This document shows positions 1 through 64,000 of a stretch of DNA of 64,000 nt, one piece after another. The DNA lies in the IMG/VR virus record IMGVR_UViG_3300009160_000029, positions 1 to 64,000 of that record. One strand, given 5' to 3'. Position 1 is the first letter of the stretch, and each line of letters starts with the position of its first letter. This DNA comes from a virus. Made by a program: the position numbers and the translations under genes. The notes under the pieces are model-generated. The model ran no database searches, had not been told where the DNA came from, and worked only from the letters and a program-made list of their open reading frames with translations.

Positions 1-3000
1 AAAGCAAACTCTACATTCGGTGGAACATCATTATCAGCAGTTTCATATAGTCAGTATGTTAATGCTGATAGATTAACTCTAAATGGATCAACATCTGGTG
101 CTACTATAATTAACGCAACTGCTGCTGCAGGAACTACTACATTAACACTTCCAGCTGCAACTGACACTTTAGTTGGAAAAGCTACAACAGATACATTAAC
201 GAATAAAACAATTAATTTAACTTCTAATACATTATCTGGAACAACTGCACAATTTAATACAGCATTGAGTGATGATAATTTTGCCACATTAGCTGGAACA
301 GAAACATTAACAAATAAAACATTAACAACTCCTGTAATTTCTAGTATTTCTAATAGTGGAACAATAACTATTCCTACAGGAACGGATACTTTAGTTGGTC
401 GTGCAACTACAGATACATTAACAAATAAGACTTTAACATCTCCAGTTATATCAACAATAACGAATACTGGAACATTAACATTACCTACATCTACCGATAC
501 ATTAGTTGGAAGAGCAACTACAGATACTTTAACAAATAAAACAATTGGTGCTGCAACAATTAGTGGAAATTTAATACCAAACGCAGATGCAACAATTGAT
601 TTAGGATCTGGTGGACAAAAATGGGCAACTCTAAACGTAGTAAATATTACACAAACAGGAAATACAACAACTTCTGGTACTCTTCAAGTCACTGGCACAA
701 CTGCATTAAATGGTGGATTAACACTTGATGTAGATAAATTTACTGTTGCTGATGGAACTGGAAATACATTAATTGGTGGAACATTAGGTGTCACTGGCAA
801 TACTACACTTTCAGGAGATCTTTCAGTTCATGGTGGTGATTTAACTACTGATGCGACAACTTTCAATTTATTAAATACAACAGCAACTACAATTAACATT
901 GGTGGCGTCGCAACTACAATCGGAATCGGTGCTAATTCTGGAACAACAACAGTAAATAATAATTTAACGATTGCAGGAGATTTAACTGTAAGCGGAAATA
1001 CAACTACACTTAACACAGCAACATTAGAAGTAGAAGATAAAAATATTATAATTGCTAAAGTTGCATCACCTACAGATTCAACAGCTGATGGTGCTGGTAT
1101 TACAATTAAAGGTGCAACAGATAAAACATTTAATTGGGTAGATGCTACTGATGCATTTACATCAAGCGAACATATTGAAACTGCTGCAGGAAAAACATTA
1201 GCATTAAGTGGTTCAAGTTCAGGTAAAACAACATTAAACGTTTCAGCTGCTGCTTCAGGAACTTTAACACTTCCAGCTGCAACTGATACATTAGTTGGAA
1301 AAGCTACATCTGATACACTTACAAATAAATCTATTTCTTTAACAACGAATACAATTACAGGAACAACTGCTGAATTTAACACTGCATTATCTGATGATAA
1401 TTTTGTCACATTAACTGGAACAGAAACATTAACAAATAAGACATTAACGACTCCTGTAATGTCTTCTGTTTCTAATAGTGGGACAATAACTATTCCTACA
1501 GGAACGGATACTTTAGTTGGTAGAGCAACAACAGACACATTAACGAATAAAACATTAACATCTCCAGTAATATCTTCTATCTCTAACACTGGAACATTAA
1601 CATTACCTACTTCTACAGACACATTAGTTGGAAAAGCAACAACAGATGTATTAACAAATAAATCAATAAGTTTAACTACTAACACAATCACTGGTACAAT
1701 TTCTGAATTTAACTCAGCTGTTTCTGATGCTAATTTAGCTACAATTGATGGTGTTGAAACATTAACGAATAAAACTTTAAGTTCGCCAGTTATCACAACT
1801 ATTACCACAACAAGTAATTCTAGTATATCATTAGACCCGAATGGAACAGGAGTTGTAAATGTTCCTGCTGGTTATACTGGAAGAGCAGGATTCGGAGTGA
1901 ATTCTCTTGTTCCAAAATCTTATGTTGATGCTCTTGAAGCAGGATTACATGTTCATCAAGCAGTAAAAGCTGCAACAACAGACACACTTGCAGTTTTAAC
2001 AGGTGGCACAGTCACTTACGATAATGGTACAGCTGGAGTTGGTGCAACATTAACATTACAAAATGCTTTAACAACTTTAGATACATCATACACAGTAGTA
2101 AGTGGTGATAGACTTTTAATTAAGAATCAAGCAAATGCTGCTCATAATGGTATCTATACTATTGACGCAACAAGAACAATATTAACAAGAGCAACAGATT
2201 TTGATTCTGTTTCAGAAATAGCAAGTGGTGATTTTTTATTTGTGGCTAATGGAACACAATTTGGTAATCAAGGATATGTACAAACAGTTGTAATGGTCAC
2301 AGTTGGTTCAACAAGTATTTCATTCACACAATTTTCTGGTGCTGGACAAATAACTGCTGGAAACGGATTAACAAAAGATGGAAATACAATTGATGCAGTT
2401 GGAACAGCAGATCGTATTACTGTAAACGCAAATAGTATCGATATTGCTTCAACTTATGCTGGTCAATCTACAATTACAACATTAGGAACAATTTCGAGTG
2501 GAACATGGCAAGGTTCAGCAATCGCTGGTCAATATGGTGGAACTGGAGTAAATAATTCTGGCAAAACACTTACACTTGGTGGTAATTTTACACATACTGG
2601 TGCTCATACTCTTGGTTTAACAACTACTGCAAATACATCAATAACTTTACCAACAACTGGTACTCTTGCGACTTTAAATGGTTCTGAAACTTTAGCAAAT
2701 AAAACATTAACTTCACCAATTATTTCAAGTATTTCTAACACTGGAACATTAACATTACCTACTTCAACTGATACTTTAGTCGGTCGTGCAACTACAGATA
2801 CTTTAACGAATAAAACATTAACATCTCCAGTTATTTCAAGTATTTCTAACACTGGAACATTAACATTACCTACTTCTACAGATACGTTAGTTGGTAGAGC
2901 AACTACAGATACTTTAACGAATAAAACGATTGGTGCTGCAACAATTAGTGGAAATTTAATACCAAATGCAAACGCAACAGTTGATTTGGGATCAGCATCA

Positions 3001-3225
3001 AATAAATTTAGACATTTATATCTAGATGGTTCATCATTCTTTATGGGAACGACAAAAGTTTCAATGCATGCTAATGGATATTTTGTATTTAACAATAATT
3101 CTGCTAGTGGATATCCAAGTGGAAGCAATGTGAGTGTTGCTACAGCCACAAATGGTGTTGGTGGAGGTGGTGGTGCATCTACTGCAACAGTTGCAGCATT
3201 AGCGATCGCACTTGGAGGTGCTTAA
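1..3225 (+). CDS. Tail fibre protein, repetitive, 5'-truncated by window edge
   Basis: The frame is open from base 1 to the stop at 3223-3225, so at least 1074 residues are present and the start lies outside the window. The chain is rich in Thr, Ser, Asn and Gly, almost free of Cys and Trp, and built of short beta-strand repeats around the motif TLTNKTL followed by a TDTLVG segment. Three places hold two head-to-tail 37-residue units. Such chains form the trimeric shaft of receptor-binding fibres in T4-like marine phages. The C-terminus has a [13 protein letters not shown] motif seen in other phage fibres, then a Gly-rich stretch and a short Ala-rich tail, which may be the receptor-contact or trimer tip. 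It stands 3 bp before gp13. The structural role is fairly sure; which of the phage's fibres it is cannot be told. Confidence 0.85.
316..537 (+). repeat. Tandem 111-bp repeat, two units, in tail fibre gene
   Basis: Units 316-426 and 427-537 both begin at the codons for the KT of TNKT. Each encodes 37 residues ending in TDTLTN. They match the arrays at 1438-1659 and 2701-2922 in register and length. Confidence 0.85.
1438..1659 (+). repeat. Tandem 111-bp repeat, two units, in tail fibre gene
   Basis: Units 1438-1548 and 1549-1659 have the same 37-codon period and phase as the arrays at 316-537 and 2701-2922. Confidence 0.85.
2701..2922 (+). repeat. Tandem 111-bp repeat, two units, in tail fibre gene
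   Basis: Units 2701-2811 and 2812-2922 are the most similar pair at DNA level; long stretches such as the codons for [17 protein letters not shown] are nearly identical. This suggests recent duplication or gene conversion. Confidence 0.85.
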
Positions 3226-3228
3226 ATT

Positions 3229-3969
3229 ATGCCAGTGTCCACTCGTGAAGGACTTAAAGATTACGCACTAAGAAAACTTGGTGCACCAGTTGTAGAAATT
3301 AACGTTGATGATGGTCAATTAGAAGATCGTCTTGATGAAGCATTAGAATATTTCAATATAAATCATTGGGATGGTTCTGAACGTACTTATGTTTCACACT
3401 TAGTCACAAATCAAAATATTAGTGATAAGTATATTCCTGTTGCTGATATAGTTTATGGTGTGAATAGAGTGTTCCCTATATATGCAGGGTCATCAACTAG
3501 TAAAAATATATTTGATTTACAATATCAATTAAGATTAAATGATTTGTATGATTTAACATCTACTTCAGTTGTTTATTATACAACAGTAATGAATCATTTA
3601 CAATTACTTGATACAATATTAAATGGTCAACCTATGTTTCGTTTTAATCGTTTAACAAACAGATTAAATATAGATATTAAATGGGGAACTGCAGTAAAAG
3701 CAGGTGACTATATTATATACGATGGATATAAAGCAATAGATCCTGCTTCATTTACTAAAATGTACAATGAGCCATGGTTGAAATCTTATACCACTGCTCT
3801 TTTTAAAGCACAGTGGGGAACTAATTTAAAAAAGTTTTCAGGATTAGAACTTCCTGGAGGTGTGACACTTGATGGTGATAAACTATATGCTGAAGCAAAA
3901 GAAGAAATTAAAGAATTAGAAGACATATTAGTTGGAAAGAATGCACCATTAGAATTTTCAGTAGGATAA
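3229..3969 (+). CDS. gp13: Neck protein gp13
   Basis: A 246-residue protein in the canonical T4 order gp13-gp14-gp15-gp17-gp18. In T4-like phages gp13 and gp14 form the neck ring that closes the filled head and joins the tail. The N-terminal motif with TREGLKDYALRKLGAPV and the following VDDGQLEDRLDEALEYF helix are typical of marine T4-like gp13. The start ATG lies 3 bp after the fibre stop. Length is close to the T4 protein (309 aa), somewhat shorter, as in cyanophages. Confidence 0.88.
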   Translation: MPVSTREGLKDYALRKLGAPVVEINVDDGQLEDRLDEALEYFNINHWDGSERTYVSHLVTNQNISDKYIPVADIVYGVNRVFPIYAGSSTSKNIFDLQYQLRLNDLYDLTSTSVVYYTTVMNHLQLLDTILNGQPMFRFNRLTNRLNIDIKWGTAVKAGDYIIYDGYKAIDPASFTKMYNEPWLKSYTTALFKAQWGTNLKKFSGLELPGGVTLDGDKLYAEAKEEIKELEDILVGKNAPLEFSVG

Positions 3970-3973
3970 ACAA

Positions 3974-4891
3974 ATGTCTAGAAATGTTTATTTTACACAA
4001 GGAACTGCTAATGAGCAAAACCTAATAGAAGATTTAATTATAGAATCTTTAGGAATTTATGCTCAAACAGTTTATTACATACCAAGAAAATATGTAAATA
4101 AAGATCAAATTCTTGGTGAAGATACATTAAGTACATTTAATTATGCTTACCCAGTTGAAATGTATTTTGAAAATGTAAAAGATTATGATGGAGCAGGCTC
4201 TTTCGTAAGTAAATTTGGTTTAATGATTGAATCATCAGCTACATTAGTTGTAGCAAGAAGAAGATGGAATCAATTAGTTGGTCAATATGGTAATACTATT
4301 TTAACAAATCGTCCAGTTGAAGGAGATTTAATTTATTTTCCTTTAACTAAAAGTTTATTTGAAATAAGATTTGTAAAAGATAAAGATCCTTTTTATCAAT
4401 TAGGAAAACTTTACACTTATAAATTACAAGTTGAATTATTTCAATATTCTTCTGAAAAAATTGATACAGGTGTACCTGAGATTGATGTATTTGAACCATT
4501 AAAAACATTCAATACTGATCCTACACGTAATGAAGTAATGTATGTAAATAGTATTACATTTACAAATCTTGGTGCAGGTTATGTATCAGCACCAACATTA
4601 ACATTTAATGGTGGAACTCCACTTACAAATGCTACAGCTACTTGTACTATATTAAATGGTAAAATAAATAGTGCTACAATTACGAATGTAGGAAATGGAT
4701 TTAATAGTGTACCTACAATTACAATAAGTGCACCACCAGCTGGAGGAACTCAAGCTGTTGCTACTTGTACTTTAAATATGAATATTGATAAACAAGGTGG
4801 CTTTGGTGATAACGTTTCGATTAAAGTTGAAAGAGACGTAAATAATAATAAAGTGGCATGGTCTGAAAATAATCCATTTGGAGAATTTTAA
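3974..4891 (+). CDS. gp14: Neck protein gp14 with C-terminal beta-repeat insert
   Basis: A 305-residue protein directly after gp13 (4 bp gap). It is expected to form the neck ring with gp13. The first ~175 residues look like the gp14 core. Residues about 195-268 hold two beta-repeats of the type GAGYVSAPTLTFNGG and GNGFNSVPTITISAPP, which are not part of T4 gp14 (256 aa). The same repeat type appears in the structural protein at 60504-61724. The insert may be a surface decoration of the neck. The C-terminus returns to a charged tail ending in NPFGEF. Confidence 0.85.
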   Translation: MSRNVYFTQGTANEQNLIEDLIIESLGIYAQTVYYIPRKYVNKDQILGEDTLSTFNYAYPVEMYFENVKDYDGAGSFVSKFGLMIESSATLVVARRRWNQLVGQYGNTILTNRPVEGDLIYFPLTKSLFEIRFVKDKDPFYQLGKLYTYKLQVELFQYSSEKIDTGVPEIDVFEPLKTFNTDPTRNEVMYVNSITFTNLGAGYVSAPTLTFNGGTPLTNATATCTILNGKINSATITNVGNGFNSVPTITISAPPAGGTQAVATCTLNMNIDKQGGFGDNVSIKVERDVNNNKVAWSENNPFGEF

Positions 4892-4893
4892 TC

Positions 4894-5655
4894 ATGTTAA
4901 ATAAACCACCATATTATCACGAAACAATAAGAAATTGTATTATAGGATTTGCAAAAATATTTTCAGATCTTAAAATTGAAAGAAAAAAAGCAAACGGAAC
5001 AGTAGAACAAACGTTATTAATTCCGATTGCTTATGCTCCGAAAGAAAAGTGGATACAACGTATAGAACAAGATCCTACTCTTTCGAATCAATTGATGACT
5101 ACTCTTCCTCGTCTTTCTTTTGAAATGACTGGATTAAATTTAGATGCAACGAGAAAAGTTTCACGTATGGCATCTATTGAGAAGAATAAAGCAGTTGGAG
5201 CTGGAGTAAATACAGCAAATAGAGTATTCGCTCCTGTACCATATAATTTAGATATAAATTTATATTGTATATCTAAAAATACAGAGGATGGTTTACAAAT
5301 AGTAGAACAAATTCTACCTTATTTTACACCAGAATTCACGATGAGTATTCAATCGATGAAAACACCTCTTGATATTGTCACTGATGTTCCTATTATTTTA
5401 AATAGTGTGACATTTGTAGACGAATATGATGGTACTTTTGAGACACGTAGGTTTGTGACATGGACATTAGGTTTTCAATTAAAACTTAATCTTTTTGGAT
5501 ATGCAAACCCAGATGGTAAAATTATATCTAAAACGATTGTTGATATTGGCAATCCAGATAGACAAAACACAATAATAGCTAACCTAAATACAGGTGGAAT
5601 TACGAGTGAAACATGGGAAGATATATTTAAAACTTCCGAATACGATATAACATAA
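4894..5655 (+). CDS. gp15: Tail sheath stabiliser / tail completion protein gp15
   Basis: A 253-residue protein starting 2 bp after gp14. In T4 gp15 forms the terminal hexamer at the head-proximal end of the tail and binds gp3, the sheath and the neck. The beginning (MLNKPPYYHETIRNCIIGFA) and the segment on relating local measurements (FVDEYDGTFETRRFVTWTLGF) are typical of the family. The length agrees with T4 gp15 (272 aa). Confidence 0.88.
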   Translation: MLNKPPYYHETIRNCIIGFAKIFSDLKIERKKANGTVEQTLLIPIAYAPKEKWIQRIEQDPTLSNQLMTTLPRLSFEMTGLNLDATRKVSRMASIEKNKAVGAGVNTANRVFAPVPYNLDINLYCISKNTEDGLQIVEQILPYFTPEFTMSIQSMKTPLDIVTDVPIILNSVTFVDEYDGTFETRRFVTWTLGFQLKLNLFGYANPDGKIISKTIVDIGNPDRQNTIIANLNTGGITSETWEDIFKTSEYDIT

Positions 5656-5667
5656 TAGGAAACAAAT

Positions 5668-6594
5668 ATGGCAAAACAAGTAATAGGAGTTGGTTCATCG
5701 CCGAATGACGGAACAGGTAATACTTTACGTGATGGTGGTGTAAAAATCAATTCTAACTTTGACGAATTGTATAACGGACTAGGTGGAAGCACTGTACGTA
5801 TTGCAATTCCATCATCAGCAATTTCAAATGGCGCAACACTTAAATTTGATGGAACTAATTTCGTACCAAATTCAGATATAGATACAAATACTACTTATGC
5901 TATTAGTTCAGAAACAGTAGCAAGTGGTGCAAAAGTAAGATTAACAGGATCAGATTCTACAACTGATGATATATCAATTTTAACAGCAAATGCTGGACTT
6001 ACAATTACTCGTACTGACGCAAGTACAATCACTCTTACAAATAATAATCCAGCCCCTGTCACTTTTTCTTTAAGTGCTGAAGCTATTCAAGCAGGTCAAA
6101 GAACAATTCGTTTAACAGGATCAAATGCTTCGTTATCTGATATTGCTCTTATTGCTGGTACTGGTATGACAATATCAAATCCGACTGCTTCTTCTATTAC
6201 TTTAGATTCTGCAATCGTTTCAGTAAATGGTGCAACTGGTGCAGTTATTACAAGAAGAACATATTCTTTTGGTGGTGCTACAACTTCTAATTATCTAGTG
6301 ACTGGTCCAGGATTGCCTACAGCTGGAGCAAATGATCCAGATATTATTGCTCAAAGAGGTGAAACTATAAGATTTACAAATACACGTTCAGGACAAATTT
6401 TAGAAATACTTGATACTTCAAATGCTGCTCCTGCAGGTGATTATATTTCATCGCAAGGTTCATCAGCTAATATAGCAGATCAAAACCAAACGATTACATT
6501 TACAATACCAATGTCTGCTTCTACAGGAAACACATTTAAATATCGTAGTCAAACTGAGCCTGCGAATATGTTAGGAAACATAGTAGTTATATAA
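5668..6594 (+). CDS. Fibre/whisker-like virion protein
   Basis: A 308-residue Ser/Thr/Asn-rich protein between gp15 and gp17. The N-terminus carries GVGSSPNDGTGNTLRDGG and INSNFDELY, a motif common at the N-termini of marine phage fibre-like proteins. Residues about 60-195 are repeated beta segments (SDIALIAGTGMTIS). Residues about 205-308 look like a small beta-sandwich of cupredoxin type ending in YRSQTEPANMLGNIVVI, but without the Cys/His/Met copper ligands. It occupies the place of the small terminase gp16 in T4 but does not resemble it. A structural role is likely; the exact position in the virion is unknown. Confidence 0.7.
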   Translation: MAKQVIGVGSSPNDGTGNTLRDGGVKINSNFDELYNGLGGSTVRIAIPSSAISNGATLKFDGTNFVPNSDIDTNTTYAISSETVASGAKVRLTGSDSTTDDISILTANAGLTITRTDASTITLTNNNPAPVTFSLSAEAIQAGQRTIRLTGSNASLSDIALIAGTGMTISNPTASSITLDSAIVSVNGATGAVITRRTYSFGGATTSNYLVTGPGLPTAGANDPDIIAQRGETIRFTNTRSGQILEILDTSNAAPAGDYISSQGSSANIADQNQTITFTIPMSASTGNTFKYRSQTEPANMLGNIVVI

Positions 6595-6612
6595 TAAAGG
6601 TGGATAGGGCTT

Positions 6613-8196
6613 ATGCCTACAAATTTTTATAATGCAAATACAGCACTTAAAGCTGTTGGTGTAAAAGTAAAATTTACAAAACAAGAAGTACAAGAATTTC
6701 TTAAATGTAAAGAAGATCCAATTTACTTTATAGAAAATTATTGTAAAATAGTTTCATTAGATTTAGGATTAATTCCTTTCGCTTTATATGATTGTCAAAA
6801 AGAAAAAGTAAGGACAATCATGAATAATCGTAAAGTGATTTTAATGGAAGGAAGACAGCAAGGAAAAACTATTACTTCTGCTGCATGTATTGTACATTAT
6901 ACATTGTTTAATGATAACGTCACTGTTGGTATATTAGCAAATAAAGGAAGTACCGCAAGAGAAGTTTTAGATCGTTATCAATTAATGTATGAAAATTTAC
7001 CTTTATGGTTGCAACAAGGTGTTGTGACTTGGAATAAAGGAGATGTAGAATTAGAAAATGGTAGCAAAGTATTTACTTCTGCTACAACACCAAGTGCGAT
7101 ACGTGGTAAGTCAGTTAATTGGTTATATATTGATGAAGCTGCAATTATACCAAATCAAATCGCAGAAGAATTTTTTACTTCAGTTTATCCTACTATTATG
7201 GCAGGAGAAACTACAAAAATATTATTAAGTTCTACTCCATTAGGATATAATCACTTTTGGAAATTTTGGAATGATGCTGTAAATAATAAAAATGGATTTA
7301 AAAATCTTTTTATTCCTTACGATAAAATTCCAGGACGCGATAAAGCTTGGGCTGAAGCACAAAGAAAATTACTTGGTGATGTAAAATTTAATCAAGAAAT
7401 ACTTTGTGAATTTTTAGGAAGTTCACTTACACTTATTAATGGTGAAACTTTAAGAAATTTATCTCCTAAACCATTCATATATTCTAAAGATGGTTTAGAT
7501 ATATTAGAAAAGCCTGAACCGAATCGTAAGTATGTAATTGTAGTTGATTTGAGTAAAGGAACAGGAAGAGATTATACAGCACTTAGCATTTTTGATATAA
7601 CAGAAATGCCTTATAAAGTTGTAGGTAAATATCGTTCGAATACAATTAGCATACTACTCGTTCCAAGTATTATAGATAAAATTGGAAGAGATTATAATAA
7701 TGCTTTTGTGTTAATTGAAATTAATAGTGGTGAAACAGTTCCCTATATATTACATAATGAATTAGAATACGAGAATATTATCTTTGTTGCAAGAGTTAAG
7801 AATGAAGGACAAAGAATTACTGGTGGATTTGGTGACAAATCAAGTGCACTAGGTGTCACAACTGATGTATCTGTAAAAAGAAAAGGTTGTAGCATATTAA
7901 AGAATTTAATTGAGAATAATAGTTTATTAATATTTGATTCAACTATTATTAGCGAATTAACTACATTTATCAGCAAAAATGGTTATTTTTCAGCTGACGA
8001 TGGCTATACTGATGATCTAGTGATGACGTGTGTACTCTTTGCTTGGCTTACAGCTGACGTATATTTTAGAGAAATAACGGACGTAAATATAAGAAAAGAG
8101 TTATATAAAAAACAAATACAAGAGATTGAAGAAGAGTTGACTCCATTTGGCTTCTTAAATGATGGAAATGACCGAGAAAACCCTTCGAATTTTTGA
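6613..8196 (+). CDS. gp17: Terminase large subunit gp17
   Basis: A 527-residue packaging motor. It is an ATPase that pumps DNA into the prohead through the portal and a nuclease that cuts the concatemer. The Walker A motif GRQQGKT is at residues 80-86 and Walker B LYIDEAA is near 171-177. The C-terminal RNase H-like nuclease starts around VVDLSKGTGRDYTAL (about 310-325), with further acidic residues at DDLVMTC near 470. A good purine-rich ribosome site (aaaggtgga) precedes the ATG. It is slightly shorter than T4 gp17 (610 aa), as in other marine members. Confidence 0.95.
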   Translation: MPTNFYNANTALKAVGVKVKFTKQEVQEFLKCKEDPIYFIENYCKIVSLDLGLIPFALYDCQKEKVRTIMNNRKVILMEGRQQGKTITSAACIVHYTLFNDNVTVGILANKGSTAREVLDRYQLMYENLPLWLQQGVVTWNKGDVELENGSKVFTSATTPSAIRGKSVNWLYIDEAAIIPNQIAEEFFTSVYPTIMAGETTKILLSSTPLGYNHFWKFWNDAVNNKNGFKNLFIPYDKIPGRDKAWAEAQRKLLGDVKFNQEILCEFLGSSLTLINGETLRNLSPKPFIYSKDGLDILEKPEPNRKYVIVVDLSKGTGRDYTALSIFDITEMPYKVVGKYRSNTISILLVPSIIDKIGRDYNNAFVLIEINSGETVPYILHNELEYENIIFVARVKNEGQRITGGFGDKSSALGVTTDVSVKRKGCSILKNLIENNSLLIFDSTIISELTTFISKNGYFSADDGYTDDLVMTCVLFAWLTADVYFREITDVNIRKELYKKQIQEIEEELTPFGFLNDGNDRENPSNF

Positions 8197-8200
8197 AAAA

Positions 8201-8208
8201 ACTAAATA
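8201..8208 (+). promoter_or_regulatory. Putative late promoter ACTAAATA upstream of gp18
   Basis: ACTAAATA shares six of eight positions with the T4 late -10 element TATAAATA. It recurs in front of five other late genes here. It lies just after the gp17 stop, giving a leader of about 55 nt for gp18. Confidence 0.6.
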
Positions 8209-8222
8209 GGTAAGAGAAATAG

Positions 8223-8242
8223 CACGTTTGTCAAGAAACGTG
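8223..8242 (+). other. Hairpin in gp18 mRNA leader
   Basis: cacgttt (8223-8229) and aaacgtg (8236-8242) form a perfect 7-bp stem with a 6-nt loop. There is no U-tract after it, so it is not a typical terminator. It sits near the expected 5' end of the late transcript and before the ribosome site aaagaggaga, so a 5' stabilising role is possible. Confidence 0.6.
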
Positions 8243-8268
8243 TCAATAATTAAAGAGGAGAGAGCAAA

Positions 8269-9978
8269 ATGGCATTCCAATTAAGTCCAGGAGTAATTGT
8301 CACAGAAAAGGACTTCACAAGTATAGTTCCTAATGTTGCCACAAGTGCAGGTGCATTTGTAGGTAAATTCGCATGGGGACCAATCGAAGATCCAGTGCAA
8401 ATTACATCCGAAAACGAATTAGTAGAAAGATTCGGTACACCAGATGATTCAACTTTTGAATCATTTTTTACTGCAGCTAACTTTTTATCATACTCGAATA
8501 ATTTATTCGTAGTAAGAGGAAATGGTTCAACTGATAGAAATGCAGGAATTAGTGGTACCGCAGTTAAAATTAAAAACGCAGAACAATACTTATCATCATA
8601 TGCAGGTGGTCAAGGAACTGTTGGCGAGTTCGCAGCTAAGTGGGCTGGAGCACGTGGCAATTCTTTAAAAGTATCAATGGCTGATAAGTCAACTTTCACA
8701 GGTTGGACTTATGAAACTAGCTTTGATAGATCGCCAGACACATCAGCTTGGGCAACATCAAATAACGTATCTAATGATGAAATTCATATTATCGTAATCG
8801 ATGAAGATGGATTATTTACTGGCACAGCTGGTACAATCTTAGAAAAATTTGAATATGTTTCAAAAGCATCAGGTGCTAAAAAATCTGATGGTTCAAACAA
8901 TTATTACAGAGATGTAATCAATTCAAATTCAAAATACATTTGGTGGATGGATCATCCAACTCAATCAGCAGAAGTTAATAATGCAGCGAATGGCAGTGCG
9001 GTAGCATGGGGAACAGCTCCAGCAGCACAACCATACAAAGATATTACAACAGCATTAAATGCTTCCTTAGTTGGTGGTGTTGATGACTATGCAGGTGTGA
9101 CTGCAGGAAACATTCAAACAGGTTATGCTTTGTTTGCAAACGATCAGCTTGACATATCGTTAGTCCTTTTAGGAAAAGCGACAGCAGCAACAGCAACTTA
9201 TGTAATTAATAGCGTCGTAGAAGTAAGAAAAGATGCAGTAGCTTTTATCTCTCCAGAAGCAGCAGGTGGTTCTTATATTTCTGATGCTTCAGCGACACCA
9301 GTAGCAGATATTATAACATATAGAACAGCACTTCCAAGTTCTTCTTATGCTATATTAGATTCTGGTTATAAATTCCAGTATGATCGTTATAATGACAAGT
9401 ATCGTTATGTCCCATTAAATGGTGATGTAGCTGGTCTTGCCGCAAGAACAGATTATGCTCAAGATCCATGGTATTCACCAGCAGGTGCAAATCGTGGTCA
9501 AATTAAAAATGTTGTTAAACTAGCATTTAATCCAAATAGAACACAAAGAGATTCACTTTATCAAAAAGGTGTAAATCCAGTTGTGACGTTTCCAGGAGAA
9601 GGAACTCAATTATTTGGAGACAAAACTTTATTGTCAGCACCAAGTGCTTTCGATAGAATCAATGTACGAAGATTATTCATTGTATTAGAAAAAGCGATCT
9701 CAATTGCTGCGAAAGCACAATTGTTTGAGTTCAATGATGCTTTCACTCGTGCTCAATTCAAAAATCAAATAGAACCATTCTTAAGAGACGTACAAGGTCG
9801 TCGTGGTATTACTGATTTTAGAGTTGTGTGTGATGAAACAAATAATACAGGTGCAGTAATCGACAGAAATGAATTTGTAGCAAGCATTTTCATTAAACCT
9901 AATCGCTCAATCAACTTCATTAATCTAACATTTGTAGCAGCAAGATCAAGTGTTAATTTTAGTGAAATCGGTGGCTAA
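8269..9978 (+). CDS. gp18: Tail sheath protein gp18
   Basis: A 569-residue contractile tail sheath subunit. The N-terminus MAFQLSPGVIVTEKDFTSIVP is the characteristic start of T4-like sheaths. The C-terminal part (NVRRLFIVLEKAIS...FLRDVQGRRGI...DRNEFVASIFIKP) is the conserved sheath domain that packs on the tube. It is shorter than T4 gp18 (659 aa), probably missing a protruding domain. A strong ribosome site (aaagaggag) precedes the ATG, consistent with a highly expressed protein. gp19 follows 20 bp later. Confidence 0.95.
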   Translation: MAFQLSPGVIVTEKDFTSIVPNVATSAGAFVGKFAWGPIEDPVQITSENELVERFGTPDDSTFESFFTAANFLSYSNNLFVVRGNGSTDRNAGISGTAVKIKNAEQYLSSYAGGQGTVGEFAAKWAGARGNSLKVSMADKSTFTGWTYETSFDRSPDTSAWATSNNVSNDEIHIIVIDEDGLFTGTAGTILEKFEYVSKASGAKKSDGSNNYYRDVINSNSKYIWWMDHPTQSAEVNNAANGSAVAWGTAPAAQPYKDITTALNASLVGGVDDYAGVTAGNIQTGYALFANDQLDISLVLLGKATAATATYVINSVVEVRKDAVAFISPEAAGGSYISDASATPVADIITYRTALPSSSYAILDSGYKFQYDRYNDKYRYVPLNGDVAGLAARTDYAQDPWYSPAGANRGQIKNVVKLAFNPNRTQRDSLYQKGVNPVVTFPGEGTQLFGDKTLLSAPSAFDRINVRRLFIVLEKAISIAAKAQLFEFNDAFTRAQFKNQIEPFLRDVQGRRGITDFRVVCDETNNTGAVIDRNEFVASIFIKPNRSINFINLTFVAARSSVNFSEIGG

Positions 9979-9998
9979 TAATTAAAGGAGAAACTTAA

Positions 9999-10592
9999 AT
10001 GGCTGATATAGCAGATTTTAAAGCACAAATGACTGGTGGCGGAGCACGTCCCAATCAATTTCGTGTTGAGTTAATTTTCCCTAGCTACGTTGTTGCAGGG
10101 ATTTTGGCAAGTGCACAAGCACAATTTTTATGTAAAGCAGCACAATTACCAGCAAGCACAATAGAGAACATTCCAGTTCAATATCGTGGTCGTGCTGTTA
10201 ATTTTGCAGGAGAAAGAACATTTGCTCCATGGACTGTCACAGTTTACAATGATACAAATTTCAATGTAAGAAATGCGATGGAACGTTGGTCAAATGGTAT
10301 TCAAAATTATCAAACAACTAATGGTCGTGTAAATCCAAGAGATTATCAAACGGATTTAGTAGTAAGACAATTAGATCGTTCAGGTGCAATTATTAAATCA
10401 TATCGTTTTGTTGATGCTTATCCAATTTCTATTGGTGTAGTTCAATTAGACTATGATACAGCAAATGCAGTTGAAACGTTTGATGTTGAATTTCAATACA
10501 ATTACTTTGATAGTGATACAGCTTCACGTGATGGTGTAGGAGTGAATATTTCAATTGATACACCAATTGGTTCATTCCCAATTAAAATATAA
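9999..10592 (+). CDS. gp19: Tail tube protein gp19
   Basis: A 197-residue subunit of the inner tail tube through which DNA passes. The motifs RPNQFRVELIFP, FLCKAAQLPAS and VQYRGRAVNFAGERTF are typical of T4-like gp19, and the size (T4 163 aa) is reasonable for a marine member. The start follows a strong taaaggag site. gp18-gp19-gp20 order is conserved. Confidence 0.94.
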   Translation: MADIADFKAQMTGGGARPNQFRVELIFPSYVVAGILASAQAQFLCKAAQLPASTIENIPVQYRGRAVNFAGERTFAPWTVTVYNDTNFNVRNAMERWSNGIQNYQTTNGRVNPRDYQTDLVVRQLDRSGAIIKSYRFVDAYPISIGVVQLDYDTANAVETFDVEFQYNYFDSDTASRDGVGVNISIDTPIGSFPIKI

Positions 10593-10626
10593 TAACAGAG
10601 TTCTAAAAAGAACTTAGAAATAGATT

Positions 10627-12192
10627 ATGGCAGAATTATTTGGCTTTGAGATTAAAAGAAAAACACCGAAGAAAGAACTTAGTTCGGTTGTCACACCATC
10701 TAATGTAGATGGTTCGACGTTGGTAGCAGACGCATCGGCATATTATGGATTAACACTTGATTTAGATGCGAGTATTAAGGGCGAAAACGATTTAATAAAA
10801 AGATATCGTGAAGTTTCTTATTACCCAGATGCTGATAATGCAATTGAAGACATTGTAAATGAATCAATTGTATTAGATAATCAACGTCTTTCAGTTGACG
10901 TAGTTTTAGACGATTTAAAAGCATCAGATAATATTAAAGAAGCTATAAGAAAAGAGTTCGAAGAAGTTTATAAATTATTAGATTTTGATTTACGTGGTCA
11001 TGATATATTTCGTACATGGTATGTTGATGGAAGACTGTACTATCATATAGTTATAGATCCAAAAAATACTAAAAACGGAATTAATGAATTAAGATTTATA
11101 GATCCACGTAAAATTCGTAAGATTAAGAATTATAAAAAAGAAAGAAATGATAAGGGTGTTGACGTAGTAAAAGATATACAAGAATACTACATTTACAATG
11201 ACAAAGGAATTACTGATAGTTTAGCAACAGGTATTAAACTATCTTTAGATTCAGTTGTATTTGCTCCATCAGGATTAACTGATTTAAATTCTGGTATGAT
11301 ATTATCGCATTTACATAAAGCGATAAAACCAGTGAACCAGTTAAAAATGGTAGAAGATAGTATAGTAATCTATCGAATATCAAGAGCACCTGAACGAAGA
11401 ATATTTTATATTGATGTTGGTAATCTGCCTAAGTTAAAAGCAGAGCAGTATGTAAACGACATCATGAATAAGTTTAGAAATAAAGTTGTATATGATGCAT
11501 CAACAGGTGAAGTACGAGATGATCGTAAACACATGTCAATGCTTGAAGACTTTTGGATGCCAAGAAGAGAGGGTGGTAGAGGAACTGAAATTACTACACT
11601 CCAAGGTGGACAAAATTTAGGCGAGATAGCTGATGTACAATATTTTCAAAAGAAATTATATCAATCTTTAAATGTTCCTGTCACAAGATTGTTAAGTGAA
11701 ACAGGATTTAATTTAGGAAGAGCAAGTGAAATAAGTCGTGATGAATTAAACTTCCAAAAGTTTATTGATAGATTAAGACGTAAATTTAGCACTATATTTT
11801 ACAGTCTTTTAAGAGTGCAATTAATTCTAAAAGGAATTATAAAAGATCAAGAGTGGGAACAGTTTTCTCAAGATATTCGTTTTGATTTTTTAAAAGATAA
11901 TTTCTTTACTGAATTAAAAGAAAACGAAATACTTGCTCAAAGAATTAATATGTTAAATTCTATTGAACAATATATTGGAAAATATTACAGTATTAGTTGG
12001 GTTCGTAAGAACATATTAAGACAAACAGAAGATGATATTTCGAAAATTGATAAAGAAGTAGCAGGCGAGCAAAGTAAAATACAAGATTTAAAAGTAGCTC
12101 AAACTGCTGAAACAGATGATGAAGCAATAGATGCAGAACAAGATAAAATTGATCTTGAATCTTCTCTTGTTGATAATACTAAAAAGGAATAA
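10627..12192 (+). CDS. gp20: Portal protein gp20
   Basis: A 521-residue protein that forms the dodecameric portal vertex, the start point of head assembly and the conduit for packaging. Recognisable motifs include YREVSYYPDADNAIEDIVNE near residue 60, the RIDPRKIRKI-type RFIDPRKIRKIK segment, RISRAPERRIFYIDVGNLP, and PVTRLLSETGFNLGRASEI in the C-terminal half. T4 gp20 is 524 aa. A short Glu/Asp-rich tail follows. Confidence 0.95.
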   Translation: MAELFGFEIKRKTPKKELSSVVTPSNVDGSTLVADASAYYGLTLDLDASIKGENDLIKRYREVSYYPDADNAIEDIVNESIVLDNQRLSVDVVLDDLKASDNIKEAIRKEFEEVYKLLDFDLRGHDIFRTWYVDGRLYYHIVIDPKNTKNGINELRFIDPRKIRKIKNYKKERNDKGVDVVKDIQEYYIYNDKGITDSLATGIKLSLDSVVFAPSGLTDLNSGMILSHLHKAIKPVNQLKMVEDSIVIYRISRAPERRIFYIDVGNLPKLKAEQYVNDIMNKFRNKVVYDASTGEVRDDRKHMSMLEDFWMPRREGGRGTEITTLQGGQNLGEIADVQYFQKKLYQSLNVPVTRLLSETGFNLGRASEISRDELNFQKFIDRLRRKFSTIFYSLLRVQLILKGIIKDQEWEQFSQDIRFDFLKDNFFTELKENEILAQRINMLNSIEQYIGKYYSISWVRKNILRQTEDDISKIDKEVAGEQSKIQDLKVAQTAETDDEAIDAEQDKIDLESSLVDNTKKE

Positions 12193-12195
12193 TTT

Positions 12196-12381
12196 ATGGA
12201 AATGAAAAACAAAATTAAAGACTTAATTGATAATATTGAAATAGGAAATGCTGACGCAATTAATGCATCGTTTTCAACAGTAATGGCTGAAAAAGTATCA
12301 GCAAGATTAGATAGTTTAAAGCAAGAAGTTGCTAATGTGGTATTTAAAGATAAAATAGAAAATAACGAAAAAAATAATTAG
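12196..12381 (+). CDS. gp67: Prohead core protein, gp67-like
   Basis: A 61-residue helical protein 3 bp after the portal gene, in the position of T4 gene 67. The segment NAINASFSTVMAEKVSARLDSLKQEVA matches the short helix motif of prohead core proteins of marine T4-like phages. Expected to be part of the scaffolding core and degraded by the gp21 protease. T4 gp67 is 80 aa. Assignment rests on position and this motif. Confidence 0.65.
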   Translation: MEMKNKIKDLIDNIEIGNADAINASFSTVMAEKVSARLDSLKQEVANVVFKDKIENNEKNN

Positions 12382-12392
12382 GAGTATTACTA

Positions 12393-12815
12393 ATGGCTGT
12401 CACAAAGACTATATTAAAAAAATCAAAAAATGAAGTTGTTGTTAAATTTGCAAATAACTCAGGAAATAATCAAACTTCAACTTTTGATTTAAGTGTAGAT
12501 GCTTTATTGAGCACTGAAGTAATTGAAGGCACAGTAAAAGTTAATATTTTAGCAATAGGTTTCTCTGGGCTTAATGGTTCTCATTTCACTTTATCAAGAA
12601 ACTCAGTAGGTATATTTGCTGCTCCTTGTGACCAACCAGATCAATTTTATTTTGAAGGATTTGTTGATGGAATTAATAACACAAGTGATATTGTTTGTAG
12701 TATGTCAGGCGAATGTTATGTGTATTTAACATTACGCAAAAATTCAGGATTTGAAACTAAAATAGAGACAGCACAATTTGGTTCTTATGATGATGACACT
12801 GCTAGAGGTAGTTAG
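12393..12815 (+). CDS. Unknown protein in the gp68 position
   Basis: A 140-residue protein between the core gene and the prohead protease, with a clear ribosome site (taggag). By order it replaces T4 gene 68 (a 141-aa core protein), but the sequence predicts beta strands rather than helices and holds three Cys residues in its C-terminal half, so it is probably not a gp68 homologue. A virion or head-surface role fits the context. The family was not recognised. Confidence 0.6.
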   Translation: MAVTKTILKKSKNEVVVKFANNSGNNQTSTFDLSVDALLSTEVIEGTVKVNILAIGFSGLNGSHFTLSRNSVGIFAAPCDQPDQFYFEGFVDGINNTSDIVCSMSGECYVYLTLRKNSGFETKIETAQFGSYDDDTARGS

Positions 12816-12819
12816 TTAA

Positions 12820-13479
12820 ATGAAACTTATTAGAGAATTTACAGAATCAGTAAAATATTTAATTGAATCTCCAACAAGTGCAGGAGCAAGTAAAAATTAT
12901 TTTATTGAAGGAGTATTTTTACAAGGTGAAATTAAAAATCGTAATGGTAGAGTATATCCTATGGATATAATGAAAAAAGAAGTTGAAAGATATACAAAAG
13001 AAAATATTGACAAGAATCGTGCGTATGGTGAATTAGGACATCCTGATTCTCCTACTATTAATTTAGATAGAGTATCGCACATGATAAAAGAATTGAAGCT
13101 TGAAGGCAATAATTATGTCGGAAAAGCGAAAATAATGGATACACCATATGGTAAAATCGTTAAGAGTTTAATTGACGAGGGTGCTAATTTAGGTGTTTCA
13201 TCTAGAGGGATGGGATCGTTAAGAGCAAGAAATGACGGAACTCAATTAGTACAAGATGACTTTATGCTAGCGACAGCTGGTGATATAGTTGCTGATCCAT
13301 CAGCGCCAGACGCATTTGTGCGAGGTGTTATGGAAGGAAAAGAGTGGGTGTTCGTTGATGGTAAATTCCTTGAGAAAGACATAGAGCAAGTAAGAAAAGA
13401 GATAGCAAGTACAAATAGAATAGCCCTTGCTGAAGCTCAAGCAATTCAGTTTGCAAACTTTCTTAAGAAAATAAAATAA
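12820..13479 (+). CDS. gp21: Prohead core scaffolding protease gp21
   Basis: A 219-residue serine protease that cleaves scaffold and capsid during head maturation. The conserved GELGHPDSP (His74) and VSSRGMGS (Ser127/128) fit the His-Ser catalytic pair of the T4 gp21 family. Its own N-terminal region FVEG-like motif (YFIEGVFLQG) starts the protease fold. Length is like T4 gp21 (212 aa). It precedes the scaffold gp22 as in T4. Confidence 0.92.
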   Translation: MKLIREFTESVKYLIESPTSAGASKNYFIEGVFLQGEIKNRNGRVYPMDIMKKEVERYTKENIDKNRAYGELGHPDSPTINLDRVSHMIKELKLEGNNYVGKAKIMDTPYGKIVKSLIDEGANLGVSSRGMGSLRARNDGTQLVQDDFMLATAGDIVADPSAPDAFVRGVMEGKEWVFVDGKFLEKDIEQVRKEIASTNRIALAEAQAIQFANFLKKIK

Positions 13480-13486
13480 CTAAATA
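13479..13486 (+). promoter_or_regulatory. Putative late promoter ACTAAATA upstream of gp22
   Basis: ACTAAATA overlaps the gp21 stop codon and precedes the gp22 start by about 45 bp. It is identical to the motifs before gp18, the 16487 gene, the 51802 gene and the 59861 gene. Confidence 0.6.
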
Positions 13487-13531
13487 TGAATGGAAAACCA
13501 TTCTTTATACATTTAAATTAGGAGAATATAA

Positions 13532-15124
13532 ATGAAGATCGAACAAACTATCGCAAAGCTGTTAGCTGAAGCGAACAAAGCTAAATCTCTATTATCTGAA
13601 CAAGATAAAGAGGGAAGTGCTTATGCTATTGGCATGGCAAAAGCTAAAGAAATTACAGGTGATGAACCACCTCTTGAAAAAGAAACAATCAAAAAAGCAC
13701 ACGACATTGCTAAAGGTATTCTTAAGAAAGAAGAAATCAATCCATTCAGTGGTCAAGCATTAAAGACTGAAGAGACTGAAGAAGAAAAGAAAAAAAGAGA
13801 AGAAGAAGAAAAGGCAAAAGCAGAAGCAGAAAAATCTACTAAATCTGAATCAGAAGTGGCTCCTAACACAGATGATAAGAAAAAAGAAGATGAAAAAGCT
13901 AAAGAAAAAGAAATCGTAAAAAAAACAGAAATGACTGACGACGAAAAGAAAAAAGCTGAAGACGAAGCAAAAGCTAAAGCTGAAAAAGAAAAAGCTGAAG
14001 TTAAATCAGAAGCTGAATTAACAGATAAACAAAAAACTTTACCACCTGCATTGCAAAAAGCAATTAAGGATAAAGAAGAAAAAGAAACTGTTAAAGAAGA
14101 AACTGAAGAAGAAAAAGCTAAAAGAGAAGCTGAAGAAAAAGCTAAAGCAGAAAAAGAAAAAGCTGAAGTAAAGTCAGAGTCTGAAGATAAAAAAGAAGAC
14201 GAAAAAGATGAAGATGAAAAAGAAATGAAATCTGAGTCTGAAGATGAGTCAGAAGATGAAGATGAAAAAGAAATGAAATCTGAGTCTGAATCTGAAGATG
14301 ATGAAGAAAAAATTAAAGAAAAAAATGCTAAAAAGCCAGACGAAGTGAAAATGAACGAAAAAACTAATGAATCAGTTAAAGTAGATGTATCTGCTGATGT
14401 TGAAGCATTATTAAAAGGTGAAACACTTTCTGAAGACTTTAAAGCAAAAGCAAAAGTAATATTCGAAAACGTAGTAATCAATAGAGTAAAAACTGAGATT
14501 GCTCGTATTTCAAATGAATTGACAACTGAAAATGCTAAAAACATGTCAGTTATCAAAGAGAGCCTGATTGAAAAAGTTGATGGATATCTCAGCTATGTAG
14601 TTGAGCAGTGGGTCTTACAAAATGAAATCGCTCTTGAATCAGGTATTAAGACTGAAATACTTGAAGACTTTGTAAGTGGTTTAAGAAATTTATTCGAAGA
14701 CCATTACATTGAAGTACCAAATGAAAGATTTGATGTACTTTCTGATCTTCAAGATCAACTTAATACTACCAAGAAAAAACTTGATGAAGCTACAACTGAA
14801 AATGCTAAAATTTCTAAAGCATTTAGTGATTTACGAAAAAATGAAATCATATCAGTAGTTTCAAAAGATCTAGTGTCAACAGATGCAGAAAAACTTAAAT
14901 CATTAGCTGAAGAGCTAACGTTTGAAGATGATGCGTCTTTTGAGAGAAAAGTACAGACAATAAGAGATAATTATTTCTCAGCAGTGTCTGCGACTCAAAA
15001 TTCTACTAAAACAATGGTAGATACAATAGTGACTGATGAGCCAATCGTTATCAACGAGTCAGCTAAAATAACTGACGTAAAAATAGCTGCATATGCAGAA
15101 CTATTAACTCGCTCAAAGAAATAA
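13532..15124 (+). CDS. gp22: Prohead core scaffold protein gp22 with long charged insert
   Basis: A 530-residue scaffold around which the gp23 shell assembles; in T4 it is digested by gp21. It is about twice the length of T4 gp22 (269 aa). Residues about 75-278 are low-complexity Lys/Glu/Asp/Ser repeats (EEEKAKAEAEK, DEKEMKSESE) predicted as an extended charged helix. The conserved gp22 core is at about 285-530, with an LLKGETLSEDFKAKAKVIFE motif, a coiled-coil (LDEATTENAKISKAFSDL) and the C-terminal YAELLTRSKK end. The short N-terminal part includes AYAIGMAKAKE. A strong taggag ribosome site is present. Confidence 0.88.
   Translation: MKIEQTIAKLLAEANKAKSLLSEQDKEGSAYAIGMAKAKEITGDEPPLEKETIKKAHDIAKGILKKEEINPFSGQALKTEETEEEKKKREEEEKAKAEAEKSTKSESEVAPNTDDKKKEDEKAKEKEIVKKTEMTDDEKKKAEDEAKAKAEKEKAEVKSEAELTDKQKTLPPALQKAIKDKEEKETVKEETEEEKAKREAEEKAKAEKEKAEVKSESEDKKEDEKDEDEKEMKSESEDESEDEDEKEMKSESESEDDEEKIKEKNAKKPDEVKMNEKTNESVKVDVSADVEALLKGETLSEDFKAKAKVIFENVVINRVKTEIARISNELTTENAKNMSVIKESLIEKVDGYLSYVVEQWVLQNEIALESGIKTEILEDFVSGLRNLFEDHYIEVPNERFDVLSDLQDQLNTTKKKLDEATTENAKISKAFSDLRKNEIISVVSKDLVSTDAEKLKSLAEELTFEDDASFERKVQTIRDNYFSAVSATQNSTKTMVDTIVTDEPIVINESAKITDVKIAAYAELLTRSKK
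13768..14340 (+). repeat. Low-complexity purine-rich stretch inside gp22
   Basis: The + strand is almost purely purine (gaagaa, aaagctgaa repeats), encoding Lys/Glu/Asp/Ser-rich irregular repeats such as AKAEKEKAEVKSE, seen three times, and DEKEMKSESE, seen twice. Confidence 0.8.
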
Positions 15125-15155
15125 ATTTAAAAAACAATAATAACGGAGAAACAAA

Positions 15156-16406
15156 ATGAAAAGTAGACAAGATCTATTAAAAAAATGGGCTCCTGTATTA
15201 GATCACGAAGGTGTTGCACCTATTAAAGATGCATACCGAAAAGAAGTGACAGCTGTTCTATTAGAGAACCAAGAGCGTTCTATTAATGAAGAAAAGCAAG
15301 CACTTTTTGAAGCAACTCACGCGAACGCAGCTGGTGCTTTACCAGACAGTTCAGGAGTAGCTAAATTTGATCCAATATTGATCTCATTAGTACGTAGAGC
15401 AATTCCACAAATGATCGCTTATGACATTTGCGGAGTTCAACCTATGACACAACCAACTGGTTTAATATTTGCTATGAAAAGCAGATATACAGCTCAGAAT
15501 GGTACTGAAGCATTATTTAACGAAGCTGATTCAGACTTCGGTGGTACAGGCACGCATGCTGGTTCAAATCCAGTAAGTGGTGGCTATACAACTGGAACTG
15601 GTTTAGCAACTACTGATGCTGAAGGATTAGGCGATTCAGGAACGTTCAATCAAATGGCGTTTTCAATCGAGAAAACTTCAGTGACTGCGAAAACTCGTGC
15701 TTTAAAAGCTGAGTACACAGTTGAATTAGCACAAGATCTAAAATCAGTTCATGGTTTAGATGCTGAGAGTGAATTATCAAATATCCTATCTACTGAAATC
15801 CTTGCGGAAATCAATAGAGAAGTAATTAGAACAGTTTACACATCAGCTAGAACAGGAGCTCAAGTCGGCACAACAACTGCTGGTACTTTTGATCTTGATG
15901 TAGATTCAAACGGAAGATGGTCAGTTGAGAAATTCAAAGGATTATTATTCCAAGTAGAGAGAGAAGCAAACGTTATAGCACAAGAAACACGTAGAGGAAA
16001 AGGTAATTTCATTATCGCTTCTTCTGATGTTGCGAGTGCATTAGCAATGTCTGGTGCTTTAGACTATGCTCCAGCTCTTTCAACAAATCTTAATGTAGAT
16101 GAAGCTTCTACAACTTTTGCTGGTGTCCTTAATGGTCGCTACAAAGTGTTCGTAGATCCATATTCTGCTAATAATGCAGCAACTCAGTTGCTATTAGTAG
16201 GATACAAAGGTAGTTCAGCATTTGATGCTGGTATCTTCTATTGTCCATACGTTCCATTACAATTGGTGCGTGCAGTAGATCCTTCTACATTCCAACCAAA
16301 AATAGCGTTTAAAACACGTTATGGTATGGTAGCGAATCCATTCGCAGGATTAACATCAAACACGAACTTCTACTATCGTAAAGTTGCCGTGACAAACTTG
16401 ATGTAA
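15156..16406 (+). CDS. gp23: Major capsid protein gp23
   Basis: A 416-residue HK97-fold shell subunit. Typical motifs are LDHEGVAPI at residues 16-24, ISLVRRAIPQMIAYDICGVQPM, a MKSRY segment, SVHGLDAESELSNILSTEI and a C-terminal FKTRYGMVANPF. A gp21-type cleavage site, hydrophobic-x-Glu, is visible as LFE/A at residues 50-53, which would release the N-terminal delta domain. It is shorter than T4 gp23 (521 aa) in line with marine members. A strong ribosome site (acggag) and the terminator that follows fit very high expression. Confidence 0.96.
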   Translation: MKSRQDLLKKWAPVLDHEGVAPIKDAYRKEVTAVLLENQERSINEEKQALFEATHANAAGALPDSSGVAKFDPILISLVRRAIPQMIAYDICGVQPMTQPTGLIFAMKSRYTAQNGTEALFNEADSDFGGTGTHAGSNPVSGGYTTGTGLATTDAEGLGDSGTFNQMAFSIEKTSVTAKTRALKAEYTVELAQDLKSVHGLDAESELSNILSTEILAEINREVIRTVYTSARTGAQVGTTTAGTFDLDVDSNGRWSVEKFKGLLFQVEREANVIAQETRRGKGNFIIASSDVASALAMSGALDYAPALSTNLNVDEASTTFAGVLNGRYKVFVDPYSANNAATQLLLVGYKGSSAFDAGIFYCPYVPLQLVRAVDPSTFQPKIAFKTRYGMVANPFAGLTSNTNFYYRKVAVTNLM

Positions 16407-16431
16407 TCTAAGAAGTTGATTATATAATTTT

Positions 16432-16463
16432 AAAGGGGGGGATGAATTAATCTCCCCCTTTTT
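16432..16463 (+). terminator. Rho-independent terminator after gp23
   Basis: aaaggggg (16432-16439) pairs with cccccttt (16454-16461) around a 14-nt loop, and five T residues (16459-16463) close the stem and follow it. It lies 26 bp after the gp23 stop and before a new late promoter. It is the most GC-rich hairpin in the window. Confidence 0.88.
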
Positions 16464-16470
16464 CATTTAT

Positions 16471-16478
16471 ACTAAATA
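16471..16478 (+). promoter_or_regulatory. Putative late promoter ACTAAATA upstream of 16487 gene
   Basis: ACTAAATA lies directly after the gp23 terminator and only 8 bp before the next ATG. If the transcript starts about 6 nt after the element, as in T4, the mRNA has almost no leader. Confidence 0.6.
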
Positions 16479-16486
16479 ATTATAAT

Positions 16487-17050
16487 ATGACTCTTAAAAC
16501 TTCAAATAAACCATCAAATACTAACCCACTTAATCCTAACGGATTTTCTTTTTCATTTGCACGTATTCCAAATGTAAATTATTTCGTTCAGTCGATTAAT
16601 ATACCTGATCTTACATTAGGTGAAGTTGTTCAAGCAACTCCACTTTCAGATGCTTACATTCCAGGAGAAAAACTTGTTTATGGTGTTTGTAATTTAGAAT
16701 TTATAGTAGATGAAGATATGGAAAATTATCTCGCACTATATCGTTGGATGGTCGCTCTTGGCAAACCAAGAAACTATGAACAATATTTAAATTTTCCAAC
16801 TACCGACACTGAAGCTTATAAAGCAAATTTAAAAGAATTAGCAAAAAATTATTCAGATGGCACATTATTAATACTAAATAATAATAACGGAATTAGTAAA
16901 ATAATCACGTTTAAAGATATGTTCCCAACAGGATTGTCGTCGATGACATTCGACTCTAAAAATACTGATGTGACTTATATTACAAATAGTGTGACCCTAA
17001 GATATAGTTATTTTACAATACAGAGTCCTACCTCTTCGACAGTCAATTAA
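16487..17050 (+). CDS. Tail-tube-like virion protein
   Basis: A 187-residue protein with its own late promoter after gp23. The order of features (NPNGFSFSFARIPNVNYFVQSINIPDLTLGE, then an EDMENYLALYRWMVAL helix, then beta strands near the end) resembles gp19-type tube or baseplate-tube proteins of contractile tails. Marine T4-like phages carry such a gene between gp23 and uvsY. It may be the tube-initiator or tail-completion component, but I cannot assign a T4 number. No ribosome site is seen ahead of the ATG. Confidence 0.65.
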   Translation: MTLKTSNKPSNTNPLNPNGFSFSFARIPNVNYFVQSINIPDLTLGEVVQATPLSDAYIPGEKLVYGVCNLEFIVDEDMENYLALYRWMVALGKPRNYEQYLNFPTTDTEAYKANLKELAKNYSDGTLLILNNNNGISKIITFKDMFPTGLSSMTFDSKNTDVTYITNSVTLRYSYFTIQSPTSSTVN

Positions 17051-17072
17051 AATACAAAAGAAAGACTGTTAA

Positions 17073-17441
17073 ATGCAAAAAAATATATTCATATTATTTT
17101 TATCATTTTTGCTTACTATTGGAGCAGGGCGAAGCTTTGCTCAAGAATCATTACCAAAAAGCGATAAGTACCCAGATTCATCTTGGATTGAAGAAATACC
17201 AGTAGTTTGTAATGACTCCACAACACTTCATACTTTTTTAGAATCTAAAGGTTGGTTTATGTCAAAAACATACACTGGAAGAACTGGTGCTGAAGTTGAT
17301 GGAAAACCAATCTTTATTATAGCACATTATAAGAATGCAAAATTACCAAAATCAATTATAGAAACATTCACTGTTTTATCAGGTGAATCTTGCATAATAC
17401 ATCAAGGATTTGACGAAAAATATACTTCAAATAAAGTTTAA
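17073..17441 (+). CDS. Exported protein of unknown function
   Basis: 122 residues beginning with a Sec signal peptide: basic start (MQKN), hydrophobic core IFILFLSFLLTIGAG and a likely cleavage after SFA. The mature part has two Cys residues (about 48 and 109) that could form a disulfide in the periplasm. The family was not recognised. It stands between the virion block and uvsY, with the uvsY promoter directly behind it. Confidence 0.65.
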   Translation: MQKNIFILFLSFLLTIGAGRSFAQESLPKSDKYPDSSWIEEIPVVCNDSTTLHTFLESKGWFMSKTYTGRTGAEVDGKPIFIIAHYKNAKLPKSIIETFTVLSGESCIIHQGFDEKYTSNKV

Positions 17442-17446
17442 AACCA

Positions 17447-17475
17447 TTTACTTACAAGCTTTTTTATAGTATAAT
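17447..17475 (+). promoter_or_regulatory. Early/middle promoter upstream of uvsY
   Basis: -35 TTTACT at 17447-17452 and -10 TATAAT at 17470-17475, spacing 17 bp, in the context tttttatagtataatat. It belongs to the uniform promoter family of this genome and lies 8 bp before the ATG of uvsY. Confidence 0.8.
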
Positions 17476-17482
17476 ATGAATT

Positions 17483-17920
17483 ATGACACTTGAAGAAATA
17501 CAAGAAAATTGGAAACAAGACTGTATTATAGACGATAATCATTTAGATCGAGAATCTGTTCGTACACCAGTCTTACATTCAAAATATTTAAACCTACTCA
17601 TTTCATATAAACATCGTATTACATCAGCACAATCTGAATATAATAGTATGCGTGTAAAGAAATTTAGATATTATCGTGGTGAAATGACTAAGGGTGAATT
17701 AGAACTTGCTGGTTGGGAACAATGGCAAGGCATAAAGCCATTAAGAAATGAAATGGATGAATTTCTAAATGGTGACGCTGATTTAATTAAAGCCAAACTT
17801 AAAATTGAGTATCTATCGAGCATACAAGAACTTCTTGAATCTATATTACAACAGATCAAGTCACGAGATTGGATTATAAGGAATTCATTAGAGTGGAAAA
17901 AGTTCGTTAGTGGTGCTTAA
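17483..17920 (+). CDS. uvsY: Recombination mediator UvsY
   Basis: 145 residues, close to T4 UvsY (137 aa). It loads UvsX onto gp32-covered single strands. The start MTLEEIQENWKQDC, the block HSKYLNLLISYKHRI and the segment KKFRYYRGEMTKGELELAGW are typical for the family. The stop overlaps the uvsW start, giving translational coupling of two recombination proteins. Confidence 0.92.
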   Translation: MTLEEIQENWKQDCIIDDNHLDRESVRTPVLHSKYLNLLISYKHRITSAQSEYNSMRVKKFRYYRGEMTKGELELAGWEQWQGIKPLRNEMDEFLNGDADLIKAKLKIEYLSSIQELLESILQQIKSRDWIIRNSLEWKKFVSGA

Positions 17921-19476
17921 TGTCCGAAGATAATAAATCCCAAATTACAATTGAAAACTATACTGAAACACACGTTCGTGTATTCTCAGAAGATTTAGGT
18001 ATAGAAAAAGAAATTTCCGAATATTTTACATTTTACGTTCCAGGAGCCCACTTCACACCACAATACAGAGCACGCATATGGGATGGTAAAACACGTCTTT
18101 ATGATTTACTTCGTAAGACAGTTTATACTGGTTTAATTCCTTATGTTCGTAAATTCGCCTTTGAACGTGGTTATACCATATCTGAAACAGGGTTTCCAAA
18201 GTACATTGAACCTATAACAGAAGAAGAGGTTAAAACCTTTATAGATTCATTAAATATAACCTCTAAAAACGATCCAGATCTATTAGTAAGAGACTATCAA
18301 TATAATGCGGTTTATTCCGCTTTAAAGCGACGAAGAGCCCTATTGTTGAGTCCAACTGCCAGTGGGAAGAGTCTAATAATGTATTCTCTATTACGTTGGT
18401 ATTCAACGTTGAAAAACAATAAGAAATGCTTGATTATAGTTCCAACAACTAATCTAGTGGAACAGTTATATAAAGACTTTGATGATTATTCAACTAAAAA
18501 TGGTTGGAAAGTAGATGCTCATATTCAAAAGCTTTATGCAGGATTTTCAAAAGAACTTACAAAAAATGTATTAATCACTACTTGGCAAAGTATTTACAAA
18601 TTACCAAAATCATTCTTTGAACAATTTGATGTGGTTTTCGGAGACGAAGTTCATAAATTTAAAGCAAGAAGTCTTATTACAATAATGGAAAAATGTAATA
18701 AAATAAAATTTCGTATTGGTACAACTGGAACAATCGATAATAGTAAAATAAATAAATTAGTACTCGAAGGACTTTTTGGAATCGTAGAAAAAGTCACAAC
18801 TACATCTGATTTAATTGACCAGAAAAAATTAGCAGATTTAAAAATTATTTGCTTACTTCTTTCCTATGATGATATATCACGTGAAGGAAGAAAAAATAAC
18901 GTTTATTCAGATGAAATAGATTGGTTGGTTTCTTGTGATAAAAGAAATAACTATATTACAAATCTTGCTATTAACTGCAAAGGGAATACTTTAATACTTT
19001 ATCAATATGTGAAGAAACACGGAATCCCTTTATACGAGAAACTAAATAGATTAGAGAAGAAATATAACAAAAAAATATATTTAATCTCTGGCGATACGAT
19101 TGTTTCTGATAGAGAACAAGTAAGAGATATCGCAGCAGATACAAGCAATTGTATAATAGTCGCAAGTTATGGTACTTTCAGCACAGGTGTAAATATACCG
19201 AGTATTGAAAATATTATATTAGCAAGTCCGATTAAGAGTAAGATACTTAATTTACAAAGTATTGGGCGAGGACTACGATTAAATAAGAATAAAACTACAT
19301 GTAATTTGTTTGATATTGCTGATGACTTATCTTATAAGAAATGGAAAAATCATACTTATAGACATTTGTTGTCAAGAATGCAAACTTATGACGAAGAAAA
19401 GTTTAACTATTCATTAGTAGAGGTAAAATTAAATGCATCAGAAATCAGCGACACCGAGAGTAATAAAATCGAGTGA
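17920..19476 (+). CDS. uvsW: DNA/RNA helicase UvsW
   Basis: A 518-residue superfamily 2 helicase that branch-migrates recombination intermediates, unwinds R-loops and helps switch from origin- to recombination-dependent replication. Motifs: Q-like RDYQYNAV near 123, Walker A SPTASGKS near 143, DEVH box GDEVHK near 243, GTTGTI (motif III) near 268 and the arginine finger region QSIGRGLRLNKNK near 447. The N-terminal ~100 residues are the UvsW substrate-binding domain. T4 UvsW is 503 aa. Confidence 0.94.
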   Translation: MSEDNKSQITIENYTETHVRVFSEDLGIEKEISEYFTFYVPGAHFTPQYRARIWDGKTRLYDLLRKTVYTGLIPYVRKFAFERGYTISETGFPKYIEPITEEEVKTFIDSLNITSKNDPDLLVRDYQYNAVYSALKRRRALLLSPTASGKSLIMYSLLRWYSTLKNNKKCLIIVPTTNLVEQLYKDFDDYSTKNGWKVDAHIQKLYAGFSKELTKNVLITTWQSIYKLPKSFFEQFDVVFGDEVHKFKARSLITIMEKCNKIKFRIGTTGTIDNSKINKLVLEGLFGIVEKVTTTSDLIDQKKLADLKIICLLLSYDDISREGRKNNVYSDEIDWLVSCDKRNNYITNLAINCKGNTLILYQYVKKHGIPLYEKLNRLEKKYNKKIYLISGDTIVSDREQVRDIAADTSNCIIVASYGTFSTGVNIPSIENIILASPIKSKILNLQSIGRGLRLNKNKTTCNLFDIADDLSYKKWKNHTYRHLLSRMQTYDEEKFNYSLVEVKLNASEISDTESNKIE

Positions 19477-19975
19477 AGATTTTGTCATTGTAAGATTATC
19501 AACAGGAGAATCAATATTAGCCATTCGTTTGACAGAGGACGAAAAAGAAATTACTATTGAATATCCATTCGCACTTAAAAATTATCCAAGAATTACAAAA
19601 CAAGGTGGAATTATAGAACAAGTGACTGCAGGACCATATTGTAGTTTCGCCGAAAATAGAGTTTTTACATTCCCGAAGAAAGACGTTTTTTTCGTTAAGA
19701 AACTTCATTCTTTCGCAGTACCATTCTTTATGTCATTGTACAATCAACACGAAAGATTGGTTGCAATGGGTTCTTATGACGATTTAATGAATAGATTTAT
19801 GGATAAACAAGAAATGGCTGATTTAAGACACGACGAACAATTCCCAGATACAGAATCAGAAGATTATACGAGTAATTATGATACAGAAACAGAGGAATTA
19901 ACTACTGAAGAAATGGATAATATAACAGAAATTTATAATCAGATTAAGAGCAAAGATAAGAAAGTAATCCATTAA
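19433..19975 (+). CDS. Sm-like fold hypothetical protein
   Basis: 180 residues, overlapping the uvsW end by 44 nt; an agagg ribosome site supports the ATG. The first ~110 residues (FVIVRLSTGESILAIRL, EKEITIEYPFAL, ENRVFTFPKKDVFF) form the strand pattern of an Sm/LSm-like barrel, and the protein is a clear paralogue of the one at 34618-34938. The C-terminal 60 residues are very acidic. Sm-like proteins often bind RNA or act as assembly adaptors; no function is known to me for the phage family. Confidence 0.6.
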   Translation: MHQKSATPRVIKSSEDFVIVRLSTGESILAIRLTEDEKEITIEYPFALKNYPRITKQGGIIEQVTAGPYCSFAENRVFTFPKKDVFFVKKLHSFAVPFFMSLYNQHERLVAMGSYDDLMNRFMDKQEMADLRHDEQFPDTESEDYTSNYDTETEELTTEEMDNITEIYNQIKSKDKKVIH

Positions 19976-20070
19976 TTATTATAATAGAATATTTCAAACA
20001 TCCACAGGTGTTATTATAATATGAAAAATCTTGAAAGTAAAGGTGTGAAAAAAAACTCAAATCAAAACAC

Positions 20071-20099
20071 TTTACTTACAATATATTTTAGAGTATAAT
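20071..20099 (+). promoter_or_regulatory. Early/middle promoter upstream of gp55
   Basis: -35 TTTACT 20071-20076, -10 TATAAT 20094-20099, spacing 17 bp, preceded by cac and followed by tacaata in the spacer as in related copies. The leader to gp55 would be about 30 nt. Confidence 0.8.
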
Positions 20100-20137
20100 T
20101 GTGATCTATTTACTCTTTAATATTTAAATCCTTTATT

Positions 20138-20737
20138 ATGAATAAAAAAACTAAAGAACCAAAAATACATTACGTCAATAATGCTGAATTTCTTAAAGCA
20201 TTAATTCAATGGAAAAAAGATTGTGTTGACGCAGAAGATAGTGGAGAAGAACATCCACCAAGAATTCCTAATTACATAGGTGAATGTATTTTAAAAATAG
20301 CAACACGTCTTTCTACACGTCCAAATTTTAATAATTATACATATCGTGATGATATGATATTAGATGGTATTGAAAATTGTATTCAATATCTTCACAACTT
20401 CGATCCTACCAAATCTAAAAATCCCTTTGCTTATTTTACTCAAATCATATATTACGCATTCTTAAGACGTATTATGAAAGAAAGAAAACAAGCTTATATT
20501 AAAACTAAAATTCTTACTTCTTTACCACCTACTTTTTTTCAAGAACTTGGTATGAGTGATGATGAAATATCAGAGTCAGAAAGAAACTTTGATAAATTTG
20601 TTAGTAAGATGAGCCAAGCAATAGAAAGCCAAAATAACTTTGATGAATGGCTAGTTAAAAAGTCTGTTGCTAGGAAAATGAAAAATAATATTGAAACGAT
20701 TGATTTAGATAATGACAAAGATAACGATTATAACTGA
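20138..20737 (+). CDS. gp55: Late-transcription sigma factor gp55
   Basis: A 199-residue divergent sigma factor (T4 gp55 is 185 aa) that directs host RNA polymerase to late promoters, aided by the sliding clamp. The block PNYIGECILKIATRLSTRPNF, then DDMILDGIENCIQYLHNFDP and NPFAYFTQIIYYAFLRRIMKER correspond to sigma region 2, the part that binds the polymerase clamp helices and the -10-like element. The tail is acidic. It has its own promoter and overlaps gp47 by 26 nt. Confidence 0.93.
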   Translation: MNKKTKEPKIHYVNNAEFLKALIQWKKDCVDAEDSGEEHPPRIPNYIGECILKIATRLSTRPNFNNYTYRDDMILDGIENCIQYLHNFDPTKSKNPFAYFTQIIYYAFLRRIMKERKQAYIKTKILTSLPPTFFQELGMSDDEISESERNFDKFVSKMSQAIESQNNFDEWLVKKSVARKMKNNIETIDLDNDKDNDYN

Positions 20738-21779
20738 TACACACTTTGGTGTGCGTAATGACATTAGCCACTTTTTAGAGTCTCAAAATAAGTTTTTTGA
20801 TACAACATTTTTTCCTAAAATAGATGAACTAAAGATAGATACATTACTACACTTGGGTGATATATTCGATAGACGTAAATATATCAATTACTATACATTA
20901 AAACAGAGTAAAGAATTTTTCTTCAATAAGTTAAAAGAAAGAAACATTACTATGTATGTTGTAATTGGTAATCACGACACATACTTCCGAAACACAAATG
21001 AGATTAATAGCATATCTCTACTCTTAGCTGAATATCCAAATATAAAAATCCTATATGAACCACAAACAATCCAAATAAAAGAAACATTATTTTGTAATAT
21101 TCCATGGATATGCGAAGACAATAAAGATAAATGTTGGGAAGAAATTAAAAATACAAAAGCAGAAGTTTGTATTGGTCATTTTGATATTCAAGGATTTGAA
21201 ATGCATACTGGTGCAGCATCAAAAGATGGAATACCAAAAGATAAGTTTATGAAATTTGATTTACTTATGTCAGGTCATTTTCATCATCGTTCACAACACG
21301 ATAATATTACTTATTTGGGTGCACCATATGAAATGACTTGGTCTGATTATAATGATAAAAAAGGTTTTCATATATTCGATACAGCAACTCGTAAATTAGA
21401 GTTTATACAAAATCCAAATACTATGTTCTTAAAAGTAGAATATGATGAATCTTATTTTGCTGAGAATCCACCAAATTTTGAAGACTATAGAAACAAATAT
21501 ATAAAAGTAATTATAACAAATCGTAAAAATTTATTAAAGTTTGATACATTTATAAAAAATTTACACAATCATAATCCATATGATGTAAAAATACTGGAAA
21601 CGTTTGTTGATTTTTCGTCTGCTAACGTATCTGATGAAATTAACGTAGAAGATACTACTAGCATATTAAATGGTTATGTTGATACTATCACAACTAGTAT
21701 TGAAAAAAATAAACTTAAATTATATTTAAACTCGTTGCATGCTGAAGCAATTGCGAGCGAGACTATTATTAAAGAATGA
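20712..21779 (+). CDS. gp47: Recombination nuclease subunit gp47 (SbcD/Mre11-like)
   Basis: A 355-residue metallophosphoesterase working with gp46 to resect DNA ends for recombination-dependent replication and host DNA breakdown. The motifs TDTHFG near 8, GDIFDR near 47, GNHDTY near 87, IGHFD near 155 and SGHFHHR near 193 bind the two metals. T4 gp47 is 339 aa. The stop overlaps the gp46 start (atga). Confidence 0.95.
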   Translation: MTKITIITDTHFGVRNDISHFLESQNKFFDTTFFPKIDELKIDTLLHLGDIFDRRKYINYYTLKQSKEFFFNKLKERNITMYVVIGNHDTYFRNTNEINSISLLLAEYPNIKILYEPQTIQIKETLFCNIPWICEDNKDKCWEEIKNTKAEVCIGHFDIQGFEMHTGAASKDGIPKDKFMKFDLLMSGHFHHRSQHDNITYLGAPYEMTWSDYNDKKGFHIFDTATRKLEFIQNPNTMFLKVEYDESYFAENPPNFEDYRNKYIKVIITNRKNLLKFDTFIKNLHNHNPYDVKILETFVDFSSANVSDEINVEDTTSILNGYVDTITTSIEKNKLKLYLNSLHAEAIASETIIKE

Positions 21780-23488
21780 TAATATTTCATAAATTAAAAT
21801 GGCGTAATTTCCTCTCAACAGGTAATGTTTGGTGCGAAATACAATTGAATAAAATACGAAGTACAATCGTAGTAGGAAAAAATGGTGATGGTAAATCTAC
21901 CATGCTTGATGCTCTTACTTTTGTTTTATTTGGTGAACCATTTAGACAAGTAAAAAAGAATCAACTAATTAACTCAATTAATGGCAAAAATGCTGAAGTA
22001 GAAATTGAATTTTCTTCTGGTACAAATACCTATAAAATAAAAAGAGGAATTAAACCTAATATATTTGAATATTATGAAAATGGAGTATTACAAAATCAAT
22101 CAGCAGCAATCAGTGATTGTCAAAAGAAAATAGAAGAACAAATACTTAAAATTAATTATAGAACATTCTGTCAAGTTTGTATTTTAGGATCTGCTTCTTA
22201 TATTCCTTTTATGCAATTACCTACAAATCAACGTAGATTAGTAATTGAAGATATTTTAGATATAGGTATCTTCAGTAAAATGAATGATATACTTAAAATA
22301 AGAGCAGTTGATACTAAATTAGCATTAGTTGATGTAAATAAGGATATAGAGATAGCTAAATCAAACATACAAGCCCAAAAAACTATACTTGAAAACTTAT
22401 CAGTATCTAAACAAGAGAACATAATCAAGATAGATGATAAAATAGAAAAGTATAGAGAAGATATAAAAGAAATACAAAACAAAATAATTACATTAAATAA
22501 AAGACTTTTAGAGATTGATAGTTTAACAACTGACTCAGTAGATGTATTTGATCGTATAGACAAAGCAAGAAAACTAATCGCAATAAATGAAAGTCGTATT
22601 GCTGAGATACAAGAAAAGATAATATTTTTTAACGAGAACGAAAATTGTCCTACTTGCGAATCAACAATACAGCATAAGCAACATGCATTAAGTAAATTAG
22701 AAAAAGAAAAAGAAGATATAAAATCTAGACTCTCTAAACTATTAGAAGCTTTGACTGCTGGAGAAACTAGATCGAGAGAAATAAGAACATTATTTAATGA
22801 GAAAATAGAAATTAATAATGAAATATCTAATTTAAATACTAGTGTAAAATTTACTGAAACTAATATTGAAAACAATATAGCTGAAAAACAATCATTATCA
22901 GACACAACTAGTGATACCAACAAATATAAAGATAAAATTAAAGAATTAGCTGAACTAGCATTAGTTGATGTTGACAAAAAGAATAATTTAATGCAGGTAA
23001 TAGAACTAGAAAATACTTCTAAATTACTCTTACAAGATTCAGGTGTTAAAACTGCTATTATTCGAAAGTATTTACCTGTAATGAATAAGTTAATTAATAA
23101 ATATTTACAAGCGATGGACTTTTATGTTCATTTTGAATTAGATGAGAACTTCACTGAGACGATACGTTCAAGACATAGAGATGAATTCACTTATGATAGT
23201 TTTTCAGAGGGTGAAAAGATGCGTATCGACTTAGCTATATTGTTCACATGGCGACATATAGCGAAATTGAAGAACAGTATTAATACATCTTTATTAGTAC
23301 TGGATGAAATATTTGACTCATCTTTAGATGCATCAGGTGTAGATTACTTTTTAAATCTAATCTCGCAACTAGACGCACAAGTTAATGTTTTCGTAATTAG
23401 CCATAAGGGTGATACTCTAATTGAAAAATTTATGAGTACAATTAAATTTGAGAAGAAAAACGACTTCTCTACAATCGTAAATGCATAA
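21776..23488 (+). CDS. gp46: Recombination nuclease subunit gp46 (SbcC/Rad50-like)
   Basis: A 570-residue SMC-like ATPase, partner of gp47. Walker A GKNGDGKST is near residue 35. Two long coiled-coil arms flank a zinc-hook NCPTCE near 291-296. The C-terminal ABC signature FSEGEKMRID, and Walker B LLVLDEIFDSSLD with a following SHKGD H-loop, complete the site. Length is as in T4 (560 aa). Confidence 0.95.
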   Translation: MIIFHKLKWRNFLSTGNVWCEIQLNKIRSTIVVGKNGDGKSTMLDALTFVLFGEPFRQVKKNQLINSINGKNAEVEIEFSSGTNTYKIKRGIKPNIFEYYENGVLQNQSAAISDCQKKIEEQILKINYRTFCQVCILGSASYIPFMQLPTNQRRLVIEDILDIGIFSKMNDILKIRAVDTKLALVDVNKDIEIAKSNIQAQKTILENLSVSKQENIIKIDDKIEKYREDIKEIQNKIITLNKRLLEIDSLTTDSVDVFDRIDKARKLIAINESRIAEIQEKIIFFNENENCPTCESTIQHKQHALSKLEKEKEDIKSRLSKLLEALTAGETRSREIRTLFNEKIEINNEISNLNTSVKFTETNIENNIAEKQSLSDTTSDTNKYKDKIKELAELALVDVDKKNNLMQVIELENTSKLLLQDSGVKTAIIRKYLPVMNKLINKYLQAMDFYVHFELDENFTETIRSRHRDEFTYDSFSEGEKMRIDLAILFTWRHIAKLKNSINTSLLVLDEIFDSSLDASGVDYFLNLISQLDAQVNVFVISHKGDTLIEKFMSTIKFEKKNDFSTIVNA

Positions 23489-23491
23489 ACT

Positions 23492-23815
23492 ATGAAAACA
23501 AAACACAAAAAACCAATAACGATAAATCCATTTACTGGAAAATCAAATGAAGTAATTGTCCGTCAAGGAATGGCATCACAAACATCTGATGCTTATGGTG
23601 CTGTTGATAGAAGAGATGAATCTAAAACAGTTCTTAGAGATAAACAACATCACTTATACTTCAAATTAAAGCTAATTGAAAATTGGATATATGAAAAGAA
23701 ACATCGTAAGTTTTTTTCCGATTCAGAACCAACTATAAAACAATTAGAAACACAACGACATAATATGAAACATGAATATAATCGTGTGTCTAAATTATTA
23801 AAAGAAAGTAAATAA
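23492..23815 (+). CDS. Conserved small basic protein, unknown
   Basis: 107 residues, strongly basic at both ends, starting MKTKHKKPITINPFTGK and ending in a Lys-rich helix. It sits between gp46 and the deformylase with 3-bp and overlapping junctions, so it is in the same transcript. No motif was recognised; its basic character would suit nucleic-acid binding. Confidence 0.55.
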   Translation: MKTKHKKPITINPFTGKSNEVIVRQGMASQTSDAYGAVDRRDESKTVLRDKQHHLYFKLKLIENWIYEKKHRKFFSDSEPTIKQLETQRHNMKHEYNRVSKLLKESK

Positions 23816-24600
23816 TGACTGATATAAAAGAAGTTATATGGGATTCAGTGGACGAAAATGGTAATCCTATAAATCCAAGACTAGCTACTGTTGAAGAAAT
23901 AGAAACAAAAAAGAAATCAAAAGGACTTCCTATTATAGAAGAATCTTTTGATAAACGTATTACAAAACCAGAACCAACTAAGGTAGAAGTTAATATAACA
24001 AAGAGTAGTATAGATGGTAAAGAAATTATAACACCAGTAAGAACAACAGATGGTTTAATTCCATGGAATGATCCACGTTTAAAAACACCACCAAAAGAAT
24101 GGGACTTTAAAAAACCAGTAGAAGAAGCAGCACAATTAGGTTTATTATTAATTAAAGTAGCACAAAAATTAAATGGTGCAGGTCTTTCAGCGAATCAAAT
24201 AGGAATAGATGCAAAAGTATTTGCAATTACAGTAATTGAAAATTACCAATATGCTGCTTTCAATCCAGTAATATTAGAATCATCAGAAGAAACTGAATTA
24301 ATGGAAGAGGGATGTTTATCTCGTCCTGGACTGTGGTTGAAAATATCAAGACCAAAAAAAATTAAAGTTAAGTATTTCACATTTAAAGGTGAAGAAGTGC
24401 TTAATGAATTAGATGGTTTTCATTCGAGAGTATTTCAGCATGAATACGATCATATGCTAGGAATAGACTTTACTCAAAGAGTGGGTAAATTGAAATTAGA
24501 TATGGCTTTAAAAAAATTAGATAAACAATTAAGAAAAGCTGCAACTACTCAGCAATTAGAATACGAAGCGAAACTAAGACCTAAGTTATTTGCAAAATAA
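23815..24600 (+). CDS. def: Peptide deformylase with N-terminal extension
   Basis: 261 residues. Deformylase removes the formyl group from nascent N-termini. The three family motifs are present: GLSANQIG (123-130), EGCLS with metal-ligand Cys167 (165-169) and HEYDH (209-213). An extra ~80 residues precede the usual fold (DPRLKTPPKEWDF marks its start), unlike the very short deformylases of cyanophages. The role in phages is thought to be support of host-membrane or photosystem protein turnover; in a heterotroph host it may aid turnover of phage or respiratory membrane proteins. The start overlaps the upstream stop. Confidence 0.9.
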   Translation: MTDIKEVIWDSVDENGNPINPRLATVEEIETKKKSKGLPIIEESFDKRITKPEPTKVEVNITKSSIDGKEIITPVRTTDGLIPWNDPRLKTPPKEWDFKKPVEEAAQLGLLLIKVAQKLNGAGLSANQIGIDAKVFAITVIENYQYAAFNPVILESSEETELMEEGCLSRPGLWLKISRPKKIKVKYFTFKGEEVLNELDGFHSRVFQHEYDHMLGIDFTQRVGKLKLDMALKKLDKQLRKAATTQQLEYEAKLRPKLFAK

Positions 24601-24629
24601 TTTACTTCCAAGATTTTTTATAGTATAAT
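24601..24629 (+). promoter_or_regulatory. Early/middle promoter after deformylase gene
   Basis: -35 TTTACT 24601-24606, -10 TATAAT 24624-24629, spacing 17 bp, with the same ccaagatttttatag spacer type as at 34949-34977. It drives the small genes from 24663. Confidence 0.8.
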
Positions 24630-24662
24630 ATATGTCTAATCAATTAAAAAGGTATTTTTATT

Positions 24663-24836
24663 ATGGACTCAAGATTTGACCACATCAATTCCCTTCAAAA
24701 ACAAAAACAAGCATTCGAATATCAATTAAGACAACAAAAAGAAAGAAATCAAACTCTTAAAGAAATACAACACATAGGTGTTATATTTGGTGTTGGTTTT
24801 TTATTTGGATTATTATTCAATGTCATATTCTTTTAA
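24663..24836 (+). CDS. Small membrane protein, 57 aa
   Basis: Reading from ATG 24663 gives 57 residues: a Gln/Lys/Arg-rich amphipathic helix (residues 9-36) and a C-terminal hydrophobic segment IGVIFGVGFLFGLLFNVIFF that can span the membrane. It follows the 24601-24629 promoter and overlaps the next start. A tail-anchored topology is likely. Function unknown. Confidence 0.6.
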   Translation: MDSRFDHINSLQKQKQAFEYQLRQQKERNQTLKEIQHIGVIFGVGFLFGLLFNVIFF

Positions 24837-24981
24837 ATCACATAACGAATTAAATAAAAATTTGACTGATTACATTTCAACAGTCACTGATAAAGAAGAC
24901 ATTTCTAAAATACCGATCGAATCGATTAATGATTTTTTAAATGGTTTAGAGTCATTTTTAGAAGAATCAGCAAGTAATTAA
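24820..24981 (+). CDS. Small acidic protein, 53 aa
   Basis: The ATG at 24820 (MSYSFKSHNELNKN) is preferred over the upstream TTG-type frame extension because it sits within a 17-nt overlap with the previous gene, a usual coupling here. Predicted helical, acidic C-terminus. No family recognised. Confidence 0.5.
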   Translation: MSYSFKSHNELNKNLTDYISTVTDKEDISKIPIESINDFLNGLESFLEESASN

Positions 24982-25018
24982 GGCGAAATTAAGGCGACTT
25001 CAATATAAGTTATTGATT

Positions 25019-25039
25019 TATATATCTTTTTTATTTTCT
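25019..25039 (+). repeat. 21-bp promoter-upstream element, copy 1
   Basis: tatatatcttttttattttct at 25019-25039 is repeated exactly at 27803-27823. Both copies end 8 or 7 bp before a TATACT/TA(G/T)AAT promoter, one before the CobT-like gene and one before the CobS-like gene. Confidence 0.75.
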
Positions 25040-25047
25040 CCTAATTA

Positions 25048-25076
25048 TATACTTTTAGATCGTTTTATAGTAGAAT
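25048..25076 (+). promoter_or_regulatory. Promoter upstream of CobT-like gene
   Basis: -35 TATACT 25048-25053 and -10 TAGAAT 25071-25076 with 17-bp spacing. It is a weaker variant of the common family and carries the T-rich upstream element at 25019-25039. Confidence 0.65.
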
Positions 25077-25089
25077 ATATGTATATATT

Positions 25090-27309
25090 ATGAATAAAAA
25101 AGATTTATTAGCGAAACTACTTTCTACTGAAAATATAACTGTTTTAAGACAGCCAGTTGCGACTGCATCTTTTAACGTTGAAACTAGAGTTCTTACTCTT
25201 CCTGTCTGGAAGAACCTTTCCGAAAATATTGAAAATATGTTAATTGCCCATGAAGTAGGGCATGCTCTTTACACTCCATTTAGAAAATCAGAAACAGAAG
25301 AATTTAATAATAATAAACTATTACATTCTTGGGCGAATGTTATTGAGGATGTTAGGATTGAAAAGAAAATACAAAACGAATATCCAGGATTGAAAAAAGA
25401 CTTTGTTTCAGCTTATAAAGAATTAGTTGATAGAAATTTCTTTGGCGTTAAAGGTAGAGATTTAGTAAAAGAACAATTTATTAATAAAGCAAATTTGTTT
25501 TATAAAGCTGGTTATAACTGTGGTGTTAAATTTACAACAGAAGAATATGGTTATATAAAAGAAATTGATAATTGTGAAACGTTTGATGATGTTATGAAGT
25601 TAGCAAAAAAACTTACTGCTTATTCTGTTGCTAAAAAAGAATTAGAAAAACAAGCTTTAGAAAAACTTGCTGCATTGTACTTACAAAATGGTGATGAGAA
25701 TGAACAAGGTGAACAACTTAAAGATTCTTTAAAAGATCTTCTTATGGATGAACTGGACGAAAATGGAAACAAAATAGGTGGTTCTAAATCTAATCCTGAA
25801 ATAACTGTTCCTGAAACTGATAATACTACTGAACAAACAATTCAAGACAAATTTGATAATATGTTATCAAAACACACAAGCAATAATGAATTTGTTATGG
25901 TTGACTATAATCCAAAATTTGTAGGATTCGATCCTTATGTACCATATACAAAATATATGGCAGATGTAGATGCTTGGTTAGCAATTAGAAAAACTAAAGA
26001 AGATTTAGAATTATTGAATGCTAAAAAAGCAGGTCATGAAGGATGGGAAACTACTGAAGATAAAATAAGATTAGCGAGCAGTGAATTCAATTCATATCTA
26101 CAAGAAACTAAAAAAGAAGTAAATTACTTGCTTAAAGAATTTGAAATGAGAAAATCAGCAAATCAATATTATAGAACAAAAGAACATAAAACTGGTGTAA
26201 TTGATATTAGGAAATTAGCATCTTATAAAATTAAAGAAGAAATATTTAAAACTATCCAATCATTACCAAAGGGAAAAAATCATGGAATGGTTATGTTAAT
26301 GGATTGGTCTGGTAGTATGAGTGGTATATTAAAAGATGTTATTAAACAAGTTTATTTAATGACTAGTTTTTGCAAAATAGCAAATATACCATTTACTGTT
26401 CTTGCTTTCACTAATGGTATATCTGACTCTAATCCTGAGAAAGCATTATGTGATGTTGAAAGAACAAAACAATTTGGTGAAAGATATATACCTTATGATA
26501 ATAAACTATCGCCTGAAGAAAATCAAACTAAAAAGACAATTTCTACAAATCAATTAGATGTTGAGATGTTTAGAGTTGTTGAACTTTTATCTAATAAAAT
26601 GAGCAAAGAAGAGTATAATAAAATGGGTGCTTTATTATTCTCTGAAATGTATAAGAATGTTTCTAATTATAAATTAGCATCAACTCCTTTAAATGAATCT
26701 TTATATTATATGATTGATTTCTTACCAAGATTTAAAAAATTAAATAATGTTCAAAAACTTTCTTTTATAGTATTAACAGATGGCGAAGGACATAGCATCT
26801 ATCCAAGACGTTTTGAATCTTACAGTTCTTATGGATCTACTATAAAAAAACATTTATATCTTAGAAAAGATAATAAAGACTATGAATTTAAAACATATAT
26901 GCAAACTGGTGCTTTAATTAAAATAATAAAAGATCAAGATCCAAATACAACTTGTCTTGCGTTTTCTTTAATAAGAAACAATAGAAGATGCATAAGCAAT
27001 ACATTATCCCAATTAACTAGTTATACAAATAATGGAAGTTATGGGTGTGCTGATGAATCTTCTGTAATTAAAATAGCAAAAGATTTTAAAGAATTAGGTG
27101 CTTCTGCATTAAAAGAAGTTAATTCTTATGATGAATATTATTTAATCCCGATAGAAAGTATTAAACCTGAAGCTTTAAATATTACTAATGATTTGAATTC
27201 TACAAAAGAAAAAACAGCAAATCAAATAGCAAAATCATTTACTAAGCTTTTAAAACAAAATAGAAATAGTAGATTCTTATTAACTTCTTTTGCAAAACAG
27301 GTAGCATAA
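25090..27309 (+). CDS. Metallopeptidase-like / VWA domain protein (CobT-like)
   Basis: 739 residues. The N-terminal HEVGHAL (54-60) is an HExxH zinc-peptidase site with ENVIEDVRIEKK-type continuation (WANVIEDVRIE near 87). The middle is charged and helical. A von Willebrand A domain begins near 398, with MIDAS motif DWSGSMS at 405-411. Marine T4-like phages have this gene next to a CobS-like AAA+ gene, and it is often labelled CobT, the cobaltochelatase subunit. The HExxH site instead suggests a regulated protease or chaperone-type MoxR/VWA machine. The next genes overlap or abut it. Confidence 0.8.
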   Translation: MNKKDLLAKLLSTENITVLRQPVATASFNVETRVLTLPVWKNLSENIENMLIAHEVGHALYTPFRKSETEEFNNNKLLHSWANVIEDVRIEKKIQNEYPGLKKDFVSAYKELVDRNFFGVKGRDLVKEQFINKANLFYKAGYNCGVKFTTEEYGYIKEIDNCETFDDVMKLAKKLTAYSVAKKELEKQALEKLAALYLQNGDENEQGEQLKDSLKDLLMDELDENGNKIGGSKSNPEITVPETDNTTEQTIQDKFDNMLSKHTSNNEFVMVDYNPKFVGFDPYVPYTKYMADVDAWLAIRKTKEDLELLNAKKAGHEGWETTEDKIRLASSEFNSYLQETKKEVNYLLKEFEMRKSANQYYRTKEHKTGVIDIRKLASYKIKEEIFKTIQSLPKGKNHGMVMLMDWSGSMSGILKDVIKQVYLMTSFCKIANIPFTVLAFTNGISDSNPEKALCDVERTKQFGERYIPYDNKLSPEENQTKKTISTNQLDVEMFRVVELLSNKMSKEEYNKMGALLFSEMYKNVSNYKLASTPLNESLYYMIDFLPRFKKLNNVQKLSFIVLTDGEGHSIYPRRFESYSSYGSTIKKHLYLRKDNKDYEFKTYMQTGALIKIIKDQDPNTTCLAFSLIRNNRRCISNTLSQLTSYTNNGSYGCADESSVIKIAKDFKELGASALKEVNSYDEYYLIPIESIKPEALNITNDLNSTKEKTANQIAKSFTKLLKQNRNSRFLLTSFAKQVA

Positions 27310-27626
27310 TGACTGAAACAATTTCATTAAAAGATAAAATTATAGAATTAAGATCTAAAATACTTATACATTCTTATATGTATTGGTATAAAGACAATCC
27401 TCTTGTGTCTGATGCTTTATTTGATGCTTGGAAAAAACAATTAGTTGAATATCAAGCTGAGCATAAACAAAAATTTCCTAATGAAAAAATAGAGTTTTTT
27501 GAAACTGCATTTATTAATTGGGATGGTACTAATTCAAAGGCACTCCCTTTATTTGATGAATGGATTACGAATAGAGTTGAGATGCTGGACAAATATAAAA
27601 ATGCAACTCCATACTTTAATATTTAA
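27309..27626 (+). CDS. Stand-alone NAD-dependent ligase Ia-like domain
   Basis: 105 residues, start overlapping the previous stop. Residues 12-45 follow the pattern of the Ia domain of bacterial LigA: LRSKILIHSYMYWYKD, then NPLVSDALFDAW, equal to the LigA pattern H-x-Y-x-Y-Y-x(3)-P-x-x-S-D-x-x-Y-D. In LigA this domain binds the nicotinamide mononucleotide half of NAD+. No adenylation, OB or BRCT domain follows, so it cannot ligate DNA alone. It may bind NAD/NMN or serve as a partner for another nucleotidyl transferase. The similarity is by eye. Confidence 0.55.
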   Translation: MTETISLKDKIIELRSKILIHSYMYWYKDNPLVSDALFDAWKKQLVEYQAEHKQKFPNEKIEFFETAFINWDGTNSKALPLFDEWITNRVEMLDKYKNATPYFNI

Positions 27627-27783
27627 ATTTATGATATTACTTTCTCTATCAGGTTGTTTTGGTTCCACACTATTAACTTTGGGTGGAATTAAAATAACCA
27701 CTGGGGATGTAATAACAAAAATCGTTAAAATTGTACCAAAAAACGATGAAAATCTAGAAGATTACGAAAATAAAAAACTATAA
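27601..27783 (+). CDS. Small lipoprotein
   Basis: 60 residues from ATG 27601, overlapping the ligase-like gene by 26 nt. A short signal sequence (MQLHTLIFKFMILLSLSGC) ends in a lipobox LSGC, so Cys19 would be lipidated and exported. The mature peptide is ~42 residues, hydrophobic then charged. A start at 27631 would leave too short a signal. Function unknown. Confidence 0.5.
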   Translation: MQLHTLIFKFMILLSLSGCFGSTLLTLGGIKITTGDVITKIVKIVPKNDENLEDYENKKL

Positions 27784-27802
27784 TATGACTAAGCTATTGA
27801 AA

Positions 27803-27823
27803 TATATATCTTTTTTATTTTCT
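27803..27823 (+). repeat. 21-bp promoter-upstream element, copy 2
   Basis: Exact copy of the sequence at 25019-25039, followed after 7 bp by the -35 of the CobS-like gene promoter. Confidence 0.75.
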
Positions 27824-27830
27824 GGAAGTA

Positions 27831-27859
27831 TATACTTTTTCAACGATTTATGGTATAAT
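27831..27859 (+). promoter_or_regulatory. Promoter upstream of CobS-like gene
   Basis: -35 TATACT 27831-27836 and -10 TATAAT 27854-27859 with 17-bp spacing. The expected transcript start is downstream of the upstream ATG at 27862, which supports ATG 27892 as the real start of the gene. Confidence 0.72.
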
Positions 27860-27891
27860 ATATGTATAAACTAACTAAAAAAGGCAAATAT

Positions 27892-29061
27892 ATGATGAAT
27901 GATGTGAATATAAAAAAGTTTGTAGAATCTCTACATAAATCTTATTCCAATGATGAGAATAAATTCAATTGGAAACAGATCGTTAAGGTTTTTAAAACCA
28001 CTAAATTTGATAACAAATCAGAAGTTTATAATTGGGTGAGAGCACAAAAAGCTGGAAGAGGTGCTTATATTATTCCTCTGTCAAGTGTTTCTTCTTCGGT
28101 GACAAATAATGTTGTCAAAGTAGATACTGTAAAATCTGAATCTTCTAATTTAGATGTTAAGTCTTTAGTTCCAATTAGAGATAGTAATTATGTTCCATTC
28201 GGAAATTACAAAGATTTAGAAACTATTATATCTTCTAAACAATTTTATCCAACATTTGTGACTGGACCGACTGGTAATGGTAAATCTACTTCAATTGAAC
28301 AAATTTGTGCAAAACATAAAATTTCTTTAATTAGAGTTAATTTAAACAGCTTAACAGATGAAGATCAATTAATTGGTACTAAAACACTTATCGATGGTAA
28401 TATACAAATCGTAGAGGGACCAGTTGTTATAGCAATGAGATTAGGAATCCCACTATTGCTTGATGAGATCGATGCTGGTGGTGCTAATACTCTATTATGC
28501 TTGCAACCTATCCTTGAAGGAAAGCCATTCTATTTTAAATTAAAGAATGAGATTATCGTTCCTAAATTTGGCTTTAATATATTCGCGACAGCGAACACTA
28601 AGGGTAAGGGATCAGAAGATGGAAGATATATTGGTACGAATGTTTTGAATGAAGCATTTCTTGAAAGATTTGCTGTGACATTCCAACAAGAATATCCAAC
28701 ACCATCGATTGAATTAAAGATCGTTAAAAATCTGATGGACTCTTATAAATGTAAGAATGACAAATTCGCTCAGACTTTAGTTAAGTGGGCTGATGTAATT
28801 AGAAAAACAAATGAATCTGGTGGTGTTGATGAAACAATTACTACAAGAAGATTGGTTCATATTGTAAGAGCATATTCAGTATTTAAAGATATGGATAAAT
28901 CTATACAGTTATGTACGAATAGATTCGATGAAGCAACAAGACTTGCTTTTATTGATTTATTTGACAAAGTATCAAATAACAAAGAAACTTCGGCTCCGAA
29001 ACCATCAGAGTCTGAAGTTGCGAGTGCTGTAGTTAATCAACAACAAACAGTGAGTGCTTAA
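27892..29061 (+). CDS. cobS: AAA+ ATPase, CobS/MoxR-like
   Basis: 389 residues from ATG 27892 (aaggc ribosome site; the upstream ATG overlaps the promoter). Residues about 5-65 are a small domain ending in YNWVRAQKAGRGAYIIPL that is shared with the two following proteins. The ATPase has Walker A GPTGNGKST (near 125), Walker B LLLDEIDAG (near 188) and a sensor ATANTKG. It matches the CobS-like proteins of marine T4-like phages, which are proposed to act in cobalamin synthesis. A MoxR-type partner for the VWA protein upstream fits equally. Confidence 0.85.
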   Translation: MMNDVNIKKFVESLHKSYSNDENKFNWKQIVKVFKTTKFDNKSEVYNWVRAQKAGRGAYIIPLSSVSSSVTNNVVKVDTVKSESSNLDVKSLVPIRDSNYVPFGNYKDLETIISSKQFYPTFVTGPTGNGKSTSIEQICAKHKISLIRVNLNSLTDEDQLIGTKTLIDGNIQIVEGPVVIAMRLGIPLLLDEIDAGGANTLLCLQPILEGKPFYFKLKNEIIVPKFGFNIFATANTKGKGSEDGRYIGTNVLNEAFLERFAVTFQQEYPTPSIELKIVKNLMDSYKCKNDKFAQTLVKWADVIRKTNESGGVDETITTRRLVHIVRAYSVFKDMDKSIQLCTNRFDEATRLAFIDLFDKVSNNKETSAPKPSESEVASAVVNQQQTVSA

Positions 29062-29426
29062 TGCTAACTTGGAATTCACTTACTAAATCACAAAAACGTT
29101 GGGTAGAAAACGTTGCGAAAATTCTACCCGATTGTGTGACAAATGGGCATATTACAGCAACACAATGTTATGACTCTTTTAAACTATTAGAAAAACAAAG
29201 AGTTTCAGGTAGTCCAAAAATTGGATATCCGAATTGGTTGTTTAAACTTAATAAAATTAAAAGAGGAATCTATTTGTTTCCAGCAGAGGGAGTGACAGTA
29301 CAAAAAGCATCTCAATCTTTAAGTGGGAAAGCTGAACCTATTGCTATTACCAACAGAGTATCAGAAGAAGATAAATCGTTTTTAAATGATTTAAAAGCTT
29401 TTGGTATTGATATAAAAGTTTCTTAA
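29061..29426 (+). CDS. Paralogous small protein sharing the CobS N-terminal domain (copy 1)
   Basis: 121 residues, start overlapping the cobS stop. The block IGYPNWLFKLNKIKRGIYLFP is nearly the same as in the 29527 protein and resembles YNWVRAQKAGRGAYIIPL of the CobS-like protein. The N-terminal half (KSQKRWVENVAKILPD) looks helical, so a small winged-helix-like fold is possible. The tail is acidic. Probably an interaction module of the AAA+ machine. Confidence 0.6.
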   Translation: MLTWNSLTKSQKRWVENVAKILPDCVTNGHITATQCYDSFKLLEKQRVSGSPKIGYPNWLFKLNKIKRGIYLFPAEGVTVQKASQSLSGKAEPIAITNRVSEEDKSFLNDLKAFGIDIKVS

Positions 29427-29449
29427 TGGGAGTTTGTTAGTTTATTGTG

Positions 29450-29493
29450 AAGTGGGAGTCCCATATAAGAAAATTTCATTTTTTCTCCCACTT
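29450..29493 (+). terminator. Hairpin between the paralogous genes, terminator-like
   Basis: aagtgggag (29450-29458) and ctcccactt (29485-29493) form a 9-bp stem with a 26-nt loop that is T-rich on its 3' side. The 3' arm overlaps the -35 of the next promoter, so it may end the cobS transcript or act as a regulatory fold. Confidence 0.55.
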
Positions 29494-29520
29494 TACTTAC
29501 AATAAAAAATATAATATAAT
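29492..29520 (+). promoter_or_regulatory. Early/middle promoter upstream of second paralogue
   Basis: -35 TTTACT 29492-29497, -10 TATAAT 29515-29520, spacing 17 bp; the ATG follows within 7 bp, so the leader is very short. Confidence 0.78.
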
Positions 29521-29526
29521 AGTGAT

Positions 29527-29874
29527 ATGATAACATACGATAATGCTTCTAAAGCCCAAAGAAAATGGATTGATGCAGTAATTACTATTTTTCCAAATAT
29601 TGAAAAAACAGGAGTAATTTCAGCAGCAGAATGTTATTCAGCTCATATGAATTTATTAAAAAATCGTAAAGCAGATTCAGATAAAATAGGATATCCTAAT
29701 TGGTTATTTAAAACTAATAAAATAAGTCCAGGAGTTTATTTTTTTCCTGCAAAAGGATTAAACCCTGAGAGTATAGTTAAAACGACTCCAGTGGGAGATT
29801 CTTCTGTAAGAGCAGAAGTATCAAAGACAGAGGAAGATAAACAATTTTTTAAAGATGTATTAACAAATGTATAA
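29527..29874 (+). CDS. Paralogous small protein sharing the CobS N-terminal domain (copy 2)
   Basis: 115 residues, a duplicate of the 29061 gene: IGYPNWLFKTNKISPGVYFFPAKG aligns with its IGYPNWLFK..RGIYLFPAEG, and both end with an acidic EEDK-x-F motif. It has its own promoter and overlaps the next gene by 8 nt, so it is expressed with the clamp operon. Function unknown. Confidence 0.6.
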   Translation: MITYDNASKAQRKWIDAVITIFPNIEKTGVISAAECYSAHMNLLKNRKADSDKIGYPNWLFKTNKISPGVYFFPAKGLNPESIVKTTPVGDSSVRAEVSKTEEDKQFFKDVLTNV

Positions 29875-30148
29875 ATTTAACGAAGATAAACTAATAAAAG
29901 AATTAAAAGAATATATTGACCAAACATATAAAGGTCATTATTCTAAAAAGAAATTTCAGTCAACAGAGTTCATCGTTGATTGTGGTCATGGTCTAGGATT
30001 TACACTAGGCAATGTTTTAAAATATGCTCAAAGGTATGGGCATAAAGATGGACAAAATCGTAAAGATCTTTTAAAGATTTTACACTATGCTCTTCTTGCT
30101 TTACATATACACGATCAAGGAGAAAAACTTAATAATGAAAAGGAGTGA
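29867..30148 (+). CDS. DUF3310-like small protein
   Basis: 93 residues. The segment FTLGNVLKYAQRYGHKDGQNRKDLLKILHYALLAL follows the pattern of the DUF3310 family (N-x-x-K-Y-x-x-R-Y, then a helix with DLxK...Y), seen in many phages, sometimes fused to nucleotide kinases. Biochemical function is unknown. It overlaps its upstream neighbour and immediately precedes gp45. Confidence 0.6.
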   Translation: MYKFNEDKLIKELKEYIDQTYKGHYSKKKFQSTEFIVDCGHGLGFTLGNVLKYAQRYGHKDGQNRKDLLKILHYALLALHIHDQGEKLNNEKE

Positions 30149-30150
30149 GA

Positions 30151-30852
30151 ATGAAACTAAGTAAAGAAACACTTGCGATTATGAAAAACTTCGCAGGTAT
30201 TAATGCCAATCTAATGTTAAAGAATGGTAATAAAATATCAACAATATCGCCAGCAAAAAGTGTAATGGCTGTGGCACAAATTTCAGAGAACTTGCCAATT
30301 AATGGTTCTGGGAATTTTGGTATATATGAATTAAACGATTTTCTATCAGCTTACACATTAATGGAAGATCCAGATTTAACATTTGCTGATAATTTTTGCA
30401 TGATTTCTAAAGGTCATCAAAAAATTAAATTCTATTCAGCAGCAAGTGAAATGCTACTTGTTCCATCAAAAGAAAGTTTGCCTGTTTCTGATGATGTATC
30501 TTTTAATTTAAGAGCAGCAGATTTAGATATTATTTCAAAGTCAGCAGCAGTTTTAAAAGTAAGTGACATATCAATCGTATCAAAAGATGGTAAAGTAAGT
30601 GTTGAAGTTGCTGATAAAAAAGCACAACAAGCTGCAAAATCAGGACAATCAACAGCTAATACTTTTAATCTAGATATTGGTACATCAGATAAAGAGTTTA
30701 AAGTGAATATGAAAGTTGATAATTTACAAAAAATTGTACTTACAGATTATGTAGTGACAGTTGATAGCAAAAAACTATCTAAGTTTTCAGCAACTAAAGG
30801 TTCGCTAGTATATTACATCGCAATCGAATCTGATTCTGTAATCGGCAAATAA
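30151..30852 (+). CDS. gp45: Sliding clamp gp45
   Basis: 233 residues (T4 228), a PCNA-like ring that tethers the polymerase and also activates late transcription through gp55. The start MKLSKETLAIMKNFAGINANLML is characteristic; ATG 30151 is chosen over GTG 30145 because aaggag lies 6 bp ahead of it. Strand patterns of the two-domain clamp follow to YIAIESD near the C-terminus. It starts the replisome cluster. Confidence 0.93.
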   Translation: MKLSKETLAIMKNFAGINANLMLKNGNKISTISPAKSVMAVAQISENLPINGSGNFGIYELNDFLSAYTLMEDPDLTFADNFCMISKGHQKIKFYSAASEMLLVPSKESLPVSDDVSFNLRAADLDIISKSAAVLKVSDISIVSKDGKVSVEVADKKAQQAAKSGQSTANTFNLDIGTSDKEFKVNMKVDNLQKIVLTDYVVTVDSKKLSKFSATKGSLVYYIAIESDSVIGK

Positions 30853-30855
30853 TTT

Positions 30856-30876
30856 AATGGGAGGAATACTCCCATT
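30856..30876 (+). terminator. Hairpin after gp45
   Basis: aatgggag (30856-30863) pairs perfectly with ctcccatt (30869-30876) around a 5-nt loop, 3 bp after the gp45 stop. No long T-run follows; it may partly terminate or protect the clamp mRNA, giving more gp45 than clamp loader. Confidence 0.6.
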
Positions 30877-30894
30877 ATACAACTATATTATATT

Positions 30895-31404
30895 ATGAAT
30901 AAAGCGACTCTTAAAAAATTAATTCCTGTTTATATAGATCATAACAATAAATTTCATAAAATTAAAGATTATTTTGTTCATGAAGATACTGGTGATGTTT
31001 GGTCTTTTAAATGGAGAAGATATATGAAACTTAAACCTCCTATATGTAAAAATAAACCAAAATCATCACGAGATCTTTATCCTTATTTGTCTATTCATAA
31101 TAAAAAAATATTTAAAAATCTTGCTGGCACAAGAAAAACTATGGATATTCATAAAATTGTTAAAACTTCTTTAATTTTTCATTACAATACTCTCGCAAAA
31201 GAACTTATAAAAGTTTATAAGCATATACAAAAAAAAGATTTATCACTATTACCAAAATCAATCCAAGAACAATTATATAGAGGATTAATAGTGAATCATA
31301 TAGACCACAATAAACGAAATTACAATCCAAAAAACCTTGAATTAGAATCTTTTCAAGGTAATGCAGTTAAATATCAAAAACATAAAAAACAAAAAGCACT
31401 ATGA
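30895..31404 (+). CDS. HNH endonuclease, free-standing homing type
   Basis: 169 residues, basic. The C-terminal VNHIDHNKRNYNPKNLE is an HNH zinc/metal finger motif (His-Asn-His type). The N-terminal half is Lys-rich with an FVHEDTGDVWSFKWRRY segment like NUMOD-type DNA-binding motifs. It is wedged between gp45 and gp44, which are adjacent in T4, and overlaps gp44 by 4 nt. Such genes spread into conserved replication clusters of T4-like phages. Confidence 0.8.
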   Translation: MNKATLKKLIPVYIDHNNKFHKIKDYFVHEDTGDVWSFKWRRYMKLKPPICKNKPKSSRDLYPYLSIHNKKIFKNLAGTRKTMDIHKIVKTSLIFHYNTLAKELIKVYKHIQKKDLSLLPKSIQEQLYRGLIVNHIDHNKRNYNPKNLELESFQGNAVKYQKHKKQKAL

Positions 31405-32354
31405 TAAACACATCTGAAAACCAATTTGTTTGGGTTGAGAAGTATCGCCCTCGCACAATAAACGAATGTATTTTACCTAAAAAATTTAAACTTACATTAA
31501 AGTCTTTCATTAAAGGAGGACAGATACCACACTTTCTATTTTATGGTACAGCAGGAGTTGGTAAAACTACTGTGGCTCGTGCACTATGTGATGAAATTGG
31601 TGCTGAGTATATAATCATAAATGGTTCTGAAGAGGGTCGTATGATTGACACTCTAAGAGTGAAGATTAAAGGATTCGCTTCAACTGTATCTTTGACTGCA
31701 GCAAAAAAAGTAATTATTCTAGATGAAGCTGATTATATGACTCCGAATATAATGCAACCAGCTTTACGAGCATTTATAGAAGAATTTTCTTCTAATTGTA
31801 GATTTATACTTACTTGTAATTTTAAGAATAAAATTATTGATCCGATTAAATCAAGATGTTCTGTAGTTGACTTTAAAATACCAAATGATGAGAGAGCAGT
31901 TATTGCTACTGATTTTTTCAATAGAGTTGTTGAGATCCTGGAAAAAGAAAATATAAAATACGATAAGAAAGTAGTCGCTACTCTTATACAAAAGTTCTTT
32001 CCTGACTTTAGAAAAACATTAAACGAACTACAAAGATATTCGGTAGGTGGTACTATCGACACAGGAGTTCTTGTGGGGGTATCAGATGAGTCTTACACAC
32101 ACTTATTTAAATATTTAAAGAATAAAGAGTGGGATAAAATGCGTGAGTGGATTGATCTTAATTCAGACATTGATACTACAAATTTATTCTCAGAAATATT
32201 TGAAAAATGCCAACCAGCAATTGAAAAGAATTCAATACCAGAGTTGGTGTTAATACTAGCAGATTATCAATACAAGTCAGCTTTCGTAGCAGATGCGAAT
32301 ATTAATAAGATTGCTGCAATGACAGAGATAATGAAAAAATGTCAGTGGAAGTAA
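31401..32354 (+). CDS. gp44: Clamp loader large subunit gp44
   Basis: 317 residues (T4 319), AAA+ ATPase that with gp62 opens and loads the gp45 ring. Start motif WVEKYRPRTINECILP; Walker A GTAGVGKTT near 50; Walker B ILDEADYM near 107; sensor 1 LTCNFKNKI; SRC arginine finger KSRCSVVDF near 150. It overlaps gp62 by 16 nt. Confidence 0.96.
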   Translation: MINTSENQFVWVEKYRPRTINECILPKKFKLTLKSFIKGGQIPHFLFYGTAGVGKTTVARALCDEIGAEYIIINGSEEGRMIDTLRVKIKGFASTVSLTAAKKVIILDEADYMTPNIMQPALRAFIEEFSSNCRFILTCNFKNKIIDPIKSRCSVVDFKIPNDERAVIATDFFNRVVEILEKENIKYDKKVVATLIQKFFPDFRKTLNELQRYSVGGTIDTGVLVGVSDESYTHLFKYLKNKEWDKMREWIDLNSDIDTTNLFSEIFEKCQPAIEKNSIPELVLILADYQYKSAFVADANINKIAAMTEIMKKCQWK

Positions 32355-32749
32355 AAAAGTATAAAACAAATCCATTTAAGTTCGTCACAGCTATCAATTA
32401 CAGTAAAGAAAACCTACATGAAACAGAGACTTTCGAAGAAGATTATTTGCCTTATATTATTAATAGATCTCTCTCTATGTTTCCAGATACAGTCCAAATA
32501 GCTAATGAAATCAACATTTTGCACTATGTTCCAAAGAAGTGGCAATTTCTGTTTTACCTAAATATAGTCGCTAAGAAGAAAAGATATTCGAATAAAAAGT
32601 GGGCAAAAAAATCTAAAGATTCTAATGAACCTTTTATTATGGAATATTATAACGTTTCTGCTCAAAAAGCAAAAGAGATATTATCCCTTTTAAAACCAGA
32701 GCAGATTGAAATTATTAAATCAAAATTTTATAAAGGTGGCATACAATGA
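32339..32749 (+). CDS. gp62: Clamp loader small subunit gp62
   Basis: 136 residues in the invariant place between gp44 and regA (T4 gp62 is 187 aa). The FKFVTAINYSKENL start and DYLPYIINRSLSMFPDTV segment are typical of marine T4-like gp62. It has no ATPase site and acts as the asymmetric subunit of the loader. The start overlaps the gp44 end, so production is likely coupled. Confidence 0.88.
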   Translation: MSVEVKKYKTNPFKFVTAINYSKENLHETETFEEDYLPYIINRSLSMFPDTVQIANEINILHYVPKKWQFLFYLNIVAKKKRYSNKKWAKKSKDSNEPFIMEYYNVSAQKAKEILSLLKPEQIEIIKSKFYKGGIQ

Positions 32750-33213
32750 GTGAAGTTGAAAATAAACAAGAATCATTAGAGACTGTAAAAGAAGATTCAA
32801 ATAAGTCTGTTCCATATGCATGGAGTCCAGACAAAATGTTAGAAGTTTTTCTGATCGAACCAGATAACTTTTTAAAAATTAGAGAAACATTAACACGTAT
32901 CGGTATCGCAAGTCGTACTGATAAAAAACTATATCAATCTTGTCATATATTACATAAACAAGGAAGATATTTTATCGTTCATTTTAAAGAATTATTCTCT
33001 TTAGATGGAAAAGAATCTAATATTACTACAAACGATATTGAAAGAAGAAATACAATAGCTGTATTATTGGCTGATTGGGGATTATTAAAAATTAAAGATC
33101 TTGCCCAAATTTCATCAAAAGCTTCTTTAAGTCAAATCAAAGTTTTAGCACATAAAGACAAAGCAGGTTGGGAACTTGTGGCTAAATATAATATTGGAAA
33201 AAGAGCAAAATAA
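32746..33213 (+). CDS. regA: Translational repressor RegA
   Basis: 155 residues (T4 122) with a ~25-residue acidic N-terminal extension. RegA binds ribosome-site regions of early mRNAs and blocks translation, including its own and those of gp44/45. The conserved blocks are VFLIEPDNFLKIRETLTRIGIASR, LYQSCHILHKQGRYFIVHFKELF, RRNTIAVLLADWGLL and a C-terminal WELVAKYNIGK. The start overlaps the gp62 stop. Confidence 0.93.
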   Translation: MSEVENKQESLETVKEDSNKSVPYAWSPDKMLEVFLIEPDNFLKIRETLTRIGIASRTDKKLYQSCHILHKQGRYFIVHFKELFSLDGKESNITTNDIERRNTIAVLLADWGLLKIKDLAQISSKASLSQIKVLAHKDKAGWELVAKYNIGKRAK

Positions 33214-33369
33214 ATGTTTTATATTTGGCATACTTTATTAGTAGTTGCTTTTATAGTTATGGCATTCTTTATGGGTCTTATTTTAGGTAAGAAAATAGAC
33301 TCAAAGACACGAAATTTAAGCTTATTGAATAAAAAAAAAGATAATAAATTCAATAACTTGAATAAATAA
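33214..33369 (+). CDS. Small membrane protein, 51 aa
   Basis: ATG 33214 follows the regA stop by 0 bp. It has one hydrophobic segment HTLLVVAFIVMAFFMGLILG (residues 6-25) and a Lys/Asn-rich tail, so an N-out or N-in single-pass topology. Unknown function. Confidence 0.55.
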   Translation: MFYIWHTLLVVAFIVMAFFMGLILGKKIDSKTRNLSLLNKKKDNKFNNLNK

Positions 33370-33374
33370 TATTG

Positions 33375-33470
33375 TATAGGTACTAGTAATTTTAAAAATA
33401 ATACCTATATAATAGTGTATATTCGATCGTTGTATCGAGTATAACATACCTGATTGTTCCAATAGTGGAA
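33375..33470 (+). promoter_or_regulatory. Structured leader with three hairpins
   Basis: Three successive stems: tataggta 33375-33382 with tacctata 33402-33409; tatattcgat 33418-33427 with atcgagtata 33434-33443 (one G-U, loop cgttgt); ttcca 33457-33461 with tggaa 33466-33470 (loop atag). A TATAAT lies at 33408-33413, between stems one and two, but no fitting -35. The region precedes the strong aggagg ribosome site of the 33513 gene. It could be an RNA regulator or operator; no known riboswitch class was recognised. Confidence 0.5.
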
Positions 33471-33512
33471 AGTCAGCAGTAAATAATAACCTTGCTTTCA
33501 CAGGAGGATATA

Positions 33513-33716
33513 ATGATAGCAAACATAAACCAAGCGATTGACACTCTGTCAAACGCACAAAAGTCTTTAGTAGAAACTTTTATTAAAGATTCAAAAGTAG
33601 CAGAACCAGTAAATACAATTATTGATGCTACTCAAACTTTTAGCAAAACATTAGCAAAATCATTCGTCAACTTAACAGAGACATTTGTTGCGAACGTTAG
33701 CAAAGGAGGAAAGTAA
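33513..33716 (+). CDS. Small helical (phasin-like) protein before Hsp20
   Basis: 67 residues from ATG 33513, which has an ideal aggagg 6 bp ahead; a TTG upstream at 33492 is rejected. The chain is one long amphipathic helix pair (INQAIDTLSNAQKSLVETFI, then QTFSKTLAKSFVNLTETFV), reminiscent of phasins by eye. The stop overlaps the start of the Hsp20 gene, so the two are co-translated and may work together. Confidence 0.55.
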   Translation: MIANINQAIDTLSNAQKSLVETFIKDSKVAEPVNTIIDATQTFSKTLAKSFVNLTETFVANVSKGGK

Positions 33717-34162
33717 TGACTAGACTTCCTACTTTTTTTAACGATGCGTTCAAAGACTTTGATAAGTTTTTCGTAGGTTTCGATGACCAATTGGCACGAT
33801 TCCACGATATACACGAGTCATTTGGCAAAATGATACCAAACTACCCACCATACAACTTAAAAAAAGTTGACGAAAACAAATATGTTATCGAAGTGGCTGT
33901 AGCTGGTTTTGCGAGATCAGATATTGAAATCACACTAGAAGATGACAAATTAGTTATCAAAGGTGAGTCAAAGTCTGATGAATCAAAATCAAAAGATGTT
34001 GATCTATACAAAGGTATAGCAAATCGTGCTTTCGAAAGATCGTTTGCACTGTCTGAGAATATCGAAGTAAAAGATGCTCAATATCTAAATGGTATGTTAA
34101 AAGTTATTCTTGAAAGAATAATCCCAGAACATAAAAAACCAAAAAAAATAGAAGTAAAATAA
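33716..34162 (+). CDS. hsp20: Small heat-shock protein Hsp20
   Basis: 148 residues. The alpha-crystallin domain runs from about 40 (YPPYNLKKVDENKYVIEVAVAGF) to about 135, with KLVIKGE and a C-terminal GMLKVILER motif equal to the family's GxLxIxL. Hsp20 holds unfolded proteins in a refoldable state; it is carried by many marine T4-like phages, perhaps to help virion protein folding. An aaaggagg site precedes the start. Confidence 0.93.
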   Translation: MTRLPTFFNDAFKDFDKFFVGFDDQLARFHDIHESFGKMIPNYPPYNLKKVDENKYVIEVAVAGFARSDIEITLEDDKLVIKGESKSDESKSKDVDLYKGIANRAFERSFALSENIEVKDAQYLNGMLKVILERIIPEHKKPKKIEVK

Positions 34163-34173
34163 TCTATTTAAAA

Positions 34174-34203
34174 GATTGGTGGAGTTTAATTATTCCACCA
34201 ATC
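34174..34203 (+). terminator. Hairpin after Hsp20
   Basis: gattggtgga (34174-34183) pairs perfectly with tccaccaatc (34194-34203), a 10-bp stem with a 10-nt loop. The + strand tail is A-rich rather than T-rich, so it may act mainly as a mRNA 3' barrier or an inefficient terminator. Confidence 0.6.
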
Positions 34204-34230
34204 AAAAATACATTTAAAGAGAAAAATAAA

Positions 34231-34395
34231 ATGACACCTTATAACATATGTGAAAACAAATGGATAAGTAAAGCTAAAAAAGAAATAAAAAATAATTATA
34301 AAGAATATCAACCTATATATGAAATATTTGTAGGCATATCATTACTTATAATTTTTATTTTAGCAATACTTACTGCATTAAGTAGTTTTCTATAA
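34231..34395 (+). CDS. Small membrane protein, 54 aa
   Basis: ATG 34231 (aaagagaaaaa ahead) gives 54 residues: a charged N-terminal half (KAKKEIKNNYKEYQ) and a hydrophobic C-terminal segment IFVGISLLIIFILAILTAL, giving a tail-anchored topology. Unknown. Confidence 0.5.
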   Translation: MTPYNICENKWISKAKKEIKNNYKEYQPIYEIFVGISLLIIFILAILTALSSFL

Positions 34396-34398
34396 AAT

Positions 34399-34578
34399 AT
34401 GAACAATCTTAATAGAGATTGTATTAATCACCTTAATTGTTTAGGCATTCCTTGTTGTTTGCTTAAACAATGCAAGTGCGAAGAACCATTCACTTTGCAG
34501 AAACATATATCCACACCCGATACACCTATCAAAACTCCATCAGAATTACTCCAGGATGAATTGGAGCCGATTCTCTAA
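34399..34578 (+). CDS. Small Cys-rich protein, 59 aa
   Basis: ATG 34399, 3 bp after the previous stop. Six Cys in the first 27 residues (positions 8, 14, 19, 20, 25, 27) plus His11, then a Pro/Thr-rich part ending in LLQDELEPIL. A compact zinc-binding or redox fold is possible. No family recognised, and codon usage fits the neighbours. Confidence 0.5.
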   Translation: MNNLNRDCINHLNCLGIPCCLLKQCKCEEPFTLQKHISTPDTPIKTPSELLQDELEPIL

Positions 34579-34581
34579 ACC

Positions 34582-34610
34582 TTTACATACAAGTATTTTT
34601 ATAATATAAT
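34582..34610 (+). promoter_or_regulatory. Early/middle promoter upstream of 34618 gene
   Basis: -35 TTTACA 34582-34587, -10 TATAAT 34605-34610, spacing 17 bp; preceded by c and followed by tacaag as in the uvsY copy. The ATG is 7 bp behind the -10, so a leader is nearly absent. Confidence 0.8.
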
Positions 34611-34617
34611 ATAGTCT

Positions 34618-34938
34618 ATGAATCAAAATAATCCACAAGTTAAAATAATCGTATTGTTAAATGGTCAACATATGATTGGTAAAGTAATTAAAGAAGATGA
34701 AAAGGAACTTACTATTGAAGCACCTGCTGTTATATTAACAGGTGAAGATGGTAAGGAACAAAAAAGAATGTCATTAGCATTCGCACCATTTCTTCCATTC
34801 TCATCAGATAAAGTATTTACTTTTAGATCAGATATGATATTAACAACATCAATTCCAGCAGAAGCATTAACTAACGAATATAATCGTATGTTTGGCTCTG
34901 GTTTGGATATTATAACAAAACCATCTTTAATCGTATAA
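34618..34938 (+). CDS. Sm-like fold hypothetical protein (paralogue of 19433 gene)
   Basis: 106 residues. Strand order VKIIVLLNGQHMIGKVIKED, KELTIEAPAVIL, KVFTFRSDMILTTSI is that of an Sm/LSm barrel, and the VFTF plus Y/N-R end match the 19433 protein. Common in marine T4-like phages; role unknown, perhaps RNA binding or virion assembly. It has its own promoter. Confidence 0.6.
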   Translation: MNQNNPQVKIIVLLNGQHMIGKVIKEDEKELTIEAPAVILTGEDGKEQKRMSLAFAPFLPFSSDKVFTFRSDMILTTSIPAEALTNEYNRMFGSGLDIITKPSLIV

Positions 34939-34948
34939 TTAAAGAAAC

Positions 34949-34977
34949 TTTACTTCCAAGAAATTTTATAGTATAAT
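34949..34977 (+). promoter_or_regulatory. Early/middle promoter upstream of 35032 gene
   Basis: -35 TTTACT 34949-34954, -10 TATAAT 34972-34977, spacing 17 bp with the tccaagaaattttatag spacer close to that at 24601. The leader to ATG 35032 is about 48 nt and contains acaaggag. Confidence 0.8.
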
Positions 34978-35031
34978 ATATGGTAGTAAAGTAAAAATAA
35001 ACAATATAGTACAACAAGGAGTAAATATATA

Positions 35032-35382
35032 ATGACTATACTAAAAAGAATGTTCGGTAGAAAATCTTCTGCAAGAAGTGTAAAACCAACATTATCGAAA
35101 AAAGCGAAAGTGTTAAACCTTTTATCAAAAGGTGAAAACATTGCATGGAAAACAATCAGAGATAGATTTGATCTAGAATCTCCAAGAGCGATGATTGACA
35201 CATTAAGAGCAGAAGGTCATATGATTTATGGCAATAAAGTTGCTGGTAAAACATATTACAGACTAGGAGCACCAACAAGAGCAATTATTGCTGCTGGTAT
35301 TCAAGCTTTATATGGTACAAAATTCAAATATTCTAATTGGAAAAATCCAGTAAGAAAATCTGAATTGTCACCAATTAACTAA
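35032..35382 (+). CDS. Winged helix-turn-helix protein
   Basis: 116 residues, basic. Residues about 23-80 (KKAKVLNLLSKGENIAWKTIRDRFDLESPRAMIDTLRAEG then a GKTYYRLG wing) match a helix-turn-helix with wing as in phage or archaeal regulators. The C-terminus is Tyr/Lys rich. The predicted role is DNA or promoter binding. It lies just before the DNA polymerase leader, so it could control polymerase expression. Confidence 0.7.
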   Translation: MTILKRMFGRKSSARSVKPTLSKKAKVLNLLSKGENIAWKTIRDRFDLESPRAMIDTLRAEGHMIYGNKVAGKTYYRLGAPTRAIIAAGIQALYGTKFKYSNWKNPVRKSELSPIN

Positions 35383-35389
35383 TTAAAGA

Positions 35390-35497
35390 ATTTACTGAGA
35401 GGGCTAAATCCTTGCCAGTAAATAGTGGTGTGCCTTTATCTTCTTCTTCTTAGAATTGAAGAAATTTGTTATGTGCCTTCAAATGTGGCACACCACT
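35390..35497 (+). ncRNA. Structured RNA in the DNA polymerase leader
   Basis: Two stems are stacked next to each other. Stem 1: atttactg (35390-35397) with cagtaaat (35416-35423). Stem 2: agtggtgtgcc (35424-35434) with ggcacaccact (35487-35497), 11 bp perfect. The 52-nt loop of stem 2 can hold a smaller ttcttc/gaagaa stem (35444-35449 with 35458-35463). The region has no reading frame. It may be a cis-acting leader of gp43 mRNA or a processed small RNA. Confidence 0.6.
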
Positions 35498-35512
35498 CTT
35501 AATAAAAAGGTT

Positions 35513-35525
35513 GCGATATATTCGC
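35513..35525 (+). promoter_or_regulatory. Operator-like hairpin before gp43 start
   Basis: gcga (35513-35516) and tcgc (35522-35525) form a small stem with loop tatat directly between the aaaaagg tract and the gp43 ATG. T4 and RB69 polymerases repress their own translation by binding a hairpin at this place; this is an analogy, since the T4 operator sequence is not conserved. Confidence 0.4.
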
Positions 35526-35537
35526 GAGAAAAAATAA

Positions 35538-38042
35538 ATGAATTCTAAAATAGGTACAAATTTTTACACTAACGTTTCCACTACAGCCAACGATGTGCTC
35601 GTTCGAGCAGTCACTGATGTTGGTACTCGAATCCAAGAACGAATCCCTTTTAAACCACACTGTTATATTACCAAAGGAACTGGTGATACACCCTACAAAA
35701 CACTAGACGGAAAACCTTGTTATAGAGTTAATTTTGACTCTATGAAACACGCAAGAACATTTTTTGAAGAATTTAAAACAATCTCTAATTTTGACGTGCA
35801 TGGAATGCTTTCATTCACTCATCAATATATTAATCAAGCATATCCTGAAGCAAGTTTAGATTTTGATTATTACAAAATAAGAATCTATTCTTTAGATATA
35901 GAAACAACAACTGAGAATGGTTTTCCAGACGTAAATAATCCAACTGAATCTATTATACTTCTTTCAGTACAAGACATTCATACTAAAAAAATCATCACAT
36001 GGGGATTAAAAAAATATACAGGAGAACGTACAGATGTTGAATATCGTGCTTTCCCTGATGAGAATGCTATGCTTGATGATTTTATTAAGTGGTGGCATAA
36101 AAATTGTCCAGACATTATTACTGGTTGGAATGTAGGTGCATTTGATACAGTTTATCTTTATAAAAGAATTCAGATATTGCTAGGTGATTATACTGCTAAG
36201 AAATTAAGTCCATGGTCTTTTATTTCATCTAAAACAGTTTCAGTAAGAAATAGACAAACAACATATATTGATTTTGAAGGAACATCTCTTTTAGATTATA
36301 TGAGTTTGTATAAGAAATATACTTATACGAATAAAGAATCTTATAAGCTTGTTGATATAGCACAAGATGAATTAGGTGTGACTAAATTAGATCACAGTGA
36401 ATATGCTTCATTTAAAGAATTTTATACAAAGAACTGGAATAAGTTTGTTGATTATAACATAAGAGATACTGAATTAATTACTCAACTAGAAGATAAAATG
36501 CGTCTTTTAGAATTAATTGTCACTTTTGCATATAAAGCGAAAGTTAATTTTACTGACGTTTATTCTCAAGTAAGAACTTGGGATATGATTATTCACAATC
36601 ACCTTATACAGAAAAATATTATTATTCCACCTAAAAAACCAATAGGAAAAAGTCAACAATTTGAAGGAGCATATGTAAAAGATCCAATCTTAGGAATGCA
36701 TAAATGGGTTGTTGGGTTTGACTTAACTTCACTTTATCCACATTTAATTATGCATTATAATATCTCACCAGAAACAATTCAAAATAAAACTTACAAATCA
36801 GGAGTAGATCATTATCTAAACAATCCAGCTGAGTTTCAAGATGATGAAACTGTTGCTGTAAATGGTTCAGTTTATACAAATAAAATTGAGGGAATGCTTC
36901 CTAATATTATGAATACTTTTTATGCTCAAAGAGATATTGCTAAAAAGAAATTAATAGAAGCTGAAAAACAATTTCAAACAACCAAAGATCCTAAGCTTAA
37001 AAAAGTTATATCAAAATATAATAACGAACAAATGGCTTATAAGATCGCTCTGAATAGTGCTTATGGTGCGATAGGTAATGAACATTTTAGATATTTCGAC
37101 ATACGTATGGCTGAAGCAATCACACTTGGTGGACAACTTGCCATAAAATGGATTCATAATAAGATGAATGATTATGTGAACAAAATTTTAAAAACAGAAA
37201 ATAAAGATTATATTATTGCAGTTGATACAGATTCAATTTATGTAAATTTTGAAAAAATAGTAGAGAAAGCATTCTTAGATGTACCTGATAGAGCAAAGAT
37301 TGTAGCATTTATAGATAAAATTTGTCAAGATAAAATAATACCATATATCAATACTTGTTATGATGAATTAGCAAAACGTCATAATGCTAAGAATAAAATG
37401 ATAATGAAACGAGAGAGTATTTCTGATAGAGCAATATGGACTGCTAAGAAAAGATATATTCTTTCAGTATTAGATCAAGAGGGTATTTCTTATAGTACAC
37501 CAAAATTTAAAATAATGGGTTTAGAAATTGTTAAATCAAGTACACCTATGATTGTAAGGAAAAAGCTTAAAGATGCTCTTCCTATTATATTATATGGCAA
37601 TCAATATGAATTATTTAATTTTATTAACAACTATAAAAAAGAATTTTATAGTTTAAGACCAGAACAGATTGCATTCCCTAGATCATGTCAAGGTATAAAC
37701 GAATATGCTGATTCTGTAAAGATTTATAAACTATCAACACCAATGCATACTCGTGGTGCGTTAATGCATAATCATTTTGTAAATAAAATGAAACTAGCGA
37801 AGAAAATTGCTCTTATAAGAGAAAGTGATAAAATTAAATTCATACATCTTAAAACACCAAATCCTTTACAATCTACAAATGTAATTGCTTTTTTAGACAC
37901 ACTACCAAGTGAATTTAAAGTAGATCAATATATTGATTATGATACAATGTTTCAAAAAGTATTTTTAGATGCTTTAAAGTTGATTATTACACCATTGGGG
38001 TGGAAAACTGAAGAAACAAGTAGTTTAGAAAATTTCTTTTAA
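35538..38042 (+). CDS. gp43: DNA polymerase gp43
   Basis: 834-residue family B replicative polymerase with proofreading. Exonuclease motifs: DIETTTENGFPD (Exo I), WNVGAFDTVY (Exo II), YNIRDTELI (Exo III). Polymerase motifs: DLTSLYPHLI (A), KIALNSAYGAIGN (B) and VDTDSIYV (C), then KKRYIL. The C-terminal end SLENFF matches a clamp-binding tail. T4 gp43 is 898 aa; marine T4-like polymerases are usually ~830. A complex leader (35390-35525) precedes it. Confidence 0.97.
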   Translation: MNSKIGTNFYTNVSTTANDVLVRAVTDVGTRIQERIPFKPHCYITKGTGDTPYKTLDGKPCYRVNFDSMKHARTFFEEFKTISNFDVHGMLSFTHQYINQAYPEASLDFDYYKIRIYSLDIETTTENGFPDVNNPTESIILLSVQDIHTKKIITWGLKKYTGERTDVEYRAFPDENAMLDDFIKWWHKNCPDIITGWNVGAFDTVYLYKRIQILLGDYTAKKLSPWSFISSKTVSVRNRQTTYIDFEGTSLLDYMSLYKKYTYTNKESYKLVDIAQDELGVTKLDHSEYASFKEFYTKNWNKFVDYNIRDTELITQLEDKMRLLELIVTFAYKAKVNFTDVYSQVRTWDMIIHNHLIQKNIIIPPKKPIGKSQQFEGAYVKDPILGMHKWVVGFDLTSLYPHLIMHYNISPETIQNKTYKSGVDHYLNNPAEFQDDETVAVNGSVYTNKIEGMLPNIMNTFYAQRDIAKKKLIEAEKQFQTTKDPKLKKVISKYNNEQMAYKIALNSAYGAIGNEHFRYFDIRMAEAITLGGQLAIKWIHNKMNDYVNKILKTENKDYIIAVDTDSIYVNFEKIVEKAFLDVPDRAKIVAFIDKICQDKIIPYINTCYDELAKRHNAKNKMIMKRESISDRAIWTAKKRYILSVLDQEGISYSTPKFKIMGLEIVKSSTPMIVRKKLKDALPIILYGNQYELFNFINNYKKEFYSLRPEQIAFPRSCQGINEYADSVKIYKLSTPMHTRGALMHNHFVNKMKLAKKIALIRESDKIKFIHLKTPNPLQSTNVIAFLDTLPSEFKVDQYIDYDTMFQKVFLDALKLIITPLGWKTEETSSLENFF

Positions 38043-38083
38043 ATAAGCCATTGATTTTATTAACTTTTTTCTTTACAGAAAGC

Positions 38084-38112
38084 TTTACTTTTAATAAGAA
38101 ATATGGTATAAT
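38084..38112 (+). promoter_or_regulatory. Early/middle promoter after gp43
   Basis: -35 TTTACT 38084-38089, -10 TATAAT 38107-38112, spacing 17 bp; the ATG of the next gene is 10 bp downstream. Confidence 0.8.
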
Positions 38113-38121
38113 ATAGGGTGT

Positions 38122-38337
38122 ATGAGTAATAAAAGTATATTAAAAACTGAAGATATATTAACTGCTATTGATGTGTGTTCAAATATATTAATAGACACAT
38201 TAAAAGACGTTGAATATCTTGAAACTAAAAAAGCAGAGGGTGATCTTGCTGATAGTGAATATCAAGAATTACACTATGCTCGTGGATATTCTGATGCTAT
38301 TCGTACAACAATAAAATACTTAGAAACAATAAAATAA
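38122..38337 (+). CDS. Small helical hypothetical protein
   Basis: 71 residues, mostly helical and acidic (TEDILTAIDVCSNILIDTLKDVEYLETKKAEGDL), ends YLETIK. Promoter directly ahead. It lies 3 bp from the following gene, so they are one operon. No family recognised. Confidence 0.55.
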   Translation: MSNKSILKTEDILTAIDVCSNILIDTLKDVEYLETKKAEGDLADSEYQELHYARGYSDAIRTTIKYLETIK

Positions 38338-38340
38338 ACT

Positions 38341-38886
38341 ATGAAATATATTGACACAGATCTACCAGTAAAAAAAACTATCTTTAAACCAAATTACATA
38401 ACTCGAAAAACAAATTTCAATAATGGAAACGAAGTATATATTCTTAATGTAGTTAATTCTGTTGAAGCTATTAACAAATTATATGGTGAATTTACTTTAG
38501 TGACTGGTAGATATTCTGTATATGATACTGTATCTAAGACACATATAGCTGAATTAAAAACTAGAACCTTTGGTTTATACGATGAACATAATGAAAAGAA
38601 ATTACATCCATTTATATTAAAAGGGTTGATGATTGGAAAGAAAAAATATGACAATCTAATGAGGATTTCAAAACAATTTAATAAACCAACTTTGTATATT
38701 AATCATTTACAAGGTGATCATTTAATTATTTTTAATTTAAATGAAATTGATCCTACAAAATTAAAATTAATTAATATGAGAGTAAAAGATAAAACATCTC
38801 AACAAATTATAATGAAACCGAGTTATCTACTCAACTATACACTTGGATCGTTTTATATTAATCAATTAGAAACACAATATGTTTAA
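38341..38886 (+). CDS. Putative PD-(D/E)XK-like nuclease
   Basis: 181 residues. Residues 58-75 contain YSVYDTVSKTHIAELKTR, a D-x(8)-E-x-K arrangement (Asp62, Glu71, Lys73) on two strands, followed by a KGLMIGKKKYDNLMRIS helix and LYINHLQGDHLIIFNLN strands. This order fits the PD-(D/E)XK endonuclease fold (for instance Holliday-junction or DNA-repair nucleases). It is placed right behind the polymerase. The assignment is by motif only; it could be another hydrolase or a non-catalytic fold. Confidence 0.5.
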   Translation: MKYIDTDLPVKKTIFKPNYITRKTNFNNGNEVYILNVVNSVEAINKLYGEFTLVTGRYSVYDTVSKTHIAELKTRTFGLYDEHNEKKLHPFILKGLMIGKKKYDNLMRISKQFNKPTLYINHLQGDHLIIFNLNEIDPTKLKLINMRVKDKTSQQIIMKPSYLLNYTLGSFYINQLETQYV

Positions 38887-39121
38887 ACTTATATTTAAAG
38901 TTTTATTAGTATTTTGTGTTATATTCACAATACATAGTTTGGCTCGTAAGAATCCAACCTATGATGCTGTAGTTTTAAATTTAATACCAAACAGCTGTGA
39001 TCGTGAATGTAAGAAAAAACTATTTGAAGCTGAGATGGAAGATTCAATGCAACAAATGGCAAAAAGTATAATGAGTGAGTTGTTATATCAAACAAAACAA
39101 ATAACTAAGGATAGACAATAA
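38879..39121 (+). CDS. Small membrane-anchored protein, 80 aa
   Basis: Starts within the end of the upstream gene (8-nt overlap). The N-terminal hydrophobic stretch LIFKVLLVFCVIFTIHSLA anchors it to the membrane. The rest is soluble with two Cys (residues 40 and 44) and a helical, Met/Gln-rich end. Stop and next start overlap. Unknown. Confidence 0.55.
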   Translation: MFKLIFKVLLVFCVIFTIHSLARKNPTYDAVVLNLIPNSCDRECKKKLFEAEMEDSMQQMAKSIMSELLYQTKQITKDRQ

Positions 39122-39558
39122 TGGACACTAAATCTTTTAATTACAAAAAACAATCGCACGTTGAACAAGTGAATGATGAATCTTTTGAAAATAAAGAAAA
39201 GATGAATACTAATAGAAATCAAGATTTAATTGGTGCAGTTATATTTGCAATTATATTAATATTACTTTTAACTTTTATGCCAAAATCTGCTATATCAACT
39301 GAAAAGAAAATTAAAGATGAAATTACAGAATGGTATGAGAACACAACAATTTCGATAGCAAACGAAATAGTTTCTTTAGGAAATTCAGTAATTTCTGTTC
39401 CTAATAAAATAGAAACTGGATTATCTAATTTTTGGCAAGAAACAAAAACATATCAAATTGAAAGCTGGTCTAAAACAAGAGAAGAAAATCCAGTAGTGTT
39501 TTCAACAATTGATAAATTAAAAGAATATTTTGTACCAAATGGAACTGAAACGAAATGA
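39121..39558 (+). CDS. Membrane protein with large charged domains
   Basis: 145 residues with one central transmembrane segment (LIGAVIFAIILILLLTFM, about 39-56), a charged N-terminal part and a C-terminal helical part (ISIANEIVSLGNSVISVPNKIETGL). It overlaps its neighbours on both sides. Unknown. Confidence 0.55.
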   Translation: MDTKSFNYKKQSHVEQVNDESFENKEKMNTNRNQDLIGAVIFAIILILLLTFMPKSAISTEKKIKDEITEWYENTTISIANEIVSLGNSVISVPNKIETGLSNFWQETKTYQIESWSKTREENPVVFSTIDKLKEYFVPNGTETK

Positions 39559-39641
39559 TATTATCTTATATATTTTTAATCATATTTTTTGCTGTAATAA
39601 TTGGATTATGGTATCTATTAATTTCAGATATAATTAAATAA
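39555..39641 (+). CDS. Membrane micropeptide, 28 aa
   Basis: ATG 39555 overlaps the preceding stop (atga) and its own stop overlaps the following ATG (taatg). Nearly the whole peptide is one transmembrane helix (YIFLIIFFAVIIGLWYLLI). The perfect chained overlap is the main support that it is translated. Confidence 0.5.
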   Translation: MILSYIFLIIFFAVIIGLWYLLISDIIK

Positions 39642-39853
39642 TGCATATGTTATATAATAAAATATTTATACATAAACTTGTTGAAGATCTAGATGATGTA
39701 AGAGAGTATGTTGAAAACAACATGCCAGTTGCAGCAATTTCTAGAATCAATTTAATTAAAAAAGATATATTAAAAGCATCAAGTGCTATTGATCAAGAAA
39801 CTAAAATTAGAGGTAAGGTGACTGTAATTAGAAGAAAAGGGAATCATTGCTAA
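39641..39853 (+). CDS. Small basic hypothetical protein
   Basis: 70 residues, helical (VEDLDDVREYVENNMPVAAISRINLIKKDIL), basic C-terminus. Linked to both neighbours by 1-nt overlaps. No family recognised. Confidence 0.5.
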   Translation: MHMLYNKIFIHKLVEDLDDVREYVENNMPVAAISRINLIKKDILKASSAIDQETKIRGKVTVIRRKGNHC

Positions 39854-40245
39854 TGAAAAGATTTATTTTTTTAACTATATTCTACCTTATGCTTAGTTTT
39901 TTCCTTGCGAAAGCAGTGAGCGCACAAGCGATAGTAAGATCTTTCAATTCAGATGCATTTGTCACAGCTTATATTAATGGCAATGCGTATGGGTATGATG
40001 CAGATAGAATTAATCGACAATCTGGTCCGAGAAATTCCTGCATTTATGAAAGTCAAGAAAGAACCAAAGATGGTGTAGTTATTGGCAGAGATGAAGTGAA
40101 GCGATGCCACGAAGAAGTAAAAACTGGTGAAAGTGATTCTTCTTTAATAAAAGATTTGATTACATCACCTCTTGGTGAAACGATGATAGTACTAATGTCT
40201 TCTCTTTTATTACAAAGAGTTGCTGGTGGTACATCTGCTAGATAG
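39853..40245 (+). CDS. Exported protein with C-terminal membrane segment
   Basis: 130 residues from ATG 39853 (a TTG 6 nt upstream is rejected). Signal peptide: KRFIFLTIFYLMLSFFLA, likely cleavage after VSA. The mature part has two Cys (about 66 and 83, a possible disulfide) and a C-terminal segment GETMIVLMSSLLLQRVAGG that may re-enter the membrane. Function unknown. Confidence 0.55.
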   Translation: MKRFIFLTIFYLMLSFFLAKAVSAQAIVRSFNSDAFVTAYINGNAYGYDADRINRQSGPRNSCIYESQERTKDGVVIGRDEVKRCHEEVKTGESDSSLIKDLITSPLGETMIVLMSSLLLQRVAGGTSAR

Positions 40246-40260
40246 AAAGGAGGAAACGAT

Positions 40261-40713
40261 ATGAAAAAAATATTATTAATAGGTTCGTTAATGTTCTTAG
40301 GAGCATGTGCTGGTAATTTGTCTAAATTAGATGGCAAAGCATCAGTTGACGGAAACGAAGATTTAATTAAAGTTGCAGCATTAGTATGTAATGAATTTAA
40401 ATCTACTGACGCAGTATTATATGGCTGTGGTTCTGGTGTGTCTTCAGACATGGAGTTATCAAAATCAAAAGCAATATTAAATGCTAAAATTTCTGTTGCC
40501 GATGTATTATCAAACAGCTTAACAAAACAAGAAACATTGTCAACGACTGAAAGTACAAAAGACGGAGTAAATCGTCAGTATCAGTCAACAGAGAAAAACC
40601 AAACATTTGAACAATCCTTATCAAAGTATAAAGTTGTTTATGATAAACAATTTTTAGATCAAGGAAGATTCAGATCTTTTATAGTGATTGAATATAAAAT
40701 AAAATCTCTATAA
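40261..40713 (+). CDS. Lipoprotein, periplasm/outer-membrane type
   Basis: 150 residues with a strong aaaggagg ribosome site. The signal KKILLIGSLMFLGAC ends in lipobox LGAC (Cys16). The mature part resembles LPP20-type lipoproteins by its end (GRFRSFIVIEYKI) and by SKSKAILNAKISVADVLS. A phage lipoprotein made in infection may alter the host envelope, for example to exclude other phages. Confidence 0.65.
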   Translation: MKKILLIGSLMFLGACAGNLSKLDGKASVDGNEDLIKVAALVCNEFKSTDAVLYGCGSGVSSDMELSKSKAILNAKISVADVLSNSLTKQETLSTTESTKDGVNRQYQSTEKNQTFEQSLSKYKVVYDKQFLDQGRFRSFIVIEYKIKSL

Positions 40714-40720
40714 TCCCATC

Positions 40721-40749
40721 TTTACTTGCAATTAAAAATGGGGTATAAT
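40721..40749 (+). promoter_or_regulatory. Early/middle promoter of the uvsX-gp41-modification operon
   Basis: -35 TTTACT 40721-40726, -10 TATAAT 40744-40749, spacing 17 bp. It precedes a run of tightly spaced or overlapping genes up to 48923 with no terminator-like hairpin noticed between. Confidence 0.8.
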
Positions 40750-40764
40750 ATACCTATACCCCAT
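40738..40764 (+). promoter_or_regulatory. Palindrome overlapping the -10 of the uvsX promoter
   Basis: atggggtata (40738-40747) pairs with tataccccat (40755-40764), 10 bp perfect, loop atatacc. The -10 element lies in the left arm. It could be an operator for a dimeric repressor or a 5' mRNA hairpin. No other promoter copy here has such a palindrome. Confidence 0.6.
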
Positions 40765-40773
40765 AAAAATATT

Positions 40774-40941
40774 ATGAAAACCTTAAAAGAATTAAAAATA
40801 GAATTAAAAGAACTTCAAAACGAACACGAGTTTGAATCAACTAACTATCTAAAAAACAATTATAATCTCAAAAAAATAGAAGAAGATATTGTTGAATTAC
40901 AAGATACAATCAATAAAAGGGAGAAATATACAAATGCCTGA
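40774..40941 (+). CDS. Small coiled-coil protein, 55 aa
   Basis: Start ATG 40774 is chosen because an upstream TTG lies within the promoter. A single Lys/Glu/Leu-rich coiled coil ([18 protein letters not shown], then [14 protein letters not shown]). It overlaps uvsX by 8 nt. Unknown. Confidence 0.5.
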
Positions 40942-42031
40942 TTTTTTAAAAGACGCAATAAAAGATATTAATAACGAATATGCTGGTACAGCTGATGGTG
41001 ATTTAGTCGGAGATTCTACATCATTTGTAGATACTGGATCTTATATATTCAATGCTTTATTATCTGGTAATATCTATGATGGCTTACCAGCAAACAAAAT
41101 TACTGCATTAGCAGGAGAACCATCAAGTGGAAAAACATTTTTCACATTAGGAATTTGTAAAACATTTCAAGAATTAGGGAAACAAGCAGGCATTATATAC
41201 TTTGAAACAGAGGGTGCTATCACTAAGGATATGTTAGCTGAAAGAGGAATAGATCCTAAAAGATTTGTATTAATACCTGTATCAACAGTACAAGAATTTA
41301 GAAATCAAGCTACAAAAATTTGTGATAATATTGATAGAGTTCCACTTGAAGCAAGACATCCTATTTTAATTGTATTAGATTCTCTTGGTAATCTTTCAAC
41401 TGAAAAAGAAGTAAAAGATATTATTGAAGGAAACGACACACGTGATATGACGAGAGCACAATTAATTCGTGGTGCTTTCAGAGTACTTGCTTTAAGATTA
41501 TCTAAAATACAAGTTCCTATGATTGTCACAAACCACACATATGATGTAATTGGGGCTTATGTACCAACAAAAGAAATGGGTGGTGGTTCTGGATTAAAAT
41601 ATGCTGCATCAACAATCGTGTATCTATCTAAAACAAAAGACAGAGACAGTGAAAAAAATGTAGTTGGTAATATTGTAAAAGCCACTTTACAAAAATCTAG
41701 ATTTACAAGAGAGTTTTTGAAAGCTGAAATAAAACTTTCGTATGAAAAAGGTCTTGACAGATACTATGGATTAATTGACGTTGCAGTTGATGCTGGTATA
41801 TGGAAAGATGAGGGTGGAAGAATTGATGTTGGTGGAACCAAAGTTTTTGGTAAAGCTATTAAAGAAAACCCTGAGAAATATTTTACAAAAGAAGTATTAG
41901 ATAAAATAAATGAATATACTCAAAAAGCATTCAGATATGGATCTACTATTGAACTATCAGATAAAGTGAGTGAAATACAACCAGAAGAGAAAAAAGATGG
42001 TGGACGAAAAACAAAATCAAAATCCGAATAA
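40934..42031 (+). CDS. uvsX: Recombinase UvsX
   Basis: 365-residue RecA-family strand-exchange protein (T4 391 aa). ATG 40934 has a gggaga site and gives the typical [17 protein letters not shown] start. Walker [10 protein letters not shown] near 67; Walker [10 protein letters not shown] near 150; the L2-like region with [14 protein letters not shown] follows. The acidic C-terminal tail is typical. It overlaps the next gene. Confidence 0.95.
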
Positions 42032-42512
42032 ATCGGAAATTCCAGCTACAAGGGAAAATTTATTTCCTTTCATTAATCCTGACTCATATCAGTCTAAAGA
42101 AGCATATGAAGCAGCAAGGGATGAGTATCTTAAATCACAACCAGTAATTGTACCACCATATGAAACTTTAGAAACTAAAGGTAAATATGGAGCAAATGAA
42201 CTTAGATTTAAAAATGGAATACTTGAAAATGTAGTTGTATCCTTTGGTAAAGTATCATTTGAAAATCAAACAGATGGTAATATTAAATTATTCTACGAGT
42301 ATGATGCTGATGTAGAAAAATCATTACATCCATTTAATGTAGAGATACCAGAAAGTAAGCAATTACTTGAAAGACATTTAGGAGACTTTCTTATGGCTTG
42401 TATAGAAGAACAAGTTAGAAATAAAACTATTTTGTTTAGAGGTGGCAGCGAAGAAATGGAAGCATATACAAAAAAAACTAAAACTGATGAGAATAGAAAC
42501 AACAATACTTAA
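41997..42512 (+). CDS. Hypothetical protein between uvsX and gp41
   Basis: 171 residues from ATG 41997, overlapping uvsX by 35 nt and gp41 by 26 nt. Acidic N-terminus, then beta-rich segments ([22 protein letters not shown]) and a helical end ([18 protein letters not shown]). Not recognised; position suggests a replication or recombination accessory. Confidence 0.55.
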
Positions 42513-43890
42513 AAATTTACTTCATGATGAGGATTATGCTCGTAAAGTTGTACCACATTTACGTGAAGAATATTTCCAAGATAAAATTGAAAGAGCAATT
42601 GCTAGTCAAATACTAAAGTTTTTTATTAAATTTAATAAACCAGCTACAGTTGAAGTTATTGATATTGAACTTGGTAATGATAAAGCTTTATTTGAAACTG
42701 ATTATCAACAAGCACAAGCTTATACGAAAGACTTAAAGAATAAAGAAGATATAAATTCTAAGTGGTTAGTTGACGCAACTGAAAAATTTTGTAAAGATAA
42801 AGCTGTCTATAATTCTATTATGGATAGTATTAAAATTATAGATGGTCGTGATAAAGTAAGAAAACAAGACAGTATTCCTTCTTTACTATCTGATGCACTT
42901 TCAGTTTCTTTTGATAAATCAGTTGGTCATGATTATCTTGAAAATGCGGACGATCGTTTTGATTTCTATAAACGTACAGAAGAAAAAATACCATTTGATA
43001 TAGATTTGTTTAATACTATTACACGTGGTGGTGTAAGTAATAAAACTTTGAATGTTGCCTTAGCAGGAACAGGAGTTGGTAAATCTTTATTCTTATGTCA
43101 TTTTGCATCAGCAAATTTAATGAATAATCTTAATGTACTCTATATAACTTTAGAGATGTCTGAAGAAAAGATTGCTGAACGTATTGATGCGAATTTATTA
43201 AATGTCACTATGGATGAGTTAAAAATCCTAGAGAAAATAGATTTTACTTTACGTGTTGATAGAGTGAAAGAAAAAACTAAAGGAAAACTTGTTATAAAAG
43301 AGTTTCCTACAGCAACAGCACATGTTGGTCATTTTAGATCATTACTTGATGAACTAAAAATGAAAAAAGATTTTAAACCAGATGTTATTTACGTGGATTA
43401 TTTAAATCTATGTGTTTCTGCTAGATTAAAATATGGTGGAAATAATAATTCTTACACTGTTATTAAGAGCATAGCAGAGGAATTAAGAGGACTAGCAGTA
43501 CAATATGATTTACCTATAATGACTGCTACTCAAACAACAAGACAAGGATTTACTTCTTCTGATTTAGGATTAGAAGATACTTCTGAATCATTCGGTCTTC
43601 CAGCAACAGCTGACTTTATGTTTGCGATTATTGCTACTGAAGATATGATTAAAGAAGGAATAGCAAGTGTAAAACAATTAAAGAATCGTTATAACGATCC
43701 TAATTATTATAAAAGATTTGTCGTTGGTGTTGAAAGAAACAAGATGAAAGTCTATAATCTTGAAACAGAACATATGAAAAGACATATGGCACTAGCCGAC
43801 GCAGGAGATTCTACACCTGTATTTGATAAAGGAAATATAGGTGAAAGAATAAAGGCAGAAACAACATCATCGTTTAAATTCGATGAATAA
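42487..43890 (+). CDS. gp41: Replicative DNA helicase gp41
   Basis: 467-residue DnaB-type hexameric helicase (T4 475). The start ATG 42487 gives [21 protein letters not shown], equal to T4 gp41. Walker A AGTGVGKSL near 198; Walker B DVIYVDYLNL near 303; ATQTTRQGF near 350. It overlaps the previous gene. The primase gp61 is not in the window. Confidence 0.95.
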   Translation: MRIETTILKNLLHDEDYARKVVPHLREEYFQDKIERAIASQILKFFIKFNKPATVEVIDIELGNDKALFETDYQQAQAYTKDLKNKEDINSKWLVDATEKFCKDKAVYNSIMDSIKIIDGRDKVRKQDSIPSLLSDALSVSFDKSVGHDYLENADDRFDFYKRTEEKIPFDIDLFNTITRGGVSNKTLNVALAGTGVGKSLFLCHFASANLMNNLNVLYITLEMSEEKIAERIDANLLNVTMDELKILEKIDFTLRVDRVKEKTKGKLVIKEFPTATAHVGHFRSLLDELKMKKDFKPDVIYVDYLNLCVSARLKYGGNNNSYTVIKSIAEELRGLAVQYDLPIMTATQTTRQGFTSSDLGLEDTSESFGLPATADFMFAIIATEDMIKEGIASVKQLKNRYNDPNYYKRFVVGVERNKMKVYNLETEHMKRHMALADAGDSTPVFDKGNIGERIKAETTSSFKFDE

Positions 43891-43905
43891 CATAAAGGAA
43901 AAAAG

Positions 43906-45204
43906 ATGACAACAAAAGTGATAACCGCAGCAACTAAAGTTGATTGTGAGCATTTGCTTGCGACTTTTGTAGATCATTCACACTATGACACTTTGGTGGA
44001 ATATGATTGTGATTTCTATGCTCCATCTGTAGATGGGATAAACAGCGAGAAAAACATTCTGTTTAAGTTTAGAAAAAATTGGTTTACGAAAGAGCAACAA
44101 GACTTAGCATATAAAGGTCTTCGAGAAGCAGCAGTCGAAACACAAAATCGTGGCATAGCAGCAGGACCAAAAGGTTCAAAACTTGGTGGTCGTGACTGGG
44201 TGACGGAATATCAAGAAGAAATGCTTGAAGCATTATCTAAGTATGAAACTACACTTGATGGTTCTAATCCTATAACAACAATCACAGAAAAATATAAAAA
44301 CAAAGATAAAACAGCAGCAGGAAACAGAGGATCTGTTTGGCTTAAGAATAAAGTCACTGATGAAGGATTTATCTTTGAAGAGTGGTTAAATGAAATAAAA
44401 TCATTATCTCGTGATGAAATAGTGAAAGAAGCAATACGAGTAAAGTCTAAATTGACTTCAACAACTTCATATGCGCAAGCAGTGTGGTCTGGTATTGCTG
44501 GATATTTTGATAGATATCCTCGTATTCCTTATGGAAGAGCAACATCATTTACTGAAAAGAATCCTGAGAAATTTGCTATGGGGTTCCCATTCTTACAAAA
44601 ACTTTCAGATGGTTTTAAACAATTACTGCCTGAACGTTTTGCGAAACAAAAAGAAGCATGTGACAAAATGGATCCAAAGTTTATTATTCCAGGAACTGTA
44701 TTTACTACAGCGACTGTAAATAAAACTTTTAGAACAGCAGCACATAGAGATGCTGGTGATTTAAATGAAGGATTTAGTAATCTTACAGTAGTATCAAACA
44801 ATGGTAAGTACAAAGGAGGTTATCTAGTACTACCAGAATACAAAGTTGCTGTAAATATACGTCCAGGAGATTTATTATTAATTAACAATCACGAGGGTAT
44901 TCATGGAAATACTGAAATGACTGTTGAAGATCCTGAAGCAGAACGTATTTCTTTCGTTTGTTATTTCAGAGAAAAGATGCTAGAACTTGGCTCTTGGAAT
45001 TATGAATTAACAAGAAAAAATTACGTTGAAGATAGACGTAGAAATAAAGACCATCCATTACAAAGAGAACTTTGGAATGGAGTTTCAGAAAATATGTGGA
45101 AAGATCAAGAATGGTATGATTATCTAACATCTAAATTAGGTAAAGAATCATTATACAAATACCATCCTGAAGCAAATAAATCTTCACTTGAAGCATTTTT
45201 TTAA
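43906..45204 (+). CDS. TET/JBP-like 2OG-Fe(II) dioxygenase, putative DNA base oxidase
   Basis: 432 residues. The catalytic double-stranded beta-helix is in the C-terminal half: iron site H280-R-D282 (AAHRDAGD), the strand GGYLVLPEY, the RPGDLLLINNHEGIHGN block with the distal His (H333, or H329) and Arg347 (ERISFVCYF) for 2-oxoglutarate. The order HxD, GG-L-LPE, GDLL, H, R is that of the TET/JBP family, which oxidises 5-methylcytosine or thymine in DNA. The N-terminal ~200 residues are charged and may bind DNA. It starts 15 bp after the gp41 helicase stop and precedes a glycosyltransferase by 2 bp. Expected product: a hydroxymethylated base. Substrate not determined. Confidence 0.8.
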   Translation: MTTKVITAATKVDCEHLLATFVDHSHYDTLVEYDCDFYAPSVDGINSEKNILFKFRKNWFTKEQQDLAYKGLREAAVETQNRGIAAGPKGSKLGGRDWVTEYQEEMLEALSKYETTLDGSNPITTITEKYKNKDKTAAGNRGSVWLKNKVTDEGFIFEEWLNEIKSLSRDEIVKEAIRVKSKLTSTTSYAQAVWSGIAGYFDRYPRIPYGRATSFTEKNPEKFAMGFPFLQKLSDGFKQLLPERFAKQKEACDKMDPKFIIPGTVFTTATVNKTFRTAAHRDAGDLNEGFSNLTVVSNNGKYKGGYLVLPEYKVAVNIRPGDLLLINNHEGIHGNTEMTVEDPEAERISFVCYFREKMLELGSWNYELTRKNYVEDRRRNKDHPLQRELWNGVSENMWKDQEWYDYLTSKLGKESLYKYHPEANKSSLEAFF

Positions 45205-45206
45205 AC

Positions 45207-46211
45207 ATGTCTCTCCATGAATTTTTAGGAGAGGAACGAGCACTAGATTGGTATTATACTGCTAATTCTTTAAACAAGGGATTAAAACTTGGTTATCGGA
45301 GAGTATCTGGTAAGATAGGATTAACAAATAAAGAATCTGGTGTTCGTGGCGCATGGGTAGAAAAAAGAATTGCACTCTTTAAGAACTTATTCGCATCTGG
45401 TTATTCAATAATTCCTTTTTCAACACCAACAGAAGCAACAGCAGCAGATGGATTTACATCTGTTGATACATACACAAATTGTGATATACTTATATTAGAA
45501 TTTGGTGGAACAAATTTACAATTCTATAAAAAAGATTGGGACAAAACAGTTGAACTGATTAAGTCACATTCTGGTAAAATAATATTCATTAACGACGATC
45601 CTGATCTACCATTTCTTTGGGAGTTATTACCAAATGAAAAATGGGATAGATGGGTAGTCGCAGCAAACGCAACCAACTCTGCAGAAGTTTCAACAATTCT
45701 TAAATGCCCAATAGGTGTAAGAGTTGTAGATTTACCAATGGCGAATGGAATGTCATTTGAATCTTTTTCAAATGGTGATATAGATAAAACTGTTTATATC
45801 GGAAGACCAAATGGAAGAACAAAATACTTCAAAGAATTTTTAAAGTCATCAAGTCTTGAAATATCAGGAAAACCAAAAGAGTGGACTGATTTTAATATAA
45901 ACGTTATTGAAAATCCACAACAAAAAGATCGAAGAAAATTTTATAGAAATTATAAAGGATGTTTAACTGTTTATGATAGTAAGCATAAAACATCTGGATG
46001 GAGAACTGGTCGTGCTTTTCATGCACTTTATGCTGGTATTCCAGTTTGTGCACCATCTGGAAATAATGGTTTAAATTGGACATATCCTGTAGAAACTGCA
46101 GAGGACTTAACTAAATTTACATCGTTATCAGATGAAAAACGTAAATTGATTTGGGAAAAACAAAAATCAATTATTCAAAATGAAACAAATATAGATTTAA
46201 TTTTATTATGA
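45207..46211 (+). CDS. Putative GT-B glycosyltransferase, likely DNA-base glycosylating
   Basis: 334 residues, 2 bp after the dioxygenase. The N-terminal half has Rossmann-like strands (CDILILEFGG, KIIFINDDP). The C-terminal half has TVYIGRPNGRTKYFKEFL and the block YDSKHKTSGWRTGRAFHALYAGIPVCAP, whose H...R..E/R-F-x-A-L-x-A-G pattern fits the sugar-nucleotide pocket of GT-B enzymes such as T4 alpha-glucosyltransferase. With its neighbour, it could add glucose to 5-hydroxymethyl-pyrimidine in DNA. Overall sequence identity to T4 AGT/BGT is not evident. Confidence 0.68.
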   Translation: MSLHEFLGEERALDWYYTANSLNKGLKLGYRRVSGKIGLTNKESGVRGAWVEKRIALFKNLFASGYSIIPFSTPTEATAADGFTSVDTYTNCDILILEFGGTNLQFYKKDWDKTVELIKSHSGKIIFINDDPDLPFLWELLPNEKWDRWVVAANATNSAEVSTILKCPIGVRVVDLPMANGMSFESFSNGDIDKTVYIGRPNGRTKYFKEFLKSSSLEISGKPKEWTDFNINVIENPQQKDRRKFYRNYKGCLTVYDSKHKTSGWRTGRAFHALYAGIPVCAPSGNNGLNWTYPVETAEDLTKFTSLSDEKRKLIWEKQKSIIQNETNIDLILL

Positions 46212-46657
46212 TAGTATCTTACGATATGGATGGTGTTCTTGCACTAAACCCACCACCAAATATAAAAAAATGGGGACATATGAATGGGGCTGAAAGAAGA
46301 GCAAGAAAAGAATTTCTATATGATTGGTATAGTTCTGCTGAACTATTATATAAACCAACTGAAGATAAATTTCATGTAATTTCAGCAAGAAAGAAAGACC
46401 AACGCACATGGGAAATAACGATGAATTGGTTAAATAAATATTTTCCTGGAAGAGTAATTTCATTATCTTTATTAAATGTACCAAGAACTGTGAACAATGT
46501 AGTAAAGTTTAAGAATGATGCGATTAACTCAATTGGTGCAATCGAGCATACTGAAGATAATAAAAAAGTATTAAGAGGTATTTCAAAAATTAATAAGACT
46601 ATTAAATTATACTTTTGGGAAAAGGATATGACAAACAAGGAAATATTCAATGGCTAA
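46208..46657 (+). CDS. HAD-like phosphatase
   Basis: 149 residues, overlapping the glycosyltransferase stop by 4 nt. The YDMDGVL motif (Asp6 nucleophile, Asp8 acid/base) is the HAD signature. A later FHVISARKKDQRTWE block gives the Ser and Lys/Arg, and the KNDAINSIGAIEHTEDNKKV block supplies the acidic motif. Perhaps a nucleotide or sugar-phosphate phosphatase assisting modification or salvage. It is shorter than T4 PseT and lacks a kinase domain. Confidence 0.7.
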   Translation: MIVSYDMDGVLALNPPPNIKKWGHMNGAERRARKEFLYDWYSSAELLYKPTEDKFHVISARKKDQRTWEITMNWLNKYFPGRVISLSLLNVPRTVNNVVKFKNDAINSIGAIEHTEDNKKVLRGISKINKTIKLYFWEKDMTNKEIFNG

Positions 46658-47240
46658 AAACTATTTTCATTTAAAACTTCCTTTTAAAGACCCTTTAAGT
46701 GAAAAAGGTATGACGTGGTTTCACAATCTACCACCTTGTTTTATACAAGTACCAAATCAATATTTTAATCCAGAAGCTGTTGAGTTTTTTAAAAAACATA
46801 AATTACTCTATTGGGATGCTGAGGTTTTTTCATTTCCTGCAAATTACAAAATGGAAATACATGTTGATGCTGTTGAGTTTTCAGAAAAATGTAAATTAAA
46901 TTGGGCTTATAGTAAAGGAGACCATCATAATCTTTGGTTTAAACCAAAACCATCTTGGATACCAAGAGCAACTGACGGAGAACAAAACGATGGACGTTAT
47001 GATGACTACAGCTACACTTTTGAAGAAAATGAAGTTGAAGAAGTTGAAAGAACTACTGTAAGAACACCAACTTGTATAGTAAGTGGTCAGCCACATAGTG
47101 TGCGAACATATAGTGAGCCAAGAAAAGCAATTTCTGTCACTCTATATCCATATGGAACTAATCCACCAGCTTTACCAAAAGACTGGGGAATGCCAATATC
47201 AAACATGAAAGAGGTTTTAAATGATTACATCGTTGATTAG
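46650..47240 (+). CDS. HxD...H beta-helix protein, putative 2OG-Fe(II) oxygenase (copy 1)
   Basis: 196 residues, overlapping the phosphatase gene by 8 nt. His71-x-Asp73 (MEIHVDA) and a distal His149 (SGQPHSV) with nearby Arg152/Arg158 and AISVTL strand fit a double-stranded beta-helix oxygenase. The segment KLNWAYSKGDHHNLWFKPK (82-100) aligns with KMNFSYGDSNAYMEWFKFK of the 47502 protein at the same offset from HxD. Residues 110-138 are an acidic loop. Function unknown; operon context suggests base or nucleotide modification. Confidence 0.6.
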   Translation: MAKNYFHLKLPFKDPLSEKGMTWFHNLPPCFIQVPNQYFNPEAVEFFKKHKLLYWDAEVFSFPANYKMEIHVDAVEFSEKCKLNWAYSKGDHHNLWFKPKPSWIPRATDGEQNDGRYDDYSYTFEENEVEEVERTTVRTPTCIVSGQPHSVRTYSEPRKAISVTLYPYGTNPPALPKDWGMPISNMKEVLNDYIVD

Positions 47241-47397
47241 AACAATCCTTTGGGGATTTGTTAATATTTTATTCTGGATAGTTATAGCAACACTATTCTC
47301 TCTTATGATATTTACAATATTCATAGGATATGCACTTGAAAGAATGGGGCATTTTATAGATTGGGTATTTAAACATGAAAAGAAATCCAGTAGCTAA
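47221..47397 (+). CDS. Small membrane protein, 58 aa
   Basis: ATG 47221 overlaps the preceding gene by 20 nt. One or two hydrophobic segments (ILWGFVNILFWIVIATLFSLMIFTIFIGYA is split here: residues 9-26 and 27-38). Short charged tail. Unknown. Confidence 0.5.
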   Translation: MITSLIRTILWGFVNILFWIVIATLFSLMIFTIFIGYALERMGHFIDWVFKHEKKSSS

Positions 47398-47509
47398 ATC
47401 TTTAAGAACACCCAAATTTAAACAAAAGATTGTAAAGAATAAAAAACAGTATAGCAGAAAAAATAAAACAATAGAAGAAATTAATCATCACTTTGAAATA
47501 TATGAATAA
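47375..47509 (+). CDS. Small very basic protein, 44 aa
   Basis: ATG 47375 overlaps the previous gene by 23 nt and its stop overlaps the next ATG. The N-terminal RNPVAKSLRTPKFKQKIVKN, with 11 Lys/Arg up to residue 32, suits RNA or DNA binding. Similar short basic proteins are, as far as I recall, common in T4-like phages; unverified. Confidence 0.5.
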   Translation: MKRNPVAKSLRTPKFKQKIVKNKKQYSRKNKTIEEINHHFEIYE

Positions 47510-48098
47510 ACAATACGATTCTAATTTTTTTTTTCATTTAAAAGAACAATTTGATCCACTACAAAATATGGAAATAATTAAAAAATTTCCTACAGGAAAA
47601 CATATTTTAGATAAAAATTATGCATCACCTAATCTTAAATCTTTTGAAACTGATATATTCGAAATAGCTCAAATAGAGTTATTCGTCACTCCAGCTGGAG
47701 GAAAACTAGGTACTCATATTGATTCAGGATCACCAAGTGGTTCAGTTAAAATGAATTTTAGTTATGGTGATTCTAATGCTTATATGGAATGGTTTAAATT
47801 TAAAAACGGAATGGCTATACCTGTAAATGAATGGATTGATGCTAGAGATTCTGAGATGGATCAAGAGACAGATCAAGATAAAATCACATTAAGATATCGC
47901 GATAATGATTGTGAACTTATTTGTTCAGAACTTATAAGAAGACCATCAATTGTAAATGTTTCAATTCCCCATGGATTAAATTGTGAAAACAGTGATATAA
48001 AATGTATGACTGTTGCTGTTCTATTTGAACAATATTTAAATAATGAATGGAATAAAATTACAATGCCAAAGGCATTAGAATTATGGGGTGATAGATGA
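47502..48098 (+). CDS. HxD...H beta-helix protein, putative 2OG-Fe(II) oxygenase (copy 2)
   Basis: 198 residues from ATG 47502 (a TTG 9 nt upstream is rejected). His72-x-Asp74 (GTHIDSG), distal His157 (VSIPHGLN) and strand CMTVAVLF. It is a paralogue of the 46650 protein, with the block 83-101 aligned. GGKLGTHIDSGSPS resembles cupin/aspartyl-hydroxylase-like iron sites. No Arg in the usual 2OG place is obvious, so co-substrate is uncertain. Confidence 0.58.
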   Translation: MNKQYDSNFFFHLKEQFDPLQNMEIIKKFPTGKHILDKNYASPNLKSFETDIFEIAQIELFVTPAGGKLGTHIDSGSPSGSVKMNFSYGDSNAYMEWFKFKNGMAIPVNEWIDARDSEMDQETDQDKITLRYRDNDCELICSELIRRPSIVNVSIPHGLNCENSDIKCMTVAVLFEQYLNNEWNKITMPKALELWGDR

Positions 48099-48325
48099 AA
48101 TATAGAATAACTCCACGAAGAACTTTAGTAAAAACATTGATCTATAGAATATGGGTAATACTTTCTTCTTATATAGTAATTGTTTTGACAGGACAGACTT
48201 GGACTCAAGCATTACTGCCCACAATAATATTGAATGTACTTTGGTCAATTTCTTATTACAATTATGATAGGTTATGGCAGAAGATTGAATGGGGTATTGA
48301 ACCAATGAGAAAGAAAAGAAAATAA
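48095..48325 (+). CDS. DUF2061 membrane protein
   Basis: 76 residues overlapping the previous stop (atga). RRTLVKTLIYRIWVILSSYIVIVLTGQTWTQALLP, then ILNVLWSISYYNYDRLWQKIEWG match the DUF2061 family: two transmembrane segments and the Y-D-R-x-W end. Function unknown; in bacteria found near sulfate/phosphate transport and in marine phages. Confidence 0.72.
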   Translation: MKYRITPRRTLVKTLIYRIWVILSSYIVIVLTGQTWTQALLPTIILNVLWSISYYNYDRLWQKIEWGIEPMRKKRK

Positions 48326-48326
48326 T

Positions 48327-48482
48327 ATGAATAAACAATATAATGAATATGATTCGTTCGATTCTAATTGGTCAGCTGAAATAGAATCAATAAATCCATC
48401 AGGGCAAAGTCAAGGAAACGAAGAAGTTGACAATTACAAAACATCATCACTTTGGGAAGTTATTAAGGATATGTTTGAATGA
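48327..48482 (+). CDS. Small acidic protein, 51 aa
   Basis: ATG 48327 (aaagaaaagaaa ahead), Asn/Ser/Glu-rich, ending SLWEVIKDMFE. Its stop overlaps the next ATG. No family recognised. Confidence 0.5.
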   Translation: MNKQYNEYDSFDSNWSAEIESINPSGQSQGNEEVDNYKTSSLWEVIKDMFE

Positions 48483-48700
48483 AAGATCGTTTAAACAAAG
48501 CTTGGGAGTTTGAAATAATACTTAACGAGAGCAAAAATAAAATAAAATCTTGGTTTTATTCTGACACTGAAGAAGATGCGAAAAATAGAATTGAAAATTA
48601 TATGAATGCTAAAATTATTTCTTTAAAAGAAATACCAAAGCCAGAACTATATTATGCTGATAATAAAAAAAATAAAGTTATTAAAGAAAACAAAGTTTGA
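48479..48700 (+). CDS. Small hypothetical protein, 73 aa
   Basis: Overlaps the previous stop by 4 nt. Alpha/beta pattern (AWEFEIILNESKNKIKSWFYSDTEEDAKNRI) with a basic tail; resembles a small ferredoxin-like fold by eye only. Confidence 0.5.
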   Translation: MKDRLNKAWEFEIILNESKNKIKSWFYSDTEEDAKNRIENYMNAKIISLKEIPKPELYYADNKKNKVIKENKV

Positions 48701-48923
48701 TTCTTTCGCAAGATGGACTGCAGCAATTGCAGGCATTTTTGCAGCACTTTGCACTGGAAGTGCAGTGTTATCTTTTCAAGTTTGGGGATGGGTACTCGCT
48801 TTTATATCTTCTAGTTGTTGGTTCTATGCAGCAAGTGTAGATTCAGATAAACCACGTATTTTAATGAACTGTTTCTATGTAATTTGGTCTTTAATTGCTA
48901 TAATTAATTGGATTCGTTTTTAA
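48654..48923 (+). CDS. Small membrane protein, 89 aa
   Basis: Starts 47 nt inside the previous gene; no later ATG is suitable. Basic N-terminus (KKIKLLKKTK), then three hydrophobic segments (WTAAIAGIFAALCTGSAVLS, WGWVLAFISSSCWFYAAS, CFYVIWSLIAIINWI). It ends just before the late promoter at 48925. Function unknown. Confidence 0.6.
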   Translation: MLIIKKIKLLKKTKFDSFARWTAAIAGIFAALCTGSAVLSFQVWGWVLAFISSSCWFYAASVDSDKPRILMNCFYVIWSLIAIINWIRF

Positions 48924-48924
48924 C

Positions 48925-48932
48925 CTAAATAA
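48925..48932 (+). promoter_or_regulatory. Putative late promoter CCTAAATA
   Basis: CCTAAATA (with C in place of A at position 1) lies 4 bp before the ATG at 48937, in the intergenic gap. As at 16471 the transcript would be nearly leaderless. Confidence 0.55.
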
Positions 48933-48936
48933 TGGT

Positions 48937-49425
48937 ATGGCATATATTACTTTTAGAGGGGGAACAAAAGAACAGAAAAAACTAGCTAAATCATTAGCTG
49001 AGTTTTGTCTTAAAAAACTCATTTCATCTCGTCTAAGTAATACATTAGATATTCGTATAGTATTTAAACCAACACTCTACACAAAAACAGAGTCGTATGG
49101 TGAAACTACCTATTATGAAGATTCAAATATACCACCAAAAGACTTCCTTGTAGAAATAGATTCAAAATTAAAAATGAGAAGTATGCTTGAAACAATTGCT
49201 CACGAGTTGGTTCATGTAAAACAATGGGCTACTGGTGAGATGAGAGAAACTAAAGATAATTTTATTACTAAATTTAAAAAAGACACCATTAATTCAAACA
49301 AAGTAAATTATTGGGATCAACCATGGGAAATAGAAGCGATGGGTAGAGAAGAAGGATTGTTTATTCAATGGGTTGAAGAAATGAATTTGTCTGAACAAAC
49401 TTGGACTAAACGAAAGTATTTCTAA
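48937..49425 (+). CDS. Metallopeptidase-like protein with HExxH (SprT-like)
   Basis: 162 residues. TIAHELVHVKQW has the zinc motif H89-E90-x-x-H93, and PWEIEAMGRE (129-138) can give the third ligand Glu132. SprT/peptidase families show this pattern. It has a late promoter and overlaps the next gene by 1 nt, so it may act late or be packaged (prohead maturation, lysis or host protein removal). Confidence 0.72.
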   Translation: MAYITFRGGTKEQKKLAKSLAEFCLKKLISSRLSNTLDIRIVFKPTLYTKTESYGETTYYEDSNIPPKDFLVEIDSKLKMRSMLETIAHELVHVKQWATGEMRETKDNFITKFKKDTINSNKVNYWDQPWEIEAMGREEGLFIQWVEEMNLSEQTWTKRKYF

Positions 49426-50528
49426 TGGCTGCAAATCCATCTGAATTTATTGCAAACCTTTTTAACGTTAAATCGATAATTGAAATAATTAAAGAGTCTC
49501 CAGCAAAAGTAATTTTTAATAAAAATGATATAGTAATTTATACAGCAGATAAATCTACAAGAAGCAATGCTTTTGATAACTTTAGAAAAGCTGCAGATAA
49601 AATTAAATCAAATTCTAAATCTAAATTTAAAAATTATCATATAAAACCCTCTTCTAAATCTTCACTTGGCGTATTTCAATTCTTTTTAGATTCAGCCAAA
49701 TTACAGAAAGCATCAGGTGATATTTACTTTAAACCTATTATAACAAAAGGTTCAGGTGGTAAAGTTTTTGAAAATGAATTAGAAAAAGATTTAAATGCTT
49801 ACTTTAAAGGAGAGCCAGTAAAAAATTTAAAACATGCAGATACAATTCAATCTTTATTCTCAAATAAAACATTTCTTAGTATATATAAAATAACACCAAA
49901 AAATTTAAATGCATTTGAAGCGAAAGCAGTAGGAAATAGAAATTCAAAAAGACCAGCAAGTTTTTCAAATGGTCAAATATCTCTTGGGAATAACACAGGA
50001 GAAGCTGTAAGTGATATTGATATTATTGGTCCGAATAAATCTATATATTGTTCTCTTAAATTTTCATCATCTTATTACATCTATAATGGAAGTATGAAAG
50101 AAATATTTGAAGTCACTCCTAGAGTGAGAGATGAAGCATATAAGTTCTTTGGTTTAGATGGAATCGGAATGGCTGGATTTGGCGAGATATTTCGTTCAAA
50201 TGTAGTTTCTCCCAAAAGTCTACAAGTAGTTAGGAAAAATTTAGCAAAAACTATTCAATTATCTCTTGGGCAAGAAGTGACACTAATTAATAAATTCGGT
50301 CCAGGAAAAAATGATATTGATGTAATTTTTAAAGGATATACGTCTGATGTTTTAATTTCAGCAGATCCAGTTTACAAATATCCTGAATCTGGAAAACGTA
50401 AATATGCAGCAATAGAATTTCCAGCAACTATCAATAACGACAAATATGCTGTTGGAATGCAATTTAGAGGAACAACAGAGGGTGCACTTACACCAAGATA
50501 TTTAAGAATATTATTAAAAAAAATATGA
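49425..50528 (+). CDS. Hypothetical late protein, nuclease-like pattern
   Basis: 367 residues. A helix with FENELEKDLNAYF (about 114-126) and a later VSDIDIIGPNKSIYCSLKF (about 190-208) gives an E...D-x-D...x-L-K arrangement like a degenerate PD-(D/E)XK site (Ser for Glu). The end is basic and beta-rich. Overlaps both neighbours. Assignment of nuclease is weak. Confidence 0.45.
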   Translation: MAANPSEFIANLFNVKSIIEIIKESPAKVIFNKNDIVIYTADKSTRSNAFDNFRKAADKIKSNSKSKFKNYHIKPSSKSSLGVFQFFLDSAKLQKASGDIYFKPIITKGSGGKVFENELEKDLNAYFKGEPVKNLKHADTIQSLFSNKTFLSIYKITPKNLNAFEAKAVGNRNSKRPASFSNGQISLGNNTGEAVSDIDIIGPNKSIYCSLKFSSSYYIYNGSMKEIFEVTPRVRDEAYKFFGLDGIGMAGFGEIFRSNVVSPKSLQVVRKNLAKTIQLSLGQEVTLINKFGPGKNDIDVIFKGYTSDVLISADPVYKYPESGKRKYAAIEFPATINNDKYAVGMQFRGTTEGALTPRYLRILLKKI

Positions 50529-51751
50529 AACAATTTAATGAATACCTTGTAGAATCAGTTAATGCTCATATGGAGCATTTAGAAGACTTAGTCTTTAATG
50601 AAGGATTATCAGGCACTAAAAAAGCTATTAATTTCCTTTATGATTTAAGAAAAATGCTTCAAGGTAAGTCTACAAGTAAATTAAAGACCACAGTTAAATG
50701 GGATGGTGCTCCTGCTATTTTCGTAGGAATAGATCCTAAAGATAAAAAGTTTTTCGTTTCAACTAAGTCTATTTTTAATGCAACACCAAAAGTATATAAA
50801 TCTGTGAAAGAAATACAACAAGGTGAAGAGAATAAAGATTTAAGTAATAAACTTATTACAGCATTTGAAGAATTTTCTAAAGTAGTTAAGTCAGGCATTT
50901 ATCAAGGTGATATAATGTTCACAAAAGATACTTTAAAGAAAACTTCAATTGAAGGTGAAAGTTATATTACATTTCATCCAAATACAATTGTATATGCGAT
51001 ACCTGCAAATACAGCATTAGCAAATACTATATCAAAGGCAAATATAGGTGTAGTATTTCATACAACTTATAAAGGATCTTTAGGTAAGCTTACAGCTGAG
51101 TTTGGACAATCAATTGTAGATAGATTTAAAAAGTCATCAACTATATGGGTGGATGATGCAACTTATAAAGATGTATCAGGATCTGCTACATTTACTAAAG
51201 CTGAATTATCAAATTTAGATGCATTGCTTGAGAGAGTAGAGAAACTTTTTTCTAAAATCAATAATAAAGTTATAACAGATATTCAAGCTGATAAAGAATT
51301 ACTTGAACTAATTAAAATATATAATAATTCTAAAATTAAAGAGGGTGAAAAAATAACAAACGTAAAAGCACATGTTGCTGGTTTATTTCATTTTATACAC
51401 GATCGTTATCAAGCAGAAATAGATAGTAAGAAAACAGATAAAGCAAAAGATAGATACAAGGCTGAAAGAGAAAAAGTTTTAAAGTACTTTTCAGCTCATA
51501 AACAAGAAGACATTATAGGAGTATTTGATCTTACAAATGCTATTGCCGATGCTAAAAAGATTATTATAGCTAAGATGAATGAAGCATCAGAAATAGGTAC
51601 TTTTTTAAGAACAGATAAAGGGTTTGTTCCAACAGGAGTAGAGGGTTTTGTAGCTATTGATAAAGTAGGAAATGCTATAAAAATCGTTGATAGACTTGAG
51701 TTTTCACGTGCTAATTTTTCACCAGATATATTAAAAGGTTGGCAAAGATAA
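50525..51751 (+). CDS. KWDG-motif protein (DUF6267-like), ligase-type adenylation pattern
   Basis: 408 residues. LKTTVKWDGAPAIFVGID (54-71) carries K58-W-D-G61, the KxDG motif that becomes adenylated in DNA/RNA ligases and capping enzymes. IYQGDIMFT near 134 could be motif III/IV. The C-terminal part is helical and Lys-rich. I associate it with DUF6267 of cyanophages from memory. No full ligase set is evident. It is co-transcribed with the metallopeptidase. Confidence 0.6.
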   Translation: MKQFNEYLVESVNAHMEHLEDLVFNEGLSGTKKAINFLYDLRKMLQGKSTSKLKTTVKWDGAPAIFVGIDPKDKKFFVSTKSIFNATPKVYKSVKEIQQGEENKDLSNKLITAFEEFSKVVKSGIYQGDIMFTKDTLKKTSIEGESYITFHPNTIVYAIPANTALANTISKANIGVVFHTTYKGSLGKLTAEFGQSIVDRFKKSSTIWVDDATYKDVSGSATFTKAELSNLDALLERVEKLFSKINNKVITDIQADKELLELIKIYNNSKIKEGEKITNVKAHVAGLFHFIHDRYQAEIDSKKTDKAKDRYKAEREKVLKYFSAHKQEDIIGVFDLTNAIADAKKIIIAKMNEASEIGTFLRTDKGFVPTGVEGFVAIDKVGNAIKIVDRLEFSRANFSPDILKGWQR

Positions 51752-51762
51752 ACACTAAAACT

Positions 51763-51770
51763 ACTAAATA
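51763..51770 (+). promoter_or_regulatory. Putative late promoter ACTAAATA upstream of 51802 gene
   Basis: ACTAAATA lies 31 bp before the ATG, in the 50-bp gap after the KWDG gene. Confidence 0.6.
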
Positions 51771-51801
51771 TAGCATATAATACGGATGGATAACTTGAAA
51801 C

Positions 51802-54108
51802 ATGAAGACAATAAAACAACTATTATCGGAATTACCGAACAAATCTCTTATATTTGCATTCGGTCGCTTTAACCCACCAACAGTTGGGCACGAACTTTTG
51901 ATCTCAAAAGTTGAAGCACTTTCAAAGAAAACATCAATCCCATATCGTATTTACACAACAGCTACTCAAGACAAAAAGAGTAATCCATTATCTCAAAAAG
52001 ATAAAATTAAGTATATGGAAAAGTCTTTTCGTAATGCTCATATCTATGCTGCGAAAGGAAACATTATACAATTATTACAAAGTTTTGAGAAAGAAGGAAT
52101 TAAAGAAATTCATTTAGTTGTTGGTAGTGATAGAACAAAAGAATTTGAATCTCTTTTAAACAAGTATAATGAAAGAGAGTATAACTTTAGTAAAATAGAA
52201 ATTCATTCAGCAGGAGAAAGAGACCCTGATAGTGATGATGCTGATGGTATGTCAGCAAGTAAGATGAGAAGTGCAGCATCTAAAGGAGATTATAAATCTT
52301 TTGAAAAAGGTGTCACTAAAAAACTTACAGACATTGATACTAAAAAAATGTATAATGATGTTCGTAAGGGACTGGGTTTAAAAACAGAATCTTTTGAAAT
52401 TAATATTTCAAATAATCAAAACGAATTAAGAGAAAAATATTTTAAAGGTGAAATATTTAAAGTAGGAACAACAGTTAAAGACGATAAAGGAGTGTACGAA
52501 ATTATGGACAGAGGAACAAACTATATAACAGTTATAAACGAAAATGGAGAGTTAAGCAAGAAATGGCTTGATTCAGTAAAGGAAGTTATTACAGATATGA
52601 ATTATAAAAACGAAGCTAAAGACGAACATCAAATTTCTTATAAAGGATTTACAACTTCTAATTTTGAAATTGTTCCTGAACTAAAACCAATTATTGAATC
52701 AGTAATTTCATCTGAAACAGATTCAGTAGCAATTATTAATGCACTCAAATCAATTGATGAATCACTAAAATTTTATAAACAAAATAAAGATATATTTCAA
52801 GTTCCTTTAATGAAAGGGATAGATGCTTTAAATAATATAGATCATGCAGTGTCAGGTATAGTTGCTGATTTAGTTTTAAAACTTCCAAAAGGTACATTTA
52901 AAGAAACATCAATCACTGAAGCATCTGATAATCCATTTAACTTCACATCAGCTGATAAAATTAAAATAGCAAGAATTATAGCTGGTGCTTTAGGAATAGA
53001 TAATCCTGAGAAAATGTCTAGCCCTGAACAATTAATTAATCTAGGATTAAGAAAATTAAGAACAAAAAGAATTACACCTGAATTATCTGATGTAGTAAAT
53101 CAAATGTTAAAAACAGCAGATATGTTAGATGTTAAGTATGATAAAAAATTATTACCACAAGCAATGCAAGAAGCAACTGGTGATAAACAAGAAAGAATTA
53201 CAACATTAAAAGACAGAGTGTCAGCTCTTTTAGCAAAATTAGGTAAAATTAATCCTGCTGATGAGGATGCTAAAACTCAAATGGCAATTATTAAATCTGA
53301 TATAGCAACAGCTAGATTAAGATTACAAGGATTACAAAGTAAAGAAGCTGTAGATGTACTGGGACCATTGGGTTCTATAGATATACAAAATGATCCAATT
53401 ACACCAGCGATTATGCCATCTTTTATGAAGTTTGGCGAAGAAGTAGAAAATTTAAAAGAAATGAATAAGTACACTGTCAAAACAGTTGTAAAAGATCCAG
53501 CAACAATGGCAGGTGGTGAGAAAAGTGAGAATAAAGAATTATCAAGAGTTGTTTTCGCTAAGACACCAGATGATGCAAAAGAAAAAGTTAAAAAAGTATT
53601 AAAGACTACTGGATATTCAGTTTTATCTCAACAAATAATTAAAACTGAAACAGTAAAAGAAGAAGAGTTAAAAGAAGCAGGTGCAGGTCTTTGGGCAAAC
53701 ATACAAGCGAGACGTGAAAAAGGATTAAGACCAAAACGTCCAGGAGAAGAAGGATATCCTAAAACTTTAGACATTGAATCAAAAGAAAATGAAAAAGATG
53801 AAGAAGAAAAAGAATTAAAAGAAAAAGATAAAAATGATCCATGTTGGGTAGGTTATAAACAAGTTGGAATGAAAAAGAAAGATGGAAAAGAAGTTCCAAA
53901 TTGTGTACCTGAGTCAACTAAATTAGAATCTGTTTTAACTTTAATACGAAGAATTAAAGAACAAAAAAAGACTATGTTAGTTGCACGACCAAATAATTTA
54001 ATGAAAGCAGGACAAGAGAGAGTAGTAAGAATTCCTGTAAGTAAGTGGCAAGACTATCGTAAAAAAGGATTTATACAAGCAGAGGAAAAAGATAATGAAA
54101 ACTCTTAA
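51802..54108 (+). CDS. NMNAT/cytidylyltransferase-like virion protein
   Basis: 768 residues. Residues 15-170 form an HIGH-type nucleotidyltransferase: GRFNPPTVGH (21-30, with Thr in place of the first His), VVGSDR (106-111) and GMSASKMR (149-156). The rest is long and helical. Near the C-terminus two modules known to me from marine phage structural proteins are present: GLWANIQARREKGLRPKRPG and DPCWVGYKQVGMKKKDGKEV, then NCVPE. The late promoter and these modules suggest it is a virion component. Substrate is unknown; NAD or CDP-type cofactors are possible. Confidence 0.7.
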   Translation: MKTIKQLLSELPNKSLIFAFGRFNPPTVGHELLISKVEALSKKTSIPYRIYTTATQDKKSNPLSQKDKIKYMEKSFRNAHIYAAKGNIIQLLQSFEKEGIKEIHLVVGSDRTKEFESLLNKYNEREYNFSKIEIHSAGERDPDSDDADGMSASKMRSAASKGDYKSFEKGVTKKLTDIDTKKMYNDVRKGLGLKTESFEINISNNQNELREKYFKGEIFKVGTTVKDDKGVYEIMDRGTNYITVINENGELSKKWLDSVKEVITDMNYKNEAKDEHQISYKGFTTSNFEIVPELKPIIESVISSETDSVAIINALKSIDESLKFYKQNKDIFQVPLMKGIDALNNIDHAVSGIVADLVLKLPKGTFKETSITEASDNPFNFTSADKIKIARIIAGALGIDNPEKMSSPEQLINLGLRKLRTKRITPELSDVVNQMLKTADMLDVKYDKKLLPQAMQEATGDKQERITTLKDRVSALLAKLGKINPADEDAKTQMAIIKSDIATARLRLQGLQSKEAVDVLGPLGSIDIQNDPITPAIMPSFMKFGEEVENLKEMNKYTVKTVVKDPATMAGGEKSENKELSRVVFAKTPDDAKEKVKKVLKTTGYSVLSQQIIKTETVKEEELKEAGAGLWANIQARREKGLRPKRPGEEGYPKTLDIESKENEKDEEEKELKEKDKNDPCWVGYKQVGMKKKDGKEVPNCVPESTKLESVLTLIRRIKEQKKTMLVARPNNLMKAGQERVVRIPVSKWQDYRKKGFIQAEEKDNENS

Positions 54109-54394
54109 AGACTTTTTAACAGAACAAAAGCAAGAACTACCAAAACCATTTATTGAACAAATAAAAAAGTACACGTATCATAACGATCACTTTAAAGCAA
54201 GAGCATATATTGCTACATTAATGGGAAATAAAAGACTTGCTAAATTATATGATTCACTAGAAAAACTACATGATGAATATTATAGTTATTTTGGAAATGA
54301 TGTAATTGATCTTCGATCAAAAATTGAAGTAAATTTAAAAAATGATATAAAAAATTATTATTCCAATTGGGAAGAAGTAATTAAAGCATTATAA
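54095..54394 (+). CDS. Small helical hypothetical protein
   Basis: 99 residues, overlapping the previous gene by 14 nt. KTLKDFLTEQKQELP start resembles the N-terminal tags of other late proteins here. Helical throughout. Unknown. Confidence 0.55.
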   Translation: MKTLKDFLTEQKQELPKPFIEQIKKYTYHNDHFKARAYIATLMGNKRLAKLYDSLEKLHDEYYSYFGNDVIDLRSKIEVNLKNDIKNYYSNWEEVIKAL

Positions 54395-54408
54395 AAAAGG
54401 AAACAAAA

Positions 54409-55044
54409 ATGAAACACAATTTAGCTGTGTTTACATTATGTTTTGTTATCGGCTTATTTGCCTTGAATCGAGTGTCTTTGGCACAAACACAAACAAATAC
54501 GAGTGGAAGTAATACTGCTATTACAGGTGGTTATTCTTCAACATCTAATTCAACTTTTCAATCAGGTTCATCAAGCAACACTACATCGACAACGTCGAAT
54601 ACAACAAATGCATATAGTGGTGATACAAGAGTGACTGCTCCAGCAAATGCTCCGAGTATGTCAGCTTATTCACAAGACTTATGTTTAGTGGGTTATTCTG
54701 CTGGTGTATCTACATTTGGTTTAGGTGTCACTGGTGGATCTTATTCATCAGATTTAAATTGCGAAAGAATTAAACTTTCTAAAGTATTAAATGATTTAGG
54801 AATGAAAGTGGCAGCAGTTTCTATACTATGTCAAGATCCTAGAGTATTTTTTGCGATGGAACAATCTGGAACTCCTTGTCCATTTGAAGGAAAGATTGGT
54901 GCTGAAGCGAATGCAGCATGGTTAAAATATGACAAGTTAAGACCAGACTATAATCAGTATGTTGATAAGCTTGTTGTAATTGAAAATGCACGTAAAGAAG
55001 AAGAACTTAAGAAGTTAAATGGAGGAACTACTGAAAAAAAGTAG
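54409..55044 (+). CDS. Exported protein with conserved Cys-rich domain
   Basis: 211 residues. Signal peptide KHNLAVFTLCFVIGLFALNRVSLA, cleavage after SLA. A Ser/Thr/Asn-rich linker (to about 80) precedes a domain with SQDLCLVGYSAGVSTFGLGV, DLNCERIKLSKVLNDLGMKVAA, LCQDPRVFFAMEQSGTPCPF; four Cys may pair. The charged C-terminus is cytosol-like. I recall this domain in many marine phages. Function unknown. Confidence 0.65.
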   Translation: MKHNLAVFTLCFVIGLFALNRVSLAQTQTNTSGSNTAITGGYSSTSNSTFQSGSSSNTTSTTSNTTNAYSGDTRVTAPANAPSMSAYSQDLCLVGYSAGVSTFGLGVTGGSYSSDLNCERIKLSKVLNDLGMKVAAVSILCQDPRVFFAMEQSGTPCPFEGKIGAEANAAWLKYDKLRPDYNQYVDKLVVIENARKEEELKKLNGGTTEKK

Positions 55045-55114
55045 TTTCCAACATTGCTGATAATAATGCAAGTACGAGCGATAACGATGATAATTCAACA
55101 AAAGGAGAATTCTC

Positions 55115-55183
55115 ATGGCGATACTTATTGTTATTATTATTATTTGTTGGGGTGCTTATTTAACATTTTTTAAGAAGAAGTAA
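55115..55183 (+). CDS. Membrane micropeptide, 22 aa
   Basis: ATG 55115 is 7 bp after a full aaaggag site. One transmembrane helix AILIVIIIICWGAYLTFF and a KKK end. Similar to the 57533 micropeptide in size and form. Confidence 0.5.
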   Translation: MAILIVIIIICWGAYLTFFKKK

Positions 55184-55186
55184 GCT

Positions 55187-55447
55187 ATGCCTAGAAAAAG
55201 AAAAAGGCAAAGACTTTCAGCTTTAGAAAAATTAAAAAAGAAAGCACCTAAGATACCAGACTTTACTTGTCCTGATATAGACCATTTAATTAATTATGTG
55301 GAAGATCTTGATATACTTAAACGTGGACAATTAACTTATTTTAAACGACGTATGGAAGCTTTAAGAAGTGCCAACGATGGTTTAAGAGATAGTGGTATAT
55401 ATTGGTATGATAGAATGAAAGAACATTTAAACGAAGATGAAAAATAA
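55187..55447 (+). CDS. Small basic hypothetical protein
   Basis: 86 residues, N-terminus RKRKRQRLSALEKLKKKAPK, then helical with two Cys-free acidic blocks; overlaps the next gene by 11 nt. Not recognised. Confidence 0.55.
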   Translation: MPRKRKRQRLSALEKLKKKAPKIPDFTCPDIDHLINYVEDLDILKRGQLTYFKRRMEALRSANDGLRDSGIYWYDRMKEHLNEDEK

Positions 55448-57248
55448 ATTATTAAAAACTGATTACAAAAAACTAAGGATATCTTTATTCTTAGTATCGT
55501 TATTGTCATGTCTTTTTATTAATACAGCATACTCACAAACATCTACAACTACTGTGACAGTAAATGGTAATACAACCACAACTACAGTGACAACTAATAC
55601 ACCAGTTAGTTCCACTGTAGTTCCAAATACTCCAAATTTTGGTGACATAACAACTAATTCTACAGTGTCACAACAAACTCAAACAACAGTTGCAGAAGCA
55701 AATAAAAATTCTGGAAACTTATTTTCAGGAACTAATTTCTGTAATGGTGGATGGACTGGTACACAAATTACAAATAGTCCATCAGGACAGACTAGCGATT
55801 TAGGTTGTAATTATTTAACAGGTAAGGGTCAGTCAACTTATGCTGAAAATAGTTTAATACTTACAGATAAAGGAATATCTAAAATAGAACAAAATTTAGG
55901 ATTTACTCAATCAGCATCAGCATATACTCATCATTTCTGGAATTGGGAAACTAATGTCAATATGTCCCATTCAGTAATTAATAATGATACTGGTGGAACA
56001 ATTACACAAAATAGAGTAATATCAGGAAATAGAAGTATTAATAATGGTAATCCAGGAATAAAAAGTTTAGATAATATTAGTATTGGAGCAAATAGTGCGT
56101 CAGGATATACATCTAAGATAAGATTTGATTTATGGACACCGCAATATAACGGAACTTGGGTGGGTGTTGATATTTCTCAACCTAATTTAAACATTACATA
56201 TACAGGTTTAACAATCACAGTATCAGTTCCTGTGATAACAAGCATAACTACAGTCGAAACTTGTCAATCATTAGGCACTTGTTATGTACCAGCAGTTATT
56301 GAATTGCCTACATTTTTAGCTCCAACAACAGGTGGTACAACAACAGAATTAATTACTGAAGAAAAAATTAAAGAAATATTTAAAGAAGAATTTATTAAAG
56401 TAGGTCTAACTGCAACAGATATTGGTATGACTAATTTAGATTATAAAGAAATGGCTACTCAAATAAACACAACAGCTATGGCTGATATGAAAGAAGCAAA
56501 CCCATCTATTTTTGGACCAGCAACAGATGTTGGTGTAGGTGGAAAAAGTGTTGGAACTACAACAGAACCAGCACCAATTATATCATCACCAATTACATCA
56601 TCAACTTCGACAATGAATACAACAAGTGACGATAAACCTACAATAAAGGAATCATCAAATGTCAGTTCAAACTCAGAAACAACTACAAAAACGTCAAGCG
56701 AAACAACTACAAAAACGTCAAGCACGACAACTGAAAAAACAGAAACTTCTACAGCTAAGTCTACTCCAAGCGAAAATACGAAAACAGAAGGATCGTCGTC
56801 AAAGACGTCATCATCTGAAAATGTATCGAATGAAAAGGGAAGCACTACTGCGTCAGGGTCTATTAATACCAGCAATGCTACTCCAAAAGATGAAAAAATC
56901 AGCGTAAGTGTAAAAGCTGCAGTTGACAAAGTTGAAAGAGAATTAAAAAGTATAGGTGATAAAACAAAAGCAATACAAGAAATTAAAATTGATGGGATTA
57001 AAGCAGGTGCTCCAAATTTAGGAACTTATGAGAATCGTGCTTTTTACGAACCTAAATATTATAATGGAGTACCAAATCCAGATTTTTATTTACAAGCTGA
57101 TATAGCACAAAAGCCAGTTTATGCAAATGTGACGTTAGCAGCATATACAAATAATGATCCAATTGGAAAACAACAAGCAGCAATGCAAGAAATTCAAGAT
57201 GAAATGAATGATATAATTATTCAACTTGAACAACTAAAAAGGAAATAA
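55437..57248 (+). CDS. Large exported Ser/Thr-rich protein
   Basis: 603 residues. Signal peptide LRISLFLVSLLSCLFINTAYS with cleavage after AYS. Residues 40-290 are beta-rich with HFWNWETNVNMSHSV; 320-345 contain a helical EEKIKEIFKEEFIKVGL; 400-475 are low complexity (ETTTKTSSETTTKTSS); the C-terminal ~110 residues have an NLGTYENRAFYEPKYYNG motif and a final coiled coil. Perhaps a periplasm- or surface-located lysis or envelope protein. Unknown. Confidence 0.62.
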   Translation: MKNKLLKTDYKKLRISLFLVSLLSCLFINTAYSQTSTTTVTVNGNTTTTTVTTNTPVSSTVVPNTPNFGDITTNSTVSQQTQTTVAEANKNSGNLFSGTNFCNGGWTGTQITNSPSGQTSDLGCNYLTGKGQSTYAENSLILTDKGISKIEQNLGFTQSASAYTHHFWNWETNVNMSHSVINNDTGGTITQNRVISGNRSINNGNPGIKSLDNISIGANSASGYTSKIRFDLWTPQYNGTWVGVDISQPNLNITYTGLTITVSVPVITSITTVETCQSLGTCYVPAVIELPTFLAPTTGGTTTELITEEKIKEIFKEEFIKVGLTATDIGMTNLDYKEMATQINTTAMADMKEANPSIFGPATDVGVGGKSVGTTTEPAPIISSPITSSTSTMNTTSDDKPTIKESSNVSSNSETTTKTSSETTTKTSSTTTEKTETSTAKSTPSENTKTEGSSSKTSSSENVSNEKGSTTASGSINTSNATPKDEKISVSVKAAVDKVERELKSIGDKTKAIQEIKIDGIKAGAPNLGTYENRAFYEPKYYNGVPNPDFYLQADIAQKPVYANVTLAAYTNNDPIGKQQAAMQEIQDEMNDIIIQLEQLKRK

Positions 57249-57251
57249 ACA

Positions 57252-57488
57252 ATGATAGATAAAATAAAAGCAAATTTAAAAGAGATAATCGCTACAGTAG
57301 CAATTATTGGTACAATCGGTGGTGGTTTTATCAAGTATGGTGAAATCATGAGTAAGATTGATAGCATTGATCCAGCAAAAGCAAGCGAGATGAGAAAAGA
57401 ATTTGCTGTTCTACAAAAAGAAGTAGATTTAATTAAAGTGCAAATTAAAGAATTACGACAATTAAATTCTAATCCATTAGCAAGATAA
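57252..57488 (+). CDS. Membrane-anchored coiled-coil protein (i-spanin or holin candidate)
   Basis: 78 residues. Short basic start, transmembrane ATVAIIGTIGGGFIKYG (about 14-30), then a coiled coil with EMRKEFAVLQKEVDLIKVQIKELRQL. Topology is like an inner-membrane spanin subunit or an accessory holin. Adjacent to exported proteins and tiny membrane genes, but no endolysin is nearby. Speculative. Confidence 0.45.
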   Translation: MIDKIKANLKEIIATVAIIGTIGGGFIKYGEIMSKIDSIDPAKASEMRKEFAVLQKEVDLIKVQIKELRQLNSNPLAR

Positions 57489-57532
57489 TTAAAGACTTTA
57501 TATTATATAACAATCTTTAACTAAGGAGAGTT

Positions 57533-57601
57533 ATGCTAATTACAATCGGAATGGTTATATTCATTCTCATTATAGCGTATATAATAATAAGTCAAGATTA
57601 A
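57533..57601 (+). CDS. Membrane micropeptide, 22 aa
   Basis: ATG 57533 after aaggagag; a single transmembrane helix LITIGMVIFILIIAYIIIS. Small size makes coding unsure, but the strong ribosome site supports it. Confidence 0.48.
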   Translation: MLITIGMVIFILIIAYIIISQD

Positions 57602-57606
57602 AAAAT

Positions 57607-57852
57607 ATGAAAATAATATTAAACAAAATCGGAATACAACTAAAAATACTTTTCTTTATGTCAGCATTTATTAGTTTATTTTATGTAGGATTACTCCTTG
57701 GAGAGTATCGTGCATTAAGAGATTATTGTTTAGTAGAAAATAAAAAATGTGATATTTCTTCTGTTGTAGAAAAAGGATCTTTTATTACTTTTAGAAATTC
57801 TTCATCTACAACAGACAATATAAAAAAACATTTTAACAACTCGAAAAATTAA
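57607..57852 (+). CDS. Small membrane protein, 81 aa
   Basis: One hydrophobic segment IQLKILFFMSAFISLFYVGLL (about 9-29), then a soluble part with two Cys (41 and 48) and a Ser/Asn tail. The next gene starts right after the stop. Unknown. Confidence 0.52.
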   Translation: MKIILNKIGIQLKILFFMSAFISLFYVGLLLGEYRALRDYCLVENKKCDISSVVEKGSFITFRNSSSTTDNIKKHFNNSKN

Positions 57853-59445
57853 ATGACACCAGTAGATAAAACTAAAAAAGATAATTTGGCTAGAGGAATT
57901 CTTACATACAAAGATTTTAAAAGATTATTAGATATACAGAATTTACAAGGCACTCAAGCATTCGCTCAAAATACTCAAGCAACAATTGATGAAATTGATG
58001 AAGGAATGTTTAAAAATATGGCAATTGACTTACAAGATTTGTCAGCTGATGATTTTTATAATAAGTATAAAATGACGAAAGCAGAAGCAATGCGTAAGTA
58101 TGGTAAAAGCGAATCTGTTATCGATATTCCACAAAAAACTTATTCAAAGTTAGTTTTTGATAATGCTGATACAGAAGAACCAAAATTAAAAGAGTCAGTA
58201 AGAAAAATTATATTAGATCAAATAGAAGAATTTAAAAAGAAAGCACCAGTTATAAAATTTAGTTTAATTGGTTCAATACTTACTAAACAATATAGAGATG
58301 ATGCTGATTTAGATGTTAATGTTCTTTTTGATGTTCCAGAAAATCAAAGAGATGAAAAGAGATTAGAAATTGCTAAATCATTAAGAGATATAAATGGCAA
58401 AACAGTTCCAGGAACTAATCATCCTATTAATTACTTTGTATTAACAGATCCAAAATTAAAAGAAAGAAATGATAATTTAAGTGATGGTATTTTTGATATT
58501 GCGAAAAATGAATTTATTAAAAAACCAGTAGAATTTAAATTTAATCCTGAGAAATACGCAAAAGATTTTGAAGACAAAGTAAAAAGATTAGATGTTGTTA
58601 AAGGTGAATTAGAAAGAGACATAGTTGATTATCAAGATTTAAAACGTTTAGATCCAGACAATGTTGAAAACTTAAAAGGAATCGTTTCGAAGAAGATTGG
58701 TGAAATTATGTCAGGTATTAAAGCATTAGTAGATGCTGGCGATCAAACTATGAAAGATCGTAAAGAAGTTTTTGATGCTGACTTGACACCAGATGAAATA
58801 CGTGAGTATGGCAAGAAGAATGCTTTACCTAAAAATGTTATTTACAAAATGCTTGAGAAATATCATTACTTAACATTCTATAAAAAATTAAAAGAAATAA
58901 TAAAAGATGGAGAAGTTTCTGACTCAGAAATAGCTTCAATAAAAGAATCAAACGATCCTTATGATTCTAAATTTGATTTTGGTTTAGATGATTATGAAAT
59001 GGATTCAATTATTCGTAAGTATGATAATGAAGATCCACTTGAAGATGACGATTATTTGGATATATACGATGATGAAGAATTAGAAGTTGTTGACGATGAA
59101 AACACTACTTATGATGTTCCTACAATTAAAGAAGTTCTTACAAGACCAGAACGTATTAAATCACGTATTCGTTTTGCAAGAACAAAAGGAAGAAGAAATG
59201 CTAAATTACGTCTTGCTTTAAAAAGAGCATCAACAATGGACGTAGTAAATAAAAGAGCAAGAAGACTTGCAATTAATAAAATTAAAAAATTATTATTTAA
59301 AAAGTCACCAGCAAATATGTCAGTTGCTGAAAGAGAACGAGCAGAAAAACGTATAGCAGCATTACCAAAATCTTATATTAATAATTTTGCTATGAAACTT
59401 GTTCCTGTTGTTCGTAAAATTGAAAGAACAAGATTAACAAAATAA
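57853..59445 (+). CDS. Pol-beta-type nucleotidyltransferase domain protein
   Basis: 530 residues. KFSLIGSILTKQYRDDADLDVNVLFD (from about 134) has the G140-S141 and Asp152-x-Asp154 of the nucleotidyltransferase fold. A charged middle and an acidic run (DDDYLDIYDDEELEVVDDEN near 400) follow, then a Lys/Arg-rich C-terminal part (FARTKGRRNAKLRLALKRAS). Marine phages carry similar proteins; it may be virion-associated. The substrate is unknown. Confidence 0.65.
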   Translation: MTPVDKTKKDNLARGILTYKDFKRLLDIQNLQGTQAFAQNTQATIDEIDEGMFKNMAIDLQDLSADDFYNKYKMTKAEAMRKYGKSESVIDIPQKTYSKLVFDNADTEEPKLKESVRKIILDQIEEFKKKAPVIKFSLIGSILTKQYRDDADLDVNVLFDVPENQRDEKRLEIAKSLRDINGKTVPGTNHPINYFVLTDPKLKERNDNLSDGIFDIAKNEFIKKPVEFKFNPEKYAKDFEDKVKRLDVVKGELERDIVDYQDLKRLDPDNVENLKGIVSKKIGEIMSGIKALVDAGDQTMKDRKEVFDADLTPDEIREYGKKNALPKNVIYKMLEKYHYLTFYKKLKEIIKDGEVSDSEIASIKESNDPYDSKFDFGLDDYEMDSIIRKYDNEDPLEDDDYLDIYDDEELEVVDDENTTYDVPTIKEVLTRPERIKSRIRFARTKGRRNAKLRLALKRASTMDVVNKRARRLAINKIKKLLFKKSPANMSVAERERAEKRIAALPKSYINNFAMKLVPVVRKIERTRLTK

Positions 59446-59447
59446 TT

Positions 59448-59801
59448 ATGGTTAAAAAATTTAAAGATTTAAAAGAAGATATTATAGATTTAGTTTGTGA
59501 AACTAGATCATATGATGATTTAATACAAGAAGAATCTGAATATCAAGGTAAGGCTGTGACTTTAAATAAGCCATTTAGAACTTCTGGTGGACCAAAGAAA
59601 TTTGCTGTATATGTTAAAAACAGTTCTGGTAATGTGGTTATAGTTAGATTTGGTGATCCTAAAATGGAAATTAAAAGAGACGATCCAGCAAGACGTAAAA
59701 GTTTTAGAGCAAGACATAATTGTGATACAGCTAATGACAAAACTACACCCAGATATTGGTCATGTTATCAATGGCGTGCAGGGTCAAAAGTAGAGGGATA
59801 A
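59448..59801 (+). CDS. Conserved virion-associated module protein
   Basis: 117 residues. The domain YQGKAVTLNKPFRTSGGPKKF, then VYVKNSSGNVVIVRFGDPKMEIKRD and RRKSFRARHNCDTANDKTTP, WSCYQWR, with two Cys, is one I recall from many marine T4-like structural or prohead proteins. It is a small beta fold. Function unknown. It ends before the late promoter at 59807. Confidence 0.62.
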   Translation: MVKKFKDLKEDIIDLVCETRSYDDLIQEESEYQGKAVTLNKPFRTSGGPKKFAVYVKNSSGNVVIVRFGDPKMEIKRDDPARRKSFRARHNCDTANDKTTPRYWSCYQWRAGSKVEG

Positions 59802-59806
59802 ACTGT

Positions 59807-59814
59807 ACTAAATA
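59807..59814 (+). promoter_or_regulatory. Putative late promoter ACTAAATA upstream of 59861 gene
   Basis: ACTAAATA 6 bp after the previous stop and 46 bp before the next ATG; the ATG is preceded by aaggatat. Confidence 0.6.
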
Positions 59815-59860
59815 GAGTTTGAAGGCACATAATACAATATAATAACAATAAGGATATAAA

Positions 59861-60094
59861 ATGAGTGAAAATAAACAAGATAATACATCAGTGAAAGTAC
59901 AAGAAGCTACAGTTGAGACTCCTAAAGTTGAAGCACAACCAGCAGCAGCACCAAAAGTAGAAGTACAAGCTGAAGTAAAAGCTGAAGTTAAGGTTGAAAC
60001 ACAACCAGCTGAAGTAAAAGTAGAAGCACCTAAAAATAGATTAATAGATGGTGCGGTAGACGCATTAAACAAAAAATTAGATTTCAGAGTATAA
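59861..60094 (+). CDS. Val/Glu/Lys/Ala-rich low-complexity late protein
   Basis: 77 residues with irregular repeats (KVEAQPAAAPKVEVQAEVKAEVK); the end NRLIDGAVDALNKKLDFRV is ordered. Lies 0 bp before the following gene, driven by the late promoter. It may be a flexible virion linker protein. Confidence 0.6.
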   Translation: MSENKQDNTSVKVQEATVETPKVEAQPAAAPKVEVQAEVKAEVKVETQPAEVKVEAPKNRLIDGAVDALNKKLDFRV

Positions 60095-60430
60095 ATGGAA
60101 GAGAATTTTAAGAAAAAAATATTGAAAAAACTATCAACTCCTGTATCGGATTATTTAAAAAAGAAACAACCTTTAAATAATGAAAATGATCCAGGAGAAT
60201 ATGATAGTGAAGGATCTATGGCTAAAAGTCAATTAACTTCAATATTAAATAATGCTAAAGAGATTAAAGAAATGCTTAATGACAATGATAATCTTCCTGA
60301 ATGGGTACAAAGTAAAATAACAAAAGCAGAAGATTATATATCTACATGCAAAGATTATTTAAAATCAGAAAAGACACAAAAGACTGAAAACATAAAAGAA
60401 AGTTTTTCAGATTTTATTAAAAAGAATTGA
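60095..60430 (+). CDS. Small virion-associated helical protein
   Basis: 111 residues. GEYDSEGSMAKSQLTSILNNAKEI and LPEWVQSKITKAEDYISTCKDYL form a helical module that recurs in virion and prohead proteins of marine T4-like phages, as I recall. The N-terminal Lys-rich part and C-terminal ENIKESFSDFIKKN resemble prohead-localised tags. Function unknown. Confidence 0.62.
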   Translation: MEENFKKKILKKLSTPVSDYLKKKQPLNNENDPGEYDSEGSMAKSQLTSILNNAKEIKEMLNDNDNLPEWVQSKITKAEDYISTCKDYLKSEKTQKTENIKESFSDFIKKN

Positions 60431-60452
60431 ATAACTATATTATAGCTATAAT

Positions 60453-60460
60453 AACAAATA
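60453..60460 (+). promoter_or_regulatory. Late-promoter variant AACAAATA
   Basis: AACAAATA followed by atcat; the same ACAAATAATCAT string stands before the 61808 gene. It lies 43 bp before the ATG at 60504. Confidence 0.4.
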
Positions 60461-60481
60461 ATCATTCTTAAGGTGATTATT
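60457..60481 (+). terminator. Hairpin before the 60504 gene
   Basis: aataatca (60457-60464) with tgattatt (60474-60481), loop 9 nt, followed by tta. It overlaps the late-promoter variant; it may be a weak terminator or a 5' mRNA hairpin. Confidence 0.45.
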
Positions 60482-60503
60482 TTAACTTAAAAGGAAAATT
60501 ACT

Positions 60504-61724
60504 ATGTCATTATGGGGAAATAAAGATAGTAAAACAGCTACAGGAACAGTTGCTATTGCCGCAGATGGCGCAGTGACTGGAACTTCAACTGCTTTTACTA
60601 CAGAATCAAGAGTCGGTGATTTTATTCGTGTATCAAATGAAGATTATCGAATTACTGTCATCACTTCAAACACAGCAGCAACTGTTGTTGCTGGTGTTGT
60701 TGGTGCAACACTTACTGCAGTTAATGCAGGTGCATCATATACATTATCAGAAAAACCAAAGTATGTATCTGATCCAACTAAAGTTTTTGGAGTAGATGCT
60801 ACAGAAGCAGTATCAGGTGGAGACAATGTAGTTTCTATCGCTGTTGCTTCTGGTGGTCTTCGTTATCTAGAAACACCTGCAGTCACATTGACTGCTCCAG
60901 TATCGTTGACTATTCCAACGACTGCTGTTTCTATCGCTGACGATACTATCACTTCTGCTAATCATAGATTATTAACTGGTACTAAACTAACATACTTAAA
61001 AGTAGGTGCAACTGCAATTACTGGTTTGGTAGATGGTACTGCTTACTTCATTATTGTGGTTGATGGTGATACATTTAAATTAGCAAGTTCTTTATCAAAT
61101 GCTCAAGCTGGTACTGCCATTAACTTGACTGGTACTGGTACTAGTACACAAACTTTCACTGGTGATACTGCTACAGGTACTGCAACTATCTCTGGTGGTT
61201 TGGTCACAGCAGTTGCTGTCACTGACTCAGGTTCTGCGTACACATCAGCTCCAACTGTTGTTGTTGGCAAACCTCGTCGTACTATTCCTACTTCTGGAAT
61301 TACAACAGCTACTGATACTATTGCTTACACTACACATGGCTTAAATGCTGCTGATGTACTTGTTTATAACAATGGTGGTGGATCTTCTGCAACTGGTTTA
61401 ACTTCTGGTACAACATACTATGTTATATCTTCTGGTTTAACTGCAAATGCATTTAAAGTTTCTGCTACTGATGGTGGATCAGCTGTTGATATTACTGGTA
61501 CTGGTAATAATGCTCAGTACTTTGAAATCCAAGCATCTACTAACCAAGCAACTGCTACATCTTCACTAGGAGATTCTTCTACAAGTGGAACAGCTCATGC
61601 TGGTTGGGTACTAAGAACAGTAGGAACAGGTGGACGTGCTGGTAGAGTAAATTATGAAACACTTGTTGCTATGGGAACAATCGCTGGCGATCAAGCTGAC
61701 GATACTGAGTTCAAAGATAGTTAA
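60504..61724 (+). CDS. Virion structural protein with beta repeats
   Basis: 406 residues, Ala/Thr/Gly-rich. Starts MSLWGNKDSKTATGTVAI; contains TDSGSAYTSAPTVVVG and GGLRYLETPAVTLTAP (like the gp14 insert), and two copies of an H-(R/G)L-L/A-T/D-G...TYY(V)I pattern (residues ~155-215 and ~272-330). C-terminus WVLRTVGTGGRAGRVNYETLVAMG is a known tail of marine structural proteins. High-expression ribosome site (aaaggaaaa). Confidence 0.75.
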   Translation: MSLWGNKDSKTATGTVAIAADGAVTGTSTAFTTESRVGDFIRVSNEDYRITVITSNTAATVVAGVVGATLTAVNAGASYTLSEKPKYVSDPTKVFGVDATEAVSGGDNVVSIAVASGGLRYLETPAVTLTAPVSLTIPTTAVSIADDTITSANHRLLTGTKLTYLKVGATAITGLVDGTAYFIIVVDGDTFKLASSLSNAQAGTAINLTGTGTSTQTFTGDTATGTATISGGLVTAVAVTDSGSAYTSAPTVVVGKPRRTIPTSGITTATDTIAYTTHGLNAADVLVYNNGGGSSATGLTSGTTYYVISSGLTANAFKVSATDGGSAVDITGTGNNAQYFEIQASTNQATATSSLGDSSTSGTAHAGWVLRTVGTGGRAGRVNYETLVAMGTIAGDQADDTEFKDS

Positions 61725-61752
61725 TAAATAAAATAAAAACAATCCTAGAGTT

Positions 61753-61780
61753 GGGATGGTTAGATACAAATAATCATCCC
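61753..61780 (+). promoter_or_regulatory. Hairpin with late-promoter variant TACAAATA
   Basis: gggatg (61753-61758) and catccc (61775-61780) flank a loop that contains TACAAATA (61765-61772), one base different from T4 TATAAATA. It lies 36 bp before the 61808 start and may combine terminator and late promoter. Confidence 0.45.
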
Positions 61781-61807
61781 CTCTATAACATATAATAGGA
61801 GAAAATA

Positions 61808-62401
61808 ATGGCTGATCAAAAAATATCAGATTTAACTGCTGCAACCAGTGCTGCTGGTGCAGATCTATTCACACTCGTACAGGGTGGTTCGAATAAAAAA
61901 ATAACAATTACAAACTTCTTAGCAAACTTGAATTCTGCTGTAATAGTAAATTCAAATGGTGCTGACCAAGATACTCGTATCTCTGGAGATAACGATAACA
62001 ATCTACTTTTCACAGATGCTTCTGCTGATAAAGTAGGTATCGGTACTTCTACACCATCTGAGAAACTTGACGTTGCTGGTAATTTAGCAATATCAAATGG
62101 ATTCTTAACTTTTTCACAAACACCTCAAGCTGCAACAGGTAATGCTGCTGCAAGTTTGTCAACAGCTATAACTAACTTTACTTTATCTTCTGGAAGTGAT
62201 TCTTTATCTCTTGCAGCAGGTTCAACAGGTCAAGTTAAAATTATAAATGTAATAGCAGGTGCTGGTTCAGTATCAATTAACGTTGCGACTCGAGTTGGAT
62301 TCACAACAGTTAATAGTAGTACTGTTGGTGGGACAATAACGTTATTAGCATTAGCTAGTGGATGGATAATTCTATCAGCTAGAAATATGACAATAGCATA
62401 A
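61808..62401 (+). CDS. Tail-fibre or decoration-like structural protein
   Basis: 197 residues. Start MADQKISDLTAATSAAGADLFTLVQGG is the typical N-terminal attachment motif of phage fibre proteins; VGIGTSTPSEKLDVAGNLAIS is the fibre-tip motif. The end is beta-rich (ITLLALASGWIILSARNMTIA). A strong ribosome site (taggag) precedes it. Short, perhaps a fibre subunit or decoration protein. Confidence 0.75.
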   Translation: MADQKISDLTAATSAAGADLFTLVQGGSNKKITITNFLANLNSAVIVNSNGADQDTRISGDNDNNLLFTDASADKVGIGTSTPSEKLDVAGNLAISNGFLTFSQTPQAATGNAAASLSTAITNFTLSSGSDSLSLAAGSTGQVKIINVIAGAGSVSINVATRVGFTTVNSSTVGGTITLLALASGWIILSARNMTIA

Positions 62402-62422
62402 TATATAATAAAGGTTTAAATT

Positions 62423-62644
62423 ATGACATATAATGTAAAAAGTAAAATTGAAGAGTATTCTAAAATTTTAGGAGAAAAACAAAGTTTCTTAATTCAACTT
62501 CGCAATACAACAGCTCAAACTATAAAAGAGATTGATATGTTGACTGGTGCTATACAAGCATTAAATGAAGTAGAAATTTCAACTAAATTAAAAGAAGAAA
62601 CTTCAACCAAAGATAATGACAGAGCAAAAACTAGCGGAAAATAA
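62423..62644 (+). CDS. Small helical hypothetical protein
   Basis: 73 residues with a coiled coil (SKIEEYSKILGEKQSFLIQLRN, then TIKEIDMLTGAIQALNEVE). Overlaps the next gene by 29 nt. Possibly an assembly chaperone. Not recognised. Confidence 0.55.
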   Translation: MTYNVKSKIEEYSKILGEKQSFLIQLRNTTAQTIKEIDMLTGAIQALNEVEISTKLKEETSTKDNDRAKTSGK

Positions 62645-63005
62645 TTTCCTAAGTTATGCTATTAAATATTATGATAATCCTACTATTGGGAATTTATCAG
62701 AATTTGAAGATGATTTAAAAAGATTTATTCATCTTTCTAAACTTTTAAAAAGATATAAACTTTCTTTAAATATAGATGATTTAAAAGAAAGACTTATATT
62801 AAATCATATAATTATTATCTATAATCTTTGGGGACAATCTGCAACAAAAATGTTGTTTTTTAAGATAGGTGAAGATAATTGGAATGTATTAATTCCTTTT
62901 CTTACCTATCTTGGAAGACTGCCTGAGTTTATTCCAGACACAGCAGTTCGCACAACAAGTTTGACGATTGATGAAAACGTACAAAAGAAATTAAGAGAAA
63001 TATAA
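62616..63005 (+). CDS. Conserved late hypothetical protein
   Basis: 129 residues, helical and rich in aromatic residues (LNHIIIIYNLWGQSATKMLFFKI, then LIPFLTYLGRLPEFIPDT). Joined to the next gene by a 1-nt overlap. I recall this pair from marine T4-like genomes. Function unknown. Confidence 0.58.
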   Translation: MTEQKLAENNFLSYAIKYYDNPTIGNLSEFEDDLKRFIHLSKLLKRYKLSLNIDDLKERLILNHIIIIYNLWGQSATKMLFFKIGEDNWNVLIPFLTYLGRLPEFIPDTAVRTTSLTIDENVQKKLREI

Positions 63006-63775
63006 TGGCAAATCTAGTAGTAGATAATCTTATCGCTTTAAGAATTTTATATTTGCTTGTCACACCTTTCGTGAAGACAAAAGCATATGAATATGGAATT
63101 ATTGATGATAAAGGTAATTATCTTAAAAAATATTCAGAATTAAAAACTTCAGCAGAACGTGAATCATTTTCATATTTGCATCGACTAGTTTTTAAATTAA
63201 AAATGTTATTAGCGAAACTTCCTGGAGGAGATAATCGTCTTAAATCTCTAGTTGCAGCATTATACTTAATCAAAGAATTTTATATTAAAAAAGAATCACT
63301 ATATCTAGTTGAATCAAGATATAATGAATTATTATCATCTAATGAGTCAATGAGTTTAGATGAACAAGAAGTAAAAGATTTTTTAAGAGATTTATATTTA
63401 ACAGAAGAAGTACAAGAAGATATAGCAAATGTCACAGGTGCTGGTGTAAGTACAGATGCCCCAGTTGTTTCACAAAAAGCTGCAAGACGTTATGCTATGT
63501 TTAATGTTAAAGATTCTATATATGGTAAATTTAAAAATGGTAAAACTAAATGGACTCGTTGGTCTGAATATTTAAATTTAGAAGATGAAGGAGAAAGTTT
63601 AATTTATAATTTTGCTCGTAAAAATCCTAAAGGAATTATAGTTTTAAAAAATGGTGATAAAATGAAAGCAATACGTTTTAATCGCTATGGTGGTGGATCT
63701 TGGTCTTCTATTAAAAGAAATAAAGAATCTAAAGAACAAGAAATAGCAAATATAGTAGCAACAGAATTAAATTAA
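63005..63775 (+). CDS. Conserved late protein, possible virion assembly role
   Basis: 256 residues. Helical N-terminal two thirds (LIALRILYLLVTPFVKT, FSYLHRLVFKLKMLLAKLPGG), then KAARRYAMFNVKDSIYGKFKNGKTKWTRW. The end (IRFNRYGGGSWSSIKRNKES) is basic. Its overlap with the upstream gene and its place after structural genes suggest baseplate or assembly. Not recognised. Confidence 0.58.
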   Translation: MANLVVDNLIALRILYLLVTPFVKTKAYEYGIIDDKGNYLKKYSELKTSAERESFSYLHRLVFKLKMLLAKLPGGDNRLKSLVAALYLIKEFYIKKESLYLVESRYNELLSSNESMSLDEQEVKDFLRDLYLTEEVQEDIANVTGAGVSTDAPVVSQKAARRYAMFNVKDSIYGKFKNGKTKWTRWSEYLNLEDEGESLIYNFARKNPKGIIVLKNGDKMKAIRFNRYGGGSWSSIKRNKESKEQEIANIVATELN

Positions 63776-63778
63776 TTT

Positions 63779-64000
63779 ATGTTTGAATTTTTAAGTATAA
63801 AATCATTAAGTAGTTTTTTCACATTATCAACATTATTTACATTAATACCTGATTTTGTGTTTCATGCAATATTTCTTACAGGTCTAGTAGGGTTTATAAT
63901 TACATCTATTCCTTTTATACCAATCCCACTTAAATTTTTCTATCGTATAATGTTTTTAATTGTATTAATATTAGGAACATGGTTAGAAGGATTAAATTAT
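63779..64000 (+). CDS. Membrane protein, 3'-truncated by window edge
   Basis: ATG 63779 follows the previous stop by 3 bp. 74 codons are open to the edge. Three hydrophobic segments (FTLSTLFTLIPDFVFHAIFL, GLVGFIITSIPFIPIPL, IMFLIVLILGTWLEG). Unknown; perhaps virion-associated membrane protein as in marine relatives. Confidence 0.6.
   Translation, partial: MFEFLSIKSLSSFFTLSTLFTLIPDFVFHAIFLTGLVGFIITSIPFIPIPLKFFYRIMFLIVLILGTWLEGLNY

What the first reader, a model, noticed from the sequence alone, without database searches (positions are those of the whole stretch)
25090..29061. CobT/CobS-like pair is probably a protease-chaperone machine rather than cobalamin synthesis
The CobT-like protein has an N-terminal HEVGHAL zinc-peptidase motif besides the VWA MIDAS site, which cobaltochelatase CobT lacks to my knowledge. 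No CobN or other cobalamin gene is present. MoxR/VWA pairs usually remodel or activate other proteins. Both genes have the same 21-bp upstream element and TATACT promoter, marking them as a co-regulated unit.
Basis: partly seen in the sequence, partly recalled or inferred. Interest (0 to 1): 0.6.

Follow-up and report, generated by a model that had tools for sequence, protein, structure and literature searches.

The report
Phage zinc-peptidase and AAA+ motor pair
Two neighbouring phage genes usually labelled as vitamin-B12 genes look instead like an ATP-driven zinc-peptidase machine, because the phage protein keeps a complete peptidase site that true cobalt chelatases have lost.

Summary
The 739-aa CobT-like protein (25090-27309) has HExxH at residues 54-58 plus a second conserved motif, N-x-x-E-D-x-R (83-89), and a complete MIDAS. 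HExxH is present in 104 of 104 family members that span it; the domain folds alone as a minigluzincin-like zinc peptidase (pLDDT 93; nearest solved structures are HExxH peptidases). Outside T4-like phages, 11 of 13 phage/plasmid/archaeal-virus relatives keep HExxH. Canonical chromosomal CobT has lost all three HExxH residues (0 of 32 loci) but keeps the second-helix glutamate, so it looks like a decayed relative. The CobS-like partner is a MoxR AAA+ ATPase, next to CobT in 79 of 80 loci, inside the T4-type replication/recombination cluster. No CobN was found in the 100-kb record, and the phage ribonucleotide reductase is class I. Best reading: AAA+ motor plus zinc-peptidase/VWA co-chaperone that remodels and probably cleaves proteins, not a cobaltochelatase; the client is unknown. 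The architecture is published for "group 2.2" jumbo phages (Iyer 2021), but another paper (Liu 2021) calls the cyanophage peptidase label a mistake; these data contradict that. Peptidase activity is untested.

The parts
25019..25039 (+). 21-bp element upstream of the CobT-like gene
   Evidence: exact copy, one of two in the window; kept in relatives
25090..27309 (+). CobT-like protein: zinc-peptidase (minigluzincin-like) domain, acidic linker, helical region, VWA/MIDAS domain
   Evidence: PHROG 459 'peptidase' 6e-154; no Pfam CobT hit; model ma3f0863c8df1 pLDDT 80
25090..25692 (+). N-terminal domain (residues 1-201) predicted alone
   Evidence: pLDDT 93, pTM 0.88; Foldseek top 9 rows are minigluzincins jannalysin, abylysin and selecase
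25249..25263 (+). HEVGH (residues 54-58): predicted zinc ligands H54 and H58, catalytic E55
   Evidence: H54, E55, H58 invariant in 77 of 77
25336..25356 (+). NVIEDVR (residues 83-89): second-helix motif, E86 the predicted third zinc ligand
   Evidence: N83, E86, D87, R89 invariant in 77 of 77
26302..26781 (+). stretch with the MIDAS residues D405-x-S407-x-S409, T532, D564 of the VWA domain
   Evidence: all invariant in 77 of 77
27309..27626 (+). stand-alone NAD+-DNA-ligase N-terminal (Ia) domain between the two genes; link to the pair unknown
   Evidence: PF22745 4.5e-17
27803..27823 (+). 21-bp element upstream of the CobS-like gene
   Evidence: exact copy
27892..29061 (+). CobS-like MoxR AAA+ ATPase, re-annotated start (listed ORF begins at 27862)
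   Evidence: AAA_5 2.3e-13; PDB best midasin 1e-35, CobS 1.5e-23; start codon comparison
29061..29426 (+). orfA: free-standing relative of the N-terminal domain of the CobS-like protein
   Evidence: hhalign 97%, E 1.2e-10 for a single comparison
29527..29874 (+). orfB: paralogue of orfA (38% identical)

Best explanation
The pair is a MoxR-type AAA+ motor (CobS-like) with a VWA co-chaperone (CobT-like) that carries an intact minigluzincin-type zinc-peptidase domain. Inferred working: the CobS-like hexamer takes the VWA domain of the CobT-like protein onto its ring, as NorQ does with NorD and midasin with its MIDAS; the MIDAS and the variable N-domain of the CobS-like protein hold a client; ATP hydrolysis pulls or twists the client and presents a segment to the HExxH site, which cuts it. 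Shown by computation: homology, fold, conserved zinc-site and MIDAS residues, fixed pairing, location among replication/recombination genes. Inferred: complex formation, proteolysis, and that the client belongs to DNA replication or recombination. It is not a cobaltochelatase: canonical CobT has lost the HExxH residues that the mobile-element proteins keep.
For: HExxH in 104 of 108 CobT-like proteins of at least 300 aa, the 4 without it being cut at the 5' end; H54, E55, H58, E86, D87 and all MIDAS residues invariant in 77 of 77, and residues 1-120 the best-conserved part (mean 0.70 against 0.53 for the VWA). The N-domain alone folds at pLDDT 93; Foldseek's top 9 rows are jannalysin, abylysin and selecase, best E 0.012, probability 1.00; the 16 VIA rows with Z 4.6-6.7 are ZMPSTE24, selecase, ArdC, jannalysin, abylysin, BlaR1, IrrE/PprI and a putative Zn peptidase. 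VWA: NorD in NorQD Z 15.5, MDN1/Rea1 MIDAS Z 14-15. Distant relatives: 11 of 13 keep HExxH. Canonical CobT: 0 of 32 loci keep H/E/H, all keep the helix Glu. CobS-like neighbour in 79 of 80 loci. gp46/47 in 54 of 58 and gp45/44 in 54 of 61 loci with enough flank; DNA polymerase III alpha close downstream in 6 of 12 annotated non-T4 elements. No CobN in the record; class I ribonucleotide reductase.
Against: No activity, zinc or complex was measured. Fold matches are middling (Z under 7; no Foldseek hit below 1e-3), and no coordinates were at hand to measure zinc-site geometry. Two of 13 distant relatives (ANB28, hairong) have lost HExxH while keeping the pair, so the machine may work without cutting in some lineages. 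Cyanobacterial hosts do have PF02514 proteins, so a chelatase role cannot be excluded there by gene content. Location among replication genes is weak evidence for the client.
Confidence: 0.75

Rival explanations
1. Auxiliary cobaltochelatase: phage CobST team with host CobN to raise cobalamin supply (Liu et al. 2021, PMC8651126).
For: Real homology to CobS and CobT through intermediates: the E. coli phage CobT hits PF06213 7.6e-28 and CobT_C 2.1e-81. A Prochlorococcus and a Synechococcus assembly hold two PF02514 matches each. HVTV-1 has an annotated RNR alpha gene and no annotated beta gene in the 50 kb shown, so B12 dependence is possible there. In Pseudomonadota, strong CobT goes with CobN in 63 of 83 genomes against 29 of 216 without strong CobT.
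Against: HEH and D87 are kept in phages and lost in chelatases. The window proteins fall below or outside the chelatase models. This phage has class I RNR. Relatives occur in E. coli, Vibrio, Acinetobacter and Pelagibacter elements whose hosts, as I recall, lack the late cobalt-insertion pathway.
Confidence: 0.1
2. Virion-assembly chaperone/peptidase, as proposed for the MoxR plus metallopeptidase-vWA pair of group 2.2 jumbo phages (Iyer et al. 2021, PMC7824862).
For: Same architecture described in print (passage); that passage says a MoxR-vWA pair is needed for tail assembly of the Acidianus two-tailed virus.
Against: The pair lies between gp46/47 and gp45/44, away from the head and tail genes (54 of 58 and 54 of 61 loci). 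On an IncC plasmid it lies next to bet and exonuclease genes.
Confidence: 0.25
3. The zinc domain is a non-cutting client-binding or metal-delivery module; the machine only remodels or metallates a client, like NorQD.
For: Natural variants without HExxH exist and canonical CobT works without it; NorQD inserts iron (PMC13036017, passages).
Against: Strict conservation of the predicted catalytic Glu55 in 77 of 77, and HExxH in 104 of 104, fits catalysis better than binding alone.
Confidence: 0.2

Closest known systems
MoxR AAA+ plus metallopeptidase-vWA pair of group 2.2 jumbo phages (Iyer et al. 2021, PMC7824862)
   Same: Same domain plan as described in the passage read
   Different: Cyanophage P-SSM2 is placed in group 2.1 by that paper; their proteins were not compared here; they propose virion assembly
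T4-GC 146 'peptidase' plus T4-GC 150 CobS of cyanophages and pelagiphages (PHROG 459 / PHROG 249)
   Same: Direct relatives: full-length match 6e-154 to PHROG 459, same gp46 and gp45 neighbours
   Different: Window CobT is only about 29-33% identical to the cultured ones aligned; two extra CobS-N-domain-like proteins follow the pair
Cobaltochelatase CobS/CobT (TIGR01650; PF06213, PF11775)
   Same: AAA+/VWA pair, N-domain homologous through intermediates, second-helix Glu kept
   Different: Chelatase CobT has lost H, E and H of HExxH; no CobN with the phage pair
NorQ/NorD
   Same: MoxR hexamer with VWA partner; VWA fold Z 15.5
   Different: The PMC13036017 passages read show NorD working in metal insertion and mention no peptidase
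Midasin/Rea1
   Same: AAA+ region is the best PDB match of the CobS-like protein (1e-35); MIDAS match Z about 15
   Different: Single giant eukaryotic chain for ribosome assembly, without a peptidase domain (recalled)
Minigluzincins (abylysin, jannalysin, selecase) and Wss1
   Same: Closest fold of the N-domain; Wss1 partners the AAA+ Cdc48 (PMC4559962, abstract and passages)
   Different: Wss1 has no VWA (recalled); the match of Wss1 itself is weak (Z 3.8)

Membership tests
Cobaltochelatase CobST | CobT matches the curated CobT models (PF06213/PF11775) | tested here: not met
   no hit for the window protein at E up to 1; S-PM2 and HTVC008M none at 0.1
Cobaltochelatase CobST | CobS above the TIGR01650 cut-off | tested here: not met
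   86 bits against 558.55
Cobaltochelatase CobST | CobT N-domain lacks HExxH (feature seen in canonical CobT) | tested here: not met
   phage H-E-H kept; canonical 0 of 32 loci
Cobaltochelatase CobST | works with CobN to insert cobalt | not testable with these tools
   no CobN in the record; host unknown
MoxR AAA+/VWA chaperone pairs | MoxR-like AAA+ with Walker A and B | tested here: met
   Walker A in 90 of 91 and Walker B in 89 of 91 complete relatives; AAA_5 hit
MoxR AAA+/VWA chaperone pairs | VWA partner with complete MIDAS encoded nearby | tested here: met
   MIDAS invariant 77 of 77; pairing 79 of 80
MoxR AAA+/VWA chaperone pairs | physical complex with VWA finger in the pore | not testable with these tools
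   no complex was predicted
Gluzincin (zincin) metallopeptidases | HExxH plus a downstream helix Glu | tested here: met
   helices 45-61 and 76-97
Gluzincin (zincin) metallopeptidases | zincin fold | tested here: inconclusive
   top matches are HExxH peptidases but Z 4.6-6.7 and Foldseek E 0.012
Gluzincin (zincin) metallopeptidases | zinc bound and peptide bond cut | not testable with these tools
   needs protein
DUF2201_N putative metallopeptidase (PF13203) | match over the Pfam cut-off | tested here: not met
   no hit for the window; a phage-type CobT in G003 (L193) reached 18.6 bits against 23.2

The most novel reading that the evidence does not exclude
A viral counterpart of Wss1/SPRTN with Cdc48/p97: an AAA+-driven minigluzincin that travels with the replication/recombination genes of phages, archaeal viruses and plasmids and strips or cuts proteins off the element's DNA, from which the chelatase subunit CobT later decayed into a dead peptidase.
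Probability: 0.17. Interest if true: 0.8.

Novelty: new member of a known kind. Interest (0 to 1): 0.52.

Why it matters
CobS is a cyanophage core gene (PMC3037559, abstract) and is often counted as a vitamin-B12 gene; one paper states that it is unknown whether it has that function (PMC9983427, passages) and another that the peptidase label of its partner is a mistake (PMC8651126, passages). If the peptidase reading is right, a widely used metabolic marker of marine viruses is a protein-remodelling machine, and one point mutation (E55) tests it. It would also explain where chelatase CobT got its N-domain.

Tried and rejected
Sequence searches of the PDB with the window protein and with the 14-sequence profile gave no meaningful match. 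Direct profile comparison of the window N-domain with canonical CobT was not significant (hhalign E 0.037); the link runs through the SSU5-type and IncC-type intermediates (window to SSU5-type 1e-13, SSU5-type to canonical 1.6e-6, other mobile-element type to canonical 4.6e-10; unrelated VWA controls 0.29 and 0.33; all single comparisons). A T4-late-type promoter scan was uninformative (20 matches, 24.5 expected). VIA on the full model lists VWA proteins only, so the N-domain was folded alone. The solved CobT chains (9uka, 21vu) did not appear among the fold matches listed; this tells nothing. Cellular contigs found with the phage profile (18 loci) look like mis-binned phage contigs; that is a judgement, not a test. 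My first parse of canonical CobT loci recovered 20 of 32; all 43 held loci were then aligned. An HEPAH in L162 and an HEIPH in L182 lie off the aligned position. Staphylococcus phage Sb-1 has a related AAA+ gene beside a DUF7192 protein, not a CobT-like one. Distant relatives were picked by hand from hit lists, not sampled. A plain BLASTP of the CobS N-domain with orfA and orfB found nothing; only the profile comparison linked them.
Full report
What is there. The window is 64 kb of a 99,969-bp IMG/VR virus record with a T4-type gene order: terminase, sheath, portal, scaffold and major head genes (6613-16406), UvsW-like helicase, late sigma factor, gp47, gp46, peptide deformylase, CobT-like, CobS-like, gp45, gp44, Hsp20, DNA polymerase B, UvsX, DnaB-like helicase. 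The CobT-like protein (25090-27309, 739 aa) is a full-length member of PHROG 459 'peptidase' (6e-154) and the CobS-like protein of PHROG 249 'porphyrin biosynthesis' (1.3e-100). In phage records, 463 of 50,697 match the CobT-like protein; 450 of these are named Synechococcus, Prochlorococcus or cyanophage, 3 Pelagibacter.

The peptidase site. In 14 aligned relatives (25-95% identical) HExxH and N-x-x-E-D-x-R-I are conserved. Of 108 proteins of at least 300 aa found with the family profile, 104 have HExxH near the N terminus and the 4 without it start at a contig end; a 109th match, 138 aa long, was left out. Many are near-identical, so I reduced to 77 sequences: H54, E55, H58, N83, E86, D87, R89 and all MIDAS residues are invariant. 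The search patterns that fetched most of these did not include the motif. The chance that four named sites all fall among the 37 invariant columns is 5e-6. Residues 1-120 are the most conserved region (0.70 against 0.53 for the VWA).

The fold. The full model has pLDDT 80. Its C-terminal half matches NorD VWA bound to NorQ (Z 15.5, rmsd 6.2, 262 aligned) and MDN1 MIDAS (Z 15.4, rmsd 3.2, 218 aligned). Residues 1-201 folded alone reach pLDDT 93, pTM 0.88, with the HExxH in helix 45-61 and E86 in helix 76-97. Foldseek's nine best chains are jannalysin, abylysin and selecase (best E 0.012); the VIA rows with Z 4.6 to 6.7 are zinc peptidases or their kin (ZMPSTE24 Z 6.7 rmsd 3.8 over 133; selecase, ArdC, jannalysin, BlaR1, IrrE/PprI). 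These Z values are middling, and shared fold does not show function.

Relatives outside T4-like phages. I read 13 CobT-like proteins from other elements. HExxH is kept in 11: E. coli phage CMS-2020a, Salmonella SSU5, Rhizobium Y2_11 and X66, Roseobacter CRP-810, Gordonia GMA3, Tsukamurella TIN4, an Acinetobacter plasmid, an IncC plasmid, Vibrio Saratov-12 (ICP2-like; there the third-ligand column reads V, not E) and the haloarchaeal virus HVTV-1 (HECGH followed by N-A-A-E-D); it is lost in Stenotrophomonas ANB28 and Pseudomonas hairong. HVTV-1 belongs to the Druskaviridae, one of the families for which Liu et al. [quoted passage not shown]

Canonical CobT. PF06213 was sought in 299 Pseudomonadota genomes: 93 had a match. 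All 43 loci I held from these (the 30 best, 11 weak and 2 intermediate; about half of the matches listed) were aligned: the HExxH columns read H-E-H in 5 (L183-L187, all weak PF06213 matches) and in none of the other 38, where they mostly read S/A-x-R/K; the glutamate of the second helix is kept in all 43. So chelatase CobT looks like a zincin that lost its zinc site, and the mobile-element proteins are the type that kept it; the direction of change was not tested with a tree. Strong CobT goes with CobN in 63 of 83 genomes, against 29 of 216 others; of the 5 genomes with H-E-H proteins, 2 have a PF02514 protein (G023, G259). PF02514 also covers Mg-chelatase H, so these counts are rough.

Pairing and place. 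A CobS-like gene lies downstream in 79 of 80 loci with at least 2.5 kb of sequence there; gp46/47 lies upstream in 54 of 58 and gp45/44 downstream in 54 of 61 loci with 3.9 kb. In 12 annotated non-T4 elements with a CobT-like gene, DNA polymerase III alpha follows closely in 6 (ANB28, Y2_11, X66, hairong, Acinetobacter plasmid, SSU5) and ssb, bet and exonuclease genes precede it in the IncC plasmid; in the other 5 no such neighbour was seen close by. The phage's own ribonucleotide reductase is class I, with alpha and beta genes, so it does not itself call for B12.

Regulation. The 21-bp element is exact upstream of both genes and nowhere else in the window, kept in most close relatives and in L036. 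A TATAAT box touches the listed cobS start, which is not conserved; 27892 is the likelier start. Downstream, orfA and orfB are free-standing relatives of the CobS-like N-domain and accompany the pair in the nearer relatives; they may share or compete for its partner.

How it most likely works. By analogy with NorQD (PMC13036017, passages) and midasin, the CobS-like ring turns or pulls the VWA of the CobT-like protein, whose MIDAS holds a client; the peptidase domain, tethered by an acidic linker (residues 201-262, 26% D+E), can then cut. Wss1, classed with minigluzincins and partnered by the AAA+ Cdc48 at DNA lesions (PMC4559962, abstract and passages), is the nearest functional parallel for a replication-associated use; this is analogy only.

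What is known. Iyer et al. 2021 (PMC7824862, passages) described a MoxR AAA+ with a vWA protein fused to an N-terminal metallopeptidase in group 2.2 jumbo phages and proposed a role in virion assembly; CobS and CobT have 0 occurrences in its main text. So the architecture is not new. In ten searches of the open-access library the listings showed no paper that joins this to the cyanophage/archaeal-virus 'CobST' or reports canonical CobT as a decayed zincin; most subscription papers are not held there, and I read passages of eight papers, not whole texts.

Noticed in passing
window 27309-27626: A stand-alone NAD+-dependent DNA-ligase N-terminal (Ia) domain overlaps the CobT-like stop codon and lies between the pair; its purpose is unknown.
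   Followed up: no
window 29061-29426 and 29527-29874: Two paralogous small proteins are free-standing relatives of the N-terminal domain of the CobS-like ATPase, conserved in nearer relatives; possible adaptors or competitors.
   Followed up: partly
G-handle genomes; control Caulobacter vibrioides: 20 of 83 genomes with strong chromosomal CobT, and Caulobacter vibrioides among the controls, show no CobN (PF02514), which hints that cellular CobST may also have a non-cobalamin role.
   Followed up: no
L135 (IncC plasmid), L142 (Acinetobacter plasmid): 1,781 of 72,556 plasmid records match the E. coli phage CobT-like protein, incl. IncC plasmids, where the gene (HExxH intact) follows ssb, bet and exonuclease.
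   Followed up: partly
window 23815-24600: A peptide deformylase gene lies just upstream of the pair (PF01327 2.6e-34).
   Followed up: no
L191 31534-32250: HVTV-1 also encodes a SprT-like protein six genes from its AAA+/VWA pair.
   Followed up: no

Follow-up and report, generated by a model that had tools for sequence, protein, structure and literature searches.

A likely thymine-oxidizing, base-J-like hypermodification cassette with a T4 β-glucosyltransferase-fold partner and apparently swappable second-step modules beside a phage replicative helicase

The DNA analyzed here (the window) corresponds to bases 1 to 64,000 of a record from an uncultivated virus; the record is 99,969 bases long and is itself a fragment of a genome. 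Head, tail, and replication genes of the T4 type are present in the window, and the source is a T4-like virus of bacteria. Within the replication operon, genes for a uvsX-type recombinase and a DnaB/gp41-type replicative helicase are followed by genes for a TET/JBP-family dioxygenase (TET, or the oxygenase), a glycosyltransferase (GT), and a HAD-phosphatase-like protein (Table 1). The packing is tight: 15 bp separate the helicase reading frame from TET, 2 bp separate TET from the GT, and the HAD and GT genes overlap by 4 nt. Re-examination of the open reading frames gave the same gene coordinates, the same 2-bp gap, and the same uvsX/gp41 operon setting as an earlier sequence-only reading of this DNA, which made no mention of the HAD-like gene, the third member of the unit. 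The uvsX-type frame, as called, begins at TTG and may have an internal true start. Most loci of the T4-like lineage that contain a TET keep the order uvsX, helicase, TET, and helicase genes of a single cluster (c1) precede TET in most of these T4-like loci.

Table 1. Genes of the replication-operon segment and residues of interest in the oxygenase and the GT (positions in the window)
Feature	Position	Strand	Basis
uvsX-type recombinase, upstream operon gene	40889..42031	+	PHROG UvsX-like recombinase match; TTG-start ORF
DnaB/gp41-type replicative helicase, directly before the oxygenase gene	42442..43890	+	PHROG DnaB-like replicative helicase
TET/JBP-family Fe(II)/2-oxoglutarate dioxygenase, 432 aa	43906..45204	+	PF12851, phrog_24024, TET2 profile match, AF2/Foldseek
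H280-R281-D282 codons, predicted Fe(II)-binding HxD	44743..44751	+	Aligned to TET2 HRD
H333 codon, predicted distal Fe(II) ligand	44902..44904	+	Conservation in phage TETs
R347 codon, predicted 2-oxoglutarate-binding Arg	44944..44946	+	Aligned to Arg of TET2 RISLVFYQH
R355 codon, TET2 His (H1904) position, candidate base-reading residue	44968..44970	+	Arg throughout clade
GT-B glycosyltransferase, predicted T4 β-glucosyltransferase fold, 334 aa	45207..46211	+	AF2 model, Foldseek, TET linkage
D131 codon, aligned with Asp100 of T4 BGT	45597..45599	+	Weak local profile alignment
HAD-phosphatase-like protein, 149 aa, cassette gene 3	46208..46657	+	DMDGVL motif; position after GT

Judged by its sequence and its predicted structure, the oxygenase is a true TET/JBP dioxygenase in which the Fe/2OG site appears intact. 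It matches PF12851 (Tet_JBP) at E=2.4e-23 (82.6 bits, with a curated cut-off of 34.9) and, over its full length, phrog_24024, a family of no known function (E=7e-173). A profile built from 28 relatives reaches human TET2 in the PDB (E=3.6e-6), with the HRD and RISLVFY motifs in register. The AlphaFold2 (AF2) model (pLDDT 85.7) was compared with the PDB using Foldseek, and the best 26 matches all belong to the TET family (CcTet, NgTET1, TET2, CMD1), with FTO/AlkB-type nucleic-acid dioxygenases beyond them. Global TM scores against TET structures are modest (0.3–0.46 by query length), as is expected where the part in common is the catalytic part only. The motifs singled out in the sequence-only reading (HRD at 280–282, GGYLVLPEY, RPGDLLL, H333, and R347) are all found in the protein, and its proposal of a TET/JBP-like dioxygenase is well supported by the Pfam match, the conserved Fe/2OG residues, and the fold. 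Structure prediction, which it had suggested as a check, places the protein among TET/JBP DNA dioxygenases and not in a protein- or lipid-acting family. D282 is present in all 107 distinct phage TETs compared and H280 in 106 of them; H333 and R347 are each conserved in 106/107, with one gap. No J-DNA-binding domain was found by Pfam, which at E<=1 returns only Tet_JBP and a weak, overlapping TauD match.

We considered whether R355 could serve as a marker of thymine as substrate. The residue is Arg in 106/107 of the clade (one gap), and divergent actinophage and cyanophage TETs have Leu or Ile at this position. The idea was dropped, given that Arg is fixed in the clade yet replaced in those actinophage and cyanophage proteins, and that the TET of locus L165, with a C5-methyltransferase gene nearby, likewise has Arg. 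The candidate base-reading residues D285 and R355 fail to separate T from 5mC, as kinase-adjacent divergent TETs carry other residues there. It should also be noted that some TET relatives are labeled “SNF2 DNA repair protein” in GenBank, and that others carry the label “queuine tRNA-ribosyltransferase” in PHROG and GenBank (L002:14998-16344, L003:14998-16326, and L005:3729-5165; PHROG 6059). We rejected both labels in favor of Tet_JBP, and they are apparently misannotations.

The GT was identified by fold search only. Its sequence finds nothing significant in Pfam (best E=0.12), in PHROGs, or in the PDB by sequence or profile, and the interleukin-2 matches that sequence searches returned are due to chance. 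The AF2 model is confident (pLDDT 90.3, pTM 0.87). When it was compared with 350,542 PDB chains, T4 β-glucosyltransferase (BGT) took ranks 1–3 (E 4e-9 to 7e-9, TM 0.66–0.70), followed by Gtf3-type protein glycosyltransferases and, lower down, by T4 alpha-glucosyltransferase and the phage HY126 glycosyltransferase. Named remote matches in the viral library include a DNA beta-glucosyltransferase and a phage SP-15 glycosyltransferase. The description of this neighbor as GT-B-like in the earlier reading therefore stands, on the strength of a confident model with T4 BGT as its nearest PDB fold. The profile searches against TET/JBP and GT families that the reading had also suggested had a divided outcome, positive for the oxygenase (Tet_JBP) and negative for the GT (no Pfam or PHROG match).

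There was no match at E<=1 between the GT and PF09198, the sequence family of T4 BGT, and no match to PF20691, the family of TET-associated glycosyltransferases (TAGT). Profile–profile comparison with BGT gave a weak alignment (E 0.13, probability below 1%), with a local pairing of KIIFINDD and KIYYLFTD in which D131 of the GT aligns with Asp100 of T4 BGT, which we take to be the catalytic base. D131 is invariant in 25 relatives, and the YIGRPNGR segment of the GT is similar by eye to YGGSFRSGQR of BGT. At most, the aligned aspartates and the likeness of these segments suggest kinship with BGT. Overall, the GT appears to represent an undescribed sequence family with a predicted GT-B fold of the T4 BGT type.

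A search of 2.9 million viral contigs for the GT family recovered 67 loci in which the GT frame was usable. TET lies within the fetched flank of the GT in 62 of the 67, a count in which near relatives are over-represented because the members used to build the profile were themselves linked to a TET. In most linked loci the TET gene ends 2–9 bases 5′ of the GT start, and in most loci the HAD gene comes after the GT. Four loci (L214, L215, L218, and L220), all with short TETs, show the reversed order GT-HAD-TET. The presence of this order in a second lineage indicates that the association of the three genes is not tied to a single arrangement.

Within the T4-like lineage, the genes found 3′ of TET vary behind the run of uvsX, helicase, and TET. 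Instead of GT and HAD, this slot may hold GATase, Amidoligase_2, ADDT, and a P-loop kinase; an FkbM methyltransferase, ADDT, an inositol-phosphate-synthase-like gene, and a kinase; or a TAGT (the kinase and ADDT calls are HMM family names, with predicted functions). For example, in loci L026 and L027 a TET 89% identical to the one described here is followed by GATase, amidoligase, ADDT, and Ploopntkinase3, and loci L162 and L163 have near-identical neighborhoods that contain ADDT plus kinase in one case and a TAGT in the other. Much the same alternatives accompany the shorter TETs of HTVC112P-like and P12024L-like phages. Among 76 unique loci, the GT occurs with ADDT/kinase only once (1/24 vs 32/52; Fisher p 1e-6, shared ancestry ignored), and ADDT is associated with the kinase (Fisher p 1e-10, again ignoring shared ancestry). 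Mapping the four slot states onto the TET tree requires nine changes or more, and the GT appears in separate places amid ADDT/kinase neighbors. In tests with PF18751 and PF18724, the kinase and ADDT were found in sister genomes G002, G003, G004, and G009 (and in Cr30, weakly for the kinase); neither was detected in the 99,969-base record (G000) or in G001. From its gene content, the slot looks like a swappable DNA-modification cassette.

Which base is oxidized bears directly on what the cassette makes, and we consider that it is very probably thymine. Searches with PF00145 (C5-methyltransferase) and PF00303 (thymidylate synthase [TS] family) found neither in the 99,969-base fragment, in a 144,834-base contig whose TET and GT are identical to those described here, or in relatives of 131,091, 126,843, and 159,683 bases (the completeness of the contig and of these relatives is unproven). 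G001 and G011 are among the genomes in which PF00145 was not found. In the complete isolates DLP6, C48C1, and S-CBWM1 these searches detected no C5-methyltransferase and no TS-type gene, and isolate Cr30 has one TS gene and no C5-methyltransferase. The sequence-only reading had found no cytosine methyltransferase or hydroxymethylase in the window and had advised looking in the remainder of the genome; by the PF00145 and PF00303 searches, its statement is true of the whole record.

A second line of evidence comes from contig G016, which encodes relatives of both the GT (33%) and the HAD protein (36%) and shows no TET within the flank that was fetched. The genes that come next specify a protein with a 5-hmdU DNA kinase helical domain (PF18723, 9e-26), a member of the TS family, and a YfbR-like 5′-deoxynucleotidase. 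The TS-family protein has Asn aligned to the Asn of TS, where CMP hydroxymethylase has Asp, and this position decides between dUMP and dCMP (PMC8670742). Given this Asn and the lack of a TET in the flank, a uracil-type TS-family enzyme seems to stand in for TET. In phages M6, ViI, and phi W-14, 5hmdU is an intermediate that is phosphorylated by 5hmdU DNA kinase (PMC6449724). Together, the missing C5-methyltransferase and TS-type genes, the 5hmU-pathway genes that occupy the slot in relatives, and the G016 arrangement favor thymine. They lend support to the direct thymine oxidation that the earlier reading had put forward as its leading idea, the base being one that we infer. Counter to this, the kinase and ADDT genes sit in relatives and not in the 99,969-base record.

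The most serious alternative is a cytosine route, in which a C5-methyltransferase, either the host's or an unseen one of the phage, would supply 5mC that TET oxidizes to 5hmC and the GT then glycosylates; we consider it unlikely. T4 BGT, the nearest fold to the GT, acts on hydroxymethylcytosine, the phage TETs tested so far are reported to use C5-methylcytosine, and a PF00145 gene lies near the TET of the distant locus L165. As far as the citing literature describes them, phage systems that combine a TET/JBP enzyme and a glycosyltransferase, as here, with a C5-methyltransferase to produce glycosylated cytosine are on record (Burke et al. 2021, via PMC12730594). They are set apart by that methyltransferase, which was found neither in the 99,969-base record nor in the 144,834-base record, the longer relatives, or the isolates searched. 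The host could supply 5mC, but host methylation would mark only a fraction of cytosines. The cytosine route also sits poorly with the 5hmU-pathway genes found in the slot and next to the GT relative that has no TET.

The gene families, the folds, the oxygenase active site, the operon, and the linkage are computational observations, and the cassette that they compose likely performs two-step, post-replicative thymine hypermodification to give base-J-like glycosyl-5hmU in phage DNA. In the first step, the TET/JBP enzyme would oxidize the 5-methyl group of thymine in phage DNA, yielding 5-hydroxymethyluracil. In the second, the T4-BGT-fold GT would attach a sugar to the hydroxymethyl group, with a nucleotide sugar as donor, forming glycosyl-5hmU; that the oxidized base is glycosylated we regard as highly likely. 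The HAD protein probably removes a phosphate somewhere in the pathway (from the sugar, a nucleotide, or the modified base). Glycosyl-5hmU would shield the phage genome from host nucleases, a protective role that, like the identity of the sugar, we infer.

Alternatively, TET and GT might serve two separate pathways, with TET acting on DNA or RNA and the GT on a virion protein, the cell surface, or a host factor. GT-B folds serve a wide range of acceptors, the fold matches that rank next after BGT are Gtf3-type protein glycosyltransferases, and no sequence similarity to PF09198 could be detected in the GT. However, the near-obligate linkage in two gene orders, the exchange of the GT for other DNA-modification genes at this slot, and the position of the cassette in the replication operon all argue against independent roles, and we judge this reading to be quite improbable. 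That TET, GT, and HAD mainly modify tRNA or other RNA, as the queuine tRNA-ribosyltransferase labels on some TET relatives might suggest, is extremely improbable, because that label is unsupported in a protein that matches Tet_JBP and the linked families (ADDT, 5hmdU-DNA kinase) are named for DNA.

The proposed thymine pathway can be compared with several known systems. In trypanosome base J (JBP1/2 plus the J glucosyltransferase), as proposed here, a TET/JBP-type dioxygenase acts before a sugar is placed on the hydroxymethyl base, and thymine is proposed as the starting base in the phage too; the phage protein is without a J-binding domain in Pfam, and the genomic setting differs. The T4 system (gp42 plus BGT) has the same GT fold, and T4 b-gt and gene 42 also adjoin uvsX-40-41; TET here would take the place of the hydroxymethylase function. 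In T4, however, the hydroxymethyl group is made on dCMP by a TS-family enzyme (gene 42), whereas in this phage it would be made in DNA by the dioxygenase, and T4 BGT belongs by sequence to PF09198, outside which the GT described here falls. Thymidine hypermodification systems (5hmdU kinase, ADDT, aGPT-PPlase) are linked to this locus by sister phages in which a closely related TET is followed by a kinase/ADDT slot; the phage studied here has GT and HAD in place of these genes. Finally, TAGT genes (PF20691; P12024L, S-CBWM1, Altadena) also lie directly 3′ of a phage TET, but the GT here has no PF20691 match and a predicted GT-B fold of the T4 BGT type.

In 2013, Iyer and colleagues reportedly predicted that hydroxymethyl pyrimidines made by TET/JBP enzymes are the start of hypermodification pathways. 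The gene set of actinophage Tonitrus, which includes a “Tet-like J-binding protein,” is described as one for thymine hypermodification (PMC11955845), and phage Prince carries a “thymidine hydroxylase” annotation. The pairing of a phage TET with a transferase is already predicted, and for actinophages a TET-linked route to thymine hypermodification has been put forward. What appear to be new are the GT family, the HAD partner, and the repeated exchange of modules at one slot of a replication operon. Taken as a whole, a phage base J that combines TET/JBP thymine oxidation, a T4-BGT-fold GT, and swappable second-step modules beside the replication helicase is a fairly probable description of this locus. 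The GT family is one that sequence libraries miss, and the allele-swap design, in which a single oxygenase feeds several chemistries, would explain quick change of phage DNA armor. Cultivated phages (DLP6, Cr30, HTVC112P, and P12024L) carry TET relatives, so the question of thymine is testable. If the proposal is true, a TET that converts T to 5hmU and a GT active on 5hmU could both serve as useful reagents.

Several further observations concern the surroundings of these genes. Two tandem, distantly related paralogs (46650-47240 and 47493-48098; cluster c4) with HxD-type motifs lie 3′ of the cassette in many relatives and are possibly small 2OG-type oxygenases. The part of the record beyond the window (64001-99969; L008, L009) contains two class-III aminotransferase matches, an FkbM methyltransferase, and a ketoacyl synthase, along with SAM decarboxylase, aspartyl-hydroxylase-like, and pyrimidine-dimer-glycosylase matches; the aminotransferase and FkbM genes might be involved in sugar synthesis or modification. 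The sole PF00145-type C5-methyltransferase observed near a TET in the clade is a fragment (L165:1883-2536) that adjoins ADDT and kinase genes. ParB_N-domain proteins recur just 5′ of short and actinophage TETs (L126:5369-6004, L233:1171-4683, L236:2209-2850). The laboratory Caulobacter phage Cr30 (L003:18024-20161, W02:51872-52327) has a TET, a strong ADDT match (2.4e-54), and a TAGT-cluster gene, as well as the TS gene, an inositol-phosphate synthase, and a P-loop kinase match that is weak. In Arthrobacter phage Altadena (L237:3908-6194), the TET is followed by a TAGT and a PIG-L GlcNAc deacetylase, which suggests that the base carries a sugar of the glucosamine type.

Follow-up and report, generated by a model that had tools for sequence, protein, structure and literature searches.

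What do two related proteins do whose genes stand immediately beyond a TET/JBP-type dioxygenase gene in a phage genome: do they share in the modification of DNA bases, or do they belong to a different pathway? The window analysed here is a 64,000-nucleotide stretch (positions 1 to 64,000) of the virus record IMGVR_UViG_3300009160_000029, which is 99,969 bases long. The genes for protein A (46650-47240, 196 aa) and protein B (47502-48098, with the start ATG at 47502, 198 aa) lie on the plus strand, as do the other window features between 43906 and 48098 described below. A small ORF (47221-47397, 58 aa) overlaps the 3' end of A. Collected viral loci are referred to by L numbers.

Two paralogous proteins with an oxygenase motif

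A and B are paralogs by BLASTP (E = 2e-12, 23% identity over 168 aligned amino acids), in agreement with a preliminary description made from the sequence. That description had named an HxD at residue 71/72, a K(L/M)N(W/F) block and a distal histidine at 149/157, and each of these residues was found and aligned between the proteins: H71, D73 and H149 of A align with H72, D74 and H157 of B in the family alignment, and a K-L/M-N-W/F...W-F-K-x-K block is common to both. The predicted iron ligands of A are the HxD (46860-46868), whose H71 lies within model strand 70-72, and H149 (47094-47096), which opens strand 149-153. In B, alignment and model place the HxD at 47715-47723, and H157 (47970-47972) opens strand 157-160. 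A basic residue follows the distal histidine by ~9-11 positions and is predicted to bind 2-oxoglutarate (2OG). In A this is R158 (47121-47123), nine residues past H149, which opens the last core strand (158-167) and would contact the 2OG carboxylate; in B it is K167 (48000-48002), ten residues past H157 and immediately preceding strand 168-179.

Orthologues of A were found in 20 viral contigs and of B in 10. The earlier reading had been made to depend on conservation of the HxD in relatives; its histidine and aspartate are kept in 28 of 30 non-redundant family members, A and B included, and the distal histidine in all 30. Arginine occupies the 2OG position in 20 of the 30 and is lost in a few. 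Values of dN/dS (NG86) of 0.12-0.27 for A and 0.30-0.44 for B indicate purifying selection; one B pair is too close for judgement (dN 0.025, dS 0.027).

AlphaFold2 models, built from alignments of the collected loci, have the strand order of a double-stranded beta-helix (DSBH) in both cases (A: pLDDT 87.9, pTM 0.82; B: pLDDT 81.0, pTM 0.78). Among the matches listed by VIA-align, 2OG-Fe(II) oxygenases predominate overwhelmingly for A and for B, and the structural neighbours of the family include proline 3-hydroxylase, PHD2 and AspH. The best Z scores are moderate (9.2 for A, 9.1 for B), and the tool warns that a Z near 8 may reflect a common arrangement. The top PDB matches of A in Foldseek include cupins with a TM of only ~0.3; VIA-align ranks 2OG oxygenases first. 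The nearest viral models in Foldseek are uncharacterised proteins of 'uncultured Caudovirales phage' (TM 0.82 and 0.76). The beta-helix fold foreseen for both proteins is thus what the models and their oxygenase matches predict. The fold and the family membership of A and B are well supported, and, on the models, both proteins very probably belong to the 2OG-Fe(II) superfamily. Fold and residues together support Fe(II)/2OG chemistry, and we predict that A and B are iron-dependent oxygenases in which all catalytic residues are retained.

It had also been suggested that one of the oxygenase-like proteins might be a non-catalytic partner. This does not fit A or B, whose catalytic residues are complete, and is plausible instead for other members, in which the HxD has been lost. 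Proteins L039:14240-14938 and L042:14176-14868 have extra sequence inserted ahead of the metal motif, in which H-Y-S stands in place of the HxD, with loss of its aspartate; they are likely to be non-catalytic or altered. A halogenase-like HxG was considered for L039:14240-14938 and rejected, as the alignment has H-Y-S at that site, and the protein was therefore treated as degenerate. The HxD is also missing from the gene that opens each of the L222 and L226 arrays, described below. Judged by their sequences, such HxD-less array members may be non-catalytic partners.

For A, B and their aligned relatives, no convincing match turned up among the profiles of Pfam, PHROGs and NCBIfam or among PDB sequences; neither A and B (Pfam, NCBIfam) nor the members of a 20-sequence alignment (Pfam) match a profile above the cut-off. 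We therefore regard them as an undescribed sequence family. PADLOC yielded nothing usable for family assignment, and matches to an antibody light chain (A1 profile), MspI and PADLOC REase_II were discarded as noise. The phrog_3978 profile ('endonuclease') weakly matches A (E = 4.7e-4 and 0.011) over a partial stretch of ~95 residues, and the match is limited to one member in the alignment scan. Cyanophage proteins named 'DNA endonuclease V', such as P-SSM2 Q58MQ0, share the fold in Foldseek, and 'endonuclease' may be a misannotation. A tblastn search of isolated phages (INPHARED) with A, B and three paralogs gave no match, and every record that carries the family is metagenomic. Relatives were found neither for A nor for the ketoacyl synthase discussed below in two pattern scans of cellular genomes; since the scans require near-exact 8-mers, this absence is weak evidence.

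The TET/JBP-type neighbour

The gene run that leads into A includes the TET/JBP-type dioxygenase (43906-45204; PF12851, E = 2.4e-23; phrog_24024, E = 7e-173), an assignment of the preliminary description that the profiles confirm. The protein lies outside the A/B family; it alone matches PF12851, which A and B do not. It is followed by a glycosyltransferase-like protein (45207-46211; weak PF13524 match, E = 0.12) and a polynucleotide-kinase/HAD-like protein (46208-46657; weak phrog_415 match, E = 0.007), which shares 8 nt with the start of A. Scans of 43.7-48.4 kb for promoters and terminators revealed no clear signal that would divide A and B from TET. The three-gene module 43906-46657 is a probable DNA hypermodification cassette, and recurs without A and B in L130-L132, L136, L145 and L148. 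Beyond B, the window encodes a putative metallopeptidase-like protein (48937-49425; phrog_10499, E = 1.4e-29; DUF6782, E = 6e-4).

Association of the family with TET was counted at loci with at least 3 kb of downstream sequence. At 31 of 46 such loci the family is absent, and six of these 31 have the TET-glycosyltransferase pair. Where the identity to the window's TET is 75% or more, family members are present at all 13 loci; they occur at 2 of 16 with 60-75% identity and at none of 17 below 60%. A partnership with TET as the main function was dropped as the best reading after these counts. The proposal that the proteins act stepwise with TET on the base was not supported either: TET, with or without the glycosyltransferase, commonly occurs without the family, whose arrays adjoin a different gene instead.

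Tandem arrays upstream of a phage beta-ketoacyl-ACP synthase

The record of which the window is part holds five family members. Three lie outside the window, at 83.6-85.7 kb of the record, directly upstream of a beta-ketoacyl-ACP synthase (KAS) gene (PF00109/PF02801 matches; fabF model, E = 1.8e-62). A related contig, the record of L019, has seven, namely A and six in tandem before KAS. Paralogs of A and B directly upstream of a phage KAS are the rule among the KAS loci collected. Where at least 2.5 kb of upstream sequence was available, 22 of 24 KAS loci have 2, 3 or 6 members together with a desaturase, and the other two have neither. Two additional loci, L222 and L226 (lineage III), carry five members each, in overlapping genes that run into KAS; a desaturase was not detected in these two arrays. 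Altogether, of the 26 KAS loci with sufficient sequence ahead of the gene, 24 have 2-6 members immediately upstream. The arrays are usually preceded by a fatty-acid desaturase, their genes often overlap or abut KAS, and the orthologous groups within them are distinct and conserved. For the counts over 46 TET and 24 KAS loci, one locus per contig was taken within each search. The KAS of the window's lineage is ~55-58% identical to that of the other two. At least three lineages have kept the neighbourhood, probably by descent, so that locus counts are not independent events and the linkage would have been inherited and would not represent many separate origins.

The surroundings of the arrays differ. 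In lineage II (L189-L201), whose proteins are supported as family members by profile-profile comparison (E = 2.8e-10 and 4.8e-9), FabI (E = 6.8e-78) and AcpS (PF01648) are encoded just upstream of the array, and the two longest records have a gene for an ACP domain (PF00550) at another place. L168:3558-9709 and L169:8756-15153 (G014 and G015) combine FabI, AcpS, a desaturase and KAS with two family oxygenases, and an ACP-domain protein is encoded in another part of the record; this fatty-acid synthesis set is unusually complete for a phage. No FabI-type, ACP or AcpS match was found in the window's own record. Its KAS is followed by genes for an AdoMet decarboxylase, an amidinotransferase-like protein and several hydroxylases of the PF05118 type; L033:10985-15895 and L034:6-536 (86,984 to ~92,540 of the record) cover this segment, with 4-5 tandem PF05118-type paralogs. 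These paralogs form a second oxygenase expansion, without profile similarity to the A/B family. A class III aminotransferase (L034:3299-4519; PF00202, E = 9.6e-41) lies ~10 kb beyond KAS in the same record. An FkbM-type methyltransferase (L033:706-1563; PF05050, E = 7e-15) is encoded upstream of the array, and L081 has a similar ORF. More 2OG-oxygenase-like motifs occur in L035 (2747-3307, 5770-6468 and 6395-7159), of which the first alone weakly matches PF13640 (E = 0.0024). L193:6004-7176 and L198:5598-6770 are lone phage KAS genes in the vicinity of replication genes, with neither oxygenases nor a desaturase; ORFs resembling the metallopeptidase-like protein of the window adjoin both.

The arrays also bear on the origin of A and B. 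In L222 and L226 the third place of the array is taken by an orthologue of A, which is 52% and 46% identical to it, respectively; TET was not found on the L222 record, which is a fragment. In the family tree, whose deep joins are weak and for which the tool warns of long branches, B is closest to members of the KAS/Asp-hydroxylase cluster, namely the proteins of L039/L042 (support 100/99), and A groups with another array member at weaker support (88/87). A and B are not sister paralogs in this tree, and we therefore discarded the idea of a recent tandem pair. From their separate positions, A and B look like two separately displaced or copied array members that were not paired on the spot, and we infer that the movement was from the array to the TET site.

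Possible substrates and relation to known oxygenases

We propose that A and B are Fe(II)/2OG oxygenases competent for catalysis: Fe(II) would be bound by the H-x-D...H residues, and 2OG by the basic residue at the last core strand. The home of the family would be the tandem array of 2-6 diverged paralogs directly before KAS. There, each paralog would most likely hydroxylate its own position or its own intermediate of an acyl-ACP-derived chain, or of a small molecule, produced or elongated with this KAS, and A and B would have reached their place next to TET by displacement or copying. Since the family usually stands in rows beside KAS, acyl chains or small molecules are likelier targets than DNA bases; an acyl substrate as such we infer solely from the gene neighbours. 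Against it stand the position of A and B in the window's phage, where they adjoin TET and not KAS, and the AdoMet decarboxylase and amidinotransferase-like genes near lineage I arrays, as well as the probable common ancestry of the arrays, the missing FabI-type, ACP and AcpS matches in the window's record, the lineage III arrays with no desaturase detected and the KAS genes of L193 and L198, which have no family members beside them. Taken as a whole, the reading of A and B as hydroxylases of a phage acyl or small-molecule tailoring array that have come secondarily to lie beside TET has, in our estimate, an even chance of being correct.

Four other explanations were weighed against this one. 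A and B might work with TET and the adjacent glycosyltransferase on modified bases of the phage DNA or on nucleotide precursors, as their place in one tightly packed gene run and the invariable presence of the family beside close relatives of this TET would suggest. We consider this unlikely in view of the many TET loci free of the family, some of them with the glycosyltransferase in place, of the members that the window's record carries at KAS, a long way from TET, and of the A orthologue within the L222 and L226 arrays. It is likewise improbable that the targets are amino-acid side chains in proteins of the virion or the host, hydroxylated in the manner of prolyl or Asp/Asn hydroxylases. Such enzymes are among the structural neighbours, and PF05118-type hydroxylase genes follow lineage I arrays; however, a structural Z of 7.5-9 cannot tell substrate classes apart, there is no sequence-level tie to the PF05118 group, and the immediate conserved neighbour is KAS.

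The AdoMet decarboxylase and amidinotransferase-like neighbours keep a non-lipid small molecule in play. KAS, these two enzymes, the aminotransferase and the oxygenases might together yield, for example, a guanidine or polyamine derivative, and the two genes do follow KAS in both the window's record and lineage I contigs, with the aminotransferase farther along in the former. Yet lineages II and III retain KAS and the oxygenases without such genes alongside (the AdoMet decarboxylase of L225 is 6.5 kb off), and speD by itself is common in cyanophages (PMC3037559), which leaves this route rather doubtful. Finally, the diverged oxygenases might be general consumers that mainly draw down 2OG or alter the nitrogen or energy state, as has been proposed for cyanophages (PMC3037559). 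T4-like cyanophages are indeed known for many 2OG-type genes, but neither the placement before KAS nor the conserved, distinct orthologous groups in the arrays would be explained, and we regard general 2OG consumption as highly improbable.

If the tailoring reading is extended to the phages themselves, certain T4-like lineages would possess a dedicated acyl-chain tailoring pathway in which KAS and up to six oxygenases hydroxylating in sequence make a virus-specific oxidised lipid or small molecule, with FabI, AcpS, ACP and a desaturase added to KAS in some lineages. We put this forward tentatively. The product would then remodel the host envelope or otherwise serve infection. The physical tie to KAS, with FabI, AcpS, ACP and desaturase in relatives, provides a concrete and testable class of substrates, and the family can now be separated from TET-type DNA modification genes, with which its neighbourhood could confuse it.

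A and B resemble Fe(II)/2OG oxygenases such as proline 3-hydroxylase (1e5r), a nucleoside-antibiotic hydroxylase (7v4f), PHD2 and AlkB/ALKBH5 in the DSBH, the HxD...H and the basic residue that opens the last core strand, but differ from known families in having no significant profile or PDB-sequence match. TET/JBP dioxygenases (PF12851) belong to the same superfamily and are adjacent in the window, whereas A and B lack the PF12851 signature and are smaller (~197 aa). The Asp/Asn beta-hydroxylases of PF05118, a family that includes the lipid A acyl hydroxylase LpxO, are also of 2OG type; A and B have no Pfam match to them, and hhalign against the phage's own PF05118-type group gave a probability of 1.1%. 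The likeness of A to phrog_3978 is a weak, partial profile match and that to Q58MQ0 a structural one.

There is a parallel in T4-like cyanophages, which carry 2OG-Fe(II) oxygenases in multiple copies, 1-5 per genome and 24 in S-SCSM1 (PMC9602691; PMC3037559); effects on 2OG levels and DNA repair have been suggested for these expansions (PMC3037559; PMC9602691). As in the A/B family, many diverged paralogs occur in one T4-like phage genome. The S-SCSM1 oxygenases, however, are of PF13640, PF13661, PF13759 and PF05721, whereas the A/B family matches none of these and is arrayed before KAS. Expansion of 2OG oxygenases in T4-like cyanophages is known; on the A/B family itself and its array at KAS, no report was found in the part of the literature covered.
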